Source of the DNA: Klugiella xanthotipulae
GTDB lineage: Bacteria > Actinomycetota > Actinomycetes > Actinomycetales > Microbacteriaceae
DNA: 64,000 nucleotides
NCBI RefSeq assembly: GCF_006716695.1
Contig: NZ_VFPN01000001.1
Span: 310,001-374,000, forward strand
Direction: 5' to 3'
The notes beneath the pieces are model-generated. The model did no database searches, had not been told where the DNA came from, and saw only the letters and a list, made by a program, of their open reading frames with translations. Of this stretch, positions 1 through 64,000 are shown in pieces; positions within the stretch are counted from its first letter, which is position 1, and each line of letters opens with the position of its first letter. A program made the translations under genes and the position numbers.

Positions 1-479
1 CTCTGCACACCGGCCACACCGGCAAAGGTCTCCTTAATCACGTCGGCCTGAGACGGGTCTTTGAGTTTGATCCAGAAGGTTTGGTTAAGCTGCTCGGGCT
101 TCGCAAAATCCACGACGGGGTTACCCGCAAACTGCTCGGTGAAGTTCTTGTAGGCCGCATCGTGGTCCTCGAAGAAAAAGTCGTCGATAAATGGTGCGAG
201 CGTATCCGACTCAAGCTGGGTCTTTATCCCGTCGATCTGCTCCGGGGTGGCGTCGGTGCCGTCACAGGTATCCGAGCTGTCAAATCCTGTACACATGTAA
301 ATGGAGACCTGGGCGCGGTCGTACCAGAACGACTTCATCTGAGTAATCTGCAATTGCAACACGATCGCCGTGCCCACAAATGTGAGCGACACAAACGTGA
401 CCAGGATCACCGAGATCACCATAGACAGGTTACGGCGCAGACCCTGGCCTACCTCGCTCAGAACCAGTGCATACCTCAT
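1..479 (-). CDS. ftsX: Cell-division ABC permease FtsX, N-terminal part (runs off the window)
   Basis: FtsX is the membrane half of FtsEX, which couples ATP hydrolysis in the cytoplasm to peptidoglycan hydrolase activation at the division septum. About 159 N-terminal residues are visible: a short cytoplasmic start (MRYALVLSEVGQGLRRNLSM), a first membrane segment at about residues 21-43, then an extracytoplasmic stretch with a Cys pair (CTGFDSSDTC) and an FtsX-like alpha/beta region. The start ATG at 479 overlaps the ftsE stop in an ATGA junction, so the two are translationally coupled. The remaining transmembrane helices lie beyond the left edge. Identification rests on the sequence start and the fixed ftsE-ftsX order. 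Confidence 0.93.
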   Translation of the reverse strand, partial: MRYALVLSEVGQGLRRNLSMVISVILVTFVSLTFVGTAIVLQLQITQMKSFWYDRAQVSIYMCTGFDSSDTCDGTDATPEQIDGIKTQLESDTLAPFIDDFFFEDHDAAYKNFTEQFAGNPVVDFAKPEQLNQTFWIKLKDPSQADVIKETFAGVAGVQ

Positions 480-1411
480 CGAACCGGCCCCACATCCTGC
501 TGATCGTCGTTGTCCGCGTCATCGTCACGCAGCCCCAACCGTCGGGCGATACCCGCGGTGTCGTTGAGCACGCTGATCTCGGGCTCCAGGCCCAGTTCAA
601 ACGCCTCGTGGGTACCCGAGGAGACCTCGGCCTGGATCGCCTCGTCGAGTGACTCTGGGACGTCCTGGGCCGCAGCAGCCGCCGCGGCCGCCGCATTGGC
701 CGCCTCACGGATGATCGGGAGCGCCGCCGTAATACCGTAGCCGCCGTGCTGTTCATCGCGCACAATCTGGCCCTCGGCCAGTTCAATCACACGCTGCTGC
801 ATTTCGTTGACAAAACCGGCCTCGTGGGTGGCCATAACCACGGTGGTACCGCCCGCATTGATATTCTGCAGCAGGGTCATAATGCCCAAGCTCGTGTTGG
901 GGTCAAGGTTACCGGTGGGTTCGTCAGCGAGCAGGATGGCCGGTTTATTCACGATGGCGCGGGCAATCGCCACGCGCTGCTGCTCACCACCCGACAGCTC
1001 GGTGGGCATCCGCTTGGCTTTGTTGGTCAAGCCGACCATCTCCAGGGTGTCGGTCACGGCCTCCTGGATAAATCCGCGGGACTTACCAATCACCTGGAGA
1101 CTGAACGCCACGTTGTCGTAGACGGTTTTGTTACCGAGCAGGCGGAAATCTTGGAAAACCACGCCGAGATTACGGCGAAAGTAGGGAACCTTGCGGTTGG
1201 AGATCGAGCTGAGATCCTGCCCCAGCACATTGATAGTGCCCGAGGTCACGCGCTCCTCGCGCAGGATCAACTGCAGGCAACTGGACTTACCAGAGCCCGA
1301 GGCACCCACCAGGAAGACAAACTCTCCACGCTTGACGCGGATATTGATGTCCGACAGCGCGGGCTTTGCCGTACCGGGGTATTTTTTGGAGACGTTATCA
1401 AACCAAATCAT
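476..1411 (-). CDS. ftsE: Cell-division ATP-binding protein FtsE with C-terminal extension
   Basis: FtsE is the ATPase of FtsEX. The ABC core occupies residues 1-219: Walker A GASGSGKS at 36-43, signature LSGGEQQRVAIARA at 139-152, and Walker B with DEPTGNLDP at about 163-171. Usual FtsE proteins stop at about 220-230 residues; this one has 311. The extra 90 residues hold an Ala-rich run (239-248), an acidic segment and a terminal RLGLRDDDADNDD stretch, looking like a flexible cytoplasmic tail. It lies between prfB and ftsX, the usual actinobacterial order prfB-ftsE-ftsX(-smpB). The tail may be common in related genera; I could not compare. Confidence 0.96.
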   Translation of the reverse strand: MIWFDNVSKKYPGTAKPALSDINIRVKRGEFVFLVGASGSGKSSCLQLILREERVTSGTINVLGQDLSSISNRKVPYFRRNLGVVFQDFRLLGNKTVYDNVAFSLQVIGKSRGFIQEAVTDTLEMVGLTNKAKRMPTELSGGEQQRVAIARAIVNKPAILLADEPTGNLDPNTSLGIMTLLQNINAGGTTVVMATHEAGFVNEMQQRVIELAEGQIVRDEQHGGYGITAALPIIREAANAAAAAAAAAQDVPESLDEAIQAEVSSGTHEAFELGLEPEISVLNDTAGIARRLGLRDDDADNDDQQDVGPVR

Positions 1412-1497
1412 GTCGTCACGAGCCTAAGCACCCCACTCCGCTTTGACCTGGCGACGCGCGGGAGTTTGGCAAGACAACGCGGTCCACCCTTTTCCAG

Positions 1498-2613
1498 CTA
1501 CTCGGTGCGCGCCGCTTTGAGTGAGCGCCAGCGGATACCGGCCGAGATGAACTCGTCCAGGTCGCCATCAAACACGGCCTGCGGGTTGTTTACCTCGTAC
1601 TCTGTGCGCAGGTCTTTCACCATTTGGTAGGGTGCCAGCACGTAGCTGCGCATCTGATCCCCCCAGCTGGCCGTAATGTTACCCGCGAGTTCCTTCTTCT
1701 TCGCGTTCTCCTCCTCGCGCTGCTGAATCAGCAACCGCGATTGGAGCACCCGGAACGCCGCAGCCCGGTTCTGGATCTGGCTTTTCTCGTTCTGGCAGCT
1801 CACCACAATTCCGGTGGGCAGGTGGGTGAGGCGCACCGCAGAGTCGGTGGTGTTGACCGACTGACCGCCGGGGCCGGAGGAACGGAAGACATCCACCCGG
1901 ATATCGTTCTCCGGAATCTCGATGCTCTCGGCCTGCGCGATCAATGGCACCACCTCCACCGCGGCGAAACTCGTCTGACGTTTACCCGCGGAGTTGAAGG
2001 GGCTCATTCGCACAAGGCGATGCGTGCCTGCCTCCACCGACAGCGTGCCAAATGCGTAGGGTGCGTCGATCTCGATTGTGGCCGATTTGATACCGGCCTC
2101 CTCGGCGTAGCTCGTGTCCATCACCGTGGCGGGATATTTATGCTGCTCGGCCCAGCGCAGGTACATCCGCAGCAGCATCTCGGCGAAGTCGGCGGCGTCT
2201 ACCCCGCCGGCCCCCGCGCGAATCGTGATAACAGCAGGGTTGGGGTCATACTCGCCGCTCAGCAGCGTCTGCACCTCAAGCTCACCGATCACCTTCTCGA
2301 TAGCGAGAATCTCCTGCTTGGCTTCCTCGGCTGAGGCCTCGTCGCCCTCGGCGTTGGCCAACTCGACCAGCACTTCCAGATCGTCGAGGCGATCTTCCAC
2401 CGCACGAATCTTCTTCAGCTCCGTCTGGCGGTGACTCAGGTTGCTCGTGATCTGCTGAGCCTTTTCGGTGTTATCCCAGAGGTCAGGCACGGAGGCTTGG
2501 CTCTCGAGGTCGGCCACCTCAGCCACCAGCCGGGTGACATCGACGACGGCGGTGATGTTGGCAAACGTGGACCGCAAGGCGGTGATGTGCGCAGAGAGAT
2601 CAAGATCTAGCAT
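1498..2613 (-). CDS. prfB: Peptide chain release factor 2
   Basis: RF2 recognises UGA and UAA stop codons and triggers peptide release in the ribosomal A site. The 371-residue protein has the SPF codon-recognition tripeptide at residues 204-206 and the GGQ catalytic loop ([10 protein letters not shown]) at 245-254. The reading frame is continuous: there is no in-frame TGA near codon 26 and no programmed +1 frameshift site of the kind that autoregulates RF2 in E. coli. The start [10 protein letters not shown] at 2613 is preceded by a CTATGT hexamer six bases upstream and by no Shine-Dalgarno sequence. An 86-base gap separates it from ftsE on the same strand. Confidence 0.97.
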
Positions 2614-2778
2614 GGTGTGACATAGCTTACCCGGAGCGGCAGCAACGGCCTCCCTCGGGGACCTAGGCCCTCAACCGCTACCTGCGGCGCAGATAAACAG
2701 TTCCGCGCAATTCCGAGTTGTGGCCAGACGGCGATGCGGCGGAAAATCGCGTCGTCAGATACAGCGGGGTGCATCATA

Positions 2779-2816
2779 AAAAGAGGCGAGGGAGCAGCCC
2801 CCCGCCACTCCCTCGC
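2779..2816 (-). terminator. Intrinsic terminator of the aldehyde dehydrogenase gene
   Basis: A 9-bp perfect stem (gcgagggag at 2786-2794 with its complement at 2808-2816, 13-base loop) is followed on the minus strand by a T-rich run (CTCTTTTTA). It lies just past the stop codon of the gene ending at 2834. Confidence 0.85.
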
Positions 2817-2833
2817 GCGTCTCAGTATAAAGG

Positions 2834-4270
2834 CTATTCGCCGATAAAGCTCATCACGTGTTTAATTCTCGTATAGTCCTCGAAGCCATACATAGACAGG
2901 TCCTTGCCGTAGCCCGAGTGCTTAAATCCGCCGTGCGGCATCTCGGCGACGAGCGGGATATGGGTGTTAATCCATACGCACCCAAAGTCGAGGCGCTTCG
3001 CACAACGCTGGGCGCGACCGTGGTCCTTGGTCCAGACCGAGGAGGCGAGACCGTATTGCACGCCGTTGGCCCAGGTCAGCGCCTGCGACTCGCTCGAAAA
3101 CTTCTGCACCGTAATCACCGGACCGAAGATCTCCTGCTGCACGATATCGTCATCCTGCCGCAGACCCGAGACCACGGTGGCCTCGTAGAAGTAACCGCGG
3201 TCACCCTGGCGCGAACCGCCCAGCTCCAGGGTGGCGTGGCTCGGCAGGTTACCCACGATGCTGCTCACCCGATCCAGCTGGCCCGCGTTATTGAGGGCAC
3301 CGTAGAGGATGCCGTCATCCATCGGCGCACCCGTCTGAGCGTTGTCCCGGGCATAGGCCACAAGGGCGGCGACAAAGTCGTCGTGGATATTCTCGTGTAC
3401 GAGCACCCGGGTCGCCGCAGTGCAATCCTGCCCGGCGTTAAAGTAGCCGGCGACGGCAATTCCGGCGACGGCTGCCGGGATATCCGCATCGTCGAACACG
3501 ATCACGGGGGCTTTACCTCCCAGCTCCAGGTGCAGACGCTTGAGGTCGCGCGACCCCGCCTGGGCCACCTCCATCCCGGCGCGCACGGAACCGGTAATCG
3601 AGATCAACTGGGGCGTGGGATGGTCCACCATCGCCGACCCCGTCGTGCGGTCTCCCACCACCACGTTGAGCACGCCCGGCGGCAGGAACTCGGCGGCAAC
3701 CTCGGCGAGCAGTAGGGTGGATAGCGGGGTGGTGTCGCTCGGTTTGAGCACCGTGGTGTTGCCCGCGGCGATGGCCGGGGCAAACTTCCACACGGCCATA
3801 TTCAGCGGGTAGTTCCACGGAGTAACCTGGCCCACCACACCGATAGGCTCACGCCGAATTACCGAGGTGTGGTCGGCCATGTACTCACCGGCGCTGCGTC
3901 CCTCAAGGATGCGCGCGGCACCCGCAAAAAACCGAATCTGATCGATTGAGAGGTTAATCTCGTCCTCGACCAGACTGGGGCGGGGCTTGCCGGTGTCGTG
4001 CGACTCGACATCCGCAAATTCCTCGGCGCGGGCCTCCATGGCATCCGCAATGCGCAGCAGGGCCAGCTGGCGCTCGGCAGGGGTGCTCTCACCCCAGGAA
4101 TCGAATGCCCGGTCAGCGGCGGTGAAAGCCGCATCCACGTCACCCTCATTGGAGATCGGAGAGGTGGCAATCACCCGCTCGGTTGCGGGGTCATAAACGG
4201 GGAAACTGTCGGTGGACCGTGACGAAACAAACTCGCCATTGATGAAATTTTCTAGTACACGCTCACTCAT
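2834..4270 (-). CDS. Aldehyde dehydrogenase, probably gamma-aminobutyraldehyde dehydrogenase
   Basis: NAD(P)-dependent oxidation of an aldehyde to an acid; the neighbouring omega-aminotransferase suggests 4-aminobutanal to GABA in putrescine breakdown (inference). From the chosen start the protein has 478 residues, normal for the family. It shows the general-base Glu in LELGGK (Glu249), the nucleophile in FNAGQDCTAATR (Cys283), and the cofactor motifs PWNYPLNMAVWK and ITGSVRAG. I take ATG 4270 (MSERVLENFINGEF) because a TAGTAT hexamer ends exactly seven bases upstream, as expected for a leaderless message, and because the family begins this way. An open frame extends to 4372 but overlaps the promoter region. 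Divergent from the Lrp-type regulator at 4393. Confidence 0.88.
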   Translation of the reverse strand: MSERVLENFINGEFVSSRSTDSFPVYDPATERVIATSPISNEGDVDAAFTAADRAFDSWGESTPAERQLALLRIADAMEARAEEFADVESHDTGKPRPSLVEDEINLSIDQIRFFAGAARILEGRSAGEYMADHTSVIRREPIGVVGQVTPWNYPLNMAVWKFAPAIAAGNTTVLKPSDTTPLSTLLLAEVAAEFLPPGVLNVVVGDRTTGSAMVDHPTPQLISITGSVRAGMEVAQAGSRDLKRLHLELGGKAPVIVFDDADIPAAVAGIAVAGYFNAGQDCTAATRVLVHENIHDDFVAALVAYARDNAQTGAPMDDGILYGALNNAGQLDRVSSIVGNLPSHATLELGGSRQGDRGYFYEATVVSGLRQDDDIVQQEIFGPVITVQKFSSESQALTWANGVQYGLASSVWTKDHGRAQRCAKRLDFGCVWINTHIPLVAEMPHGGFKHSGYGKDLSMYGFEDYTRIKHVMSFIGE

Positions 4271-4283
4271 GCCCACCATACTA
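4271..4283 (-). promoter_or_regulatory. Candidate -10 (TAGTAT) for leaderless aldehyde dehydrogenase mRNA
   Basis: On the minus strand TAGTAT (4278-4283) is followed by seven bases and then ATG at 4270. No good ribosome binding site is present at usable spacing. Confidence 0.5.
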
Positions 4284-4392
4284 GGGGTGACTCCCCGAAT
4301 TGGCCAGCAACACTGGGGGAAATCATCACGAATCTGGAGCTCTCGCAACGGATTCAATTGCAGAAGAGGCAATTTAGTGCGAGAATCGCAGG

Positions 4393-4860
4393 ATGAGCGC
4401 CAAAAATAAACCCTTCCCCCTGGATGAGCTCTCCAAAAAGATTGTGGAGCAACTTCAGGACGATGGGCGGCGTTCGTACGCTGAGATCGGCAAAGCCGTC
4501 GGGCTCAGCGAGGCCGCAGTTCGGCAGCGTGTGCAAAAGCTCACGGATGCCGGAGTGATGCAGATTGTTGCCGTCACCGACCCCATGCAGTTGGGCTTTC
4601 ATCGCCAAGCGATGATCGGCATCCGCGTCATCGGCGACACACGAATCGTGGCCGACCGTCTTGCACAGATCTCCGCAGTGGACTACCTCGTCCTCACCGC
4701 GGGATCATTCGACATCATCGTAGAAGTCGTGTGCGAGAGCGACTCCGACCTGATTGACCTGCTCAACAGCCAGATCCGTCAGCTACCGGGAGTGGCATCC
4801 ACCGAAACCTTTGTGTTTCTAGAACTCCGCAAGCAACTCTATAACTGGGGAACTCGATAA
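4393..4860 (+). CDS. Lrp/AsnC family transcriptional regulator
   Basis: A 155-residue feast/famine regulator: an N-terminal winged-helix DNA-binding domain at about residues 10-60 (DDGRRSYAEIGKAVGLSE), then the RAM ligand-binding and oligomerisation domain (VAVTDPMQLGF through VVCESDSDLIDLL). It lies head-to-head with the aldehyde dehydrogenase and three bases ahead of the aminotransferase, so it most likely controls both, perhaps in response to an amine or amino acid. GAGAAT ends six bases before the ATG, a weak leaderless-type -10. Confidence 0.93.
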   Translation: MSAKNKPFPLDELSKKIVEQLQDDGRRSYAEIGKAVGLSEAAVRQRVQKLTDAGVMQIVAVTDPMQLGFHRQAMIGIRVIGDTRIVADRLAQISAVDYLVLTAGSFDIIVEVVCESDSDLIDLLNSQIRQLPGVASTETFVFLELRKQLYNWGTR

Positions 4861-4863
4861 ACC

Positions 4864-6249
4864 ATGTCCTACAACCCATCAGCACCCAGCGATAACGCGT
4901 CGCTCCAAAAGAAGGCCCAAGACCACCTCTGGATGCACTTCTCGCGTCAGTCCACCGTCGCCAACGGCGTGCCCATCATCACCAAGGGTGAGGGCCACCA
5001 TATCTGGGACATCAATGGCAAAAAGTACTTTGACGGTCTCGCCGGTCTGTTTGTGGTGAACGCGGGGCACGGTCGCCAGCGCCTCGCCGATGCCGCCGCG
5101 CGCCAGGCAAAAGAACTCGCCTTCATGCCCATCTGGTCCTACGCCCACCCGGCTGCAATCGAGCTGGCCGACCGCCTGGCCGACTACGCACCGGGCGACC
5201 TCAACAAGGTCTTCTTCTCCACCGGCGGCGGCGAGGCGGTAGAAACAGCCTTCAAGCTGGCCAAACACTACTGGAAGCTCCAGGGCAAGCCCGGCAAATA
5301 CAAGGTCATCTCCCGCCAGGTGGCCTACCACGGCACACCGCAGGGCGCTCTGACAATCACGGGCATCCCGGCTATTAAAGAGATGTTTGAGCCGCTCGTA
5401 CCCGGCGGCTTCCGCGTGCCCAACACCAACTTCTACCGCGCCCCGGAGCACGGTGATAACCTCGCAGATTTTGGCCAGTGGGCCGCCAACCGCATCGAGG
5501 ATATGATCCTGGCGGAGGGCCCGGACACGGTCGCCGCGGTATTCCTGGAGCCGGTACAGAACAGCGGCGGCTGCTTCCCACCACCCCCCGGATACTTTAA
5601 GCGAGTGCGCGAAATCTGTGACCAGTACGACGTTCTGCTCGTGAGCGATGAGGTCATCTGCGCGTTTGGCCGCATCGGTGAGATGTTCGCCTGCAACGCC
5701 TACGGCTACGTGCCCGACATGATTACCTGCGCCAAGGGGATGACGAGCGGATACTCGCCCCTGGGTGCCACGATCATCAGTGACAAGATTTACGAGCCCT
5801 TCTCGACGGGCGAGACCACCTTTTACCACGGGTACACCTTTGGCGGGCATCCGGTCTCGGCAGCCGTTGCGCTCGAAAACCTCGACATCTTCGAGGAGGA
5901 GAAGCTCAACGAGCGAGTGCGTGAGAACTCGCCGCTCTTCCGGGCCGAGCTGGAGAAGCTGCGTGACCTGCCCATCGTGGGCGATGTGCGCGGCGACGGC
6001 TACTTCTTTGGCATTGAACTGGTGAAAGACAAGGCCACGAAGGAGACTTTCAACGACGAGGAGGCCGAGCGTCTGCTCCGCGGATTCCTCTCGAAGGCGC
6101 TCTACGACGCGGGTCTGTACTGCCGTGCCGATGACCGTGGCGACCCCGTGGTTCAGCTTGCCCCGCCGCTCACCATCGGCCCGAGCGAGTTTGTCGAGAT
6201 CGAGCAGATCCTCCGCGGCGTACTCACCGAGGCCTGGACCAAACTATAA
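4864..6249 (+). CDS. Class III PLP-dependent omega-aminotransferase (putrescine/diamine type likely)
   Basis: Transfers the terminal amino group of an amine such as putrescine or beta-alanine to a keto acid, using pyridoxal phosphate. The 461-residue protein has the class III signature: SDEV with the cofactor-binding Asp262, and the Schiff-base lysine Lys291 in ITCAKGMTSGYSPLG. STGGGEAVETAFKLA at about 119-133 forms the phosphate-binding loop. It starts three bases after the Lrp-family gene and is followed by a strong terminator, so the two form a bicistronic unit. Context with the aldehyde dehydrogenase suggests putrescine to GABA, but exact substrate cannot be read from sequence. Confidence 0.88.
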   Translation: MSYNPSAPSDNASLQKKAQDHLWMHFSRQSTVANGVPIITKGEGHHIWDINGKKYFDGLAGLFVVNAGHGRQRLADAAARQAKELAFMPIWSYAHPAAIELADRLADYAPGDLNKVFFSTGGGEAVETAFKLAKHYWKLQGKPGKYKVISRQVAYHGTPQGALTITGIPAIKEMFEPLVPGGFRVPNTNFYRAPEHGDNLADFGQWAANRIEDMILAEGPDTVAAVFLEPVQNSGGCFPPPPGYFKRVREICDQYDVLLVSDEVICAFGRIGEMFACNAYGYVPDMITCAKGMTSGYSPLGATIISDKIYEPFSTGETTFYHGYTFGGHPVSAAVALENLDIFEEEKLNERVRENSPLFRAELEKLRDLPIVGDVRGDGYFFGIELVKDKATKETFNDEEAERLLRGFLSKALYDAGLYCRADDRGDPVVQLAPPLTIGPSEFVEIEQILRGVLTEAWTKL

Positions 6250-6269
6250 ACTCTCACCACCTCGCTGAT

Positions 6270-6306
6270 GACGGGCGGGCATCCCCACACGGGGTGCCCG
6301 CCCGTC
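6270..6306 (+). terminator. Strong hairpin after the aminotransferase gene
   Basis: A 16-bp stem (6270-6285 with 6291-6306, one G-T wobble, 5-base loop) lies 21 bases past the stop. The nearest T-run begins about 23 bases later inside the repeat element at 6320. Confidence 0.8.
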
Positions 6307-6319
6307 GCGCTCCAGGCAA

Positions 6320-6383
6320 CCAGGGTGACTTTTTTCCTCCGGGTAGAGAAACTTTTTCGGTCTGGAGGAGAAAACTCACCCGG
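6320..6383. repeat. 64-bp palindromic intergenic element, copy A
   Basis: Left end CCAGGGTGACTTTT and right end AAAACTCACCCGG are inverted copies of each other, around a core containing GAAACTTTTTCGGTC. Copy D (63634-63697, other orientation) is also 64 bp with the same ends, and copy C (23859-23923) is 65 bp. It sits between the convergent aminotransferase and permease genes. Confidence 0.75.
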
Positions 6384-6463
6384 CAACAACGCCAAACACG
6401 GTGACAGCAGCCAGGGCGGTGAGCCGAGACGATCAAGGAACCCCCGCGCACGGGAGGCAGCAC

Positions 6464-7942
6464 CTACTGGATCAGCGCCTCAATCGGCCCACGCGCGAAG
6501 TACAGCAGGAATCCGGCCGCAACCACCCAGAGCAGCGGGCTCACGTTCTTACCGCGCCCCGACATGGAGTGGATGAGTACCCAGCTAATGAAACCCACGC
6601 CGATGCCGTTAGCGATTGAGTAGGTGAGGGGCATCACGATAATGGTGAGGAAAGCGGGCAGTGCGATGGCAAAATCACTGAAATCAATATCCCGAATCTG
6701 CACCACCATAAGCGCACCCACCACAACGAGAGCGGCCGCGGCGGCCTCAAGCGGCACGGCCTGCGTGAGCGGCGTGAAAAACATGGCGGCCAGGAAGAGC
6801 AGACCGGTGAAAACGCTCGCAAGCCCGGTACGGGCCCCCTCGCCCACACCCGCCGCCGAGTCCACAAAGATCGTGTTGGAGGATACCGACCCGGCCCCAC
6901 CCGCAACCGCACCGATCCCCTCGATCACGAGCGCCGACTTGAGGCGCGGAAAGTTGCCGTTTTCATCCGCCAACCCCGCAGCCTTGCTCAGCCCCGTGAG
7001 CGTGCCCATCGCGTCAAAAAAGTTCGTGAACACCAGTGTGAACACGAGCATACAGGCGGCAAGCGCGCCAATGCGCTCAAACGCACCAAAGTTGAACTGG
7101 CCGAGCAGACCCAAATCCGGCACGGCAATCAGCTGCGAGGGGATCTCCGGCACGTTAAGGTTCCAGCCACCCTCATTCGTGAAGCTAGGGCCCAGATGCC
7201 AGATCGCCTCCACCGCGATTGCCAGGACGGTGGTGCCGAGGATACCGATCAGTAGCGCACCACGCACCCGACGAGCCGTGAGCACGCCCATCAGAATCAG
7301 CCCGACCACAAAAACGAGCGTGGGGGCCGTGGCAATTGAGCCGGCCTCCCCCAGTTGCACGGGCGGCGACGCGCTGCCGCTGGAACGAACAAAGCCCGAG
7401 TTGACAAACCCGATAAACGCGATGAAGAGACCAATCCCCACGGTAATCGCGGTTTTCAACTGGGGCGGCACTGCGTTAAAGATCAGCGTGCGCAAGCCGG
7501 TGCTGGCGAGCAGCACGATGATAATGCCGTTAATCACCACGAGTCCCATCGCCTCGGCCCAGGTCACCTGGCCCACCACACTCACCGCGAGGAACGAGTT
7601 AATGCCCAGACCGGCCGCAAGACCGTAGGGCAGGTTGGCAACAAGGCCAAAGACGATGGTGAGGACGCCCGCAGTGAGAGAGGTCGCAGCCCCCACCTGG
7701 CTCGCATTGAGCCAGCCGCCCGTCACATCGAGTGTGGCTGCCTCCGCGCTGAACCCGCCCAGGATGAGGGGGTTCAGCACCACGATGTAGGCCATAGTGA
7801 CGAAGGTCACGAGCCCACCACGGATTTCGCGGCCTACGGTCGAACCGCGCTCCGAGATATGAAAGAAGCGGTCCACGCTAGCGCGCCACGGGGCGTTAGC
7901 GGGTGAGGGGGCAACGGGCGAGGGCGAGCTTTTCTCAGTCAC
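6464..7942 (-). CDS. NCS2-family purine permease (adenine/hypoxanthine/guanine type)
   Basis: Proton-driven uptake of a purine base across the membrane. The protein is rich in membrane segments (12-14 expected) and carries AzgA/GhxP-type sequence: TMAYIVVLNPLILGGF near the N terminus, GLGINSFLAVSVVG, FDAMGTLTGLSKAAGL and VDSAAGVGEGARTGLASV. I chose GTG 7942 (492 residues) because TATTAT ends seven bases upstream; an ATG at 7951 would lie within that hexamer and the open frame reaches 8023. Convergent with the aminotransferase. Purine type is known for the family, the exact base is not readable. Confidence 0.88.
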   Translation of the reverse strand: MTEKSSPSPVAPSPANAPWRASVDRFFHISERGSTVGREIRGGLVTFVTMAYIVVLNPLILGGFSAEAATLDVTGGWLNASQVGAATSLTAGVLTIVFGLVANLPYGLAAGLGINSFLAVSVVGQVTWAEAMGLVVINGIIIVLLASTGLRTLIFNAVPPQLKTAITVGIGLFIAFIGFVNSGFVRSSGSASPPVQLGEAGSIATAPTLVFVVGLILMGVLTARRVRGALLIGILGTTVLAIAVEAIWHLGPSFTNEGGWNLNVPEIPSQLIAVPDLGLLGQFNFGAFERIGALAACMLVFTLVFTNFFDAMGTLTGLSKAAGLADENGNFPRLKSALVIEGIGAVAGGAGSVSSNTIFVDSAAGVGEGARTGLASVFTGLLFLAAMFFTPLTQAVPLEAAAAALVVVGALMVVQIRDIDFSDFAIALPAFLTIIVMPLTYSIANGIGVGFISWVLIHSMSGRGKNVSPLLWVVAAGFLLYFARGPIEALIQ

Positions 7943-7955
7943 TGTACCCATAATA
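7943..7955 (-). promoter_or_regulatory. Candidate -10 (TATTAT) for the purine permease
   Basis: TATTAT on the minus strand (7950-7955), seven-base gap, then GTG at 7942. This spacing argues for the GTG start over the upstream ATG. Confidence 0.5.
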
Positions 7956-8007
7956 GTGGCGACGGGCGGGCGACAGACAGAAACGGGATGTACCGTTCCA
8001 CCGCAAT

Positions 8008-8045
8008 AAAAAACTGGCCCCACACGGCAAACCGTGCAGGACCAG
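8008..8045 (-). terminator. Intrinsic terminator of rpsO
   Basis: A stem of about 14 bp (8014-8027 with 8032-8045, TTTG loop on the minus strand) is followed by six T residues on the minus strand (8008-8013), 18 bases after the rpsO stop. Confidence 0.9.
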
Positions 8046-8062
8046 TCATCAAGAAGTTCGTG

Positions 8063-8332
8063 TTATCGACGCAGCCCCAGACGCTCAATGAGCGTACGGT
8101 AGCGGGCAATGTCAACATCGCGCAGGTAACCAACCAGACGACGGCGCTGACCAACGAGCAGCATCAGACCACGACGTGAGTGGTGGTCGTGCTTGTGCTC
8201 CTTCAGGTGCTCCGTCAGGTCGAGGATGCGACGCGTCAGCATCGCCACCTGAACCTCGGGGGAACCCGTGTCACCGGGGTGGGTTGCGTACTCTTCGATG
8301 ATCGCCTTCTTGACAGATGCTTCAAGTGCCAT
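8063..8332 (-). CDS. rpsO: 30S ribosomal protein S15
   Basis: S15 binds 16S rRNA early in assembly of the 30S platform. The 89-residue protein ([18 protein letters not shown]...) has the typical helices and the [21 protein letters not shown] stretch around residues 49-69. The start at 8332 is preceded by a GAGAGGGGA ribosome binding site; the frame stays open to 8509 but that part has no family similarity. Its own terminator follows, so it is probably monocistronic. The usual partner pnp is not adjacent here. Confidence 0.97.
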
Positions 8333-8456
8333 AGTGGGGATCCCCTCTCGTTCGTTGCGCGGCGCTGGTGGCAGGATACCCCAGCTCTCTTTATCCGCGG
8401 CCGTTAAACGGCAACCGGCCAATAATAGCAGACTGGCCCCGGGATAACTGCACAGA

Positions 8457-9854
8457 CTATTCCGCGGCCCCCACCACCGCCCGCACGATGGGCTCGGTCG
8501 CCCACACACCTAGCCATACAAAGCCAACTCCCCCGACCAGGCTGAGCGCAATCGTGAGCACGCTCAGCGGCGCGAGCACGACCGCAAGACCGACGAGCGG
8601 GAAGACGAGCACACCGGCCACCAGCACCGAGACAATAACCGTCCAGCGGAGCGGGGCAAGCACAGCCCGGCGGCGAGCCCGCGAGACCATCAGGTCGGGC
8701 ATACCGAGCAGGTGGAGACTTCGGTACAGATCGGCACGATCATACACCGCCGCGGCCTGGCCCACCCCCACCGAGCAGGCCACCATGAGAAACGACATCG
8801 CAATGGTCAGAACGATTCCCGTGCTCATATCGCTGAAGAGCACCCGGCTGGGCTCGTCCAAGTCTCCGTTGGGCACCTGGCTAATCAGCCCCAGGCCACT
8901 ACCGGCAACCACCGCCACAAAACAGGTGACGGCCACACCGCCCACCTGCCGCCAGGTGGCCGCGGGCGATTCGAGTACCTGGCGCAGGGCAATTAGCCGC
9001 TCCGGAGTCTTGACCCGCTTCACCTGGGAACGCGCAATAGCGGCGATGACGAGTGGCCCGAGCAGGTTGAGCACACCGATACCGGCGGCAAACCCACCGA
9101 TAAAGGTCACTCTCATCACCAGCAACGACGTGCCCGCCTGCATCACCTGCAACGCACCAACCGCGAGCAGGATGACCGCACCGGCGACCACAAAATGCCA
9201 ACGACGGAGCGGCGGGGCGTCACGACGCATCCGCACCCCCAGCGGGGAGATCACCACCCGGCGCACACTCAGCACGGCGCTGAGCGCGGCGAGCGCGGTC
9301 ATCCCGGCCACCACCCCCACGATGACGAGCGGTGACAGCATCAGGGCGGCCGCACCAATCGGGGCACCACCAAACGAGAGAAGTCCCACGAGCGGCAGGC
9401 CCACACCGTAGAGGAGAGTGCCGAGCAGCGCACCCCCGAAGGCGATCATCGCCGACTCCATGACGGTCATGGCGGAAACCGTGCCGCTCGTCGCCCCGAG
9501 CAGTCGCAGGGTGGCGAGTCGGTCGTCGCGGCGGTGGGCCGAGAGCCGGGCTGCAGCCGCGCCCAGGCTGAGCAGCGGGATCACCAGAATGGCCCCGGCC
9601 AGACCCGCAACCGTCGGGTAGATATCCAACTCGTGACCCTCCCAGCCCAGGAACATGATGACACCGGCGAGCACGGTAAGGGTGAGCGCGGTCGCGGCGG
9701 CAAAAGCCACGAGAGGCAGGATGAGCACCGCACGCGAGCCGGAGCCGCCCGGTCGGGGCCGGGAGAGGTGGGCCACCAGGAGTAAGGGCAGGCCCCACCG
9801 AGAACCGGCGGCAGGCCGGGGTGGGGCATCCAGGGGAAGGGTCGGGGTTCTCAT
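8457..9854 (-). CDS. FtsX-type ABC exporter permease
   Basis: A 465-residue membrane protein with two FtsX-like permease regions: paired helices at about residues 45-110 and 125-190, a central linker, and four more helices in the C-terminal half ([17 protein letters not shown] through [15 protein letters not shown]). The ATG at 9854 overlaps the stop of the upstream ATPase gene in an ATGA junction, so the two form one transporter. Such pairs export lipids or lipoproteins, or confer resistance to peptide antibiotics; no substrate is evident. Only one permease gene is present, of a length suggesting a full two-module subunit. Confidence 0.85.
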
Positions 9855-10576
9855 GCGTGGGGTCCGCCCACCAGTCGGCCGTCACACAGTCTCAGCACCC
9901 GGTGGCAGCGAGCAGCAACGGCCTCATCGTGGGTCACCACCACCAGGGCACCACCCCGGTCAATGGTGGAGTCGAGGAGCACCGTCATCACCTCATCGGA
10001 GGTCGTGGAGTCGAGCGCGCCGGTTGGTTCATCGGCGAAGACCACGTCGGGCGCATTGACCTGGGCACGGGCGATGGCCACACGCTGGGCTTGGCCACCC
10101 GAAAGCTGTCCGATGCGTCGATCTTCGAGCCCACCCAACCCGAGGGCGGCGAGCCAGTGTGCAGCATGCTGCTGCGCCGCCGTCCGGGAGATACCGGCCA
10201 CCATGAGCGGCAACGCCGCGTTCTCCACGGCCGTCAGTTCGGGGAGAAGAAGCCCCTGCTGGAAAACGAAACCGAAACGCTCCCGCCGAAGCCGTGAGCG
10301 TTCGCCGTCGCCCAGGTCGCTCACCGTGACCACGGGCAGACTCGCCGCCGCGCCGATCGGTGGGGCGAGCCGCACGGTGCCGCTGGTGGGCTGGGTAATA
10401 CCGGCCAGGCAGTGCAGCAGGGTGGTTTTCCCCGAACCGGACGTCCCCATCATCGCCACCGCCTCACCGCGGCTGATCCGCACGCTCACCCCGCTGAGAG
10501 CGTGCGTGTGGCCAAAACTCTGTGTCACGTTGATCGCGTCAATAACTACTGTGTGCATGGGCCCAGTCCACGGCAT
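9851..10576 (-). CDS. ABC transporter ATP-binding protein (LolD/MacB type)
   Basis: ATPase partner of the permease at 8457. The 241 residues contain Walker A GTSGSGKTT at about 43-51, signature LSGGQAQRVAIARA, Walker B VVFADEPTGALD, and the switch His in VVVTHD, all typical of the MacB/LolD class. GAGGG lies eight bases before the ATG at 10576; a second ATG at 10558 is a possible start. It is divergent from the DUF1304 gene, with a small palindrome and an AT-rich patch between them. Confidence 0.9.
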   Translation of the reverse strand: MPWTGPMHTVVIDAINVTQSFGHTHALSGVSVRISRGEAVAMMGTSGSGKTTLLHCLAGITQPTSGTVRLAPPIGAAASLPVVTVSDLGDGERSRLRRERFGFVFQQGLLLPELTAVENAALPLMVAGISRTAAQQHAAHWLAALGLGGLEDRRIGQLSGGQAQRVAIARAQVNAPDVVFADEPTGALDSTTSDEVMTVLLDSTIDRGGALVVVTHDEAVAARCHRVLRLCDGRLVGGPHA

Positions 10577-10621
10577 AGACCGACCCTCGCGTATCCGTTT
10601 GATGTACCACGGACCGCATAA

Positions 10622-10632
10622 AAGTAATACTT
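10622..10632. promoter_or_regulatory. Small palindrome AAGTA-a-TACTT in divergent promoter region
   Basis: An 11-base perfect dyad between the divergent exporter and DUF1304 genes, about 50 bases upstream of the exporter start. Its form suits an operator for a dimeric repressor, but no regulator gene is adjacent. Confidence 0.3.
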
Positions 10633-10635
10633 GGG

Positions 10636-10641
10636 TACAAT
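10636..10641 (+). promoter_or_regulatory. Candidate -10 box TACAAT for the DUF1304 gene
   Basis: TACAAT lies 24 bases before the ATG at 10666, giving a short leader of about 17 bases. No clear -35 box is visible. Confidence 0.35.
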
Positions 10642-10665
10642 TCTGGCAACGACTAGGCTCAGACC

Positions 10666-11061
10666 ATGATCGTACTCATCACCGTTTCGGCGACCCTGGC
10701 GGCGGCCCTGCACATCCTCATTTTCTATATGGAGAGCATTGCCTGGACCAAGCCCAGCGTGTGGAAAAGGTTCGGGATTGCCACCCAGGAAGAGGCCGAG
10801 ACCACCTCAAAAATAGCCTTCAATCAGGGATTCTATAATCTTTTCCTGGCCATTGGCGCGCTACTCGGTGTGATCCTCTACGGCAGTGGCGTCACGGGAG
10901 CAGGGCTGGCACTCGCACTCTTCTCCGTGGGCAGTATGCTTGCCGCGTCGGTCGTGCTCGTTGCGACGGGTAAAAAGTACATCAGGGCCGCGGCCATACA
11001 GGGCACCTTTCCTCTCATCACGGTTGTGCTGCTGCTCCTCAACCTCAGCGGAACGTTCTAG
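10666..11061 (+). CDS. DUF1304 family small integral membrane protein
   Basis: A 131-residue protein with four predicted membrane helices (about residues 3-23, 52-73, 78-100, 109-128). The first helix leads into HILIFYMESIAWTKP and the second is preceded by NQGFYNLFLAIGAL, both characteristic of DUF1304. Function of the family is unknown. It ends four bases before the GTG of the inositol-phosphatase gene, so the two are probably cotranscribed. Confidence 0.88.
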   Translation: MIVLITVSATLAAALHILIFYMESIAWTKPSVWKRFGIATQEEAETTSKIAFNQGFYNLFLAIGALLGVILYGSGVTGAGLALALFSVGSMLAASVVLVATGKKYIRAAAIQGTFPLITVVLLLLNLSGTF

Positions 11062-11065
11062 CCCC

Positions 11066-11920
11066 GTGAACACCACCCCCGATTTCTCCGCTACCCCCGA
11101 CGGGGGTTTCAGTGCAGGCCCCTTCAGCCCCGACGAACTCCTGCGGGTTGCCCACACCGCCGCGCGGGCCGGAGCCGAGCTGGCCCACCGGATGCGCCGC
11201 GAGGGCGTACACATCGCCGCGGCCAAGTCCTCGATTGTGGATGTCGTGACGGATGCCGACCGAGCCGCCGAGACCCTCATCATTGGCATTATCGTTGCCG
11301 AGCGCCCGCGCGATTCGATCCTGGGCGAGGAGGGTGGCGAGAGCGTCACGGGCGATTCGGGGATCACCTGGCTGGTTGACCCCATCGACGGCACGGTTAA
11401 CTACCTCTACAACATCCCCGCATACGCCGTGAGCGTTGCGGCCGCGGTGCGCGACCCACGCGGTCCCGACGGCTGGTACCCACTCGCGGGCTGCGTCATC
11501 AACCCCTCAACGGGCGAAGTTTTCACGGCGACACGCGGCGGCGGGGCCTTCCGAAACGATCACCCCCTGCGGGTGAACCCGGCCGAGTCACTCGACCGGG
11601 CGCTCGTGGGCACGGGCTTCGGCTACACCGCCGAGAAGCGCCGCGCCCAGGGCGAGGTGGTGGCGCGGTTACTCCCCGCGGTACGGGATATCCGCCGCCT
11701 CGGCTCGGCAGCGCTCGACCTGTGCGGTGTGGCCGCAGGTACCCTCGATGCCTACTACGAGTCGGGCCTGAATCCCTGGGACTACGGTGCCGGGGTTCTC
11801 ATCGCCGCGGAGGCGGGCGCGGTGGTACTCGGCCGCACGGGCGATGGTCAGCCGGGCACCGACTTCCTGCTCGCGGCAGGCTCGGCGATTGCCGAACCGC
11901 TGCGCTCAATCGTCACCTAA
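11066..11920 (+). CDS. Inositol monophosphatase family protein
   Basis: Mg-dependent hydrolysis of a sugar or inositol phosphate. The 284-residue protein has the three metal-site motifs of the family: GEEGG (about residues 91-95), DPIDGTVNYLYNIP (about 106-119) and WDYGAGVLIAAEAGA (about 238-252). I chose GTG 11066, four bases after the DUF1304 stop; the frame is open upstream but overlaps that gene. The 3' end overlaps the convergent flavin-oxidoreductase gene by eight bases. Substrate could be myo-inositol phosphate, histidinol phosphate or another; not decidable here. Confidence 0.9.
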   Translation: MNTTPDFSATPDGGFSAGPFSPDELLRVAHTAARAGAELAHRMRREGVHIAAAKSSIVDVVTDADRAAETLIIGIIVAERPRDSILGEEGGESVTGDSGITWLVDPIDGTVNYLYNIPAYAVSVAAAVRDPRGPDGWYPLAGCVINPSTGEVFTATRGGGAFRNDHPLRVNPAESLDRALVGTGFGYTAEKRRAQGEVVARLLPAVRDIRRLGSAALDLCGVAAGTLDAYYESGLNPWDYGAGVLIAAEAGAVVLGRTGDGQPGTDFLLAAGSAIAEPLRSIVT

Positions 11921-12956
11921 CCGCACGCGCCCGCCCACTCAGCAATTCGAGCGTGCGCTCCCGCGCCGGCACCCGGTCAAGCGGATCCGAACGCCGGGCA
12001 CCCGCACTCGGCGACACCATAACCTCGTCCACACGGTGCTGCTCGGCGAGCGCAGACAGCCGCTCCCACGCGGCGGTCGGCTCGTCCAGAACCCAGTTCT
12101 CGGCAATCCTGGCCACAAGCACACGCTCGTCCTCGGTCAAGTCGCCCTCATGCACATCATCAACGAGCGGGATCGTCCTCACCCTCTTACCCAAACGCAT
12201 CCGGGCAAACTGCAGCAGTTGGGGCAAGGCTAAGCGGCGAGCCTCTCCCTCCCCCTCCGCCACGACCACGTTCGCGGTGAGAAACGTCTGAGGCACGGCA
12301 ATATAGCCGGACGGTCGGAATGTTGACCGATACAGCTCCAGTGCCCGCGCCATCCCGGCACCGGCAAAATGATTGGCAAACACGTAGGGCAGGCCCAACT
12401 CACCGGCGAGGCGGGCCGAGTAGTCGGATGACCCCAATAACCAGACAACGGGCTGAGTCTCGGCGACGGGCGTGGCCCGGAGTTCGTAATCGGGGCCGCT
12501 CGACACCCGCACACTCACACCCTCGGTCGTGAGCATCGCCAGCACATCCTGCACACTCTGCGGGAAGCGATCAACACTCTGCGTGGTGCCCGATTGGGTG
12601 AGAAAAGCCGTAATCACGGGGTCGCTACCGGGCGCGCGCCCGATACCCAGGTCAATGCGCCCGGGAGCTGCGGCCTCCAGCAGAGCAAATTGCTCAGCCA
12701 CGACCAGCGAGGAGTGGTTGGGCAGCATCACGCCACCTGAGCCCACCCGAATACGTTCGGTGTGTGCCGCAACAAGCGCAATCAACACGGCCGGGTTCGT
12801 GGATGCCACCGAGGGCATGTTGTGATGCTCAGCCAACCAGTAGCGCTCGAAGCCCAGCCGCTCGGCGGTCTGGGCCTGCGACAGGGTGGCGCTCACCGCC
12901 TGGCTACTCGTTTGGCCATCACGCACGGGCACCAGGTCAAGAACGGAAAGTTTCAC
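11913..12956 (-). CDS. LLM-class flavin-dependent oxidoreductase (luciferase-like)
   Basis: A 347-residue protein of the bacterial luciferase-like superfamily, subgroup of stand-alone alkanal-monooxygenase-like proteins (MsnO8 type): start VKLSVLDLVPVRDG, then RYWLAEHHNMP, GSGGVMLPNHS and the PGRIDLGIGRAPG flavin-site motif. The GTG at 12956 follows a strong AGGAGGA seven bases upstream, so the longer frame to 13007 is not the real start. Convergent with the inositol-phosphatase gene (8-base overlap). The substrate is unknown. Confidence 0.9.
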   Translation of the reverse strand: MKLSVLDLVPVRDGQTSSQAVSATLSQAQTAERLGFERYWLAEHHNMPSVASTNPAVLIALVAAHTERIRVGSGGVMLPNHSSLVVAEQFALLEAAAPGRIDLGIGRAPGSDPVITAFLTQSGTTQSVDRFPQSVQDVLAMLTTEGVSVRVSSGPDYELRATPVAETQPVVWLLGSSDYSARLAGELGLPYVFANHFAGAGMARALELYRSTFRPSGYIAVPQTFLTANVVVAEGEGEARRLALPQLLQFARMRLGKRVRTIPLVDDVHEGDLTEDERVLVARIAENWVLDEPTAAWERLSALAEQHRVDEVMVSPSAGARRSDPLDRVPARERTLELLSGRARAVR

Positions 12957-13063
12957 AGATAGTCCTCCTGCTGAGTCGAACCGGAGAGGCCAGCGACCTA
13001 TTCCCACCCAGCCTGCTTTTCACCTCCACCCGAAACGGGCAATGCAGGATGCCGTCGGATACG

Positions 13064-13106
13064 AAAACGTCCCCGCGCCCGCTACCAAACGGCGGGCCCG
13101 GGGACG
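13064..13106 (-). terminator. Intrinsic terminator of the FKBP gene
   Basis: A 15-bp stem with one mismatch (13068-13082 with 13092-13106) is followed on the minus strand by TTTT, 22 bases past the FKBP stop. Confidence 0.8.
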
Positions 13107-13128
13107 TGCTGTGCAGAGCGTAGCTGGG

Positions 13129-13500
13129 CTAGCTCACGCCCAACAGGTCAATCACAAAGATGAGAGTCTTGCCCGCGAGGGGGTGACCACCGGCGGTACC
13201 GTAGGCCTGCGCCGGGGGAACAACCAGCTTGCGACGTCCGCCAACCTTCATACCGGGAATACCCTCCTGCCAGCCCGAGATCAGACTACGCAGCGGAAAG
13301 TTAATGGATTCACCCCGACTCCACGAGGAGTCAAACTCCTCGCCGGAGTCGAACTCGACACCGAGGTAGTGCACGTTGACAGTGGAGCCAACCGCAGCCT
13401 CCGCACCATCCCCCACGATGATGTCGGTGATCTCAAGGGTGGCCGGAGCCTCGCCATCCGGAAATTCAATTTCGGGCTTCTCGCGCGATGTATCAGTCAT
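13129..13500 (-). CDS. FKBP-type peptidyl-prolyl cis-trans isomerase (cytoplasmic)
   Basis: Catalyses proline isomerisation during protein folding. One FKBP domain fills the 123 residues, with VNVHYLGVEFDSGEEFDSSW, the LISGWQEGIPGMKVGGRRKL core and IFVIDLLGV at the end. No signal peptide, so it is cytoplasmic, unlike the lipoprotein FKBP at 61587. The start MTDTSREK (13500) lies seven bases after CATGAT; in-frame ATGs up to 13530 are less likely. Followed by its own terminator. Confidence 0.92.
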   Translation of the reverse strand: MTDTSREKPEIEFPDGEAPATLEITDIIVGDGAEAAVGSTVNVHYLGVEFDSGEEFDSSWSRGESINFPLRSLISGWQEGIPGMKVGGRRKLVVPPAQAYGTAGGHPLAGKTLIFVIDLLGVS

Positions 13501-13591
13501 ACCCACCATCATGCCGTAGGGCACCGACACTCGTCACGCGTTCGGAGCACTTACGCGCAGCGCGAACGGAGCGGGAGCCTCCGACTCAGCG

Positions 13592-14818
13592 CTACCCCGC
13601 CGCCAACTCGGCCCGCACCCCCGTCACACGCCCCAGTAGCTCCCGCTCGAGCGCCACCGACGACGCCATATCTCGACCCGTCGCAATACGCTGACGCGTA
13701 TAGGCCAGCCGTGTTGAATCGCGGATGAGCTGGCCCATCAGCCTCTGCTTCTGCCCACCCCGACCGCGAGCCCACGCACGCGCCTGGCGACGACCCGGAC
13801 GCGTGGCCAGCAACCAGACCTCCTCGGGGGTGAACCAGCCGACCGCCGCGTACTCCCCGAGCCGACGCTCAGTCAACATTCGCTCGCGTTGACGCACGTA
13901 AAATACGATGAAAATCGAGAGCGCAAAGAGCGGCATCTGGACCACAACATAGAGCAGGAAAAAGTCGATATAGGTGGATCCATTCCACAGCGCGTGCAGC
14001 AGAATTGCCACCGAGAGACCCGCCAAAAAGTACCCCAGAACGCGCACACCCCCACCGCGGGAAGCCGCAAAACCCACCGCAAAGCCCGTGCACGCCGTGA
14101 ACATGGCGTGGGCGAACGGCGAGAGTAGACCGCGCATCACAAACGTGGTGGTCAGCGAGGCATCAGCAGCCAGGTAGGCCTCGCCGAAGTAGAGAATGTT
14201 CTCGGTGAAGGCAAAGCCAGCGGCAATCGTGATGCCGTACACCAGTCCGTCCACAACACCGTCAAACGTCTTGCGCCAGACCAACACCACAACCAGGATA
14301 CCGAGACCCTTCGACATCTCCTCCACCACGGGAGCCTGAAAAACCGCGCCCACAAACTCACCCGTCTCGACGTCAAAAACCACCGAGCTCACCTGTACGA
14401 TCAGGTCAACGAGAAGGGCCATCGCCACCGAGGCCCCTGCACCCCAGAGAAACGCGAAGAGCATCGCAAGCCGGGGTTCGGGCTCCCAGCGGTCAATCCA
14501 GCGCACCGCGCACAACACGATCGCGAGCGGAATGAGAGCCAAGACAGCGCAGAGAAAAGCGGCCTCTGGGCCTATCGATGCACCCATCAGGGCCAGGATG
14601 CTGAGGAAAACGAGGGCCACTAAGCCCACGACCACAACGGCCAACCAGGTTACCGCCGGAGAACTCATTGGCGCGGTTGCGGGGGCGGCCTGAAGATGAA
14701 CGGGGGCCTGTACCGGCTGGTCAATGAATCGGGACTCCCCCGGCTGAACCGGGCCGGATGCACCCGCTACTGTCGGCCGATACGACGAGGGCTGCGACTG
14801 ATAGTGGTTATAGGACAC
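13592..14818 (-). CDS. PrsW-family intramembrane metalloprotease
   Basis: PrsW-type proteins are multi-spanning proteases implicated in regulated cleavage of anti-sigma factors in Bacillus; role here unknown. The 408-residue protein has a Pro/Gln-rich cytoplasmic N terminus, about eight membrane helices, and the family motifs VEEMSKGLG (paired Glu), FTENILYFGEA and LHALWNGS. The GTG at 14818 follows TAGTGT by seven bases. The longer open frame to 14869 starts at a TTG inside the gdhA hairpin and is rejected. The C terminus is a basic cytoplasmic tail. No sigma/anti-sigma pair is adjacent. Confidence 0.88.
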   Translation of the reverse strand: MSYNHYQSQPSSYRPTVAGASGPVQPGESRFIDQPVQAPVHLQAAPATAPMSSPAVTWLAVVVVGLVALVFLSILALMGASIGPEAAFLCAVLALIPLAIVLCAVRWIDRWEPEPRLAMLFAFLWGAGASVAMALLVDLIVQVSSVVFDVETGEFVGAVFQAPVVEEMSKGLGILVVVLVWRKTFDGVVDGLVYGITIAAGFAFTENILYFGEAYLAADASLTTTFVMRGLLSPFAHAMFTACTGFAVGFAASRGGGVRVLGYFLAGLSVAILLHALWNGSTYIDFFLLYVVVQMPLFALSIFIVFYVRQRERMLTERRLGEYAAVGWFTPEEVWLLATRPGRRQARAWARGRGGQKQRLMGQLIRDSTRLAYTRQRIATGRDMASSVALERELLGRVTGVRAELAAG

Positions 14819-14831
14819 GAGCCACACACTA
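14819..14831 (-). promoter_or_regulatory. Candidate -10 (TAGTGT) for the PrsW gene
   Basis: TAGTGT on the minus strand (14826-14831), seven bases before GTG 14818. No Shine-Dalgarno sequence. Confidence 0.4.
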
Positions 14832-14832
14832 C

Positions 14833-14872
14833 CCGTTGTGGGGGCGGCACGATAAACCGCCCCCCACAACGG
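14833..14872 (-). terminator. GC-rich hairpin after gdhA
   Basis: Arms at 14833-14847 and 14857-14872 pair with a one-base bulge around a 9-base loop. It begins eight bases past the gdhA stop. There is no T-run, so termination is probable rather than certain. Confidence 0.65.
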
Positions 14873-14879
14873 AACAGGT

Positions 14880-16298
<1,419 letters not shown>

Positions 16299-16350
16299 TC
16301 ACACGGGGGTGCGCCATCTCTTTTAGACATTAGTACGAGGGGACCCCAAT

Positions 16351-16378
16351 CTCCTAGCCGACCGCGGTCGGCTAGGAG
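16351..16378. promoter_or_regulatory. Perfect 28-bp palindrome between gdhA and the FAH-family gene
   Basis: Half-site ctcctagccgaccg (16351-16364) is followed with no spacer by its exact complement. It lies upstream of both divergent genes, 55 bases from the FAH-family start and about 110 from gdhA, so it is unlikely to be a terminator and more likely a protein-binding site. Confidence 0.5.
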
Positions 16379-16419
16379 CGCTTCCGGGCCGAACGAACGA
16401 GGAACTCCCGATCATCGCT

Positions 16420-16432
16420 TACTCTAGAGAGC
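16420..16432 (+). promoter_or_regulatory. Candidate -10 (TACTCT) for the FAH-family gene
   Basis: TACTCT (16420-16425), seven-base gap, then GTG 16433: leaderless spacing. Confidence 0.4.
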
Positions 16433-17308
16433 GTGAGATTTGCGCATTTGGGAGAAACATCATCGGCCACTACCCGCTTGGCGGTTGTCGTCAACGACGC
16501 CGCTGCCTTCGTGGCGGACCTCGTCGCCGACCCGCCCCGCGATCTCCAAGAGTTCATTACCCTCCCCCGCGAGCATCAAGATGACCTGCGGACGCGCATC
16601 CAAACGGCTCTGGATGCTGGTGCCCCGCTCACCCCTCTTACCGAGCTGCATTTTGGCTCAGCAGTGCAACGCCCACCCGTGATCCTGGGCGTGGGCCTCA
16701 ACTACTCGGCACACGCGAGCGAGCTGAGCCTCGATAATGACTCCGAGCCCGTGCTCTTTGCGCTCTTCCCCAACTCTCTCAACGGTCACGGTCGCACCGT
16801 CGAGCTCCCCACTCAGCTGAGTGAAGAAGTTGATTACGAGGCCGAGCTCGGCGTCATCATCGGCCGTGAGGCCAAGAACGTCTCCCCCGAGGAAGCCCTT
16901 GATTACGTGTTCGGCTACACGGTTGTCAACGACATCACGGCGCGCAATCTCCAGTTTCAGGAACCGCAGTGGTGCCGGTGTAAATCGTTCGACGGGTTCA
17001 CCCCGACCGGGCCCGTGGTGGTCACGGCCGATGACATCCCCAACCCACAAAACGTGCGGATTCGCACGGTTGTCAACGGGCTCACGGTGCAGGATGCCTC
17101 CACCTCCACCATGATCCGCACGGTCGCGCAACTCGTCTCCTCGCTGTCACGGTCAACGACCCTGTTACCGGGCACCCTCATCTCGACCGGCTCACCCGGT
17201 GGTGCCGGGCGCTCACGCACACCCCCGCTCTACCTCGGGGCGGGCACGGAGGTCACGGTATCTATTGACGCGATTGGCGAGTTGACCTCACACTGCGTCG
17301 CGGTGTAG
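16433..17308 (+). CDS. Fumarylacetoacetate hydrolase family protein
   Basis: FAH-family enzymes hydrolyse or decarboxylate dicarbonyl compounds (fumarylpyruvate, 2-hydroxyhepta-dienedioate, oxaloacetate). The 291-residue protein has ILGVGLNYSAHASE, the metal-site region LSEEVDYEAELGVIIG, YTVVNDITARNLQ and LISTGSPGG in the expected order. The N-terminal 80 residues are the usual variable cap. GTG 16433 opens the frame. It is a single gene, so no pathway can be assigned; other genes of aromatic breakdown are absent nearby. Confidence 0.9.
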   Translation: MRFAHLGETSSATTRLAVVVNDAAAFVADLVADPPRDLQEFITLPREHQDDLRTRIQTALDAGAPLTPLTELHFGSAVQRPPVILGVGLNYSAHASELSLDNDSEPVLFALFPNSLNGHGRTVELPTQLSEEVDYEAELGVIIGREAKNVSPEEALDYVFGYTVVNDITARNLQFQEPQWCRCKSFDGFTPTGPVVVTADDIPNPQNVRIRTVVNGLTVQDASTSTMIRTVAQLVSSLSRSTTLLPGTLISTGSPGGAGRSRTPPLYLGAGTEVTVSIDAIGELTSHCVAV

Positions 17309-17315
17309 CCCACAC

Positions 17316-17340
17316 ACCCCCGGGTGACGTTTCCTGACAC
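17316..17340. repeat. Half copy (B) of the palindromic intergenic element
   Basis: CCCCCGGGTGACGTTTCCTG resembles the outer arm of copies A, C and D with an inserted G in the T-run. The partner arm is absent; an ordinary terminator follows instead. Confidence 0.45.
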
Positions 17341-17354
17341 ACACCCGCGCACGG

Positions 17355-17390
17355 GAAGGGGCGGAACCCGATCACGAGTTCCGCCCCTTC
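17355..17390. terminator. Bidirectional terminator between the FAH-family gene and aspA
   Basis: A 12-bp perfect stem (17355-17366 with 17379-17390, 12-base loop) lies between two convergent genes and can serve both. Neither side has a long T-run; the plus side continues CTCTCT. Confidence 0.75.
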
Positions 17391-17403
17391 CTCTCTGTGG
17401 TGG

Positions 17404-18849
17404 CTACTGGCTGGCCCGAATAATGCCGATGGATGCCGTGGCCGGGGCCACGCCCGACAACTGGTCCGGCGAGAGTAGCTTGTCCACATCCTCACGGCTG
17501 AGCAGCCCACTCTCCACCACCAGGTCGGCCACATTGGCGTTCTTGGCGAGCGCGGTGTGGGCGAGGGTCGCGGCCTCCTGGTACCCGATGTAGGGCGTGA
17601 GCGCCGTGATGACCACAACCGAGCGGGCAACCATATCGGCCAAACGGTCCTCATTGGCCGTGATGCCGTCGATACAGTTGATCCGCAGCGTGTAGCAGGC
17701 ACGTTCCAGCCAGGTGATCGATTGCAACAGCGAGTGGGCAATGATCGGCTCGAACGCATTGAGCTGAAGCTGGCCAGCCTCGGCCGCCATGGTGACCGTG
17801 ACATCCGACCCTGCAATCGCGTAGGCGACCTGACTGACGGCCTCCGGAATAACGGGATTGACCTTGCCCGGCATGATGCTCGACCCGGCCTGGCGCGGCG
17901 GCAGGTTAATCTCGCCGAAACCCGCCTGGGGCCCGGAGGACAGCAAGCGCAGATCGTTGCAGATTTTACTGAGCTTGATAGCGCTGCGCTTGAGCGCCCC
18001 CGAGAACGTCACAAACGCCCCCGTGTCGCTCGTGGATTCCACCAGGTCGGTGGCGGTTGACAGGTTGAGGCCCGTAATCTCGTTGAGGTGACGGACGACG
18101 GCCTCCTTATACCCGCGAGGGGCCGTAATGCCCGTGCCAATCGCGGTGGCCCCCATGTTGATCTCGGCGAGCAGGTCCTTGGCGTCGTCGAGCCGCTCAA
18201 TGTCTTCACCGATGGTGGTGGCAAAGCCGTGGAACTCCTGACCGAGGGTCATCGGCACGGCATCCTGCATCTGGGTGCGGCCCACCTTGAGAATCTGTGA
18301 GAACTCCCCCGACTTAACCAGGAATGAGCCGCGGAGCAGGTCGATCTCGTCAATCAGGTTACGCAGCGAGAACGCGAGCGCAATCTTGATCGCGGTGGGG
18401 TAGGTATCGTTCGTACTCTGGCTGCGGTTGGTGTGATCGATGGGGTTGAGGTAGGCGTAGTCGCCACGGGGGTGGCCCGCGATCTCCAGCGCACGATTGG
18501 TGATGACCTCGTTGACGTTCATATTGGTGGAGGTACCGGCCCCGCCCTGCACGACGCCCACAACAAACTGGTCGTGCAGCATCCCATTTTTCACATCCTC
18601 ACAGGCCCGGTCAATCAGACTGGCCTTCTCCGGGCTGAGCACACCGATCTCAGCGTTCGCCCGGGCCGCGGACTGCTTCACGCAGGCATACGCGCGCACA
18701 AACTCGGGATAGACCGAAATCGGCCGCTTCGCGATGGGAAAATTTTCGTGGGCACGGGCCGTGTGGATGCCCCAATAGGCCTCTGCCGGTATCTCCATTG
18801 AACCCAATGAGTCTTTTTCAATACGAATAGTTGACGGGGATGTGTTCAT
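17404..18849 (-). CDS. aspA: Aspartate ammonia-lyase
   Basis: Reversible deamination of L-aspartate to fumarate. The 481-residue protein matches the aspartase/fumarase superfamily with the signature GSSIMPGKVNPVIPE, the GGAGTSTNMNVNEVI and NDTYPTAIKIA blocks, and AEAGQLQLNAFEPI. The MPGKVNPV-x-PE form and KVGRTQMQDAVPMTLG favour aspartase over fumarase class II. The ATG at 18849 follows GGAGCG by about 12 bases; the GTG one codon earlier could also be used. Convergent with the FAH-family gene. Confidence 0.92.
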   Translation of the reverse strand: MNTSPSTIRIEKDSLGSMEIPAEAYWGIHTARAHENFPIAKRPISVYPEFVRAYACVKQSAARANAEIGVLSPEKASLIDRACEDVKNGMLHDQFVVGVVQGGAGTSTNMNVNEVITNRALEIAGHPRGDYAYLNPIDHTNRSQSTNDTYPTAIKIALAFSLRNLIDEIDLLRGSFLVKSGEFSQILKVGRTQMQDAVPMTLGQEFHGFATTIGEDIERLDDAKDLLAEINMGATAIGTGITAPRGYKEAVVRHLNEITGLNLSTATDLVESTSDTGAFVTFSGALKRSAIKLSKICNDLRLLSSGPQAGFGEINLPPRQAGSSIMPGKVNPVIPEAVSQVAYAIAGSDVTVTMAAEAGQLQLNAFEPIIAHSLLQSITWLERACYTLRINCIDGITANEDRLADMVARSVVVITALTPYIGYQEAATLAHTALAKNANVADLVVESGLLSREDVDKLLSPDQLSGVAPATASIGIIRASQ

Positions 18850-18995
18850 CACTGTGTAGGCGCTCCGCTTGTCTCAACATTGAGGGTTTTATGAGGTTTT
18901 TCCTCACGCACTGAGCCTACCCTGCAAGCCGCGCCCGGTGTCGGTGAGAGCCCTGAGAAAAAGAGGTCTGCGGCGCGTTGCCGACCGTTGTCTGG

Positions 18996-19079
18996 ATGCG
19001 CCCCTACCGTCTCGACGCCCCCATCAGCACACCCCGGCTGCGCCTGCACACGATCGAGCCCACCGAGGCAGAGAGTTAA
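18996..19079 (+). pseudogene. Truncated duplicate of the 5' end of the adjacent GNAT gene
   Basis: Reading from ATG 18996 gives 27 residues (MRPYRLDAPISTPRLRLHTI... then a TAA) that match the first 27 residues of the acetyltransferase at 19204 (MHTFTLDAPIDTARLRLRSL...) closely: LDAPI, T.RLRL and E.T.AE are shared. After the stop the similarity fades. It looks like the relic of a tandem duplication, or of a replaced paralogue. The rest of the 18850-19203 gap holds no other gene; at 18886-18911 there is a T-rich patch ending TTTTTCCTCAC that faintly resembles the palindromic element. Confidence 0.65.
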
Positions 19080-19177
19080 CACGAGCACCGGGTTTGCCCA
19101 CATGGAGATCTTTAGCCTGCTACGGAGCGAATGGGAGGCTCCGCTCCCGTAACCACACGCTCCGCCTGCCTTCGGCG

Positions 19178-19203
19178 CGCCAGTAAAAATCTATACTGGC
19201 GTA
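19178..19203 (+). promoter_or_regulatory. Candidate -10 (TATACT) and inverted repeat at the GNAT start
   Basis: TATACT (19192-19197) ends six bases before ATG 19204, fitting a leaderless transcript. An 8-bp perfect inverted repeat, CGCCAGTA (19178-19185) and TACTGGCG (19194-19201), overlaps this hexamer and could be an operator. Confidence 0.5.
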
Positions 19204-19785
19204 ATGCATACCTTCACGCTCGACGCCCCGATCGACACCGCACGACTCCGGCTCCGCTCGCTGGAGGCAACAGATGCCGAACAGGTGCACGCCTACCAAT
19301 CCGACCCCGACGTCACCACGTTCATGCCGTACGGGCCACGGAGTCTGGCTGAAGTCGTCGAGAAGATCGGGGCACACTCACCGCGCATCCGGCTCGCGGA
19401 GGACAAGGACTACCTGATGCTCGCAGTGGAGCGGCGGGACACGGGCAGGGTGATCGGCGAGCTCTATTTTTCTCTCCTCTCGGTCGAGAACAACGGTGCC
19501 GAGATTGGCTGGGCCCTGAACCCCGATAGCCAGGGAGCTGGCTATGTGACCGAGGCGGCCGGAGCCGTGCTCGACCTGGCGTTTGGTGAGCTGGGTCTCC
19601 ACCGAGTGGAGGCGCACGTTGACCCGCGTAACGATGCCTCGGCAGCCGTGTGCGGTCGGCTCGGGATGCGCCACGAGGGCACGCTGATCGAAAACGCGCT
19701 GCTACTCGGCGAGTACTGCGATACCGCAATATTTGCGCTGCTCGACCGTGATTGGGCTACGACCCGGAGCGGCGAACCGTCATAA
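19204..19785 (+). CDS. GNAT-family N-acetyltransferase (RimJ/RimL-like)
   Basis: Transfers an acetyl group from acetyl-CoA to an amine. The 193-residue protein follows the RimJ/RimL pattern: TARLRLRSLEATDAEQVHAY at the N terminus, GAEIGWALNPDSQGAGYVTEAA as the acetyl-CoA-binding segment at about residues 100-121, and LHRVEAHVDPRNDASAAVC with GRLGMRHEG near the C terminus. The substrate is unknown. It ends ten bases before the ROK gene on the same strand. A decayed copy of its 5' end lies just upstream. Confidence 0.88.
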   Translation: MHTFTLDAPIDTARLRLRSLEATDAEQVHAYQSDPDVTTFMPYGPRSLAEVVEKIGAHSPRIRLAEDKDYLMLAVERRDTGRVIGELYFSLLSVENNGAEIGWALNPDSQGAGYVTEAAGAVLDLAFGELGLHRVEAHVDPRNDASAAVCGRLGMRHEGTLIENALLLGEYCDTAIFALLDRDWATTRSGEPS

Positions 19786-19795
19786 ACTCATCACT
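19783..19795 (+). promoter_or_regulatory. Candidate -10 (TAAACT) for the ROK gene
   Basis: TAAACT (19783-19788), seven bases before ATG 19796. It overlaps the end of the GNAT gene, so cotranscription from upstream is also possible. Confidence 0.35.
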
Positions 19796-20764
19796 ATGAC
19801 TCAACCGTGGACGCTTGCTGTTGACCTCGGTGGCACCAAGGTTGATGCCGCCCTCGTCCGCAACGGCGCAGTGAATTCCCGCTCCCGTAGCCGCCAGCCC
19901 ACCGGAGCATCCGCCACGAGTGACCAACTGGCCGCATCCGTGGTTGCGGCCGTGACGGCAGCCCTGGCTGAGCTGCCGGTGGGCGACACGCTCGACTCGG
20001 TGGGTGTTGCGACGGCCGGGCCCATCACCATCGCGACGGGCAGCACAAGCCCCGTGAACCTACCCGCCTGGCGTGACTTTGGGGTGCGTAGCCTTGTCGC
20101 TCGTGCGGTGCACGAGGTTCACCCCGGGGTGCCCGTGCACTTTGGCCTCGACGGGACGGCCATCACGGTGGCTGAACACCGATACGGGGCTGGGGCGGGT
20201 ATCCCGAACTTGATGTGCATCGTGGTCTCGACCGGGATCGGCGGCGGGATCCTCGTAGACGGGCAGCTGCTGCACGGTTCCACGGGAAACGCCGGGCACC
20301 TGGGTCAGACGTACGTCTCCGGGTTTGAGTTGCCGGGCAGGCCCAGCACGGCCGTCACATTCGGGCCGCGCGCAGTAACCGTCGAGGAGGTCGCCGCCGG
20401 ACCGGGTAGCCTCGCGTGGGCACGGCAGCAGGGCTGGATGGGCGACGACGGGCTCGCCCTCGCCGCCGACTACGCCGCGGGGAATGCCGTGGCCATCGCA
20501 GCGGTGCGCCGCTCCGCCGCCGCCGTGGGCCAGGCCATCGCCGGAGCAGCCGCCCTACTCAACCTCGATGCGGTGCTGGTCGGCGGCGGCTTCTCGCGGG
20601 TGACCCCCCAGTACACGCGGCTGGTACAGGAGACGGTGGATGCACATCCGCTACCCTTCGTCCGGGCGACCCGCGTGCTACCGAGCGTCCTCGGCGATGA
20701 TGGTCCCTTGCTGGGGGCCGCCGCGCTGCGGCACTACTCGGGGGCCGCCGCGCATCAACTCTGA
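19796..20764 (+). CDS. ROK-family sugar kinase-like protein
   Basis: The 322-residue protein has the ROK ATP-phosphate motif DLGGTKVDAALV at the N terminus, STGIGGGILVDGQLLHG in the middle and an AVLVGGGFS adenosine-site motif, as in glucokinase-type ROK proteins. The expected catalytic END is replaced by GLDGTA (Asp kept, Asn lost). The zinc motif CxCGxxGC after GHLGQ is absent: the region reads GHLGQTYVSGFELPGR with no Cys. No DNA-binding domain precedes it, so it is not a repressor. Substrate and even activity are uncertain. Confidence 0.82.
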   Translation: MTQPWTLAVDLGGTKVDAALVRNGAVNSRSRSRQPTGASATSDQLAASVVAAVTAALAELPVGDTLDSVGVATAGPITIATGSTSPVNLPAWRDFGVRSLVARAVHEVHPGVPVHFGLDGTAITVAEHRYGAGAGIPNLMCIVVSTGIGGGILVDGQLLHGSTGNAGHLGQTYVSGFELPGRPSTAVTFGPRAVTVEEVAAGPGSLAWARQQGWMGDDGLALAADYAAGNAVAIAAVRRSAAAVGQAIAGAAALLNLDAVLVGGGFSRVTPQYTRLVQETVDAHPLPFVRATRVLPSVLGDDGPLLGAAALRHYSGAAAHQL

Positions 20765-20921
20765 GCGCGGGGGGTCGGGCAGAAGGCTCCACCTCACCAC
20801 ACTTCGTTATTGTCATGTAGTTACCACCGTGCCAAAATCTATGCTCCCCGTACGGATTTTCTCGAACACTTCAGCACACTAGCTCGCGCTCCCCTCCCCA
20901 CGCCTGACCGATCAGGGTCAA

Positions 20922-20951
20922 TGACCAGCACCGTGGTGACCAGCACCGTGG
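20922..20951. repeat. Two tandem copies of a 15-bp unit in a gene-free gap
   Basis: TGACCAGCACCGTGG occurs twice in a row, with no spacer. It lies in the 283-base gap 20765-21047 between the convergent ROK and MFS genes; nothing else is recognisable in that gap. Confidence 0.6.
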
Positions 20952-21047
20952 CGCCGTGGATGTTGATAGTGCGGCTCATCCCTCCAGCCGAGGCCTGGCT
21001 TCCGCCCGCCGTTGAACTCAGCCGAGGCGGGACAGGAGAGGGCAGGA

Positions 21048-22310
21048 CTACGGGGCGCTGTGGGGGCGGGAAGCCCAGTCTTCCTCAACAGTTTGGGGCG
21101 TGCGCAGCACGCGCGCCGCCCAGATCCCACCGAGGAAGAAGACACAGAGGACGGCGTAGCCCGCACCCCAGCCGCCCGTAAGGTCGTGCAGGAGGCCAAC
21201 GCCCAGCGGGCCGATGGCCGCGACCGTATACCCGACCGACTGTGCAAACCCGCTGAGCGTGACCGCAGTGCGGTGACTGCGCGTGCGACGGTTAATCATC
21301 AGCAGGGCGATGGGGAAGAGCGTCGGCCCGAGGCCGGCAATCACCACCCACAACCAGGTGAGGGTCCCGGGCATCACCCAGAGACCCGCGTATCCGACCA
21401 GCCCGCAGGCAATCGCAAAGTAGATCAGCTTACTGACCGAGCCGAGGCGGGAGGCCAGGGCCGGGACGAGCAGGGCGGCAGGCAACCCCATAAACGCGTA
21501 GAGGCCCATCAGGCTGCCCGCCTCGGCAGCCGACACCCCCGCACTGTCCTGCAAGATAACAGGCAACCAGGAGAACATCGAGTACGCGTTCATACTTGAC
21601 AGCGTGAACACCACCGTGACCGCCCAGGCGACGCGCGAGGTCCACACACGACCAGCCGGTCGGTCCGTAGCCGCCACACCCGGTTCAGGTTCACCGGCCA
21701 TCGGCGACCCCAGCCGGATGCCCTGGCTGCGTTGCTGGAATGCCACAACCAGCCACGGGATGATGACCACGGCCGCAAGAGAGCACCAGATCCCCATCGA
21801 CACGCGCCACCCCGCAGCGCTCGCGATGGGCACAGCGAGGAAGGCCGGCACAAACGTGCCCACCGAGATCAGAGTGACGTACACGGTGGTCATCACGGCG
21901 ATGCGCTGCGGGAAGTGGCGCTTGATCAGCGGCGGCAGGAGCACATTACCCATCCCCATACCGCCCATGGCACAGGCGCTGCCGATAATCAGCCACGTGG
22001 TGTCGGGAGTTACGGCGCGCATGAGCAGGCCGGTTACCTGGATGCTGAGCGCAATGATTGTGGCGACCTCTAGCGAGGTGCGCCGCACGAGCATGGGCGT
22101 CAAGACGCCACACACCGCAAAGAGGATGGGGGGCATCATCCCGATGACGGCCTTCACCGCAGAATTGAGCGGAATATCCTCATTGATGAAGACGAAAACG
22201 GGTGACATCGAGGCGACGGCGCTCCGCAGGTTGACCGACATGAGCAGGATGGCAACCAAGACGAAAAATTTGCCGAATCGAGACGTCACCGGCAACGGGG
22301 AGGGTGTCAC
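21048..22310 (-). CDS. MFS transporter, CynX/NimT-like
   Basis: A 420-residue carrier with 12 predicted membrane helices and the CynX/NimT style: LLMSVNLRSAVASMSPVF in helix 1, the LLPPLIKRHFPQR loop between helices 4 and 5, and a central loop at about residues 200-220. Members export or import small organic anions, including cyanate and 2-nitroimidazole; the substrate here is unknown. The GTG at 22310 overlaps the ribF stop in a GTGA junction, so it is translated from the ribF message, though no functional link with riboflavin is evident. Confidence 0.88.
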   Translation of the reverse strand: MTPSPLPVTSRFGKFFVLVAILLMSVNLRSAVASMSPVFVFINEDIPLNSAVKAVIGMMPPILFAVCGVLTPMLVRRTSLEVATIIALSIQVTGLLMRAVTPDTTWLIIGSACAMGGMGMGNVLLPPLIKRHFPQRIAVMTTVYVTLISVGTFVPAFLAVPIASAAGWRVSMGIWCSLAAVVIIPWLVVAFQQRSQGIRLGSPMAGEPEPGVAATDRPAGRVWTSRVAWAVTVVFTLSSMNAYSMFSWLPVILQDSAGVSAAEAGSLMGLYAFMGLPAALLVPALASRLGSVSKLIYFAIACGLVGYAGLWVMPGTLTWLWVVIAGLGPTLFPIALLMINRRTRSHRTAVTLSGFAQSVGYTVAAIGPLGVGLLHDLTGGWGAGYAVLCVFFLGGIWAARVLRTPQTVEEDWASRPHSAP

Positions 22311-23248
22311 CGGCGGCCAACTCCCAGTAGGCGTCGGGTCTGGGCCACATCATCTGTCATCTGGGCAATGAGGGCCTCACGCGAGTCAAACGCGACCATG
22401 CCGCGCAGGCGATCAACAAACTCGACCTCCACCACGCGGTCGTACAGGTCAATTGCACGGTCAATCACGTAGACCTCCACCTGGCGGACCACGACATCGT
22501 CAAACGTGGGGTTGGTACCCACCGAAATCGCGGCGGGGAAACGCTCGCCCTCGGTCATCAGCCACCCGGCGTAGACACCATCATCCGGCACCAGGCCCTC
22601 GGCATCCGGGCCCAGATTGGCCGTGGGAAACCCCAGCTCACGGCCGCGTTGAGCACCGTGCACCACTGGGCCACGCACACGGTGCGCCCGGCCCAGCAGA
22701 GTCGCAGCGCGAGCCACCTCACCCCGGCCCAGCGACTCACGGATGAGCGTGGCCGAGACCTTCTGATCGGTCGCCGCGACGACATCCTCAACCACCTCGA
22801 CGGTGAAGCCCAGACGCTCGCCCAGATCGGTAAGCACGCCGACAGTGCCCGCCCCGTGACGACCGAAGCGGAAATCGGCCCCCACGAGCACGTGACTCAC
22901 GTGCAGGCGGTCACACAGTATCCGGCCGACAAACTCCTCGGGACTCTGTGCGGCAAGTTCGGCGTCGAAGGGCACCATCACAGTTGTATCAATGTCCTGC
23001 TCCGCAATGAGGTCGAGCTTCTGCTGCGGACTCAGCAGGGGCAGCGGACAGACCTCGGGTTTGACGATACTGAGCGGGTTATTGGAAAAGGTGAAGACAA
23101 CGGCGTCGAGGCTGCGCTCCCGGGCAATCGTGCGAAGGTGACGCAGGATACGCCGGTGGCCCAGATGCACAGCATCAAATTTTCCCACGGCAACAACCGA
23201 GCGGGGAAGGCTGGCAGGGACCTCCGCCAAGCTGGTAAAAACGCGCAC
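22307..23248 (-). CDS. ribF: Bifunctional riboflavin kinase / FAD synthetase
   Basis: Makes FMN from riboflavin and FAD from FMN. The 313 residues contain the nucleotidyltransferase domain first (VGKFDAVHLGHRRIL at about 22-36 with the HxGH motif, GADFRFGRHGAGT near 125) and the riboflavin-kinase domain after residue 185 (RGRELGFPTANLG). The GTG at 23248 shares one base with the TAG stop of the gene upstream, and its own stop overlaps the MFS start. It sits after truB as in many actinobacteria, here with two small membrane-protein genes between. Confidence 0.95.
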   Translation of the reverse strand: MRVFTSLAEVPASLPRSVVAVGKFDAVHLGHRRILRHLRTIARERSLDAVVFTFSNNPLSIVKPEVCPLPLLSPQQKLDLIAEQDIDTTVMVPFDAELAAQSPEEFVGRILCDRLHVSHVLVGADFRFGRHGAGTVGVLTDLGERLGFTVEVVEDVVAATDQKVSATLIRESLGRGEVARAATLLGRAHRVRGPVVHGAQRGRELGFPTANLGPDAEGLVPDDGVYAGWLMTEGERFPAAISVGTNPTFDDVVVRQVEVYVIDRAIDLYDRVVEVEFVDRLRGMVAFDSREALIAQMTDDVAQTRRLLGVGRR

Positions 23249-23787
23249 TACTTCTCCGCCTCCGAAGACCCCGCGGCCTCAGATCTAATCGGCTCAGATC
23301 TAATCGGCTCAGATCCAATCGGCTCAGATCTAACACGCGTCGGATCGCTGCGCCACAGCCACACGAGACCAGCGATGGGCAGCAGGAGGGGGATGAAGCC
23401 GTAACCGCGGCCATACACCGACCACACCGTATCGTGCGGGAAGAGATCACCCAGGGTGATACTGAGAGTGCCAACGACGAGCACACCGAGCAGTTCAAAG
23501 AGGATGGCCGCCCCGGCCACGCGACGCCACCACGGCCCCTGCCGAATCAGCGCAATCGTGGCCACAATGTACACCGCGCCGGCGAGCCCCGACAGCAGGT
23601 ACGCGACGGGAGCCTCATTAAAGCGAGAAAGTATCTGGTAGAGCGAGCGAACCGTTGCGGCCAGTGCGAGGATGCCGTAAATGGCGACCAGGAGGCGACC
23701 GAGACCCGACATCCGGGAGTCCCTCTCTCGGGTCGGCGACGACCCGTCGGCGGGGCCAACCTCTGAACCGCGAGTAAGTGGAGACAT
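23248..23787 (-). CDS. Small four-helix membrane protein with SEPIR-repeat tail
   Basis: I do not recognise the family. The 179 residues have a hydrophilic start, four predicted membrane helices (about 30-50, 60-82, 91-114 and 130-146) and a short tail made of a five-residue repeat (SEPIG/SEPIR), encoded by a 15-bp tandem DNA repeat at 23276-23335. The stop overlaps the ribF start by one base, so the genes are coupled. It is likely an accessory protein of the ribF unit only by position. Confidence 0.75.
   Translation of the reverse strand: MSPLTRGSEVGPADGSSPTRERDSRMSGLGRLLVAIYGILALAATVRSLYQILSRFNEAPVAYLLSGLAGAVYIVATIALIRQGPWWRRVAGAAILFELLGVLVVGTLSITLGDLFPHDTVWSVYGRGYGFIPLLLPIAGLVWLWRSDPTRVRSEPIGSEPIRSEPIRSEAAGSSEAEK
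23276..23335. repeat. Four tandem 15-bp units encoding SEPIR repeats
   Basis: Unit GGCTCAGATCTAATC repeated four times with one to three changes per copy, inside the 3' end of the membrane-protein gene. Copy number is likely to vary between strains because the unit is in frame. Confidence 0.85.
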
Positions 23788-23858
23788 AACTCCGCAAGTT
23801 TACCCGTAAACCATCTGGCCGAGTGCCGAGCCGAGGGAATGCCCACAGCCCACCCATC

Positions 23859-23923
23859 CCCGGGTGACTTTTCCTCACAGTACGACGAAAGTTATCGCGA
23901 CTCGTGAGGAAAAGTCACCCGGG
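23859..23923. repeat. 65-bp palindromic intergenic element, copy C (perfect arms)
   Basis: Arms at 23857-23878 and 23904-23925 are perfect inverted repeats of 22 bp (CCCCGGGTGACTTTTCCTCA, then C at the inner end) around a 25-base core containing CGACGAAAGTTATCG. It sits between two minus-strand membrane-protein genes. Copies A and D share ends and length. Confidence 0.85.
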
Positions 23924-23960
23924 GAGGGCAGGGCTCGGAGGGGCAGAAGGGCGGCCCCGG

Positions 23961-24329
23961 CTAGAGACCAGAACCGGTCCAGATCTGGTCCATCCGAAAC
24001 ACCATGATGGCGACAGCCCACGCCACGACGGCGAGGATGAGCGTGCTCCACCGAGTCCGGTCGCTCAGCGCCCACACCACCGCGAGCACTGGCAGCAGCA
24101 GTGCCGTAATCAGGTACAGGGCAAACTCCAGGCCATCGCCGCTGGGCGAGTTTCCCACAAAAGGGGCCACAATCGCGGTGACCGCCTGCACCACGAGGAG
24201 CAACTCGACGAGCGCTATGGCACCCAGGGTGTAGTCGTTGGGTGCACGCTGAGCGCAGAAAAACGCGACACAGAGCACCCCGGCGGCGAGCCCCACCACG
24301 ACCTGAGCCCAGGTCAGCCACTCGATCAC
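23961..24329 (-). CDS. Small four-helix membrane protein
   Basis: A 122-residue protein with four predicted membrane helices (about 7-27, 36-60, 69-88, 93-111) and almost no soluble part. I do not recognise a named family, though short proteins of this kind are often found beside truB/ribF in Microbacteriaceae (recollection, not checked). The GTG at 24329 overlaps the truB stop in a GTGA junction, which supports it as a real gene translated from the truB message. Palindromic element C follows it. Confidence 0.75.
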   Translation of the reverse strand: MIEWLTWAQVVVGLAAGVLCVAFFCAQRAPNDYTLGAIALVELLLVVQAVTAIVAPFVGNSPSGDGLEFALYLITALLLPVLAVVWALSDRTRWSTLILAVVAWAVAIMVFRMDQIWTGSGL

Positions 24330-25270
24330 GAGGTCACCACCGGAAAGTTCACGATCACCCTCGTCCCGCCCTTCTTCACCGAGATCAACCCCACCAGACG
24401 TCCCTCGGATGCCACGGCCGCCACAATAGGCGCATCCGCCACCCCGTCCAGCTCCAGCCGCTTGCCCTGGCCGAGGCTGATGGTCTGCGCATCCGTCAGG
24501 TTCACACGGGGAAACAGCGTGGTCGCCACCTCCGTTGGCGCGAGCGCCCGCTCGGCGTAACGCTCATCCTCCAGCGTTACGGCATCGGCCACGTGAAACG
24601 GCCCCACGCGCGTGCGGCGCAGGGCAGTCAGATGTCCACCAACGCCCAGGTCCGCCCCGAGATCGCGGGCGAGCGCACGAATGTACGTGCCTGAGGAGCA
24701 CACCACCCGCACGTCCAGGTCGATTGCCTCGCCGCCCGCCACAGCATTTTCGACACCGACATCAGCCCGCGCCGACCGCCGGTCCAGCACCACAAACTCG
24801 CTCACGGTCACGGGCCGACTCGTCAACTCCACATCCTCCCCCGAGCGCACCCGGTCGTAGGCGCGTCGGCCATCCACCTTGATGGCGCTCACCGAACTGG
24901 GTCGTTGCAAGATCTTCCCCGTGAGGGCGATGACTCCCGCGGCAATCGCCTCGGCGGTCACGGCGGAGAGTGCGCCCGGGGCGGCGGAGGTCAGCACCTC
25001 CCCCTCGCGGTCATCCGTCACGGTTGATTGGCCCAGCCGGATGGTCGCCAGATATTCCTTATCGGCCCCCACCAGGTAGGTGAGCAAGCGCGTAGAACTG
25101 CCCACGCCGAGCAGCAGCAGCCCGGTGGCCATGGGGTCGAGTGTACCGGCGTGGCCCACCTTACGGGTGCCCAGCAGGCGGCGGCTGCGAGCCACCACAT
25201 CGTGACTGGTCATTCCTGCCGGCTTATCCACGAGAAGGATGCCGCTGGGGTCGGTGACGGGCTGGGTCAT
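24326..25270 (-). CDS. truB: tRNA pseudouridine(55) synthase
   Basis: Makes pseudouridine 55 in the T loop of tRNAs. The 314-residue protein begins with GILLVDKPAGMTSHDVV and holds the catalytic Asp in GHAGTLDPMATGLLLLGVG (about residues 39-57), then SGTYIRALARDLG in the central part. GGGAG lies very close to the ATG at 25270. The C-terminal extension of about 40 residues ends in ISVKKGGTRVIVNF, a PUA-like tail. Part of the rbfA-truB-ribF translation neighbourhood, here with mutY and a kinase-like gene inserted. Confidence 0.96.
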   Translation of the reverse strand: MTQPVTDPSGILLVDKPAGMTSHDVVARSRRLLGTRKVGHAGTLDPMATGLLLLGVGSSTRLLTYLVGADKEYLATIRLGQSTVTDDREGEVLTSAAPGALSAVTAEAIAAGVIALTGKILQRPSSVSAIKVDGRRAYDRVRSGEDVELTSRPVTVSEFVVLDRRSARADVGVENAVAGGEAIDLDVRVVCSSGTYIRALARDLGADLGVGGHLTALRRTRVGPFHVADAVTLEDERYAERALAPTEVATTLFPRVNLTDAQTISLGQGKRLELDGVADAPIVAAVASEGRLVGLISVKKGGTRVIVNFPVVTS

Positions 25271-25276
25271 GGCTCC

Positions 25277-25966
25277 CTAACAGAAGTCGGACAGGACACG
25301 GCGCGGATGCGCAGGGTCGGAAATATCAATAGCAGACTGCGCCGTCTGCCCGGGCAGCACCCGTTCGCGGTAGAGGGTGTTCGCTTCGGCGTTACGCCGC
25401 ACCCCGGCCGAGACCTCGGGCACCGCCACGGGTGCGTAGCTCACGGGAGCCAGCGAGATAGCCTCGGCCGCATCGGAGTTCTGCGGCGCGTCGAGCCACA
25501 CCGAACCGTGCCACAGACCACGCAGGGAAGGCAGCAACAACACGGAGCCATCCACGATCAGGATGGCGTCCTCCGGCGCCGTCACCCAGCGCGCCTCATA
25601 CGGCTGGTTGCGGGCCAGGTCGAAGCCAGCCAGCTGGAAACCCGTGCTGCCGCCCAGGCGGAACGGCTCGACCAGCACGCGGCGCAGCAGGGACTCATCA
25701 AACGAGAAGTCGAGGTACCCCTCAGCCGAGTAGCGACCGCGCAGGTGCCGACGCTGTGCGGGGGCGTGAAAGTCGTCGAGGTGTGCCCGAAACACCGTGT
25801 GGCCGCGGTAGCGCAGCAGCGTGGCGAGGTCGTCGGCAAACTCGCCAACGGGAACGCCAGGGCCCCCATCCACAGCCATCGTGATGCGCCCGTGCGGGTA
25901 GAGCGTTACCAGGCCGTCAGCCAGCTCAGTGAGCACCTCGGTTTTTTCTGCAGACCATCCAAACAC
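25277..25966 (-). CDS. Uridine kinase-like protein with a destroyed P-loop
   Basis: The 229-residue protein aligns in pattern with actinobacterial uridine kinase/P-loop kinase-like proteins: HGRITMAVDGGPGVPVGEFA at residues 25-44 in the Walker A position, HLDDFHAPAQRR (about 67-78), GYLDFSFDESLL, and ILIVDGSVLLLPSLRGLW as the Walker B-like strand. The usual G-x-G-K-[ST] is replaced: Lys becomes Val40 and the Ser/Thr becomes Gly41, so ATP hydrolysis in the usual way is unlikely. The later motifs are conserved, which argues for a retained non-kinase role rather than decay. It precedes truB by six bases and probably shares its message. GTG 25966 follows TAGACT by six bases. Confidence 0.78.
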   Translation of the reverse strand: MFGWSAEKTEVLTELADGLVTLYPHGRITMAVDGGPGVPVGEFADDLATLLRYRGHTVFRAHLDDFHAPAQRRHLRGRYSAEGYLDFSFDESLLRRVLVEPFRLGGSTGFQLAGFDLARNQPYEARWVTAPEDAILIVDGSVLLLPSLRGLWHGSVWLDAPQNSDAAEAISLAPVSYAPVAVPEVSAGVRRNAEANTLYRERVLPGQTAQSAIDISDPAHPRRVLSDFC

Positions 25967-25978
25967 CCGACCAGTCTA
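25967..25978 (-). promoter_or_regulatory. Candidate -10 (TAGACT) for the kinase-like/truB unit
   Basis: TAGACT on the minus strand (25973-25978), six bases before GTG 25966. Confidence 0.5.
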
Positions 25979-26036
25979 CGGCCACCGCGGACCGGGACAC
26001 GGCCGGACCAAGACACAGACATCGCGGGGCACCGCC

Positions 26037-26048
26037 TACCCTAGTGAG
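26037..26048 (+). promoter_or_regulatory. Candidate -10 (TACCCT) for mutY
   Basis: TACCCT (26037-26042), six bases before ATG 26049; supports this start over the longer open frame. Confidence 0.4.
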
Positions 26049-26927
26049 ATGGACCTCTGGCAGCGCGTCAACGAGTGGTACGCGCAGAATGCGCGGCCGC
26101 TGCCCTGGCGAGAACCCGGTTTCAGCGCCTGGGGCACCCTCGTGAGCGAATTTATGCTGCAACAGACCCCCGTCACGCGCGTCATTCCGCGGCTTGCGGA
26201 GTGGCTGGAGCGTTGGCCCACGCCCGCGCACCTCGCGGCCGACCCGGCGAGCGAGGCGGTACGCGCCTGGCACAGTCTCGGCTACCCGCGCCGCGCGCTG
26301 TGGCTACACCGCGCCGCGACCACCATCACCGAGAAGCACGGCGGGGTGGTGCCGCGAGAGGTGGAGGCGCTACTCGCCCTCACCGGGGTCGGCGACTACA
26401 CCGCACGGGCAGTCGCGGTGTTCGCGTACGGGGAGCGGCATCCGGTGGTTGACACCAACACGCGCCGTGTCATCGCTCGAGCCGTGCGGGGCCAGGGCGA
26501 GGCCGGGCCGCCCCAGGCCGCCGCCGACCTCAGGGCAATGAGCGAGCTGATGCCCACGGAAACGCTCGCCGCGGCCACCTTCAACGCCGGAATCATGGAA
26601 TTGGGAGCGATCGTGTGTACCGCCCGCAGTCCGCGCTGCGGTGACTGCCCGCTCGCCGAGATCTGCGCCTGGCGCGGATCCAACTACCCCGAGTATCTGG
26701 GGCCCAAAAAGGCCGTGCAGAAGAAGTATGAGGGCTCCGACCGTCAGGTGCGCGGCCTGATCCTGGCTGCGGCGCGGGAAGCCACCGGCCCGGTAACGGA
26801 TGCCGAGATCACCCCGCTCTGGCCGGACAGCACCCAGCGGGATCGTGCCCTCAGCAGCCTCGTGCGCGACGGCCTCCTGGTGGTCAGCACGGAGCCCACA
26901 CCGGGCTACATCCTGAACCACGAATAG
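26049..26927 (+). CDS. mutY: A/G-specific adenine glycosylase
   Basis: Removes adenine mispaired with 8-oxoguanine. The 292-residue protein has the catalytic Glu in SEFMLQQTPVTRV (about residues 33-45), the helix-hairpin-helix LTGVGDYTARAVAVFAYG, the catalytic Asp in HPVVDTNTRRV, and the iron-sulfur cluster loop C-x6-C-x2-C-x5-C (CTARSPRCGDCPLAEIC). It lacks most of the C-terminal 8-oxoG-reading domain found in E. coli MutY (350 residues), as often in actinobacteria. It interrupts the rbfA-truB neighbourhood on the opposite strand and is convergent with rbfA. Confidence 0.94.
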   Translation: MDLWQRVNEWYAQNARPLPWREPGFSAWGTLVSEFMLQQTPVTRVIPRLAEWLERWPTPAHLAADPASEAVRAWHSLGYPRRALWLHRAATTITEKHGGVVPREVEALLALTGVGDYTARAVAVFAYGERHPVVDTNTRRVIARAVRGQGEAGPPQAAADLRAMSELMPTETLAAATFNAGIMELGAIVCTARSPRCGDCPLAEICAWRGSNYPEYLGPKKAVQKKYEGSDRQVRGLILAAAREATGPVTDAEITPLWPDSTQRDRALSSLVRDGLLVVSTEPTPGYILNHE

Positions 26928-27010
26928 CCGCGAGCAGACGGCCAGAACGAACGAGCGATGACGGCCAGCCGGGCTGGCGAACCGTTCTCACTCGTCCGCA
27001 CCCGGACAAT

Positions 27011-27460
27011 CTATACGCCCGGCTCGTCGTCTTCTACCAGCTCGCGTGGCTTCACATACGGATCTTCGTCACCCGCATACTCGGCCGTGGCAGCCAGCGC
27101 CGCGGCCTCACGGTCTCGCTGGTGCGCGGCCCGCAGTAACTCGTTGATGTGGTCGGCGTTCTCCGGGATGCCGTCCAGAATAAACTCCAGGGTCGGCGTA
27201 AGCCGTGTGGTCATGTTGCGGCCCACCTCGGTGCGCAGCATCCCGGTGGCGGCGGCGAGGGCGGTCGCACTGTCGGTGCGCTCCTCCTCCGTGCCGTACA
27301 CGGTGTAGAAGACGCTCGCGTGCTGAAGATCGCCCGTGACGCGGACATCCGTGATCGTCACAAAACCGAGACGGGGGTCGCGTAGACCCTTCTCTAGACG
27401 CTTGGCGATGATCTGCTGGATGCGCTCGGCCATCCGACTGGCCCGTGGATTCTCTGCCAT
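27011..27460 (-). CDS. rbfA: 30S ribosome-binding factor A
   Basis: RbfA binds immature 30S subunits and helps 16S rRNA 5'-end maturation. The 149-residue protein has the KH-like fold sequence ASRMAERIQQIIAKRLEKGL, then DPRLGFVTITDVRVTGDLQH and LRTEVGRNMTTRLTPTLEF, plus an acidic tail. I chose ATG 27460 (MAENPRASRMAER); the frame is open to 27523 but lies in the intergenic hairpin. It follows infB as usual. Confidence 0.95.
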   Translation of the reverse strand: MAENPRASRMAERIQQIIAKRLEKGLRDPRLGFVTITDVRVTGDLQHASVFYTVYGTEEERTDSATALAAATGMLRTEVGRNMTTRLTPTLEFILDGIPENADHINELLRAAHQRDREAAALAATAEYAGDEDPYVKPRELVEDDEPGV

Positions 27461-27508
27461 GTTCTCTTGTCCTTTCGCTTCCGCACGCCTCCGGCGGTGC
27501 CGGAGACG

Positions 27509-27546
27509 GGTGTGGGCCCGCACCCTCTCGGATTCGGGCCCACACC
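27509..27546 (-). terminator. Hairpin between infB and rbfA
   Basis: A 12-bp perfect stem (27509-27520 with 27535-27546, 14-base loop) starts ten bases past the infB stop. No T-run follows; it may attenuate rather than stop transcription, or protect the message end. Confidence 0.55.
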
Positions 27547-27555
27547 GCCGGGGTA

Positions 27556-30384
27556 CTAGACCCTCAGCTTCTCAATCATTTCGGTGGTTTCGATCTCGTC
27601 ACCCTCCTGGATGTCGTTGAACTTGCCCAGTCCGATACCACACTCGAAGTCCGTGCGGACCTCGGTGACATCGTCCTTGAACCGGCGCAGCGACTCGATG
27701 GCCAGACCGTCGGCGACCACGATACCCTCGCGGATAACGCGCGCCTTGGCATTGCGCGTGATCGTTCCCGAACGCACAATACAGCCGGCGATGTTGCCAA
27801 ACTTGGAGGAACGGAACACCTCGCGGATCTCTGCAACGCCAGACTTGACCTCTTCGTACTCGGGCTTGAGCAGCCCCTTGAGCGAGTTCTCGATGTCTTC
27901 GAGGGCGTTATAGATGACCGAGTAGAAACGCACGTCGACACCCTCACGAGCGGCACGCTCGCGCGCCTTCGTGTCGGGGCGAACGTTGAATCCGAGGATA
28001 ATCGCGTTGTCGATGGTCGCCAGGTTGACGTCCGACTCGGTGATGGCACCCACACCACGGTGGATGATGCGCAGCTGCACGGAATCGTCAATATCAATCT
28101 TGAGCAGCGACTCTTCGAGGGCCTCAACGGCACCCGACACGTCTCCCTTGATGATGAGGTTGAGCGACTCGACCTTGCCCTCTTCGAGAGCACGGGTGAA
28201 GTCTTCCAGGCTAATGCGCTTGCGAGCCTTGGCCAGCAGGGCGTTACGCTCGGCAGCTTCACGCTTCTCGGCGATCTGACGCGCGGTACGGTCCTCCGAT
28301 GTGACGATGAAGGTGTCACCGGCGCGGGGCACCGTTGACAGACCCTGCACCTGCACCGGACGGGAGGGGCCCGCCTCGGCAACAGTCTCACCGTGCTCGT
28401 TGAGCATGGCGCGAACGCGTCCATAGGCGGTTCCCGCCACAATGGCGTCTCCAACCCGCAGCGTTCCCGACTGGATGAGCACGGTTGCCACGGCACCGCG
28501 ACCCTTGTCGAGGTTGGCCTCAATGGCGACACCACGAGCATCCTTGTTGGGGTTAGCCCGCAGGTCAAGGCCGGCATCCGCGGTGAGCAGAACGGCATCA
28601 AGTAACTGCGTGATACCGATGTTTTCGCGGGCAGACACGTCCACGAAGATGACGTCTCCGCCGTACTCTTCAGCCACCAGGTTGTACTCGGTGAGCTGCT
28701 GACGCACCTTGGCCGGGTTGGCCTCGGGCTTGTCAATCTTGTTTACCGCAACCACGATCGGGACACCGGCGGCCTGGGCGTGATTCAGCGCCTCAACCGT
28801 CTGCGGCATGATGCCGTCGTCGGCCGCAACAACCAGAATCGCAATATCCGTCACCTGAGCACCACGGGCACGCATGGCGGTAAACGCCTCGTGACCGGGG
28901 GTATCAATGAAGGTGATCGGGCGGTGCATACCGTCATGCGTCGCGGTGACCTGGTAGGCCCCGATGTGCTGCGTAATACCACCAGCCTCACCCCCACCCA
29001 CGTCGGCGTTGCGGATGGCGTCAAGCAGTCGGGTCTTACCGTGGTCAACGTGACCCATGACCGTCACAACCGGGGGACGGGCCACGAGCACGTCGTCGCC
29101 CTCGTCTTCTAGCTCGGCATCAAGGTCGATATCGAAACCCTCAAGCAGCTCGCGATCCTCATCCTCCGGGGAGACCATCTGGATCTTAAAGCCCAGCTCC
29201 TCACCCAGAATCTGGAAGGTAGCCTCGTCGAGCGACTCGGTTGCCGTTGCCATCTCACCGAGGTGGAAGAGCACGGTCACCAGGTTTCCGGGACTGGCGT
29301 CAATCTTGTCCGCAAAGTCGGCAATGGATGCACCGCGACGCAGTCGGATGATCGTGTCGCCACCACCGCGGGGTACGCTCACCCCACCCAGCGACGGGGC
29401 TTCGCGCAGCTCAAACTCTTGACGCTTCGCCCTCTTCGACTTACGCGACTTGCTCTTGCCGCCGCCGCGGCCGAAAGCACCGGCCGTTCCGCCACCGGGG
29501 CCGCGACCACGGCCGCCACCACCCGTGGGACGTCCGGCGAAACCGCCGGGACGTGCGGGACCACCCGCGGTCGTCGCGGGTGCACCGCCACCGGGGCGCT
29601 GGAAGCCACCCGGGCGGTTCGCTCCACCGGGACGGGGGGCACCGGGGCGACCCGGAGCTCCCGTGCCCGCTCCACCCTGCGGGCGAGCCGCGGGGCGCGG
29701 GATGTTACCGGGGCTGGGCTTGCGACCCATACCCTGCGCCGAAGCAAAGGGGTTGTTTCCGGGACGCGGTCCGCCCGGGCGGCTCTGGCCCATACCCTGC
29801 GCCGAAGCGAAGGGGTTGTTTCCGGGACGCGGCGCACCGGGACGTGCCTGGGGGCGGGGAATAACGGATGCCGGGGTCGGGCCGGAGGGCTTCTTCCCGT
29901 CTGCACCGTCGGCGGGTGCCGCGGAGGCAGCCTCGGCCACGGGGGCAGCTACCGGTGTGGCCGCCTCGGCTACCGGGGCAGCTTCAGCCGCAGCGGCAGA
30001 CGTCTGTGCGGGGGCCTTCGCCGCCGGAGCGGGAGTCGGCGCGGGTGCCGGAATCGGTCCCGGTGTGGGAGCCCCCGGCTTTTTAGCACCGGGCTTGGCT
30101 GTGGGCTTATGTGCCGGGGCAGCGGGTGTTGCCGATCCCGCCGGTGCCGAACCGGACGGCTCAGAACCAGAAGGCTCAGAACCAGATGATGCCGAACCAG
30201 GCGATTCAGACGTTGGTTCCGCGCCGTCAGCGGTGAGGGATGCCCTCAGCTTGCGGGCGACGGGTGGGGCGATACTCGACGACGGCCCCTTCACGAACTC
30301 GCCCATTTCTTTGAGCTTGGCGAGTGCGACCTTGCTATCGACGCCCATTTCGGCGGCGACTTCATGTACGCGTGGGTTTGCCAC
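27556..30384 (-). CDS. infB: Translation initiation factor IF-2
   Basis: GTPase that brings initiator tRNA to the 30S subunit. At 942 residues it has a long N-terminal region (about 430 residues, Pro/Ala/Gly/Arg-rich) typical of actinobacteria, then the G domain with GHVDHGKT (about residue 440), [18 protein letters not shown] and NKID, and domains II-IV ending [20 protein letters not shown]. It starts with an IF2N-type domain ([19 protein letters not shown]). The GTG at 30384 has AGGAG upstream. Direct repeats in the N-terminal coding part are listed separately. Confidence 0.97.
29726..29832. repeat. 63-bp-period direct repeat in the infB N-terminal region
   Basis: Two 44-bp copies (29726-29769 and 29789-29832) differ at one base and encode the repeated [13 protein letters not shown] peptide. 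In frame, hence likely a recent internal duplication. Confidence 0.85.
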
Positions 30385-30460
30385 AAATTCTCCTGTCTGG
30401 GTCTTCGCCCGGACAGGCGCAGACCGTTAATTACGGACGGTTCTCATTTCGAGCCGCTCA

Positions 30461-30718
30461 TTAGTTTTCCATTAGCCGTTTCAGCCTGTTCTCTAGTGGT
30501 TGTGTGTCGAGTGGCCCCGACACGCGAAACGCTCGGGCAAAAGCCCGACGCTGTACCGCCGTGTCAAAACACGCACGAGAGGGGTGTAGCCACGCGCCGC
30601 GCCCGGGCAGAACCGCCTTCTCATCAACAGCTACCTGGCTGTTTCGAGAAACGATTCGCAAGAGGACACTTTTTTCAACACGCGAACGGCACCCAATGCA
30701 CGTTCTTACCGGATCCAT
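30461..30718 (-). CDS. ylxR: YlxR family RNA-binding protein
   Basis: An 85-residue basic protein of the DUF448/YlxR family (RTCIGCRSRVEKSVLLRIV, then GRGAWLHPSRACFDTAVQRR) found between nusA and infB in many Gram-positive bacteria. Members bind RNA and have been linked to RNase P in Bacillus. The order nusA-ylxR-infB-rbfA is intact here. The ATG at 30718 has GGGAG nine bases upstream. Confidence 0.92.
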   Translation of the reverse strand: MDPVRTCIGCRSRVEKSVLLRIVSRNSQVAVDEKAVLPGRGAWLHPSRACFDTAVQRRAFARAFRVSGPLDTQPLENRLKRLMEN

Positions 30719-30782
30719 CCTACCATTCTCCCACCATCCGCGCGGTCCGGCATCCCGAGACCACGCGACGGCCGGTTGTGTG

Positions 30783-31778
30783 TTAGGCGTCCATCACCGA
30801 ATCGGGCTGAATATCGATCTTGGCCCCCGTAAGCTTCGCCGCCAAACGGGCGTTCTGCCCTTCTTTGCCAATCGCGAGCGAGAGTTGAAAATCGGGAACG
30901 AGAGCGCGCACCTGTTTATTAGCCATGTCGATGACAAACGCGCTCGTCACCTTGGCAGGTGACAGGGCATTGGCGACAAACGTGGGTAGATCGGCCGAGT
31001 AATCGACGATGTCGATCTTCTCGCCGTTGAGCTCGGCAGTCACGGCACGCACGCGCTGTCCCAACTCACCGATACAGGCACCCTTCGCGTTGATGCTGGG
31101 ATCGGTAGCCTTGACGGCCAGCTTGGTGCGGTGTCCCGCCTCGCGGGCGAGCGAGACAATCTCAACGACACCGCTGGAAATCTCGGGAACCTCCAGGGCA
31201 AAGAGCTTGCGTACCAGGCCAGGGTGGGTGCGGGACACCATCACCTGGGGGCCTTTTGTCCCCTTGGAAACGCTCGTCACGTAGACTCGGATGCGTGACC
31301 CGTGCGAGTATTCCTCACCGGCCACCTGCTCCTCAGGGGGCAGGATAGCCTCCACCGTGCCCAGATCGACGTGTACCATGCGGGGATTCGGACCCTGCTG
31401 GATCACCCCCGCAACGATGTCGCCCTCTTTGTTGCGGAACTCGCCGAGCACCGCATCGTCCTGGATATCCCGCAGACGCTGGTTAATAACCTGCTTTGCG
31501 GCGAAAGCGGCGATGCGCCCAAACTCGTCGGTGGACTCCTCCACCTCGCCCACAACGTTGCCGTCTTCGTCCCGTTCGGGGACCAGCACGGCCAGGTGGC
31601 CCGTTTTCTGATCAAGCACCACCCGAGCCGAGGTCACCGCCTCGGCTCGCACCTCTGCCTCGTTGACGTGCTTGAGGTAAGCCGTTTGGATCGCCTGTTC
31701 GATGATCTGGACCAGTTCCGCAAAGGGAATTTCCTTCTCGCGTTCCATCATTCGCAAGACGGTGAGATCGATTTCCAC
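30783..31778 (-). CDS. nusA: Transcription termination/antitermination factor NusA
   Basis: Binds RNA polymerase and nascent RNA to modulate pausing, termination and antitermination. The 331 residues hold the NTD (VEIDLTVLRMMEREKEIPF), an S1 domain (GDIVAGVIQQGP, about 100-170) and two KH domains (GELGQRVRAVTAEL and GKEGQNARLAAKLTGAKIDI). It lacks the acidic C-terminal repeats of proteobacterial NusA, as usual for actinobacteria. AGGAGG stands eight bases before the GTG. rimP, which normally precedes nusA, is absent: the 147-base gap to proS holds no gene. Confidence 0.96.
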   Translation of the reverse strand: MEIDLTVLRMMEREKEIPFAELVQIIEQAIQTAYLKHVNEAEVRAEAVTSARVVLDQKTGHLAVLVPERDEDGNVVGEVEESTDEFGRIAAFAAKQVINQRLRDIQDDAVLGEFRNKEGDIVAGVIQQGPNPRMVHVDLGTVEAILPPEEQVAGEEYSHGSRIRVYVTSVSKGTKGPQVMVSRTHPGLVRKLFALEVPEISSGVVEIVSLAREAGHRTKLAVKATDPSINAKGACIGELGQRVRAVTAELNGEKIDIVDYSADLPTFVANALSPAKVTSAFVIDMANKQVRALVPDFQLSLAIGKEGQNARLAAKLTGAKIDIQPDSVMDA

Positions 31779-31925
31779 AGTCGGCCTCCTCTATTCAATT
31801 CAGTATTTTGTGCGCGTAAGCGCGCATGTCTTCATCTACGGTACCCGATATCTCGGGGTCGAAACACCAGGGACGGCACCGGCCCCCGCTGAGCGGCCGA
31901 CACCATCCGTTGGTAGCGTCTGCGC

Positions 31926-33692
31926 TTAGACGGTGAGTGCCGCCGAAAGATCGCCCAGGGCAACTCTGGTTCGCTCACCGCTACGACGATCCCACAACTC
32001 GACAAAGCCCTCGCTCGCATCGCGACCCACGATCACGATTGTCGGGACGCCGATCAGCTCAGCATCGCCAAACTTTACACCGGGCGAAACCTTGGCGCGG
32101 TCATCAAAAAGAACCTCAAACCCGTTCTCGTCTAGATCGGCGACAACCGTCTCGGCAACCGATATGACGGCCGGATCCTTGCCCGTCGCCACGACGTGAA
32201 TATCGAACGGAGCGACCGTCTTCGGCCAGATCAGGCCGCGGGCATCGTTATTGAGCTCCGCAATGATTGCGAGGATGCGCGTAATGCCGATGCCATACGA
32301 GCCCATCGTCACCGTCACCAGTTTGCCGTTCTCGTCGAGCACGCGGAGGCCCAGGGCATCCGCATATTTACGACCCAGCTGGAAGACGTGACCAATCTCC
32401 ATCCCGCGGGCCAGCTCAACCGGGCCGGAGCCGTCGGGGGCGGGGTCGCCGGGCTGGACATCTGCCACCTCAACGGTGCCATCGGCCACGAAGTCACGTC
32501 CGGCAACAAGACCAAACACGTGGTGACCGGGGGTATTCGCCCCCGTAATCCACACGGTACCGTCGGCTACGCGCGGGTCAAGCACATAGCGGATGCCCGT
32601 GGCCGACTCTTCACCCAGCACGGCCCCCTCGGACGACCAGGGGCCAATATACCCCTTCACCAACGCAGGGTACTTGACAAAGTCCTCGTCGGTGGCCGCG
32701 ACCACCTCGGCCGGTTGGAAAGCCACCTCGGCGCGCTTGGGGTCAACCTCGCGGTCTCCGGGCACGCCAACCACCACAATCTCGCGCGTACCATCGGGGT
32801 GAAGCAGGGCCAAAACCACGTTCTTCAACGTGTCCGCCGCGGTCCACTCGCGACCGTCGGTGCGCATATGCACCTCATTGGCCCGATTAACCAGAGTCTG
32901 GATCGTGGGGGTGTCCGGCGTCGCCAAGACCTCGGCGGGGGCGAGCCCCTCGTAGGAACGCGCCGCAGGGGCGGCTGTCGTGAACGCCTCTACGTTAGCC
33001 GCGTACCCGCCGCTTGAGCGCACGAAGGTGTCCTCGCCAACCGGGGTCGGGTGCAGAAACTCCTCGCTCTTGGAGCCGCCCATCGCGCCAGCATCCGCCT
33101 GCACAATCACGTATTCGAGGCCAAGCCGGGTAAAGATGCGCTCGTAGGCGTCACGCTGCGCCTGATAGCTGGCATCAAGCCCGGCATCGGTGTAGTCGAA
33201 CGAGTATGCATCCTTCATCGTGAATTCGCGACCGCGCAGCAGACCGGCACGGGGACGAGCCTCATCACGATACTTATCCTGGATCTGGAAAATCGACAGG
33301 GGCAGGTCTTTGTACGAGTTGTACAGATCTTTCACCAGCAGAGTGAAGACCTCCTCGTGGGTGGGGGCCAACAGCATGTCGGCACCCTTACGGTCCTTCA
33401 ACCGAAAGAGTCCCTCACCATACTCATCCCAGCGGCCCGTAACCTCATAGGGTTCACGGGGTAACAAGGCCGGAAAGTGCACCTCGTGGGCCCCTGCGGA
33501 GGCCATCTCTTCCCGCACGATACGCTCAATTCGCTCCTTGACCCGCAGGCCAATCGGCAACCAGGCAAAAACGCCGGGGGCCTGACGGCGGATGTAGCCG
33601 GCTCGCACCAAAAGCTTGTGACCGATCACCTCCGCATCGGAGGGATCTTCACGAAGGGTACGGAGGAAATAGTTACTGAGGCGTGTTGGCAC
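31926..33692 (-). CDS. proS: Prolyl-tRNA synthetase (bacterial type with editing domain)
   Basis: Charges tRNA-Pro. The 588-residue protein is the long bacterial form: [20 protein letters not shown] near the N terminus, class II motif 2 region ([20 protein letters not shown] and [20 protein letters not shown]), an inserted editing domain at about residues 225-390, and a C-terminal anticodon-binding domain. The GTG at 33692 follows TAGCAT by six bases. Upstream of nusA on the same strand. Confidence 0.96.
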
Positions 33693-33704
33693 CCCACCAT
33701 GCTA
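33693..33704 (-). promoter_or_regulatory. Candidate -10 (TAGCAT) for proS
   Basis: TAGCAT on the minus strand (33699-33704), six bases before GTG 33692. The same hexamer and spacing occur at the M50 protease gene. Confidence 0.5.
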
Positions 33705-33725
33705 CCGGCTGGAGAGGGGAACGGA

Positions 33726-33756
33726 GGATGCTCGCCACACGCGGCGGCGAGCATCC
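33726..33756 (-). terminator. Hairpin at the end of the kinase/FHA/MoxR operon
   Basis: An 11-bp perfect stem (GGATGCTCGCC at 33726-33736 with 33746-33756, 9-base loop) lies 22 bases past the last gene of the operon. No T-run follows. Confidence 0.7.
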
Positions 33757-33777
33757 CGATTCCTACGAGGGCACAGG

Positions 33778-36141
33778 TTAGTCCAGGTCATCCTCGTCCG
33801 GCTCCCGCCGCTCAATTCGAACCGCCACCGCCCGGGTGGCTCGGGCCCAGCCCAGCGAACGCAGTGACAGCGCCGACTTCCACTTCTGGCGACGGGTCAT
33901 CGTATCGCTCCAGTTTTTACGCAGATCGGTCACCTCCGTCCAGTAGTGATCGACAGACTCGGGAACGACCGGCTCCGGGCTGAAAACCATCCGATCAGCA
34001 CCGTAGGCGAGCGCCAAGATACGCGGCTCATCCAGACTCTCGGCGTACTCAACTCGCGTCTGGGTTCCCACGCTGTCGGCACCGTGGTCGATTGCGAGAT
34101 CAACCACCTCACGCCATCCCCCGGTCACCCGGTCGAGTGGCTCTAGCGCCTGGTAGCGACGACGACGACGGAAAAGCTTAGCGAGCAGGATAATGGCAAA
34201 TGGTGCCACGATCACCCCGATAACCAGCACCACCCAGCCCGCCACGGCGAGGATGCCCAGCAGGATACCCACCCACTCGGGTGCATCCGGGTCGGGATCA
34301 CGCATCTCACCCTCCGGTCGATACGGCACGATAGCCTCGTCGCTCTCGGGGGGCGGGGGTGGCGGCACGCTCAGCGGTTGCGAGACTTTCTCCAGATCCT
34401 TCGGCTTCTCCTCGGGGATTTTACGCCACTCGGGGGTCGCATCAACCGCAACCCACCCGTGCTCACGGGTGTTAATCTCGGTCCAGGCCGTGACATTGGA
34501 GCCACGGACGGTCTCCCCCTCGGCGTTTGGCAGGAAACCGAAGACCACCCGCGAAGGGTACCCTAGCTCCTGCGCGAGCAGCGACATCGCTACGGCGTAC
34601 TGCTCCGCGTCTCCCAAGAGCAGGGGCTCATCCAAAAACTGCACGATGCGGTCGAGCGCGTGGCCCGGACGACTGTAAATCTCATTGGTGCCTCCGTGGC
34701 TGATATACCCCTCGCGCAACTGAGCGAGCACTGCGGACAGTTTCTGCCCCGGGGTATCCTCCCCAGCCGACCAATCCTTCACGGTTGAGCCGATCACCGA
34801 GGGCATCTCATCGAGAGTCTCGATACGGGCACCGCCCGGTGTCACCTTGGCCAGCTCCACCTCGCTCAGGATATCCGGCACGACGGCATTGAGAGTGTAA
34901 CTATCGCCCTCCTTCAGACCCGAGGTGACAACCGCGGTGCCGCCCGAAGCGTTGTAGAAGAACGACTCGTTCAGGGCTGCGGCGCGGCTGCCCGCGAACG
35001 TAACCTCGCTGAGCCAGCCCACCGTGGGCATCCATACGCCGCGATACCCCGCGATCGTAATCGTCACGCTCGCTTCCTCGCCCTCCCGAGCGCTCTCGTC
35101 AACGCGGAACGGCACCCGGGAAAAATCACTCGCCTCCGTCTCCGCGGTGGGGCTACCCACCCGGTAGAGAACACCGTCGTAATAGTCGAGGGTGGCAATT
35201 CGAATGCGCCCCTCGGCGGGTAGCCCTTTTACGGTGAACAGCGGCTCGTTGATGACCTCGTCGCTCAGATAGCTGCGAAATGATGATAGCGGGCTGGCGT
35301 AATCACGCGGATTAAAGGGAGGCTGAATGCTGTCGCGCAGAACCTGCCGTGCGGTGGCGGGCGCGACCAGGTGCACACCGACCCCGGCGACCGAGCCGCC
35401 CACGAGCAAAACAAGCCCGGCGACCAGCGCCGCCCGAATCCGGGGCCATACGGCAGATGCGGCCACCACGAGCGAGTTCTCATCGCTCGTAACGACGGCC
35501 GTCGCAACGTCGTGGCGACGGCGGGCGCGCCACAGCATCCAGGACACCACCAGGGCGATACAAGCAAAACTCTGGCCCGCGAGCCACCAGGAGGGGTCAA
35601 TACCGTCAACCGGCGCGTGCACATTGGACACACCAAAAACAATCCCAAATGCATACACCGCGAGCGGACCGAGCACACCAGCCGCGGCAAACCGCCGCGA
35701 GCGCAAGACCGCGCTGAGCCCCAGAACCGTACCCAGCAGTAGCACCACAAACGCGGGCACCATGAGACCCTGGTAGGTGCCAACAGGCGCATCCACCGTC
35801 AGGAGGCGTTTCCAGCCCAGACCGGTGCCCAGCACCAGCTCGCGCAACCCGCTCAGGCTGGGGAGGTACGTGGCAACCGCATACGTCGGCACGGCCATCC
35901 CGCCGCCCACGACGGCGTAAACGAGTGCGGCGAGCAGGGGGGTGAGCCAGGTGGGAAGCTTGGTCAGAGCGCCCAGCAGCGCGATACCCGCGCCCAGAGT
36001 GATCGTGACGGCGGCCAGGACAAAAATGTGGACCTGCTGGTAGATGGGCCAGAGACTCACCGCAGCCAGCAGCATCAGGGCGACAAAAAAGAGGGTGTTC
36101 GCGACCACGTCTCGGCGCTGCAGAACGTGCGGCTTTTTCAC
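33778..36141 (-). CDS. TgpA-like membrane protein with transglutaminase-fold domain lacking catalytic Cys and His
   Basis: The 787-residue protein has several N-terminal membrane helices (residues 15-265), an extracytoplasmic part (about 270-620) with a transglutaminase-like domain, a further helix at about 635-660 and a basic cytoplasmic tail. The catalytic triad positions read GDAEQYA (Ala512 where Cys is expected), VTAWTEI (Thr551 where His is expected) and VAVDATPEW (Asp567 kept). So it is probably not an active transglutaminase or protease. It is the last gene of the operon, its GTG overlapping the DUF58 stop (GTGA). It corresponds to the tgm gene of the bifidobacterial PFNA cluster. Confidence 0.85.
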   Translation of the reverse strand: MKKPHVLQRRDVVANTLFFVALMLLAAVSLWPIYQQVHIFVLAAVTITLGAGIALLGALTKLPTWLTPLLAALVYAVVGGGMAVPTYAVATYLPSLSGLRELVLGTGLGWKRLLTVDAPVGTYQGLMVPAFVVLLLGTVLGLSAVLRSRRFAAAGVLGPLAVYAFGIVFGVSNVHAPVDGIDPSWWLAGQSFACIALVVSWMLWRARRRHDVATAVVTSDENSLVVAASAVWPRIRAALVAGLVLLVGGSVAGVGVHLVAPATARQVLRDSIQPPFNPRDYASPLSSFRSYLSDEVINEPLFTVKGLPAEGRIRIATLDYYDGVLYRVGSPTAETEASDFSRVPFRVDESAREGEEASVTITIAGYRGVWMPTVGWLSEVTFAGSRAAALNESFFYNASGGTAVVTSGLKEGDSYTLNAVVPDILSEVELAKVTPGGARIETLDEMPSVIGSTVKDWSAGEDTPGQKLSAVLAQLREGYISHGGTNEIYSRPGHALDRIVQFLDEPLLLGDAEQYAVAMSLLAQELGYPSRVVFGFLPNAEGETVRGSNVTAWTEINTREHGWVAVDATPEWRKIPEEKPKDLEKVSQPLSVPPPPPPESDEAIVPYRPEGEMRDPDPDAPEWVGILLGILAVAGWVVLVIGVIVAPFAIILLAKLFRRRRRYQALEPLDRVTGGWREVVDLAIDHGADSVGTQTRVEYAESLDEPRILALAYGADRMVFSPEPVVPESVDHYWTEVTDLRKNWSDTMTRRQKWKSALSLRSLGWARATRAVAVRIERREPDEDDLD

Positions 36142-37604
36142 AGTGTGGCCGCCTTACTCAGGGCCCGCTTAAGATCGTCGAGATAACCCACCATGAGGAC
36201 GGTCAGGCCGTCAATACGCCGCATACTGGGCACGATACCCGGGTTGCAGACCACCGCAACCACCTCGGTATCGGGGCTAAACGCGAGCGAGGCGGCACGA
36301 ATCTGGGTTGATGTGGGCAGCGAGCCAAAAACGAGAAAAGCCACCGAGATACCGGTAATCGAATCGGCGCACACCCGACTCAGGATGTTCAAACTAATAG
36401 CTCGTGGCGTGTGCGATACACCCGACAGTTCGTCGAGGAGACGCGAGGGCGTACTCACCCGCAGCTGTCGTGCGGCCGGAGTAGCCGCCGCTGTGTACTC
36501 GGGGAGCTCAACGGAAATAGCCACATTGGTGTCGCGCCCGTCACGAATCGCGCGAATACCCACCGAACCGGTAACGCTCACAGCCAGTTCGAACTCTTCC
36601 TCGCTGTAGTAGTCGTTGCTGCACGTGCTCAACGCGATGAGCAACTGGCTGCGGCGCGTTTGCTCAAACTGACGAACCATCATCTGACCCGTGCGGGCCG
36701 TGCTCTTCCAGTGGATGTGGCGGCGATCATCCCCTGCGGTGTACTCCCGCAGGGCGTGGAAGGAGACGTCGCTATTCGTGAGATCCCGCGTGGGGTTTCC
36801 CTCCAGATCGCGAATCAACCCGGTGTTGGTGCTGGGAATCGAGGTGGTCAGGGGGTGGATGAACAGTTGCAGCCCCGTGGTCCACACCAGTTCACGGCGC
36901 AGCAACAGCAGGGGATCAGCACGCACTGAGCGCACCGGACCCACCGTGATGATGGATCGTTTGAGGGTCGGTACGATGAACTCGCCCCGAAAACTGTTCC
37001 CCGCGGCGAGGCTCGGCAGGTGAAACTCGGCGAGCCCCACCCCGACGGGAACCTCGATGGTCTCGGGAAAAAGCCGGCGGCGCGTCGGATTGGTCACCGT
37101 GAGTGACCCCGGAGCCTGCTCCCCCACCATCACCCGTGGACTCACCATCGCAAGGTCAACCGAATAGATACTGCGGCCAAACATGAAGAAAAGCGCGATG
37201 GCATAGAAAACCACGGCGGCATATCCCACAAATATGGCCTCAAGCCAACCCCAGGCATAGCCACAGGTCAAACCGAAAACAGCGGTGGCAATCATCGACC
37301 AGCCCAACCCGGTTACGGTCGATCCCAGCCACGCGCCCAGCCGACGAAGGCGACGATTCAGCTTGCGCCACATCCGGCGAAGAATGCGCGCGGCGACAGC
37401 CCGGAAGCCCGTCTCCGGGACGTTCAGGTGGGTGGAGGTTCCGGCGTATCCGGTCTCGACGTAGCTGGATGCTCCACTGCGCAGCGTCGATGCGCGCTGG
37501 GCCGCCTTCAGCCGCTCCTTACGAAGGGCGCGTCGTGCAAACGGTGAAGTACCGGCTTTCACCCCCGAACGAGCCTCGGCTCGCTGTGATGGCTGTTTAC
37601 TCAC
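36138..37604 (-). CDS. DUF58 membrane protein (first copy)
   Basis: The 488-residue protein has a basic cytoplasmic N terminus (1-95), two membrane helices (about 100-145), and the DUF58 domain with the motif REYTAGDDRRHIHWKSTART at about residues 289-308. DUF58 proteins almost always accompany MoxR ATPases and have a vWA-like fold; the molecular role is unsettled. Its GTG overlaps the moxR stop and its stop overlaps the next gene, both GTGA junctions. The second DUF58 protein (55585) is shorter and lacks the helices. Confidence 0.9.
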   Translation of the reverse strand: MSKQPSQRAEARSGVKAGTSPFARRALRKERLKAAQRASTLRSGASSYVETGYAGTSTHLNVPETGFRAVAARILRRMWRKLNRRLRRLGAWLGSTVTGLGWSMIATAVFGLTCGYAWGWLEAIFVGYAAVVFYAIALFFMFGRSIYSVDLAMVSPRVMVGEQAPGSLTVTNPTRRRLFPETIEVPVGVGLAEFHLPSLAAGNSFRGEFIVPTLKRSIITVGPVRSVRADPLLLLRRELVWTTGLQLFIHPLTTSIPSTNTGLIRDLEGNPTRDLTNSDVSFHALREYTAGDDRRHIHWKSTARTGQMMVRQFEQTRRSQLLIALSTCSNDYYSEEEFELAVSVTGSVGIRAIRDGRDTNVAISVELPEYTAAATPAARQLRVSTPSRLLDELSGVSHTPRAISLNILSRVCADSITGISVAFLVFGSLPTSTQIRAASLAFSPDTEVVAVVCNPGIVPSMRRIDGLTVLMVGYLDDLKRALSKAATL

Positions 37605-38575
37605 GCCACGGTTTCCCGCTCAACGGGCGGCTCAACATCAATCAGTACCTGAGCGATGACGCTGTCGGCCGTTACCCCGTCAAACTCAGCCTCAGGATCA
37701 AGCATCAGCCGGTGGGTCAGCACGGGGCCAGCCAGGGCCTTCACATCGTCCGGCAGCACGAAGTGGCGCCCGTGCACGGCGGCCCAGGTCTTCGAGGTGC
37801 GAACGAGGGCCAGAGCTCCACGCACACTCACGCCCAGGCGCACCTCGGGTGCGCTGCGTGTTGCCTCGACCAATCGGGCGATGTAGTCGAGCACGGCGGG
37901 CTCAATGTGCACCGTCTGGGCAAGTGCCGCCATCTCGACCACGTTCTCGCTGCTAATCACGCTGGGCAGGATGCTGTCGTGTGAGCGCGTTCCCGCCTTC
38001 TCGAGGATGCTGATGGTTGCCAGGTGGTCGGGGTAGCCGAGCGTGGTCTTCATCACAAAACGGTCAAGCTGCGCCTCAGGCAGGCGGTAGGTTCCTGCCT
38101 GCTCCACCGGGTTCTGCGTAGCAATCACCATGAAGGGGCGACCAACGCCGTGCGTATGACCATCGATCGTCACGCGGCCCTCCTCCATCACCTCGAGCAG
38201 AGCCGACTGGGTCTTGGGGCTGGCACGGTTAATCTCATCGGCGAGCACAATGCTGGCAAAGATGGGGCCGCGGTGAAACTCAAACTCCCCCCGCTTTTGG
38301 TCGTAGATACTCATTCCCGTCACGTCTCCAGGCAGCAGGTCCGGAGTGAACTGGATGCGGCTGCTGGTGCCGCGGACGCTCTGGGCAATAGCGCGGGCGA
38401 GCGAGGTCTTGCCCGTTCCCGGGTAATCTTCCAGGAGCAGATGGCCATCGCTCACGAGAGCGGTCAGCGCGAGTTGTACAACACGCTTTTTACCCAAAAG
38501 CGCTTTCTCCACGTTGTGCACGACCCGGTTAAAGACGTCGGCAAACCACGCGGCCTGCTCGGGGGTCATGGTCAT
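37601..38575 (-). CDS. MoxR-family AAA+ ATPase (first copy)
   Basis: A chaperone-like AAA+ ATPase of 324 residues with Walker A DYPGTGKTSLARA (about 55-67), Walker B VLADEINRASPKTQSALLEV (about 110-129), sensor VIATQNPVEQAGTYRLPEAQ and a C-terminal lid domain. MoxR proteins are thought to activate or assemble partner complexes by inserting metal or remodelling vWA-fold proteins. A good AGGAG stands before the ATG at 38575. Coupled to DUF58 (GTGA). It follows the giant Ig-like gene by 67 bases. Confidence 0.94.
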   Translation of the reverse strand: MTMTPEQAAWFADVFNRVVHNVEKALLGKKRVVQLALTALVSDGHLLLEDYPGTGKTSLARAIAQSVRGTSSRIQFTPDLLPGDVTGMSIYDQKRGEFEFHRGPIFASIVLADEINRASPKTQSALLEVMEEGRVTIDGHTHGVGRPFMVIATQNPVEQAGTYRLPEAQLDRFVMKTTLGYPDHLATISILEKAGTRSHDSILPSVISSENVVEMAALAQTVHIEPAVLDYIARLVEATRSAPEVRLGVSVRGALALVRTSKTWAAVHGRHFVLPDDVKALAGPVLTHRLMLDPEAEFDGVTADSVIAQVLIDVEPPVERETVA

Positions 38576-38642
38576 TGGTTTCTCCTTGGTGTGTGGTTGT
38601 ACTCCGGGCTGCGGCGTGATGCTCCGCAGAAAGCGGGTGACG

Positions 38643-41600
38643 TCAGTTACAGTTCACGCTGAGGCGTAACGCATCGGGCGTGTCTTCACCGTCGTATCGT
38701 GCCCACACGATCATACTGATCGCACTGCCCGGGATGGTTTGGCCCTCAGCCCGAGTCACGACGCGACCATCGCGCAACACGTAGCTCCAACGAACCTCGG
38801 CCGGGCCCACCACGTTAATCACGGGCTTCGACACGTCAGCGTAGACCTGACAGGTCAGCGGACTTGCCGAGTTCGGGGTGACGGTCAGATTGAGCGGCAG
38901 ACCCGCGCTGGCTGACCCATAGCCGCTGCAATAGGCTTCATTGCCGTCAGTCGTCGCGCACGCACGCAGCGAAATCTGGTTCTGGGAGTTGCCAATAGTA
39001 CCGGCAATCTCCTTGGTCTCACCCGGCTTGATCAGCACGCCGGTACCGTTGCCCACGCGATAATAGTAGCTTTCCACCCCGGCCGTGGTCGGAGCCGTGA
39101 TCAGCAGGTTTTTCAGGGCACCCGTGAATTCCGTGGCCCGAGAGATCGATGGAGCCCGCGGTATCGATGGTTTCTGCCAGTACTGCTGCTGACCAGTGAC
39201 CGTCGCGCAGGCCCATCCGTTCCAGGCCGTGATCGACACGTTCGCGAGGGTCGAGGCGTTGAACCGCTGGGTGCTTGAGGTGGCCGAGTCACCCCTCTTG
39301 GCCGCGGCACAGGTTGAGGCTCCTCCGCCCCACACCACATCGTAGGTGGGTACGATCCCACCGTTAGCCGCGGCAGGATACGATGCCGTGAGCTGCCCAT
39401 CACCCGAGGTGAAACTCACCGGGTTCATTGTGGGGGCCTTCTTCGCCGCGGCACCGCTGACGGTTGCCGACTTCCACGCAATCGCACCGTAGGTGTCCGT
39501 CTCCAGGTTATTTTTGGCCGTCACCGTCACGGTGTGCGTGGTCGCCTCCAAGTTGGGCACCTGGACGGAGGTTCCCGAGGTGACATTGCTGTACTTCACA
39601 TCGCCGCCCTCCTGGGTCACCACAACGAGATACTCACTAGCGGGGGTACCGTTGTGCGGGGTCACCGAGGGGCTCCACGAGATGTTGAGGGTACCGCCGT
39701 TCACGGGCGCAAGCTCGCTCGACGCGACGGGCTGCACCGCGGTGAGGTTGGTGGGAGCCTCCGGAACGTAGTCGATCCGGAGCGGGGGGCCTGGCGGGCT
39801 GGCAACGGACTCCCCGACCGAGTTGACCGCAATCACCATGTAGCTGCGTTTCACCCCAACACCAGCCTGAGCCGCCGTGACGGTGCAGCTAGAGTTATCC
39901 AGACCGCAGTCAACGTTGACGGCACCATCGGTGCTGCGCAGGAGGTAGCGCTCAATCGGCTTACCATTACTCGACGCGGAGGGGGTAAAGCTCAACCGTA
40001 GATTCCCGTCGTTCTGGAACGAGTCCTGCTTGAGGTATCGTGGTGCGCCGGGCGCATCGGGAACGTCAACCACAATCACCGTCACGGTTCCCGTGACGAT
40101 CCGATCTTTCTGGTTCGCGGCGTCTTGCACCCGATAGGTGAGTTGGAGGTTGGTGGAGATTGCGGCATCCGCGGCGGCCGTCACCGTGATGGTGCGGTTA
40201 TCCGCGCTCGGGCTGGCTGTCACACCGGCAACCTGATTCTGACTCTCCACTTTCACAACCGTGTAGGGGGTGAGTTCGGCAGGACCGAGGTCGTTGGCCA
40301 GCACGTCAACAGTTTTTGTCTCGCCACGGCGCAACTCAACCGTGTCCGGCTGAGGCTGAACCTTTGCCTTGGTCGAGCCCACCACGCTCACGGCAATCGA
40401 CGCGGTCGCGACCTCACTCTTTTTATCCTTCACCCCAATAGCGATCGGCACCGTCTCGCCCAGGGGCGTGTTGTTGTCCATCTTGACCGTGAGCGAGCTC
40501 TGGGACAGGCTCGCGGAGAGTCCCTTGGGAGAACCGGCAGGCAGCGACCACTCCAGGTCTGCGTAGTCGTCTGGGTAGGGGTAATCGGTGAGATCCTTGA
40601 GGTCCAGAGTTCGCGTGCCCGTCGGTTCCAGGGTGAAGGAGGCCCCGCGCAGGGTGGGCGGCTTGTTATCAATCGGAGTTACGGTGATGGGCAACGTGAT
40701 CGTCGCCTCGTTACCCTTCTCGCCGGGTTTCCCATCTGTCGCGGTGAACATAATGGATGCCGGGCCCCAATAGCCCTTCTCCGACACAAACTCCAGAGTG
40801 GTGTCGTTTCGGTACGTGTTGGCTCCGTTGGAGTTATTAGGTTTCACCGTTGAGGCGTCGCTGATGCGCACCGTCTTGCCCCCGGCCGCAATCACCTGGT
40901 CGGCCAGGTTAATCGTGAGCTTTTGCCCGCTGGGCACCGTGAGGGGCTTGGCATCCGTGCGGCGCTCGGGTATGGCAGACTTGCGGCCAGGAACCCAGAC
41001 AAACCCGTAGGAGGCCACCTCGGGATCGTCGGTGACCGACACCCGGAAGGGGATAATTTGGTTCTTGTCCGTCACCTGGATACTCAGAAGCTTCTTGTCC
41101 GTCACCTGGACATTACTGTCCCACCCGGCAACCGATCCGATCGTAAGATTCTTGATCGAACCCTCGGCATAAAAGACGTTGTCCCAGGTATCGACCGCAA
41201 CACGTTCGTTGTCCTTCGAAATGTCGGTGAGATTGAGCACGGTATCGTCCACGATGGGCCGGGTCGGCGGGGCGTCTTTGCGCACGCTCACCTGGATCCA
41301 GGCCGAGCTCTGCCCACCGGTCGCGTTTTGAATCGTGTACAGAAGGGGATAGTTACCCTCCTTCGTGGGCACCGAAATACTGACGGTATCGTCGGTGAAC
41401 GTGGCGGGAAGCTCGTCACTCTTCTCAGTGTCCACAATCGTGAGTATGCCACCGTCAGGATCCGAGTCATTATCGAGTGGTTTGACCACAAACTCGGTTC
41501 CCGGACGGACCGTAACCAGGTCGGTCGTCGCGATCGGGTTACTGGTGAGCTCGGCCGCAGGCATCACGCCAACCCGGATCTGACCGTTACCCCGGGCTCC

Positions 41601-44441
41601 GAAACTGTCAGTAACCGAGTAGTAGAACACGTCTGTTCCCGTCGTGGCGGGCCCCGCCTCGTACTCGATGTAGTCTTTGCCGGTTGCCGTCGCGACGCCC
41701 AACTGGGGCGCTGTCTCGGTGCCGCTCAGCGTCACCGAGTCGCCGTCGTTATCGATTCCGTTGAGAATAATCGGAATGCGGATTGTCTGCCCCTGCACAG
41801 CACGAGCCGTCACGGTTCGCGGTGCGGGTGCCGAGTTGGTCTCAGCATCGAGCTCACGCACAGAAATTTGAACCACCGCGGTCGCGATCTCGCCACCGGG
41901 ACTCTCCACGATATACGTCGCGTAAAACTCACCGGGCTTATCGGGTGCCAGGTACCGCAGCTTGGTGCCCGAGACGAATAGCAGCCCGCCCCCCTTGTTG
42001 ATGTCGTGAGCGAAGTCCGGACGGAGCGTAATCGGCTTGCCATCAGGGTGGATGTCGTTATCAAGAACCGGGATCTCGATCACCTCGCCCACGCGAGCCT
42101 TCGCCCGATCAGCCACGGCAACAGGGGGCTTCTCCTTGGCAGGCGGCTCAATCTGGATGATCGTGAGCACGCCCTGGGTGGTCTGATAGCCATTCGTCAC
42201 GGTGTAGATAACGTCAACCCGCCCGCCCGGAATCGGCTCGGAAAGGCTCGCCCGCATCATCCCGTGGTTAAGTACCTCCACAATGAGACCCTCGGACTCG
42301 AGCGGGTTACTCATGCCGCTGATCATCAGTACACCACCGGCCGGATCCACATCTGAGGCCAACACATTCACAGTATCGGTCTGAGTGAGGTAGAGGAACG
42401 CAGATGATGGCGTGGTAATCGGCACTGAGTCGGGGGCTGGAGGCTCAAAGATGTCGATGCGGAGACTGCCCGATACGGCGCTACTACCATCGCTCACCTT
42501 ATATTCCAGCAGGTAGGTTCCTACTTTGCTGGCGGTAAAGCGCACCTCGCCCGTTTCACTGTTTACCGCGACAGTTGCGTCAGCAAGCTTGTCATCAGGC
42601 ACCCCGGTCACACGAATCAGACCGTTTCCACCGCGCACATAATCGAGGGGCTGAACGGTGACCTCCTGGTCACGGTGACCCGTTGCGGCGATGCCATCGG
42701 CAATAATGGGGGCCGACGCCGTTGACACCTCAACGGCGAGCGTGCCGGGGGTACTGGCAGCACCATCGGAGACCATCAGGGCCACAGACTTATTGCTGGA
42801 CCCGCTATCCGAATCTTGGAAGTAGACGATGCCCTTGGCCGAGAAGGTCGCCACATCCGGAGCGGTCGTCACGGCATCGGCGAGGAAGATCGGATCGCCA
42901 TCGGGATCGTACCAGTCACTCAGAACGGCGCGGTCAAACTGGTCACCGGAGGTTACCGTCTGACTGGTCTGTCTCGCCTGAATGGGCGGGCTATTCTCGC
43001 CCGGCTGGCGAATCTGAACCGTCACGGTTGTCCCGGCGTCTTTCCCCTTGCCATCGCTGATACGGTAGCCAAAGGTGAAGGAGCCGCTGGCATCCGGCGG
43101 CAGGGAGACCTGAAGGAACTGTCCGTTAGAAATCACCGCCGCCGTACCCATGTCTGAGGGGTAGTCGGTCATATCCGAGATCATGATCACATCGCCGTTG
43201 GGGTCGAAGTCGTTGAGAAGCACCGGGAGGGTGCTCGTGCGTCCCGGTCGAGCGCCAAAGGTGTCTGGCTGTGCAACCGGCGGCTTCTGCACGGAATCCA
43301 CCTCAGCCGGGAGCATCGGATCGTTTTCTTTCTGCTTGTCGTCGTCCTCAATGTCCTGCAGAATGTCATCCCAGTTATTGACCAGCTGTCCATCTTTCTG
43401 GACCATCCAGGAGCGACCCGTTACCTCGTCGTTGAGCACAACGTAGCCAAAGCGAACGGCAAAGGCGAGCCGAGGCTCACCCGTAGCGCCGGCCAACTGC
43501 TGAGTGAAGGTTTTTCCTGCACAGTCGCGCCAAAAAGATCCATCATTCCAAGCGGCAAAAACGCAGTTGCCGACGACAGTGGTGCGGGCCGAAACGCCGG
43601 AGGCATCAGAAAAGACCCGGTCGGAGTTGCTGCCCGTCAGGGACACCCGAATGAGGCCACGGGAGTCGCTCACATAGATGTCCTCTGCCTGTGGCGCAGA
43701 AGACATCAAGACGGGCGACTCGGCGCTGTCCAGCGCTACCGGGTCTGCACCGTTGATACTGAGGGTGCCTGCCGTCGTGTTCAGGATAATCGCTTTGCCC
43801 GCGACAATCGCGGATTGGTAGCTGTCGTCTTTCTCTCCGAGAGAGACATCGCTACCGGCCTCCGGGGCGGTCGAGGTGGCCAGGTCCATCCGAATCAATC
43901 CGCTGCTCTCGGAGTAGGCAGCAAATGCACCGTTATCGTCCCCGGCAACCGTGGAGTTTTTACCGAGCGTCAGATCGGGTTCGGTCTCGGCGGTGAAACC
44001 GTCCAGGGCATTGGTGGGGATAAACCACACCTGACCGGTAGATGACGCGTGAACCACGAGCGTCTTCCCTGCAAGGAAAATATCGTCGGCTTCGACGGGA
44101 AGCTGCACCTTCTCGTCAAAGGAAGAGAGCGCCTCATCGACGATCGAGAGTTCTTTTTTCTCGCGGGAGTAGAGAAGAACCTGCAAGTCGTTCTGGATGA
44201 CCGTCAACCCGGTCTGGTTGCTGCGCGTCGCGGTATCCAATTGCGTAATCTGGGTGTTCAGCCGACCGAGGGCTGTCTCCGCGTCGTTGACCACCCAGAC
44301 ACTCGCGTTGTCCAGGTCTGTGCGCTCGGTGCTGTAGCCGCCCGAGGCCGCGGCAACCGTGATAACGAGTGCAGCAACCAACACAATCACAAGACCGCTA
44401 CTGGCGGCAGCAACATTTTTTTTCAGCCACGAACGAATCAT
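38643..44441 (-). CDS. Giant membrane-anchored Ig-like / FN3 surface protein
   Basis: The 1932 residues start with a short cytoplasmic part and one membrane helix (about 11-32). The extracytoplasmic part has a beta-propeller-like region (about 35-370), then seven or eight cadherin/Bap-type Ig-like domains with the motif VLxNDxDPDG (for example IPVLDNDIHPDG and VKPLDNDSDPDG), two fibronectin type III domains at about 1460-1650, and a Cys-containing C terminus. The aspartates in the repeats suggest calcium binding. It lies three bases after the kinase gene and before moxR. In the bifidobacterial PFNA cluster the FN3 protein has this place. Probably an adhesin or envelope sensor (inference). Confidence 0.88.
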   Translation of the reverse strand: MIRSWLKKNVAAASSGLVIVLVAALVITVAAASGGYSTERTDLDNASVWVVNDAETALGRLNTQITQLDTATRSNQTGLTVIQNDLQVLLYSREKKELSIVDEALSSFDEKVQLPVEADDIFLAGKTLVVHASSTGQVWFIPTNALDGFTAETEPDLTLGKNSTVAGDDNGAFAAYSESSGLIRMDLATSTAPEAGSDVSLGEKDDSYQSAIVAGKAIILNTTAGTLSINGADPVALDSAESPVLMSSAPQAEDIYVSDSRGLIRVSLTGSNSDRVFSDASGVSARTTVVGNCVFAAWNDGSFWRDCAGKTFTQQLAGATGEPRLAFAVRFGYVVLNDEVTGRSWMVQKDGQLVNNWDDILQDIEDDDKQKENDPMLPAEVDSVQKPPVAQPDTFGARPGRTSTLPVLLNDFDPNGDVIMISDMTDYPSDMGTAAVISNGQFLQVSLPPDASGSFTFGYRISDGKGKDAGTTVTVQIRQPGENSPPIQARQTSQTVTSGDQFDRAVLSDWYDPDGDPIFLADAVTTAPDVATFSAKGIVYFQDSDSGSSNKSVALMVSDGAASTPGTLAVEVSTASAPIIADGIAATGHRDQEVTVQPLDYVRGGNGLIRVTGVPDDKLADATVAVNSETGEVRFTASKVGTYLLEYKVSDGSSAVSGSLRIDIFEPPAPDSVPITTPSSAFLYLTQTDTVNVLASDVDPAGGVLMISGMSNPLESEGLIVEVLNHGMMRASLSEPIPGGRVDVIYTVTNGYQTTQGVLTIIQIEPPAKEKPPVAVADRAKARVGEVIEIPVLDNDIHPDGKPITLRPDFAHDINKGGGLLFVSGTKLRYLAPDKPGEFYATYIVESPGGEIATAVVQISVRELDAETNSAPAPRTVTARAVQGQTIRIPIILNGIDNDGDSVTLSGTETAPQLGVATATGKDYIEYEAGPATTGTDVFYYSVTDSFGARGNGQIRVGVMPAAELTSNPIATTDLVTVRPGTEFVVKPLDNDSDPDGGILTIVDTEKSDELPATFTDDTVSISVPTKEGNYPLLYTIQNATGGQSSAWIQVSVRKDAPPTRPIVDDTVLNLTDISKDNERVAVDTWDNVFYAEGSIKNLTIGSVAGWDSNVQVTDKKLLSIQVTDKNQIIPFRVSVTDDPEVASYGFVWVPGRKSAIPERRTDAKPLTVPSGQKLTINLADQVIAAGGKTVRISDASTVKPNNSNGANTYRNDTTLEFVSEKGYWGPASIMFTATDGKPGEKGNEATITLPITVTPIDNKPPTLRGASFTLEPTGTRTLDLKDLTDYPYPDDYADLEWSLPAGSPKGLSASLSQSSLTVKMDNNTPLGETVPIAIGVKDKKSEVATASIAVSVVGSTKAKVQPQPDTVELRRGETKTVDVLANDLGPAELTPYTVVKVESQNQVAGVTASPSADNRTITVTAAADAAISTNLQLTYRVQDAANQKDRIVTGTVTVIVVDVPDAPGAPRYLKQDSFQNDGNLRLSFTPSASSNGKPIERYLLRSTDGAVNVDCGLDNSSCTVTAAQAGVGVKRSYMVIAVNSVGESVASPPGPPLRIDYVPEAPTNLTAVQPVASSELAPVNGGTLNISWSPSVTPHNGTPASEYLVVVTQEGGDVKYSNVTSGTSVQVPNLEATTHTVTVTAKNNLETDTYGAIAWKSATVSGAAAKKAPTMNPVSFTSGDGQLTASYPAAANGGIVPTYDVVWGGGASTCAAAKRGDSATSSTQRFNASTLANVSITAWNGWACATVTGQQQYWQKPSIPRAPSISRATEFTGALKNLLITAPTTAGVESYYYRVGNGTGVLIKPGETKEIAGTIGNSQNQISLRACATTDGNEAYCSGYGSASAGLPLNLTVTPNSASPLTCQVYADVSKPVINVVGPAEVRWSYVLRDGRVVTRAEGQTIPGSAISMIVWARYDGEDTPDALRLSVNCN

Positions 44442-44444
44442 TAG

Positions 44445-45872
44445 CTAGCCTCCCACGGACGAACAGGTCTCAGAGCTGACTTCACCCGGTTTACCCTCAC
44501 GGGTCACCGTGACAGTAATGCACACGGGAGCTCCCGGGGTGGACGGTGCCGCACGGTACTCGGTATCGCGCTGGGTGCTCACTTCGCCGTCAGAGGTGCT
44601 CACCAGGTAGCGGTCGCCATCGCCCAGGCCGGGATCATTCCAGGTGAAAACGACCGCGTCATCCGTGGGCTCGGCCGTGATGTTACTGACGATGGGAATT
44701 CCGGTTGAGCCACCCCACAACAGAACGCTGACGACCGCAGCCGCAGCGAGCACAGCGACGCTCCCGAGGGAACCCCAGAGAATACGACGACGACGCCGAC
44801 GGCTGCGGTTGTCGCCGCTACCGCTCGCCGAACGGATGACGGTAACTCCCGTCTCCTCGGCGCTCTCGTGTGGCTCACGGTTCCCGCTGTGTCGATAGCG
44901 GCGATGGGTACCCGCCAGAGGAACTCGTTGAGCGGGACCGTCGGCCATACCGTCCGAATCAATCAGGGTACGCGAGGCCTGAATACGCGCATCATCCGCG
45001 ATCTCGGCCGGGGTCTGGGCGAACCCGAGTTGCGTCTCCACGATCTGTAAACCACGCACAAATTCGAGCATGCTTTGTGGGCGGGCGGTGGGGTTTTTGC
45101 TCATTGACTGAGCCAGAAGCGCCTCGAACTGGGGCGGAACATCCGGCCGACCGAGCGATTGCAGACGGTCGCGACCCACGATTCGCGAACGCACCACCTC
45201 ACGCTTGTTCCGCTGCTTCTCGTCGCCAGGAAGTTCGTAGGGCGAGCGACCCAAGAGGAGGGTGAAGAGGGTGGCGGCAAGCGAGTACACCTCGCTGGTA
45301 ACGGTACCTGCGGTCTCGCCACGCAGCACCTCGGGTGCCGACCAGGGCACCGACATCCCCTCAACGTGCTCGGAAGCCAGCGCGGCGGCTGTGGCGGCGA
45401 TCCCAAAGTCGGACAGCACAGGATGCCCATACTGCGTCAGGAGGATGTTGGACGGTTTGATATCCCGGTGCAGAAAACCTACCCGATGGGCGGTTTCGAG
45501 CGCACTGCCAATCTTGATTCCCACACGCAGCACCTCGGAGACCGAGAGCGGCTTCTCTTTGTATCCGGCGCCCAGAGAAGACGGGCAGTATTCCATCACC
45601 AGATAGGGGCGACCATCCGGGGCAATACTGGCGTTGTGCACGGTGAGCACCGACGGGTGGGCTTTCAACTGCGACATCAGGTTGGCCTCGGAGAGAAACA
45701 TCTCGCGAAGCTTCTTGTTGGCAACTTTGGGAGTCAGCACCTTAACCGCGACCTCGGCCCGCGGGAAGTCTTGCTCATAGAGAAAGACGTACGCAAATCC
45801 GCCCTTGCCCAGGATGCGGATGTGATGGTAACCCGACAACTGAGGAGGAACTATTTGTGTGGATACTGACAA
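44445..45872 (-). CDS. Membrane Ser/Thr protein kinase (Pkb2/PknB-like)
   Basis: The 475-residue protein has an intact Hanks-type kinase domain (residues 15-285): GKGGFAYVF glycine loop, Lys44 in VAVKVL, HRDIKPSN with Asp137, DFG at 155-157 and APE near 180. The activation loop (TAAALASEHVEGMSVPW) has few Thr, unlike mycobacterial PknB. A linker, one membrane helix at about 364-387 and a small FN3-like extracellular domain (about 395-475) follow; there are no PASTA repeats. The TTG start at 45872 has AGGGAG upstream. The operon also encodes its likely phosphatase and FHA readers. Confidence 0.92.
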   Translation of the reverse strand: MSVSTQIVPPQLSGYHHIRILGKGGFAYVFLYEQDFPRAEVAVKVLTPKVANKKLREMFLSEANLMSQLKAHPSVLTVHNASIAPDGRPYLVMEYCPSSLGAGYKEKPLSVSEVLRVGIKIGSALETAHRVGFLHRDIKPSNILLTQYGHPVLSDFGIAATAAALASEHVEGMSVPWSAPEVLRGETAGTVTSEVYSLAATLFTLLLGRSPYELPGDEKQRNKREVVRSRIVGRDRLQSLGRPDVPPQFEALLAQSMSKNPTARPQSMLEFVRGLQIVETQLGFAQTPAEIADDARIQASRTLIDSDGMADGPAQRVPLAGTHRRYRHSGNREPHESAEETGVTVIRSASGSGDNRSRRRRRRILWGSLGSVAVLAAAAVVSVLLWGGSTGIPIVSNITAEPTDDAVVFTWNDPGLGDGDRYLVSTSDGEVSTQRDTEYRAAPSTPGAPVCITVTVTREGKPGEVSSETCSSVGG

Positions 45873-45921
45873 AACTCGTGACTCCCTAACGTCGCGGGCA
45901 TGTGGATATATCTGTGTATGG

Positions 45922-45957
45922 TGCCGCCACCCGCACGTGGTGCTGCGGGTGGCGGCA
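45922..45957 (-). terminator. Strong hairpin between the FHA1 and kinase genes
   Basis: A 14-bp perfect stem (45922-45935 with 45944-45957, 8-base loop) lies ten bases past the FHA1 stop and about 50 before the kinase start. No T-run. It may cause partial termination or mark an mRNA processing site inside the operon. Confidence 0.6.
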
Positions 45958-45967
45958 GAGACGGGTT

Positions 45968-47182
45968 TTACTCCGCTGTGAGTACGATGAAGAACTCATT
46001 TCCGATCTCTACCCGGGTGCGCGCCTCGACAAAAACCTTTTTGCCCGGAACGCACTCCTCTTCGGGACGATTGGTATGGCGCACACGCGTTCCGTTTCCG
46101 GAGTTTCGGTCCTTGACCCAGAGTTTTCCCTCCTCAACCCCAAACTCGATGTGAGTCTTGGAGACGGAGCGTGCTGGATCAATCATGACCAGCACGTGGT
46201 CGAAGATCTCGCCCTCAGCTGGCCGCGGGTTACGCCCGAGAAGACCCGATCCCCCAATCGTGAACTCCTCCCCCGTGCTGAGTTGCAGGGTAAAGGCGGC
46301 TGAAACCCGGCGGGGCCGACGACGCATCGAGATCATCGTCTCTTCAAGATCCTCCGCACCGGCCACCGCTGCGGGAGCCTCCGGGATCGGCGCGGTGGAG
46401 ACCACCGGCGCTTCTCCCAGCGGGGGACGAATCGGATCGGCGCGAATCTGCTCAGCAGGCACGAGCGGGGTCTCCGTGGTACGGGGCCTCGTCGGCGGCT
46501 CTGCCTGAGCAAGTCGCGGTGCGATCGGCTGCTCGACAACCGAGACAGAGCCGGTACGAGGGGCCGGGGGACGCGGCGGGGCGGTCACCTTTTCCGGCAG
46601 AGGGGGACGCGGCGGAGCCATCTGCGGCGCAGGGGGACGCGGCGGCTGAACCGCCACGGGTGGCTGCGGGGCAACCGCCACAGACGAGACCGGCTGTGTA
46701 CGCACGGGAGCAACCTCGGCTGACGGCATAGCCGGCGGCGCAGGGGGACGCGGCGGCTGGGTGGCGGGAGGGATGGCGGAGGCGGGCAAGCCGGTCACAG
46801 GCATCCCACTTCCCGGAATACCGGCTGCCGGGGAACCGAGAGGAGCTGGCGGCCGCGGCGGATACCCCGGGGTGACACCCACAACCGGCGGAGCGGGCGG
46901 ACGAGGCGGAACCAACTGCGGAGCGGGCGGCGAGAACGGGGCTTGCTGGATCGCGGCAGGCGGAGCGGGCGGAGCAGGTGGACGCGAAGAAGCGGCTGAG
47001 GGAGACACCGGCGGAGCAGGCGGACGCGGCGGCTGACGCCCATCCAAACCAGCCTGAACACGGCTCGACGAGGTAGCGGCAGCTGGCTGCACCGAGGTCG
47101 AGCGAACCAACTGGCCACACTCCCCACAGAACATACTGTTGGTGAGGAGTTCGTGACCGCAATAACTGCAAACGGCTCTCAT
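45968..47182 (-). CDS. Zinc-ribbon, Pro-rich, FHA-domain protein
   Basis: The 404-residue protein has an N-terminal zinc ribbon (CSYCGHELLTNSMFCGECGQ, residues 5-24), a long low-complexity linker of RPPAPP-type repeats (about 50-270), a possible phosphosite (DLEETMISMRRRPRR, about 282-296) and a C-terminal FHA domain with LLGRNPRPAEG, SVSKTHIEFG and RNSGNGTRV. The FHA residues that bind phosphothreonine (GRNP, SxxTH, NG) are all present. The Thr just before the FHA domain recalls GarA/OdhI, in which a kinase-modified Thr folds back on its own FHA domain. It stands between the phosphatase and the kinase gene. Confidence 0.9.
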   Translation of the reverse strand: MRAVCSYCGHELLTNSMFCGECGQLVRSTSVQPAAATSSSRVQAGLDGRQPPRPPAPPVSPSAASSRPPAPPAPPAAIQQAPFSPPAPQLVPPRPPAPPVVGVTPGYPPRPPAPLGSPAAGIPGSGMPVTGLPASAIPPATQPPRPPAPPAMPSAEVAPVRTQPVSSVAVAPQPPVAVQPPRPPAPQMAPPRPPLPEKVTAPPRPPAPRTGSVSVVEQPIAPRLAQAEPPTRPRTTETPLVPAEQIRADPIRPPLGEAPVVSTAPIPEAPAAVAGAEDLEETMISMRRRPRRVSAAFTLQLSTGEEFTIGGSGLLGRNPRPAEGEIFDHVLVMIDPARSVSKTHIEFGVEEGKLWVKDRNSGNGTRVRHTNRPEEECVPGKKVFVEARTRVEIGNEFFIVLTAE

Positions 47183-47320
47183 TGTTTAAGGATCCTTTCC
47201 GTGCACCGGAGCCCCCCCGACGACTACGTGCAACCCCATACTAACCGCCCCTAGCGGCCCTCTGCACGACTGCCTACTATAGCCGAAGCGATATAGGCAC
47301 TGAAATTAAGCGGATGTTAC

Positions 47321-48145
47321 TCACAGGTTGATGCCAGGAAGGGTCTCATGCCAATCGGTCTCATCTGGACCCACCGACGTGATTTCAACGAGCACAATGG
47401 TGATATTGTCACGACCGCCGGAAGCCAGCGCCGCCGTCATCAGACGGTTCACGATCTGCTGGGGAGAGCCGCCCCTGGCAATATGCTGAGCAATATCTCC
47501 ATCGACCAGTTCCTTGGTTAATCCGTCGGAACAGCAGATGACTTTGGTGCCCGCGAGAGCGGGGACCAGCCAGTAGTCGGGAACTGGAGCGTCCTCAAAG
47601 CCGACGGCACGGGTAATCATGTTGCGTTGGGGGTGAGACAGCGCCTCTAGCGGCGTGATCTCACCCGTGTCAACCATCTCCTGCACGACCGAGTGGTCAA
47701 CACTCACCTGGGAGAGCACCTCGTCCTCAAAGATGTAGGCCCGGGAATCCCCCACGTTAAAAATGAGCCAATAGGGATCATCCCCCTGGGTGGTTAAGGC
47801 CGCCCCCACGCAGGTAGACCCGCCAGAGGCACCCGTCTTTGAGCCCTCAATCCGGATAGCCTTTGTGGCGGAGTGCAGGGCATCCTGAAGCTGCTGGGAG
47901 CCGACAGGTACCGTCGTGATCGCACCAAGTGCGCCCGCGACCGCCGCGCTCGCGACATCGCCAGCCGCGTGGCCACCCATGCCGTCAGCAACGGCAAAGA
48001 TCGGCGGAAGCGCCACCAGGCTGTCTTCGTTCTGCGCTCGCTTCAGTCCGCGATCAGTCGCGGACGACCAGCTGAGGGTGACGGTACGTCCCTCTGCGCC
48101 CAGTACCACGTCTCGTGTGCGACTGGTTGCCTCGGTAAAGGTCAC
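47321..48145 (-). CDS. PP2C-family Ser/Thr protein phosphatase
   Basis: A soluble 274-residue phosphatase of the PPM/PstP type. Metal-site motifs are present in order: DRGLKRAQNEDS (about 32-43), FAVADGMGGHAAGD (about 50-63), VGDSRAYI, CCSDGLTKEL and GGRDNITIVLVEI at the end. No membrane helix, unlike mycobacterial PstP. Its GTG overlaps the stop of the FHA scaffold gene (GTGA), and it is the obvious counterpart of the kinase at 44445. A 138-base gap follows, with no gene or recognisable element. Confidence 0.94.
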   Translation of the reverse strand: MTFTEATSRTRDVVLGAEGRTVTLSWSSATDRGLKRAQNEDSLVALPPIFAVADGMGGHAAGDVASAAVAGALGAITTVPVGSQQLQDALHSATKAIRIEGSKTGASGGSTCVGAALTTQGDDPYWLIFNVGDSRAYIFEDEVLSQVSVDHSVVQEMVDTGEITPLEALSHPQRNMITRAVGFEDAPVPDYWLVPALAGTKVICCSDGLTKELVDGDIAQHIARGGSPQQIVNRLMTAALASGGRDNITIVLVEITSVGPDETDWHETLPGINL

Positions 48146-50139
48146 GCGTCGTCCTTCCGTTGGAATGGCAGGATTGTGAGTGCCACTCCATCGCCAATAT
48201 CTAAAATCGTGCCGGGGATAACGGCCATCGCTTCACCCTGTCGCATTCGCCTCGGAGACATTCCGGGCACCGTAACGATCGTGCCGTTTGCCGAGGCGAG
48301 GTCGGTGGCCACGACAGCCATTCCCTCCTGCCTCAGCTCCAGGTGCGTCGCCGAAATACTACCCGCTGGCGAGTGAACCTGCACCAGGCTGGGCAACCGA
48401 CCAGAGATAATCCGAGTTGAGCGGGGCTTACGCCCAAAAATGAGTGTACCCACAATCGCCATCACACGTCCGTCAGTCAGCGAGACTCCGGCCACGAATC
48501 GCGGCTCGGCCCGAGCGGGCGGCGGCGTAGGGAGCGGAGGCAAGGGCGGTAACGGCGGCAACTCACCGTCAGCCAGAGGAGCCAGTCGCTTTCGCTGTGC
48601 GGCTGAACGCCGCGCGGGCGGCGGCGGGGGCGGCGGCGGCGTAATCACGGTGTCGGCCAGGTCGCCCGTCTCACGCGGAGTCAGCAGGGTCTCATCGTCA
48701 CGGTAGCCGAGGTGAGCTGAAAGGACAGTGTCCTGGTCATCACGTACCGCGGGGGCCTGGGGCGGGGGCACCTGAGCCGCGAGTGGTGGGGCAACCTCCG
48801 GCAACGGGACCGGAATCGCAGGCAGACCCAGCGGAGCCTCGACCACCTGCCCCAGCACATTCAACACCGTTTCCGCATCATCGACACCGGGGGCCACATA
48901 GGACTCAAATTCGGCGGCAGGTGGGGCTAAATTTAGTGGAGCGCTCTCGGCGATGTCTGGGGTCTCGGGCTCACTAACCCGCTCGGGATCATGAGACGCA
49001 ACCGCCGCAAAGCGCGGGTTGAGTAGGGTGTCCTCCATGGAAGGTTCGGCCGAGTCGGAGACCGAGTGCTCAGCCTCGGCCACGGAGAATCCGATGAGAG
49101 TGTCCTCGTCGTCAGGCAGCTCATCCGTCCCCCGTGGTGTGCGACCCAGAACCGTGTCTTCCTCATCCAGCTCACGCCGACCCAGAACCGTGTCTTCCTC
49201 ATCCAGCTCACGCCGACCCAGAACTGTGTCTTCCTCATCCGCCACCGCGGCCGGTATCGCCGGAACGCTGTCCTCGGTATCGGAAAGCGGTTCACTGAAA
49301 CCAGCGTAGGACTCAAGGAGGGTGTCTTCATCATCATCCGAATACACGCGCGCGCCGAGAGCCCCGAGAACGGTGTCTTCATCATCCACCACGGTCTCTC
49401 GGACAGGCACGGAATCTTCGACAACGACGTCCTCACCGGGGCGGTCCCTGGCCCCGAGCGGATACGCGTTGGGCGCGCTCTCGGTTGTGGCGTAGATCAC
49501 GGAGGCGGCCACCGTCTCGCCACCGGCCGACGCCAGCGGCGCAGGATCGGTGTCGTCAATCACAGTGTGACTGCCCGGCCACACGCTGGTTGCCGGTTGC
49601 TCAACAGGATCTGCATAGGGTGACAGTGGGGGTGCAAAAGGCGGTGGCGACGGGGGCGCCGCCACAGAATTCACGGCCAGATTGAGGATGGTGTCGTCAA
49701 TCCCTTCGGCGTCCTGGTTGCGCGGCGTGGGAATCGTGTCCCGGTCGTCACGCACCGGAACAGGACCGGCCGGGTGCTGCCAGGTAGCCGTAACCGAGCG
49801 ACGCTCACGCGGCCGGGGGGTGAGAACGGTATCGCCATCATCCACCAGGGAGCGCTCCGAAGAGGGAACGCCGTACACAAGAAGCGTGTCACCGTCGTCA
49901 GCGGGTGCGCGCTGGGCCGCGGGTACACCATAAGAGAGAAGGGTATCGTCGTTATCTTCGGGAACTGTCTCGGGCCCGGGGCGCGCGCGGTCCCCGAGAA
50001 TTGTGTCATCCATATCGTCGGATGCTGGAGCATTCACCGGATTCAGCGCGCCACCGTCCGCACCCTCGTGCGCGGCGTTGACCACCCTATTGGTGCCATC
50101 GGGAGTGGGCTCAGAAGCCACGACATTATCTGCTGTCAC
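48142..50139 (-). CDS. FHA scaffold protein with array of acidic Thr motifs
   Basis: First gene of the operon. Residues 40-525 of 665 are low-complexity and acidic and carry about 17 Thr-centred motifs of the form [DE]DT[VLI]L (for example DDTILG, EEDTVLGRR, DDEDTLIG, SMEDTLLN). A C-terminal FHA domain (about 560-660) has FGRKPRS, SISATHLEL and ASANGTIV. The repeated motif would suit phosphorylation by the operon kinase and recognition by FHA domains, making this a multivalent scaffold (inference). Three EEDTVL motifs come from a 36-bp DNA repeat. The GTG at 50139 follows TAGGCT by six bases. Confidence 0.85.
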   Translation of the reverse strand: MTADNVVASEPTPDGTNRVVNAAHEGADGGALNPVNAPASDDMDDTILGDRARPGPETVPEDNDDTLLSYGVPAAQRAPADDGDTLLVYGVPSSERSLVDDGDTVLTPRPRERRSVTATWQHPAGPVPVRDDRDTIPTPRNQDAEGIDDTILNLAVNSVAAPPSPPPFAPPLSPYADPVEQPATSVWPGSHTVIDDTDPAPLASAGGETVAASVIYATTESAPNAYPLGARDRPGEDVVVEDSVPVRETVVDDEDTVLGALGARVYSDDDEDTLLESYAGFSEPLSDTEDSVPAIPAAVADEEDTVLGRRELDEEDTVLGRRELDEEDTVLGRTPRGTDELPDDEDTLIGFSVAEAEHSVSDSAEPSMEDTLLNPRFAAVASHDPERVSEPETPDIAESAPLNLAPPAAEFESYVAPGVDDAETVLNVLGQVVEAPLGLPAIPVPLPEVAPPLAAQVPPPQAPAVRDDQDTVLSAHLGYRDDETLLTPRETGDLADTVITPPPPPPPPARRSAAQRKRLAPLADGELPPLPPLPPLPTPPPARAEPRFVAGVSLTDGRVMAIVGTLIFGRKPRSTRIISGRLPSLVQVHSPAGSISATHLELRQEGMAVVATDLASANGTIVTVPGMSPRRMRQGEAMAVIPGTILDIGDGVALTILPFQRKDDA
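49142..49240. repeat. 36-bp tandem repeat (2.75 copies) inside the FHA scaffold gene
   Basis: Units at 49142-49177, 49178-49213 and 49214-49240 are nearly identical and encode DEEDTVLGRREL. In frame, so expansion or contraction would change the number of Thr motifs. Confidence 0.9.
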
Positions 50140-50174
50140 CGGACCAGCCTATAGGCCATTTCCGCGGAGTTCAT
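50140..50174 (-). promoter_or_regulatory. Candidate promoter of the FHA/kinase/MoxR operon
   Basis: On the minus strand TAGGCT (50146-50151) ends six bases before GTG 50139, and ATGAAC (50169-50174) lies 17 bases further upstream as a weak -35. The rest of the 50140-50446 gap, about 307 bases between divergent genes, shows no gene; a short inverted repeat, GGTGAgcgcaTCACC, occurs near 50350-50365. Confidence 0.45.
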
Positions 50175-50446
50175 ACGCGGACAATTCTTGTTCGGATGGG
50201 AGATGCGGACAGCGAAGCTAGGGTAAGCCCGCTGAGTCCAACTTGCCGGTATCCGCTTCTGCCGGTTACGCTTGGTCATTCACTACGAATGAGATCCGCG
50301 GCATAACCGTGCTTCCCGAGCAATCGGTGATCGACGGCTGAGTGTGGGGGTGAGCGCATCACCTCACGTACCCGCACACATCGACTGCGGCTCGTTGCTG
50401 GAGCCTGACGTCTCTCGACGTTGCTCCCCCCACGAAAGCGCCCGCG

Positions 50447-52174
50447 ATGACTTTGGATCGGAACCAGCACTACACGCTCGCAGCCGACCCCACCGCCGAC
50501 GCCGAAACGCTGGCCCGCCTCGCCGAGGATCACCCCGAGCTGTGGCCCACTCTGCTCGCCAACACCTCCTGCTACGACGAACTGCGCAGGTGGATTCACG
50601 ACCGACAGGAGCAGCAGCCGCTGACCCGGCCCCCCATCGGCGCACCCACCGAAACCTCCTCTGTCCCGTTGCCACCGCCCCCCGTCACACCGCGTACCAG
50701 CCGAGGTCAGATTCTCGCGGGGTGGACAGTGGGCGTGCTCAGCATCAGCCTCGTGACCGCACTCCTGATACTGATCATTTTCGGGGTCGCCCGAACCGCC
50801 ATCCGAGGCCAAAACACTGCCTCATCGGTCTCGATTTCTGCCCTCTCGGATGCCCCCTCGCCCACCCAACCCTGGACGATCAGCCTGGGCGAGAGCATGG
50901 ACCCCGCAATCCTGTCCTGCTTCTCGCACACGATGAGTACCTTTGGCCAAGATCGTGCGGTGATCGTCGGCAGCTACAGTGATGCCGACCCCACCTGCGA
51001 CGCCACCACCGCCGAGCGGTCGGCAACCCTCACACTCCTGAACACGCGCAACGGGTCAACCGAGTGGTCCGTGCTGCTGGCTGATGAAGCACCCTGGACA
51101 GCCGGTGCCACGGTTGAGAACGTGTCACCCGGGGAAGCGAGCGACATCATCCTTCAGGTCACCGGGTCGGGAACCAACCCGCTCTCGTATCTGACACTCG
51201 CGAGTTCCTCGGGTCGGCTGACGGACCCCGCGCTGGCGAACCGCCCCGCGGATGTGGACCGTTACGAGTCGGCCACTCTGAGTAGCATCCCGGAGGACAC
51301 CGGCCACCTCGTCCTTGTCGGCACCCGGGCGGGTCTTGCCGAGAGCGTCGTGTCCTATGTGGACGCCACCGACCCGATGTCGCCCCTCTGGGAGTCCGCT
51401 CTCCCCCGCCGTTCTCTACCGACCACCACCGTGGTGGGCTCCACACTGGTGCTCTCCGAACAATCAGGCGAGGGAAGCGCCTTTGATCTGACCCGTGGCA
51501 CGCCTGCACAATGGTTACCCGCTTTTAACGGCACGATCACGCCACTGTCCGACGGCTTCGTCTCCTACCAGGAACATCCGGAGGGCACGGACGGGGCGAG
51601 CGGCACCCTCCGAGGATTCAGCTCACGCGGCACGATCACCTGGCAGCGGGATATGAGCGAGGCCCCACAGTTTAGCCGCGACGGCCTGAGCACAGACGCT
51701 CCCAGTTCCTCGGGCTACCTGTCGTTATTTGTGACAACAGACAACGGTTCCCGGCTCATGCGCCTCAACCCGAGCACCGGCGAAAATGCCTGGCGGGCAC
51801 CGGCAGAGATCGGCACAGGGCGCGTCTGGGAGCAGAGCGGCGGACCGGAAGACACTATCTTTGCCGCAACGAGCACCGGAGAAGGCACCTACTCGGCGTT
51901 TGTCGCGATCAATATCCTGGACGGCACCACCACCTATACCCGAGCATCGAACGGCACAGCTTTCCAGGTCTTGGGGCTCTCCCCCACCGTGGGTTACACG
52001 ACGTCCAGCGCCAATGACCGGACGACCCTCGTGGCCTTCGACACCGGAACCAACACCACCCTGTGGAGCCTCGTGACCGAGCAGCAACAGCGCGTGTACC
52101 TTCTCGGCGGGCAACTCGTCCGCTACGACCCGCGCACCGAGACACTTGCCCAGCTGACATCGGACATTAACTAG
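50447..52174 (+). CDS. LRV-domain, single-helix membrane protein with beta-propeller-like ectodomain
   Basis: The 575 residues begin with a short helical domain resembling variant leucine-rich repeats (TLAADPTADAETLARLAEDH, residues 10-29, and a second turn to 50), then a Pro-rich linker, one membrane helix (about 89-114), and an ectodomain of about 430 residues with PQQ-like blades (NTRNGSTEWSVLL, SPLWESAL, STGENAWRAP, DTGTNTTLWSLV). I cannot name a function. It stands alone between the two MoxR operons, divergent from the FHA scaffold gene, and may be a sensor or partner for either (inference from position). Confidence 0.78.
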   Translation: MTLDRNQHYTLAADPTADAETLARLAEDHPELWPTLLANTSCYDELRRWIHDRQEQQPLTRPPIGAPTETSSVPLPPPPVTPRTSRGQILAGWTVGVLSISLVTALLILIIFGVARTAIRGQNTASSVSISALSDAPSPTQPWTISLGESMDPAILSCFSHTMSTFGQDRAVIVGSYSDADPTCDATTAERSATLTLLNTRNGSTEWSVLLADEAPWTAGATVENVSPGEASDIILQVTGSGTNPLSYLTLASSSGRLTDPALANRPADVDRYESATLSSIPEDTGHLVLVGTRAGLAESVVSYVDATDPMSPLWESALPRRSLPTTTVVGSTLVLSEQSGEGSAFDLTRGTPAQWLPAFNGTITPLSDGFVSYQEHPEGTDGASGTLRGFSSRGTITWQRDMSEAPQFSRDGLSTDAPSSSGYLSLFVTTDNGSRLMRLNPSTGENAWRAPAEIGTGRVWEQSGGPEDTIFAATSTGEGTYSAFVAINILDGTTTYTRASNGTAFQVLGLSPTVGYTTSSANDRTTLVAFDTGTNTTLWSLVTEQQQRVYLLGGQLVRYDPRTETLAQLTSDIN

Positions 52175-52196
52175 CGGCAGTAGCGCGGCGCGCGGC

Positions 52197-53111
52197 CTAC
52201 CAGGGCTTATCGGCACCGCTCGGTCCCTCCTGATCACCACGATTCTCGGTGTCGTAGTCCTGTAGCTCTTCAGCGCCCTCGCCCAGCTTCTGTTCAAGCT
52301 CCTTCAGCTGTTCCTCGGTGGGGGTGTCCTTCGGGGTCTCCTGCGGTTTCTCGCCCTCCGCCTCGGTTCCCTCGCCCTCGTCCTGGGGGTCTGTGTCGCC
52401 CTTGCCCGAGCCCTCATTCTGATCCTGCTTCTGCTGCAGGCGCTCCTCGGTCTCGTCCAGAGAGTCGCCCATGCTGCGGTTCGGGTCCGACGACTTCTGA
52501 TCGGCCTCGTCGCTGTTGCATTCTTCGGGCGCCGCATCGAGAACCTCCAGAGCCTCCCGGTAGCGCACAGTGGAGTCGGCAATGTTGCCGTCAGCTTTGG
52601 ACTCGTCTCCCCTCAGTTCCAGAACAAGGGCAAGGTTAAACCGGACGCCGCACACCTCCAGGCCCTCGGCCAGCGGCAGAGCCTCCTCGAAAGCATCCTG
52701 TGCCTCGGTCAGCTTACCCGCGGCAGCCAGACCAACTCCGAGGTTAAATGGTGCCTTGAACGGTTCAAACCAGTTGAGTGGGGCCTGCCAGGAGGACTGG
52801 CGAATGGTGTCTTCGTAATCGCCGGCCATGTACGATGCGATTGCCATATGGGCAAAAGCGTAGAGGCTGAGAAGCTTGATGACGAGAACGCCCGCCAGGA
52901 TACTCACGGGCAAAGTTCCCCAGAACAGCCAGCGACGAACCTTGCGACGACGAGCATTCACGTTCAGAAGACGACCAGCGGCCTCCTGAGCGGCGGACGT
53001 TGTGGTCACCGGCTCGGCTGGCCGCTCCACGGGACTAGGCACGCCCTCAGCACCGGACCCGACCGAGGGATCGGTGGAGTCGGATGTGCGCGCTATGGTC
53101 GGGTCGGTCAT
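52197..53111 (-). CDS. TPR-containing membrane protein (BatC/BatE-like)
   Basis: The 304-residue protein has a Ser/Pro-rich cytoplasmic start, one membrane helix (about 62-85), TPR-like repeats (about 90-195, including APFNLGVGLAAAGKLTEAQD and VRFNLALVLELRGDES), and a highly acidic, Gln/Glu-rich C-terminal tail. This composition matches the TPR component that ends Bat operons (MoxR, DUF58, vWA, vWA, TPR). It is separated from the upstream vWA gene by two bases and convergent with the LRV gene. Confidence 0.82.
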   Translation of the reverse strand: MTDPTIARTSDSTDPSVGSGAEGVPSPVERPAEPVTTTSAAQEAAGRLLNVNARRRKVRRWLFWGTLPVSILAGVLVIKLLSLYAFAHMAIASYMAGDYEDTIRQSSWQAPLNWFEPFKAPFNLGVGLAAAGKLTEAQDAFEEALPLAEGLEVCGVRFNLALVLELRGDESKADGNIADSTVRYREALEVLDAAPEECNSDEADQKSSDPNRSMGDSLDETEERLQQKQDQNEGSGKGDTDPQDEGEGTEAEGEKPQETPKDTPTEEQLKELEQKLGEGAEELQDYDTENRGDQEGPSGADKPW

Positions 53112-53113
53112 GT

Positions 53114-54127
53114 CTATGCACCTCGTTGGCTCGGGGTTTTGGTGAGAGCGCGCAATTGGACGAGCTGGGCGGTTCCCCGCAGAATCTCCAGCGACAGCAG
53201 AAGCGCACAGAGAATAGCGGGAATCCAGTACAGCGCGATCACGTTACCCACCGTGCCCCCGGTGGCGAGGGGCACCGTTGTCGTCTTCACCTCGGGGATG
53301 GTCAGATCGGTGTCCGCCGTTCGGTGCTGATACTTTACCCCCAGCTGGGCGGCAATAGCCTCGAGGTTGTTCTCATCAATCACCGACAAAGCAGGGTTAC
53401 CGGAGGAATCGTCGATGTACTCCGGCGCAGCGGTATCGCCCACCTTACCGGTGGTGACCCGCATCTTCCCGCCCTCAGCCGTACCATAACCGAGTACAGC
53501 CCCGCCGTTAAGCCACTCCGCGCTCTCGGTGAAGGAACCGGGCTCCTGGGAGGATGTCTGCTCGCCATCGCCGAAGTAAAACACCATGCGCGACCGCTCT
53601 GGGGCCGAAACCGCCGCCTGCGAGACCGTCTGGGCGAGGAGATCGTTGGCCTCGCTGATACTGCTGCCCCGGGAATACTTCGTAATCTCCGGGGTCAGCA
53701 CCGAGAGAGTGGAGAGTAACGAGGTGCCGTCGGTTGTCAACGGGACACGCAGAGCCGCGGTGGCGTCGAAGGTGATGAGCGAGAACCGGGCACCGGGATA
53801 CTCGCGCACCAGCGCGGCCGCATCATCCCGGACACCGTCGAGGCGCTGCTGGCCATCGCCATAGTCTTCGGCCACGATACTCGCGGTGGTATCGACGACA
53901 AAAAAGACGTCTAATTCGGTTTCCAGGGTCTGCGTCTGGCCTCCGGGCAGACCCGGACGCAGCAGCATGGCGAGCACGCACAGCACCATCAGGGTACGCC
54001 CCAGCCACACGAGACGTTTGCCGTTACCCGTCGCCCGGACAACCCGCCAGACGGTGAAGGCAACAATGGGCAGCACCAGCAGCAGAAGCACGAAAATATT
54101 CAGAACCGGCTGAAAGTTAAAGATCAC
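53114..54127 (-). CDS. vWA-domain membrane protein, BatB-like
   Basis: A 337-residue protein with two membrane helices at the N terminus, a vWA domain (about 75-270) and one helix at the C terminus (about 300-320). The metal site reads VVDTTASIV, a D-x-T-x-S variant of the usual DxSxS. I chose GTG 54127 because it overlaps the upstream stop in a GTGA junction; the frame opens at GTG 54142. Paired with the vWA protein at 54124, as BatA/BatB are. Confidence 0.85.
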   Translation of the reverse strand: MIFNFQPVLNIFVLLLLVLPIVAFTVWRVVRATGNGKRLVWLGRTLMVLCVLAMLLRPGLPGGQTQTLETELDVFFVVDTTASIVAEDYGDGQQRLDGVRDDAAALVREYPGARFSLITFDATAALRVPLTTDGTSLLSTLSVLTPEITKYSRGSSISEANDLLAQTVSQAAVSAPERSRMVFYFGDGEQTSSQEPGSFTESAEWLNGGAVLGYGTAEGGKMRVTTGKVGDTAAPEYIDDSSGNPALSVIDENNLEAIAAQLGVKYQHRTADTDLTIPEVKTTTVPLATGGTVGNVIALYWIPAILCALLLSLEILRGTAQLVQLRALTKTPSQRGA

Positions 54128-55110
54128 AGGCGCACCCTCCACAGCAAAACGATGAAGGCGATACCGGTGAGCGAGAGAAAAAGGATGCCCAAGTTAGGGT
54201 CATCCGCCCACACCACGCGCGCCTCGCCCGTGAGACTCGTGGCCTCCTCGGCCGTGATCGTGTCAACGATATCGCTCACGGCCGTGGTTGAGCGCAGGGG
54301 GAAATACTTCCCACCCGTCAGTTCGACCGCCTCGCGAAACGCCACGCTCTTGGGGTCGTCATCGTTGTCGATGGGGTTGAGACCATACACCTTGACCCCC
54401 TGAGCTTTGGCATACTCGGCAGCCTCCTTGAGCTCAACAATCGAGTCGCCGTAGACCTCGTTATCGGTCGCAAAGATCACCGAGCGGGAACGCTCCTTAT
54501 CGAGGTGGTCGAACCGCATCGCGCACGCCGCAAGGCCATCGCCGATGAGTGAGGCCCCGCGGCCGTTACTCGTCCCCACCCAGTAGTCAAAGTCGTCATA
54601 GTTGCCGTCAAAGCTATCGCGCACGCGTGTGAGCTGCTCCGTGACAAAGTGGTAGTCGTCGGTCAGGGGAAAGACCTGGACGGGCGAACTATTGAATAGC
54701 ACAAGGCTAATCCGCTCGCCCGAAAAACCCTTCACCAGTTTTAGGAAGGTGTCAGCCACCTCGGTGTCAACCTCGGTCATAGAACCCGACACGTCAAGGC
54801 AGAGCACAATATCGCGGTTGGTGTTGACGGGCTTCACCGTGGAGGAGGCTGAGGGCCGGGCGGCCACATAGCTGGCCATCATCACGGCAAGAATGCCCAC
54901 CACAAGCACGCCGCCCACACCGAGCCGGTAGCGTCGGATGGCAGAGCCGAAGCCGGGGAGGGAACGCAACCGCTCAGAGTGGGCCACGGCGAGACCCTCC
55001 GCCGCCCCGGCCTTTCGGTTACGGAGCAGACCAAGAAAGAACCCGCACAGGACGGCAAGCAGGATCAGGCCGCCACCAACAGCGAGCATCCACGGAAAAC
55101 CTAGTGCCAC
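54124..55110 (-). CDS. vWA-domain membrane protein, BatA-like
   Basis: The 328 residues hold two N-terminal helices (about 8-28, 62-84), a vWA domain with a canonical metal site (CLDVSGSMTEVD, about 103-114), and a C-terminal helix. DGLAACAMRFDHL and IFATDNEVYGDSI lie in the expected place of later vWA motifs. It overlaps the small membrane-protein gene upstream by ten bases and the BatB-like gene downstream by four. Such proteins are candidate clients of the MoxR ATPase. Confidence 0.87.
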   Translation of the reverse strand: MALGFPWMLAVGGGLILLAVLCGFFLGLLRNRKAGAAEGLAVAHSERLRSLPGFGSAIRRYRLGVGGVLVVGILAVMMASYVAARPSASSTVKPVNTNRDIVLCLDVSGSMTEVDTEVADTFLKLVKGFSGERISLVLFNSSPVQVFPLTDDYHFVTEQLTRVRDSFDGNYDDFDYWVGTSNGRGASLIGDGLAACAMRFDHLDKERSRSVIFATDNEVYGDSIVELKEAAEYAKAQGVKVYGLNPIDNDDDPKSVAFREAVELTGGKYFPLRSTTAVSDIVDTITAEEATSLTGEARVVWADDPNLGILFLSLTGIAFIVLLWRVRL

Positions 55111-55595
55111 GTCGTCACCACCCGTCGTGCCGCCTCCAGGCCCGCCAACGGGTCAATAACGCCCGAGCGGCGGAACACGCTGGGGTAGTAGTGTCGGCCA
55201 ACGGCATCCAGCAACACGGGATTCACTCCCTGGCTCATCAGATCGGACAGAGTCATCACGGGGGCCTCGATACCGCTGTATTCATTCACGAATTGACGCA
55301 CCACTAGGCTCAGCACCTTATTGGTCTCGCGCCCGCCAAGCTCGCCACTGCGGAAGCGCGACTCAACCACATCGAGCTGGGCCAAGTACTCGTAACGCAA
55401 CTGGTTGAGCATCTCGGGCCCCACGAGCGGCGGGGCAGAGGACACCGCCGCGACCGGGCGCAGGGCGTTCTTGGGCCGCGTGAGAAACGAGACCAGCAGG
55501 TAGAGACCGATGCCCAGGGCAATCACGGCCAGGGCGACATAAAGCCAACCGATGCCGTACTGACCGGGGGGATACAGTTCGCCGTTACCGGGCAT
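55101..55595 (-). CDS. Small membrane protein of the MoxR/vWA operon
   Basis: The 164-residue protein (MPGNGELYPPGQYGIGWLYV) has one membrane helix at about residues 15-37 and a soluble helical C-terminal part (GPEMLNQLRYEYLAQLDVVE and so on). In MoxR/DUF58/vWA operons this place is often taken by a DUF4381-like protein; the similarity is only in layout. It overlaps the DUF58 stop by 11 bases and the BatA-like gene by ten, which fixes the start at ATG 55595 although the frame is open to 55829. Confidence 0.78.
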   Translation of the reverse strand: MPGNGELYPPGQYGIGWLYVALAVIALGIGLYLLVSFLTRPKNALRPVAAVSSAPPLVGPEMLNQLRYEYLAQLDVVESRFRSGELGGRETNKVLSLVVRQFVNEYSGIEAPVMTLSDLMSQGVNPVLLDAVGRHYYPSVFRRSGVIDPLAGLEAARRVVTTWH

Positions 55596-56472
55596 ACATC
55601 CGCCGTTCCAACAGCCGGAGCAGACCCGGGATGACGTCGTCTTCGGAGCCGACCGAGATATGCGAGATCTCCAACGAATCGAGCAGGGAAGCGCGGCTGG
55701 ACTCCAGGCTCCGCGCGGCGGCCGCAAACTCGGCGCGCAGATCCTCGTTGCCGTGCACAAAGTCGGGAATCGCCCAGCCGTTGGCCACGTCCACGAGCGG
55801 GACATCGGCGGCACGGTGATCCGACACAAGATCGGCGTCGCGCACCGTCACCCAGAGAATGTCGTGCTGCACGTGAAGTCGGCGCAACAGCTTCTCAATA
55901 GCGGGGTCAATTGGAGTCTCGTCGGCCACAATCACCAGGATCATGCGACGGGCAAAGACCCGGGCCACATAGGAGAGTAGTCCGGGCAGGTCGCTCCTGG
56001 CGGAGGTGACGGTGGGGCGGGTGTGTACCACGCGCAGCATCCGCTCCAACTGAGCCTCGGAGCTAGCCGGCGGGATGCGCTGCACCCGGTCACCGTCGCC
56101 GTAGACGAGAGCCACATCGTCTCCGTGCCGCACCGAGAGGAAACCGAGAGCGCCGACCGAGAGCAGGGCGATATCTCTTTTGGACTCGCCGCCCAAACCC
56201 TGCGCGGCCATATTGCGACCCGTGTCCACCACAAACGTGACGGTATGCCGACGGGATGCGCGGTAGCGCTTGATCAGTGGGGCACCGTGGCGAGCCGTAG
56301 CCTTCCAGTCGATATCCCGCACCTCATCTCCGGCCTCGTACTCGCGGAGATCGTCGAAATCCATACTGCGGCCACGGATCAGCGAGCCGTATTCGCCGTC
56401 AAGCAGGTGAACCGCTTTTCGGCGTGACTGAATGAAAAGTTTCGATTTCACCCGCACGAGAAGACTGGACAT
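55585..56472 (-). CDS. DUF58 protein (second copy)
   Basis: A 295-residue soluble DUF58 protein, with RSMDFDDLREYEAGDEVRD and IDWKATARHGAPLIKRY at residues 35-75, then the vWA-like part (VVDTGRNMAAQG). Lacks the membrane helices of the DUF58 protein at 36138. It follows MoxR by eight bases. ATG 56472 begins the frame. Confidence 0.9.
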   Translation of the reverse strand: MSSLLVRVKSKLFIQSRRKAVHLLDGEYGSLIRGRSMDFDDLREYEAGDEVRDIDWKATARHGAPLIKRYRASRRHTVTFVVDTGRNMAAQGLGGESKRDIALLSVGALGFLSVRHGDDVALVYGDGDRVQRIPPASSEAQLERMLRVVHTRPTVTSARSDLPGLLSYVARVFARRMILVIVADETPIDPAIEKLLRRLHVQHDILWVTVRDADLVSDHRAADVPLVDVANGWAIPDFVHGNEDLRAEFAAAARSLESSRASLLDSLEISHISVGSEDDVIPGLLRLLERRMYAR

Positions 56473-56480
56473 GAAGCGCC

Positions 56481-57485
56481 CTACGGGGTGGGAACGGAGT
56501 CGAAGATGGCGTCGATAATGTCTTCATTAGAGATGCCATCCGCATCAGCCTCAAACGTAAGCAGCACGCGGTGGCGCAGCACCAGGTGGCGCAGGTAGGT
56601 GATGTCTTCCGGGATGACATAGGAGCGGCCGGCCAGCAGAGCGAGAGCCCGCGAAGCCTGGAGGAAGGCGATACTCGCGCGGGGGCTCGCACCGTACTTG
56701 ATGTAACGGGCGCGCTCCTCGCCGATGTACTCGGCGGGGTGGCGGGTCACGTAGACGAGCGAGACGATGTAGTTACGGATGGCTGCATCCACGTAGACGC
56801 GGTTGGCCACATCCTGAAGGAACAGCACATCGTCCAAAGTGACGCTGGTGGTGGCATGCTTCTCGGGATCGAGGACACCCGAGTCAAGCCGTTCCAGAAT
56901 TGTCAGTTCCTCGGCGGGCGTGGGATAGTCCACGATCTCCTTGATCAGGAAGCGGTCCATCTGGGCCTCGGGCAGCTGATAGGTGCCCTCCTGCTCGATG
57001 GGGTTCTGCGTGGCCATCACGAGGAAGGGCTTGGGGAGACGGTGGACCTCGCCACCAATCGTGGTCTGGCGCTCCTGCATAGCCTCCAGCATGGCGCTCT
57101 GGGTCTTGGAGCTGGAGCGGTTGATCTCGTCAAGCAGCACAAAGTTGGCATGTACCGGGCCCAGCTGAGTACGGAAAGAACCCGTGCTGGCGTCGTAGAT
57201 CTGGGTGCCCGTGATATCGCTAGGCAACAAATCGGGGGTGCACTGGATGCGCTTAAACTGCGCCCGAACCGTATCGGCCAGGGTGCTCGCCGCGGTGGTC
57301 TTGGCCAGGCCAGGAACGCTCTCTAGCAGCACGTGACCGCCGGAGATGAGGGCCACGAGAAGACTCGTGCGGAGTCGCTCCTGACCGACCATCTTGGCGG
57401 AGTATGCGGTAGAGACGGTGCGGAGGATAGCCTCCACCCGCGCTATGTCCTGGTCGGCGGCGACCGTTGCTGTGGGGTTGTTCAT
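56481..57485 (-). CDS. MoxR-family AAA+ ATPase (second copy)
   Basis: A 334-residue AAA+ protein with Walker A ESVPGLAKTTAAS (about 54-66), Walker B VLLDEINRSSSKTQSAMLEA and VMATQNPIEQEGTYQLPEAQ. The sequence around Walker A (GLAKT) differs from the first copy (GTGKT), so the two belong to different MoxR subfamilies. The start MNNPTATV (57485) is preferred to the open frame to 57575, which has no family similarity. First gene of the Bat-type operon 52197-57485. Confidence 0.93.
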   Translation of the reverse strand: MNNPTATVAADQDIARVEAILRTVSTAYSAKMVGQERLRTSLLVALISGGHVLLESVPGLAKTTAASTLADTVRAQFKRIQCTPDLLPSDITGTQIYDASTGSFRTQLGPVHANFVLLDEINRSSSKTQSAMLEAMQERQTTIGGEVHRLPKPFLVMATQNPIEQEGTYQLPEAQMDRFLIKEIVDYPTPAEELTILERLDSGVLDPEKHATTSVTLDDVLFLQDVANRVYVDAAIRNYIVSLVYVTRHPAEYIGEERARYIKYGASPRASIAFLQASRALALLAGRSYVIPEDITYLRHLVLRHRVLLTFEADADGISNEDIIDAIFDSVPTP

Positions 57486-57567
57486 CCTGGCAGTGCCTCT
57501 CGTAGAAGGGGGATGCGCGCTCAATGCGGCACGATTCTGTGGTGGCCGGGCCACCCGGTGTAATGCC

Positions 57568-58725
57568 TTAGGCACCCACCGTGACGGTGGGGCTTCCGGT
57601 GCTGGTGTCGTCCGCTGGCATCTCTGCCGCCAGGCGATTGGCCTCGGCGATTAGAGTAGCAACAATCTCGGACTCGGGAACGGTCTTGATCACCTCGCCC
57701 TTGACAAAGATCTGGCCCTTACCGTTGCCGGAGGCCACACCCAGGTCGGCCTCGCGCGCCTCACCGGGGCCGTTGACAACGCATCCCATCACGGCGACAC
57801 GCAGCGGGACAGACATCCCCTCGAGGCCGTCGGTAACATCATTGGCCAGCTTGTACACGTCTACCTGAGCGCGACCGCAGCTGGGGCACGAGACAATTTC
57901 GAGCTTGCGCTCACGCAAATTGAGCGATTGCAGGATCTGCAAACCCACCTTAATCTCCTCGGCGGGTGGGGCCGAGAGCGAAACCCGGATGGTATCGCCG
58001 ATACCCTCGCTCAGCAGGATGCCAAAAGCGGTTGCCGACTTGATGGTGCCCTGGAAGGCCGGGCCAGCCTCGGTCACGCCAAGGTGCAGGGGCCAATCGC
58101 CGCGCTCAGCGAGCAGGCGGTAGGCCTTAACCATCACGATGGGGTCGTTGTGCTTAACCGAGATCTTGAAGTCGTGGAAATCATGCTCCTCGAAGAGGCT
58201 CGCCTCCCACACGGCGCTCTCCACGAGCGCCTCGGGTGTGGCCTTGCCGTACTTCTGGAGCAGACGCGGGTCGAGCGAACCGGCGTTGACCCCGATGCGG
58301 AGACTAACACCGGCGGCCTTCGCCCGGCGCGCGATCTCACCCACCTGATCGTCAAACTTGCGGATGTTACCGGGGTTGACCCGAACGGCGGCGCAGCCCG
58401 CGTCAATCGCGGCATACACGTAATTGGGCTGAAAGTGGATGTCCGCAATCACGGGGATCTGGCTCTTCTTCGCGATGATGGGTAACGCCTCGGCATCGTC
58501 GCGGCTGGGGCAGGCAACGCGCACAATATCGCAGCCGGTGGCCGTGAGCTCGGCAATCTGTTGGAGGGTCGCGTTGATATCTGTTGTGGGGGTTGTGGTC
58601 ATCGACTGCACACTCACCGGGGCGTCACCGCCCACGCGAACGCTCCCCACGTTGATTTGCCGCGACACACGTCGGGGAGCGAGAACGTCGGGAACTTTCG
58701 GAAGACCTAGATTTACTGCAGCCAC
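57568..58725 (-). CDS. ispG: 4-hydroxy-3-methylbut-2-enyl-diphosphate synthase
   Basis: Iron-sulfur enzyme that makes HMBPP in the non-mevalonate isoprenoid pathway. The 385-residue protein has [20 protein letters not shown] at the N terminus and the cluster cysteines in [12 protein letters not shown] and [14 protein letters not shown] 58725 follows TAAGGT by six bases. Together with dxr (60388) it gives two MEP-pathway enzymes separated only by the M50 protease gene, the usual actinobacterial order. Confidence 0.96.
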
Positions 58726-58737
58726 CCGACTACCTTA
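58726..58737 (-). promoter_or_regulatory. Candidate -10 (TAAGGT) for ispG
   Basis: TAAGGT on the minus strand (58732-58737), six bases before GTG 58725. Confidence 0.45.
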
Positions 58738-58782
58738 CTTTGTCACGCTGTACACTGCCCGAACGAGGGGCCACCCGTGGCG

Positions 58783-60303
58783 CTAGCCAAAGAGATTAAC
58801 CGGCTTCACGATATCTGCGTAGATGAGCAGGAGACTCATGGCACCCAGCAGAATCACCACACCAAAGGTGATGGGGACCATCTTGGCGGCGTCCACGGGT
58901 CCCGGATCGGGCTTGCGGAAGATTGTGGCCAGCGTACGGCGCACGCGCTCATAGAGGGCCGCAGCGATGTGGCCGCCGTCCAGAGGCATCAGCGGGATGA
59001 GGTTAAAGACAAACAGCGCCACATTGAGCGAGGCGAGCAGGCTCACCATGACCTGAGCCTTGGCAACAACGGGGATGGTGTCGAGGCTGGCAATCTCGCC
59101 AGCGACCCGGCCCACTCCCACGACACTCATCGGGCCGTTGACATCGCGCTCTTCAGAACCGAACGCAGCATTCCAGATGTCGATGAGGCGCTGAGGCAGG
59201 TGGGCAATCATGTTCACGACCGCGCCGATATTGTCGCCGACCGCAGGTAACACGGCCGTGACGGGAGCCTGGACAAGCTCCTGAGTGGGGGACATGCCCA
59301 CCATACCCACCTGCTCGGTCTTGAGCGTTCCGTCGCCACTCTTGACCACCGCACCCGCCTCGTCGGTAACATACCGCTCGGTGAGTTCGGGGGTCATCGT
59401 GAGAGCCTTCTCAACACCGTCACGCTCGATAACCATATCGAGCGGTTGGTTAGGGGAATCGCTAATTGCATCGCGAATCTGCGCCCAATCGGTGATCTTC
59501 TCACCGTTAATGCTGACAATCGTGTCCCCCGGCTCAAGACCCGCCGCGGCACCGGGGGCCTGGGGGTCTTGACTGGAGCACTCGGTGTGAGTGCTCGTGG
59601 CGGGCAACACGCACTCGCTCACGGTCGCAACGGTGGTGCTCCACTGCTGGGTGCCAAAACCCATCAGCAAGACAGCGTAAAAGAGCACTGCCAGCACCAG
59701 GTTCATAGCGGGTCCGCCCAGCATCACAATCACGCGCTTCCACACCGCGAGACGGTAGAAAGCGCGGGAATCTTCCCCCGCCCCGATGGTCTCGGCGCTC
59801 GCCTGGCGGGCTTCGTCAATCATGGAGGAGAGGTAGCTTGCCTGGGGGTCGTCCTCGGTGCGAGCAGTGCTCGGCAGGCGGTCGGTACGCTCGGCCTCGG
59901 GGGCCAGCGCCTCGGCCAGGGTGGGATCGGCCTCAATCGCCTCGCGAAGGGCCAGAACGGCATCGTCGTGCTCATGTTCGCGGGTGCGCGTCGGGGCACC
60001 CTCCTGCACGACAGAGTTGAGGAAACCGGTCGTAGATTCGCGGGACTGCTCACCCGGTTTAGTAGGCGGATACATCCCGATCATAGAGATGTAGCCGCCG
60101 AGCGGGATCATCTTGACGCCGTACTCGGTCTCGCCCTTACGCTTGGACCACAGGGTGCGACCAAAGCCGACCATGTATTGCGTGACCTTCACCCCGAAGA
60201 GCTTGGCCGGAACGAGATGCCCAATCTCGTGCAGGGCGATCGACACGGCGAGCCCCACCACGATGATGACGACGCCAAGAATGTAAAGCAGCACGGATTC
60301 CAC
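58783..60303 (-). CDS. M50 site-2 protease (RseP/Rip1 family)
   Basis: Intramembrane zinc protease that cleaves membrane-bound regulators within the bilayer. HEIGH is at residues 25-29 in the first helix; the second metal motif LDGGH lies at about 435-440 in the third. A PDZ domain (AAGLEPGDTIVSINGEKITD, about 250-269) stands between. There is a hydrophilic insertion at about residues 85-185 (acidic, with EHEHDDAVLALREAIEADP) relative to E. coli RseP. GTG 60303 follows TAGCAT by six bases. Between dxr and ispG, as in Mycobacterium (rip1). Confidence 0.92.
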   Translation of the reverse strand: MESVLLYILGVVIIVVGLAVSIALHEIGHLVPAKLFGVKVTQYMVGFGRTLWSKRKGETEYGVKMIPLGGYISMIGMYPPTKPGEQSRESTTGFLNSVVQEGAPTRTREHEHDDAVLALREAIEADPTLAEALAPEAERTDRLPSTARTEDDPQASYLSSMIDEARQASAETIGAGEDSRAFYRLAVWKRVIVMLGGPAMNLVLAVLFYAVLLMGFGTQQWSTTVATVSECVLPATSTHTECSSQDPQAPGAAAGLEPGDTIVSINGEKITDWAQIRDAISDSPNQPLDMVIERDGVEKALTMTPELTERYVTDEAGAVVKSGDGTLKTEQVGMVGMSPTQELVQAPVTAVLPAVGDNIGAVVNMIAHLPQRLIDIWNAAFGSEERDVNGPMSVVGVGRVAGEIASLDTIPVVAKAQVMVSLLASLNVALFVFNLIPLMPLDGGHIAAALYERVRRTLATIFRKPDPGPVDAAKMVPITFGVVILLGAMSLLLIYADIVKPVNLFG

Positions 60304-60315
60304 CCGGTAATGCTA
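60304..60315 (-). promoter_or_regulatory. Candidate -10 (TAGCAT) for the M50 protease gene
   Basis: TAGCAT on the minus strand (60310-60315), six bases before GTG 60303. Confidence 0.5.
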
Positions 60316-60387
60316 CCCCTGATCGGGGATTGCCCGCTGGGAGTTTGCGCTGCACCAGCCGGGAGATCACGATGCCTTCTCCTCGAA

Positions 60388-61473
60388 CTAGGCCCTCGCC
60401 ACGAGGGCATCGGCACGGGCGCGGGCCCACAACTCGGCCTCGGCGAGGGACTCCCGGGTGAGCCGGGCATCCGGCGTCTCGTGGGCATCCACGACCCGCT
60501 GCACGGTATCCAGAATGTCAAGGTAGCCAATCTTGCCCTCGTGGAAGGCGTCAACGGCCTGCTCGTTGGCGGCGTTAAACACGGCTGGGTAGGTGCCACC
60601 GGCGCGACCCACCTGCTTGGCCAGGTGCACGGCGGGAAACGCCACGGAATCGAGCGGCTCAAATGTCCACTCGGAGGCCACTGTCCAGTCAATCGGTGCT
60701 CCCACGCCCGCGAGGCGGCGCGGCCAGTCGAGACCCAGTGAGATGGGCAAACGCATATCGGGCGGAGAGGCCTGCGCAATCGTGGAGCCATCAATAAACT
60801 CCACCATCGAGTGCACCATCGACTGCGGGTGCACCACCACGTCAATGTGCTCGTAGGGCACGCCGAAAAGCAGATGCGCCTCAATCACCTCAAGCCCCTT
60901 GTTCACAAGGGTGGAGGAGTTGGTGGTGATCATGCGGCCCATATCCCACGTGGGGTGGGCGAGCGCCTCGGCCGGGGTAACAGCGGCGAGGGAGGCCCGA
61001 CTGCGGCCCCGGAACGGCCCGCCGGATGCCGTCAGCACCAGCCGACGGACCTCGCCCCGCTCCCCCGAGCGGAGGGCCTGGGCAATAGCGGAGTGTTCGG
61101 AGTCCACCGGCACAATCTGGCCGGGGGCGGCAAGCGCGGACACCAAATCACCGCCCACGATCAACGATTCCTTATTGGCGAGGGCCAGCGTAGCGCCCAC
61201 CTCCAGGGCGGCGAGGGTGGGGCCAAGACCCACCGAGCCGGTGATGCCGTTGAGCACAACATCCGCCTCAACATCGCGCACCAGCTGCTCCGACTCGATG
61301 GCACCCACCGCGGTGAACTCCACGGCGAAACGGTCGGCCTGGGCCTGCATCCCCTCGCGGTCGGAACCCACAGAGAGACCCACCACCTCAAACTCGCTGG
61401 TGCGGGCACCAATCACATCGAGGGCCTGGCGGCCGATGGAACCCGTTGAACCCAGAATGATGACGCGACGCAT
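60388..61473 (-). CDS. dxr: 1-deoxy-D-xylulose-5-phosphate reductoisomerase
   Basis: NADPH-dependent second step of the MEP isoprenoid pathway. The 361-residue protein begins with the nucleotide motif ILGSTGSIGRQALDVI, has LANKESLIVGG and PVDSEHSAIAQAL (metal and substrate site), and TASGGPFRG. The ATG at 61473 is preceded by CATGAT six bases upstream. It lies upstream of the M50 protease gene on the same strand with an 84-base gap. Confidence 0.96.
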   Translation of the reverse strand: MRRVIILGSTGSIGRQALDVIGARTSEFEVVGLSVGSDREGMQAQADRFAVEFTAVGAIESEQLVRDVEADVVLNGITGSVGLGPTLAALEVGATLALANKESLIVGGDLVSALAAPGQIVPVDSEHSAIAQALRSGERGEVRRLVLTASGGPFRGRSRASLAAVTPAEALAHPTWDMGRMITTNSSTLVNKGLEVIEAHLLFGVPYEHIDVVVHPQSMVHSMVEFIDGSTIAQASPPDMRLPISLGLDWPRRLAGVGAPIDWTVASEWTFEPLDSVAFPAVHLAKQVGRAGGTYPAVFNAANEQAVDAFHEGKIGYLDILDTVQRVVDAHETPDARLTRESLAEAELWARARADALVARA

Positions 61474-61532
61474 GTGACCATCATGACACCTCGCCGGGCG
61501 GATGGGGTGCGGGCAACCGGAGGCAACCGCTT

Positions 61533-61570
61533 AAAGGTGTGTGCCACGGGTCCGAAGATCCGTGGCACAC
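61533..61570 (-). terminator. Terminator of the FKBP lipoprotein gene
   Basis: An 11-bp perfect stem (61539-61549 with 61560-61570, 10-base loop) lies 16 bases past the stop and is followed on the minus strand by ACCTTTAA. Confidence 0.7.
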
Positions 61571-61586
61571 AGCGTGTGGGTGAGAG

Positions 61587-62558
61587 CTACTCGGTTGCCG
61601 CAGCAGCCGGTTCGGTGTGCAGGATATCCACCACAAAGCCAATGTCGCCGAATTGGGCCTTGCCTGTCTTCTCGGTGTCCTCACCGTAGGCCTCCGCGGA
61701 GGGAATCAGAATGACGACCTGCGAGCCCACCTTCTTGCCCACAAGCCCGTCGCCGAATCCGGCGATCAGGGAGTCGAGGGACTGGGTCATCGGGGTACCA
61801 CGGGTCCAGCTGGAATCGAAGGTCTCACCGGTTTTCTGGTTGAAGCCCAGGTACTGCACGCTCACGGTGTCGCCCTTCTTCACCTCGGTGCCGTCACCCT
61901 CAATGGTCGTGGCGGAGGCAAGTTTCGCGCTCGGTGTGAATCCGTCGGGGAGCGTAACGGTCGGTTCGCCGTTATCGGCAAGGGTCACTTCGGGGAACCC
62001 CTCGGGAAGCGCGGTTTCCTTACCCTCTGCGCGACTCGGAATAAGGTCTAACGCGTCAACAACCACGACGAGGGTGGCCTCAGCCTCAATACCCAGGTCT
62101 GTGTTCCCCGCCTCGCCGAAGATCGACTTGGCCTGGAGCACCGTGGTGGAGCGACTACCGAGGGGCATACACGAGATCGCGTCAATCCAGCCCTCGTAGA
62201 CGGCATCCTTATCGATCGTGAGCGTGCTGGTTTCGGTTCCGAGGTTCTTGCCGTCCTTGGCATCAAAAACGTTCAGCTGGAAGTTGACGCTGTCACCGTC
62301 TTTCAGGAGGTCTCCATCGCCCATGATGTTGATGGTTTTCTCGGTCTTGGTCACCGCAAGAGGAGTCTCAAACTTGGCGGTCACCTCCGCGCCCAGATCT
62401 CCCGTTACCTCGACCGCGTTACTGGCCTTACCGGCGGCAACGGGTGTGCATCCGGCCTTCTTGGCGTCATCGGCGTTGATAGTGCCGGTTCCTGAGGAGC
62501 ACCCCGTCACGGTGAGGGCAACAACTGCGAGCAGGACTGGAAGGGTACGTAACTTCAC
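61587..62558 (-). CDS. FKBP-type peptidyl-prolyl isomerase, secreted lipoprotein
   Basis: The 323-residue protein has a lipoprotein signal (LLAVVALTVTGCSSG, Cys about residue 20), so it is anchored outside the membrane. Two FKBP-like halves follow: a divergent one (about 75-175, with NFQLNVFDAKDGKNLG) and a canonical one (about 222-315, VSVQYLGFNQKTGETFDSSW, LIAGFGDGLVGKKVGSQVVI, IGFVVDIL). Only the second is likely catalytic. It probably helps fold exported proteins. GTG 62558 begins the frame. Confidence 0.9.
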   Translation of the reverse strand: MKLRTLPVLLAVVALTVTGCSSGTGTINADDAKKAGCTPVAAGKASNAVEVTGDLGAEVTAKFETPLAVTKTEKTINIMGDGDLLKDGDSVNFQLNVFDAKDGKNLGTETSTLTIDKDAVYEGWIDAISCMPLGSRSTTVLQAKSIFGEAGNTDLGIEAEATLVVVVDALDLIPSRAEGKETALPEGFPEVTLADNGEPTVTLPDGFTPSAKLASATTIEGDGTEVKKGDTVSVQYLGFNQKTGETFDSSWTRGTPMTQSLDSLIAGFGDGLVGKKVGSQVVILIPSAEAYGEDTEKTGKAQFGDIGFVVDILHTEPAAAATE

Positions 62559-62727
62559 GAGACTCGTTTCACGTTAGGTGGGTGACAAAATAACAGTGCG
62601 CTCCAGTCTGCGGGCCCGTCCTATGAACAAGCTGACAGCCGAGTGACTGACTAGCTCTAAGCCTACCGGGGCGTGCCCCATACACAAGAGAACCGGTCGA
62701 ATCACCGGGCCGGAATACCCCTGCCGG

Positions 62728-62741
62728 TAGAGTCTCACCCT
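62728..62741 (+). promoter_or_regulatory. Candidate -10 (TAGAGT) for the acyltransferase gene
   Basis: TAGAGT (62728-62733), eight bases before GTG 62742; slightly longer than the 6-7 base spacing seen elsewhere. Confidence 0.3.
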
Positions 62742-63452
62742 GTGAAAACAACCCACAACGCGACCTCACCCGTGGCCACGAGCCCCGGGGTCCTCTACCG
62801 TGTGGGGCGCGCGGTGCTGTGGCCCCTCGCCCGGGTGCTCTACCGCCCCACCGTAACCGGGCGTGAGAACGTGCCCCGCAGCGGGCCCGTTCTCTTTGCC
62901 AGCAACCACCTCTCGGCGCTCGACAGCCTGGCGATTCCGCTGGCGGCCCCGCGACACGTACAGTTTCTCACCAAAGCGCACTATTTTGAGGGGCCCGGGA
63001 TACTCGGGGCCGTTCGCCGCTGGTTCTTCACCAGCATCGGAGCGGTTCCGGTACATCGCGGCGCAGGGCACGCGGCGCAGGAGGCGCTCGACTCGGGGCG
63101 CGAGGTGCTACGGAACGGACACACATTTGCGGTGTATCCCGAAGGCACCCGCTCGCGCGACGGGCGGTTATATAAGGGACGCACGGGGGTGGGATGGTTG
63201 GCATTGGAGACCCGAGCAACCGTTATTCCCGTGGGGCTCATCGGCACAGATGGACAGCCTCCGGCGGGACAGCGCAGGGGGCGGACGCCGGTGCGCGTGG
63301 CGTTTGGTCGGCCCGTTGACCTCTCCGACCTAAGCTCGGCGGGCTCGGGGGCGGATCGGCGCGAGGCGACCGACCGGATCATGGCGGCCGTCCACGGGCT
63401 CAGCGGGCAGGAGTGGGCGGGGAGCTATAACGACGTGCCGGAGGCGGGGTAG
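62742..63452 (+). CDS. 1-acyl-sn-glycerol-3-phosphate acyltransferase (PlsC family)
   Basis: Adds the second acyl chain in phospholipid synthesis, making phosphatidic acid. The 236-residue protein has the PlsC motifs: SNHLSALDSLA (NHx4D, catalytic His), the FFTSIGAVPVHR strand, and VYPEGTRSRDG (acyl-acceptor site). I chose GTG 62742; the frame is open from 62673 but upstream residues show no similarity. Divergent from the FKBP lipoprotein gene. Confidence 0.9.
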   Translation: MKTTHNATSPVATSPGVLYRVGRAVLWPLARVLYRPTVTGRENVPRSGPVLFASNHLSALDSLAIPLAAPRHVQFLTKAHYFEGPGILGAVRRWFFTSIGAVPVHRGAGHAAQEALDSGREVLRNGHTFAVYPEGTRSRDGRLYKGRTGVGWLALETRATVIPVGLIGTDGQPPAGQRRGRTPVRVAFGRPVDLSDLSSAGSGADRREATDRIMAAVHGLSGQEWAGSYNDVPEAG

Positions 63453-63633
63453 AGCATCCGTCACTCCGGTGTGGCGGATACTCCTCAGCTACAGAATCGG
63501 GGGGGGTCGCGAGGGGTGCGGACGGCAGGGTTCCCGCCCGGGGCGGAGCGAACCGATGGGTGGCACGCGCTGAGCCTAGGAGCGGGAAGAAAATCAGCGG
63601 CGCGCGTCCTTGCACCCGGTACCTAAAAGCATT

Positions 63634-63697
63634 CCGGGTGAGTTTTGGTTGAAAGACCGAGAAATAATCGTCGATGTGTGAGGAAAAGTCACCCTGG
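63634..63697. repeat. 64-bp palindromic intergenic element, copy D
   Basis: On the minus strand it reads CCAGGGTGACTTTTCCTCAC ... CAAAACTCACCCGG, with the core containing ATTATTTCTCGGTC, so it is inverted relative to copy A. It lies in the 365-base gap 63453-63817, which holds no gene; G-rich direct repeats (GCGGGGCGGTAGG, twice, 63710-63755) follow it. Confidence 0.75.
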
Positions 63698-63784
63698 CGA
63701 GGCTGGGCGGTACGGGGCGGGGCGGTAGGGGGCGGCGCGCGGCGGGGCGGTAGGCCGCACGGGGTCTGTAGGGCAGGGGTGTGG

Positions 63785-63810
63785 GTGCGCCCGGGGCGGC
63801 CCGGGCGCAC
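63785..63810 (-). terminator. GC-rich hairpin after the citrate synthase-family gene
   Basis: An 11-bp perfect stem (GTGCGCCCGGG at 63785-63795 with 63800-63810, 4-base loop) lies seven bases past the stop. No T-run. Confidence 0.65.
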
Positions 63811-63817
63811 GGGGAGG

Positions 63818-64000
63818 CTACACGCCGGGCAGGTGCCGCTCATCGACACCGTTGTAGGCGCTCAGCGGGCGAATGAGCGCGTTGCTCGCCTGCTGTTCGA
63901 TGATGTGTGCGGTCCATCCGGTGATCCGCGCCGCGACAAAGAGCGGTGTGAAGATCTCGGTATCGAAACCGAGGATGTGGTACGCCGGGCCCGAGGGGTA
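63818..64000 (-). CDS. Citrate synthase-family protein, C-terminal end (2-methylcitrate synthase likely)
   Basis: The last 60 residues are visible, reading to the right window edge. YPSGPAYHILGFDTEIFTPL followed by FVAARITGWTAHIIEQ and NALIRPLSAYNGVDER match the C terminus of type I/II citrate synthases. The form of the FDTEIFTPLFVAARITGW segment suggests the 2-methylcitrate synthase (PrpC) branch used in propionate breakdown, but the rest of the gene is needed to tell. Confidence 0.82.
   Translation of the reverse strand, partial: YPSGPAYHILGFDTEIFTPLFVAARITGWTAHIIEQQASNALIRPLSAYNGVDERHLPGV

Follow-up and report, generated by a model that had tools for sequence, protein, structure and literature searches.

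The stretch of DNA analysed here (the window) comprises 64,000 nucleotides of Klugiella xanthotipulae and carries a complete PFNA-like gene cluster on its minus strand. At the head of the cluster lies a gene with a GTG start (48142..50139) that encodes a protein of 665 amino acids, here called the array protein, in which a linker (residues 1-545) precedes a C-terminal FHA domain. Based on open reading frames and domain matches, the other members are a PP2C-type protein phosphatase (47321..48145), whose gene has a 4-nt overlap with the FHA gene; a zinc-ribbon and FHA protein with a Pro-rich linker and one copy of the motif described below before its FHA domain (45968..47182); a Ser/Thr protein kinase whose catalytic elements HRDIKPSN, DFG and GKGG are intact and which has one hydrophobic stretch recognised by eye (44445..45872); a 1932-amino-acid Ig/cadherin-like (Big_9) protein, which is the FN3/BIG member of the cluster (38643..44441); and a MoxR ATPase, a DUF58 protein and a TgpA-type transglutaminase (33778..38575). 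The kinase, FN3/Ig, MoxR (AAA), DUF58 and transglutaminase genes are contiguous between 33778 and 45872, and the PP2C and FHA genes are present too.

The array protein thus heads a cluster that is widespread in Actinomycetota and is of the PFNA type of Bifidobacterium. In that genus the operon has been described as pkb2-fn3-aaa-duf58-tgm with prpC and fha as optional genes (PMC8430577), giving the same gene content of kinase, Fn3/Ig, AAA ATPase, DUF58, transglutaminase, PP2C and FHA. The difference is that in the window the FHA gene stands at the head of the cluster and its product carries the 17 motifs; the available text of the Bifidobacterium description, our source for that side of the comparison, makes no mention of a motif array (PMC8430577). 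The order FHA-PP2C-kinase-BIG/FN3-MoxR-DUF58 was repeated in many of 80 named loci. Of the 144 loci that have at least 1 kb of downstream sequence, 112 had a PP2C gene starting no more than 800 nt downstream, with the kinase next in 101; the Propionibacteriaceae, the Ruaniaceae and some others have a different gene order. The kinase and phosphatase genes, which a preliminary description of this DNA had assigned to the operon of the array gene, sit where it placed them and belong to the same recurring cluster, for which one operon is predicted from the gene order.

Just upstream of the PFNA-like cluster (52197-57575, minus strand) we observed a second MoxR, DUF58, vWA, vWA and TPR-like set, which is Bat-like as judged from the translations. 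The gene between both clusters is divergent (50447-52174, plus strand), and two relatives, G003 (locus L213) and G023 (locus L155), have its counterpart upstream of their cluster.

A repeated threonine motif in an acidic linker

The linker is acidic and rich in Pro and Ala, with a net charge of -75 compared to +4 for the FHA part, and it is predicted to be disordered on the charge-hydropathy line, the sole disorder measure used. It carries 17 copies of the motif [DE]-T-[VIL]-[VIL] (48649..50004, minus strand), with the threonines at T46, 66, 85, 104, 150, 249, 256, 273, 305, 317, 329, 347, 371, 424, 471, 484 and 497. All 17 sites, from 50004 down to 48649, lie within the span that the preliminary description gave for the array. 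Its figure of about 17 copies is true of this relaxed motif, as the literal form in which it was written, [DE]DT[VLI]L, occurs 9 times in the array protein. When the partial sites T58, T135 and T209 were added to the 17, the spacing ranged from 7 to 59 residues.

The number of copies was far above the level expected from composition: in 20,000 rounds of shuffling of residues 1-545 the mean was 0.32 and the maximum 4. Position X of the frame [DE]-X-[VIL]-[VIL] was occupied by 17 Thr and 0 Ser within the array stretch (residues 46-497), and in the linker as a whole by T in 17 cases, N in 1, D in 1, V in 1 and S in 0, against a linker background of 40 T and 32 S (T vs S at the motif, Fisher p = 8e-6). 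Relaxing the frame to an acid at -1 or -2 with two aliphatics after it admitted 1 Ser in the array protein, and the loosest frame (acid at -1 or -2, aliphatic at +1) gave 20 T and 5 S. Across the whole genome, a DNA pattern for [DE][DE]T[VILM][VILM] had 95 matches compared to 29 for the reversed pattern, and 11 of the 95 fell within the 2-kb array gene.

One part of the array is a young duplication. A 12-residue unit, DEEDTVLGRREL, stands in tandem around T305, T317 and T329 with its third copy shortened (49141..49239, minus strand), and adjacent 45-nt stretches of this tandem were 82-84% identical, compared to a median of 44% over all site pairs; merging the three sites leaves 15 motifs. The threonine codons of the 17 sites were ACC in 9, ACG in 4, ACA in 2 and ACT in 2, and the 15 nt 3' of the motif had a mean identity of 32% between sites. 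Position +3, which takes part in the general ligand preference of FHA domains, was G at 6 sites, N at 3, T at 3, S at 2 and V, D and E at 1 each. As four synonymous Thr codons are in use and conservation is lacking in what follows the motif, the motif is held at the protein level, and apart from the one 12-residue triplicate the copies are old or independently kept.

Motif number and threonine retention among relatives

In a family set of Microbacteriaceae, 238 of 299 genomes gave a match to the array protein, and the matches listed lay mainly at the FHA end. For motif counts we used 146 proteins (not genomes, as a few genomes give two), obtained from 188 loci after removal of 42 with identical last 110 amino acids, and counted a motif as an acid at -1 or -2, T, and two of VILMF. 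By this rule the array protein of the window still scores 17. Among the relatives there were 0 motifs in 53, 1 in 48, 2 in 29, 3 in 8, 4 in 5 and 5 in 1, with the highest counts being 8 in one protein (G017) and 9 in one (G003); 130 of the 146 thus have 0-2 motifs and 77 have 1 or 2. Some counts are too low, as the rule that split linker from FHA domain shortened some linkers (L068: 2 vs 1), and a few of the counted sites belong to N-terminal domains. Of the 53 relatives with a count of zero, several are nearly linkerless and 20 fit a much looser rule, some of them doubtfully. Since these 53 lack the strict motif, the FHA domain must, as judged from the counts, have other ligands in relatives without it.

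The preference for threonine was seen in the relatives as well. In their linkers the context [DE][DE]X[VI][VIL] was filled by T in 88 of 102 cases and by Ser in 0 of 102. The single-acid frame [DE]X[VIL][VIL], in a tally that takes in the whole N-terminal sequence of the relatives, folded domains too, held T 134, A 34 and S 30 times out of 280, so a lone acid is no marker of the Thr site; on these tallies two acids mark it and one acid does not.

An alignment of 74 rows (the window plus 73 relatives from a diverse set of 106) was used to follow single sites. At T497, the motif closest to the FHA domain (codon at 48649..48651, minus strand), the column held Thr in 68 of 69 letters, a value that leans high because, where linkers are sparse, MAFFT is inclined to place one Thr over another, and an acid at -1 in 51 of 69. 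The T471 column held Thr in 59 of 70 letters, and that of T484 consisted mostly of gaps (Thr in 1 of 14 letters). Alignment-free counts, which are free of this stacking bias, gave T in 9 of 10 cases in G003 and 8 of 9 in G017 for the frame of an acid at -1 or -2 followed by X and two aliphatics; in G017 the acid was at -2 only in 5 of 8 sites. The Propionibacteriaceae-type loci (L107-L116 and L118-L122) had one [DE]xGTIFST site in 10 of 15. The comparison of orthologues suggested in the preliminary description therefore gave motif numbers ranging from 0 to 17 with Thr retained at alignable sites, and in place of the pattern that it named as refuting, acids kept and Thr lost, the opposite was seen.

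In a tree of the FHA domain (145 rows, with L112 and L113 left out and the window added), which has few columns and an unsettled bootstrap, the window grouped with G003 and G017 with a support of 99/85. L037, with 5 counted motifs, fell outside this group in a poorly supported part of the tree, and the arrays may have a single origin. We favour the view that an arrangement with one or two sites was expanded in one lineage to give the array. When the linker was used as sole query across the class, it was found in this genome alone of 394; as the linker is highly divergent and may escape such a search, this result says little about arrays elsewhere. A plasmid search gave two records, which matched the FHA part only, at 36-40% identity.

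In several relatives (L016, L017, L021 and L030) the motif and FHA domain are preceded by a conserved N-terminal domain, read by eye as FYSPLA..VGG.LNW.FFAAG, and the protein of the window is without it. A Pfam scan of four relatives, L016 included, returned FHA and no other family.

FHA domains and other carriers of the motif

That the array protein ends in an FHA domain (residues 546-665; 48145..48504, minus strand), as the preliminary description had it, is supported by PF00498 above its cut-off (23.3 vs 20.7 bits), whereas hmmscan of the whole 665-residue protein at E 0.001 returned zero families. The canonical pThr-binding residues G569 R570, S596, H599 and N618 G619 were invariant in the 74-row alignment. 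AlphaFold2, run on residues 441-665 with the 73 relatives, gave an FHA fold, most of it at a pLDDT of about 95. Before model residue 108 it showed neither strand nor helix of 4 residues. Around T471, T484 and T497 the pLDDT was below 60, so a docked motif is absent from the model, which cannot see phosphate. By both sequence profile and Foldseek the first matches were structures of Mycobacterium tuberculosis FhaA (2lc1, 3poa, 3po8 and 3oun), of which 3poa and 3po8 are titled for pThr-dependent interactions and 3oun is a complex with Rv3910; the FHA domains of MDC1, DgcB, OdhI and GarA came lower in the fold list. The FHA domain of the array protein therefore has the residues of a pThr reader, and pThr binding is predicted. 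There were 12 FHA matches in the genome.

The zinc-ribbon FHA protein carries its single motif, LEETMIS, directly before its own FHA domain (pattern match at 46332-46345). Its gene was found between those of PP2C and kinase in 3 of 101 relatives' loci, in addition to the window, and the motif reads LEETMI in the window and G003 and ADETII in L155. These three loci include both of those with 8 and 9 motifs; in the remaining one, L155, 1 motif was counted. With the window included, large arrays were present in 3 of 4 loci with the zinc-ribbon gene and 0 of 98 without (p = 2e-5, kinship ignored); the association is nearly one event and lies largely in one clade (window, L213 and L212). The kinase of the window also has a motif-like site, EETGVTVIR, in its juxtamembrane stretch. 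Among 77 kinases (76 relatives and the window, all complete open reading frames with HRDIKPSN), 35 had T[VILMF][VILMF][RK] between kinase domain and membrane, the window being one of them.

We also noted the motif in other proteins of this genome. HemD, the uroporphyrinogen-III synthase (L233:1410-2804, plus strand; G000:C1 near 866,300-867,300), has an N-terminal extension with three motif copies (ADTIIPDTEDTIIPDAEDTVVPE). As the two nearest orthologues (G023 and G003) are without the motif extension, HemD was rejected as a conserved client. DivIVA (L295:1319-1966, minus strand; G000:C3 near 502,621-503,262) has ADDIEETVVTH after its N-terminal domain. A search of 60 genomes returned 30 DivIVA loci, 29 of them readable, and the strict motif was present in 4 of the 29, this genome included; G003 has EETVAV, the remaining 24 are without the motif, and the four carriers and G003 rank as the top five matches. 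In two carriers, G014 and G046, the FHA protein found no match, which argues against DivIVA as a dedicated client of that protein. HemD and DivIVA as motif-tagged clients are thus leads only. Further copies were observed in an ABC-transporter ATPase (L263:310-2751, minus strand; G000:C2 near 73,600; ABC domain 581-723), with IEDTVAG, SDETIVPS and IEETLPS in a long acidic N-terminal stretch, and in a MerR-family regulator (L238:602-1237, minus strand; G000:C3 near 545,700), whose N-terminus MSLPLPLLEDTVVNRP contains the motif and whose gene is separated by about 1 kb from a 158-residue frame with an FHA match.

A candidate multivalent scaffold and its alternatives

From these features we infer that a Ser/Thr kinase, most simply the cluster's own, would phosphorylate the threonines of the repeated [DE][DE]T[VIL][VIL] sites and that the adjoining PP2C would strip the phosphates from the array. 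The pThr sites would be ligands for the array protein's own FHA domain, either within one molecule or from one molecule to another. In this lineage they would also be read by the zinc-ribbon FHA protein, whose gene is inserted in the cluster; either of the two may be the main reader. The baseline of the family would be one or two sites before the FHA domain, in a GarA/OdhI-like arrangement. With the site multiplied to 17, one molecule could hold many FHA domains, and graded, kinase-controlled clusters would form at the membrane kinase. We consider it somewhat more probable than an even chance (about 0.58) that the array is phosphorylated and serves as a multivalent scaffold for the FHA domains that read it. 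The proposal of a candidate multivalent phosphothreonine array in the preliminary description is supported in part: it is in line with the better retention of Thr than of the adjacent acid, the lack of Ser in 102 double-acid contexts, the variation in motif number, the canonical FHA domain and the kinase and PP2C genes of the recurring cluster, and it is weakened by the single-acid contexts of the relatives, in which A and S occur beside T.

Known systems provide the ingredients of such a scaffold, namely self-binding FHA tails, the condensation of Rv1747, PpkA droplets and the repeats of MDC1. GarA/OdhI and Bdellovibrio DgcB are FHA proteins that, like the array protein, bear a Thr site in a flexible tail, and in their self-binding tails position -2 is Glu and positions +2 and +3 are hydrophobic (PMC6733907). 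The array shares with these tails the acid and the hydrophobic +2 and not the +3 (PMC6733907); as far as described, the tails have one site with Ser at +1, whereas the array has 17 sites with an aliphatic +1 and mostly G, N, T or S at +3. Rv1747 of M. tuberculosis combines FHA domains with a disordered linker, and its condensation is promoted by phosphorylation and reversed by phosphatase; in contrast to the array protein it is an ABC transporter with two FHA domains, and the available text mentions no repeated motif array (PMC9312465). For a type VI secretion system, uptake of its Fha protein into droplets of the kinase PpkA has been reported (PMC12607579). Human MDC1 has multiple pSer-Asp-pThr repeats in one segment that are read by its FHA-BRCT partner NBS1 (PMC8079451), and according to structure titles it also has an FHA domain of its own. 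The array resembles it in that one Thr motif recurs many times along a stretch that is disordered by charge-hydropathy. However, MDC1 is eukaryotic, is written by CK2 and uses another motif, and there is no sign that the two arrays share descent. M. tuberculosis FhaA (Rv0020c, TB39.8) is the nearest solved FHA domain by profile and fold, a comparison made for the FHA domain alone. TIFA is an animal FHA protein for which phosphorylation-induced polymerisation is described, with one pThr per molecule. In the open-licence literature, which was covered in part, no bacterial FHA protein with a comparable array was found. The earlier statement that no named family has such an array can thus be kept for bacteria within that coverage, while MDC1 and Rv1747 are functional precedents for it. 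FHA proteins with pThr sites of their own are known, and the 17-site array would be a new form of these.

The most elaborate version of the scaffold would be a bacterial pThr polymer. In it the receptor kinase would place as many as 17 equivalent pThr marks on a single disordered chain, and the chain would be cross-linked, via its own FHA domain and that of the zinc-ribbon protein which this lineage gained, into a phosphorylation-graded condensate. The condensate would recruit motif-bearing proteins, such as the kinase through its juxtamembrane stretch, perhaps DivIVA, and further ones. We regard this version as speculative and rather doubtful.

Several other explanations were weighed. The phosphorylated array could act as a relay scaffold like MDC1, read by a partner FHA domain (that of the zinc-ribbon protein or of other FHA proteins of the cell), with its own FHA domain binding the juxtamembrane pThr of the kinase and no self-polymer being formed. 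The presence of the zinc-ribbon gene where arrays are largest, the membrane-side T[VILMF][VILMF][RK] in 35 of 77 kinases and the 12 FHA matches in the genome all favour this arrangement, but the zinc-ribbon association is almost that of a single clade, and we hold it to be a tenable possibility that falls short of even odds. As it is a special form of the multivalent scaffold, the odds of the two overlap.

A self-switch of the GarA type would need one or two FHA-proximal pThr that close the FHA domain in cis and release its partners, with the other copies being redundant acceptors that raise sensitivity, and neither polymer nor client assembly. GarA, OdhI and DgcB use their own tails (PMC6733907), the FHA-proximal T497 is the best kept of the alignable sites, and just 1 or 2 motifs are present in 77 of the 146 relatives. 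This switch, however, leaves unexplained why Thr is kept in copies up to 450 residues away and why the motif expanded to 8-17 copies in one clade, and the hydrophobic +3 of GarA-type tails is found at 1 of 17 sites only (V after T85). As a full account of the array we find it unlikely.

The repeats could also be acidic short linear motifs that function independently of phosphorylation, as docking or decoy sites for kinase, phosphatase or cation, which would fit the linker charge of -75 and a motif that is acidic already. We rank this as improbable because Thr outlasts the acid (68 vs 51 of 69 at T497), whereas a docking motif would not need Thr, and Ser is missing from all 102 double-acid contexts in the relatives. 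Functionless expansion by replication slippage, although it does account for the one 12-residue tandem triplicate, was rejected as very improbable, given that near-identity is confined to this 3-copy stretch and that the median 45-nt identity of 44%, the use of all four Thr codons, the irregular spacing and the 17 T vs 0 S speak against it.

The bacterial FHA switches compared here have one tail site and one reader. With orthologues that have 1, 2, 8, 9 and 17 copies, mostly beside kinase and phosphatase genes, the family offers a natural series in which it could be tested directly whether a rising number of sites converts an FHA switch to a multivalent scaffold; PFNA-type clusters would also gain a concrete output to assay.
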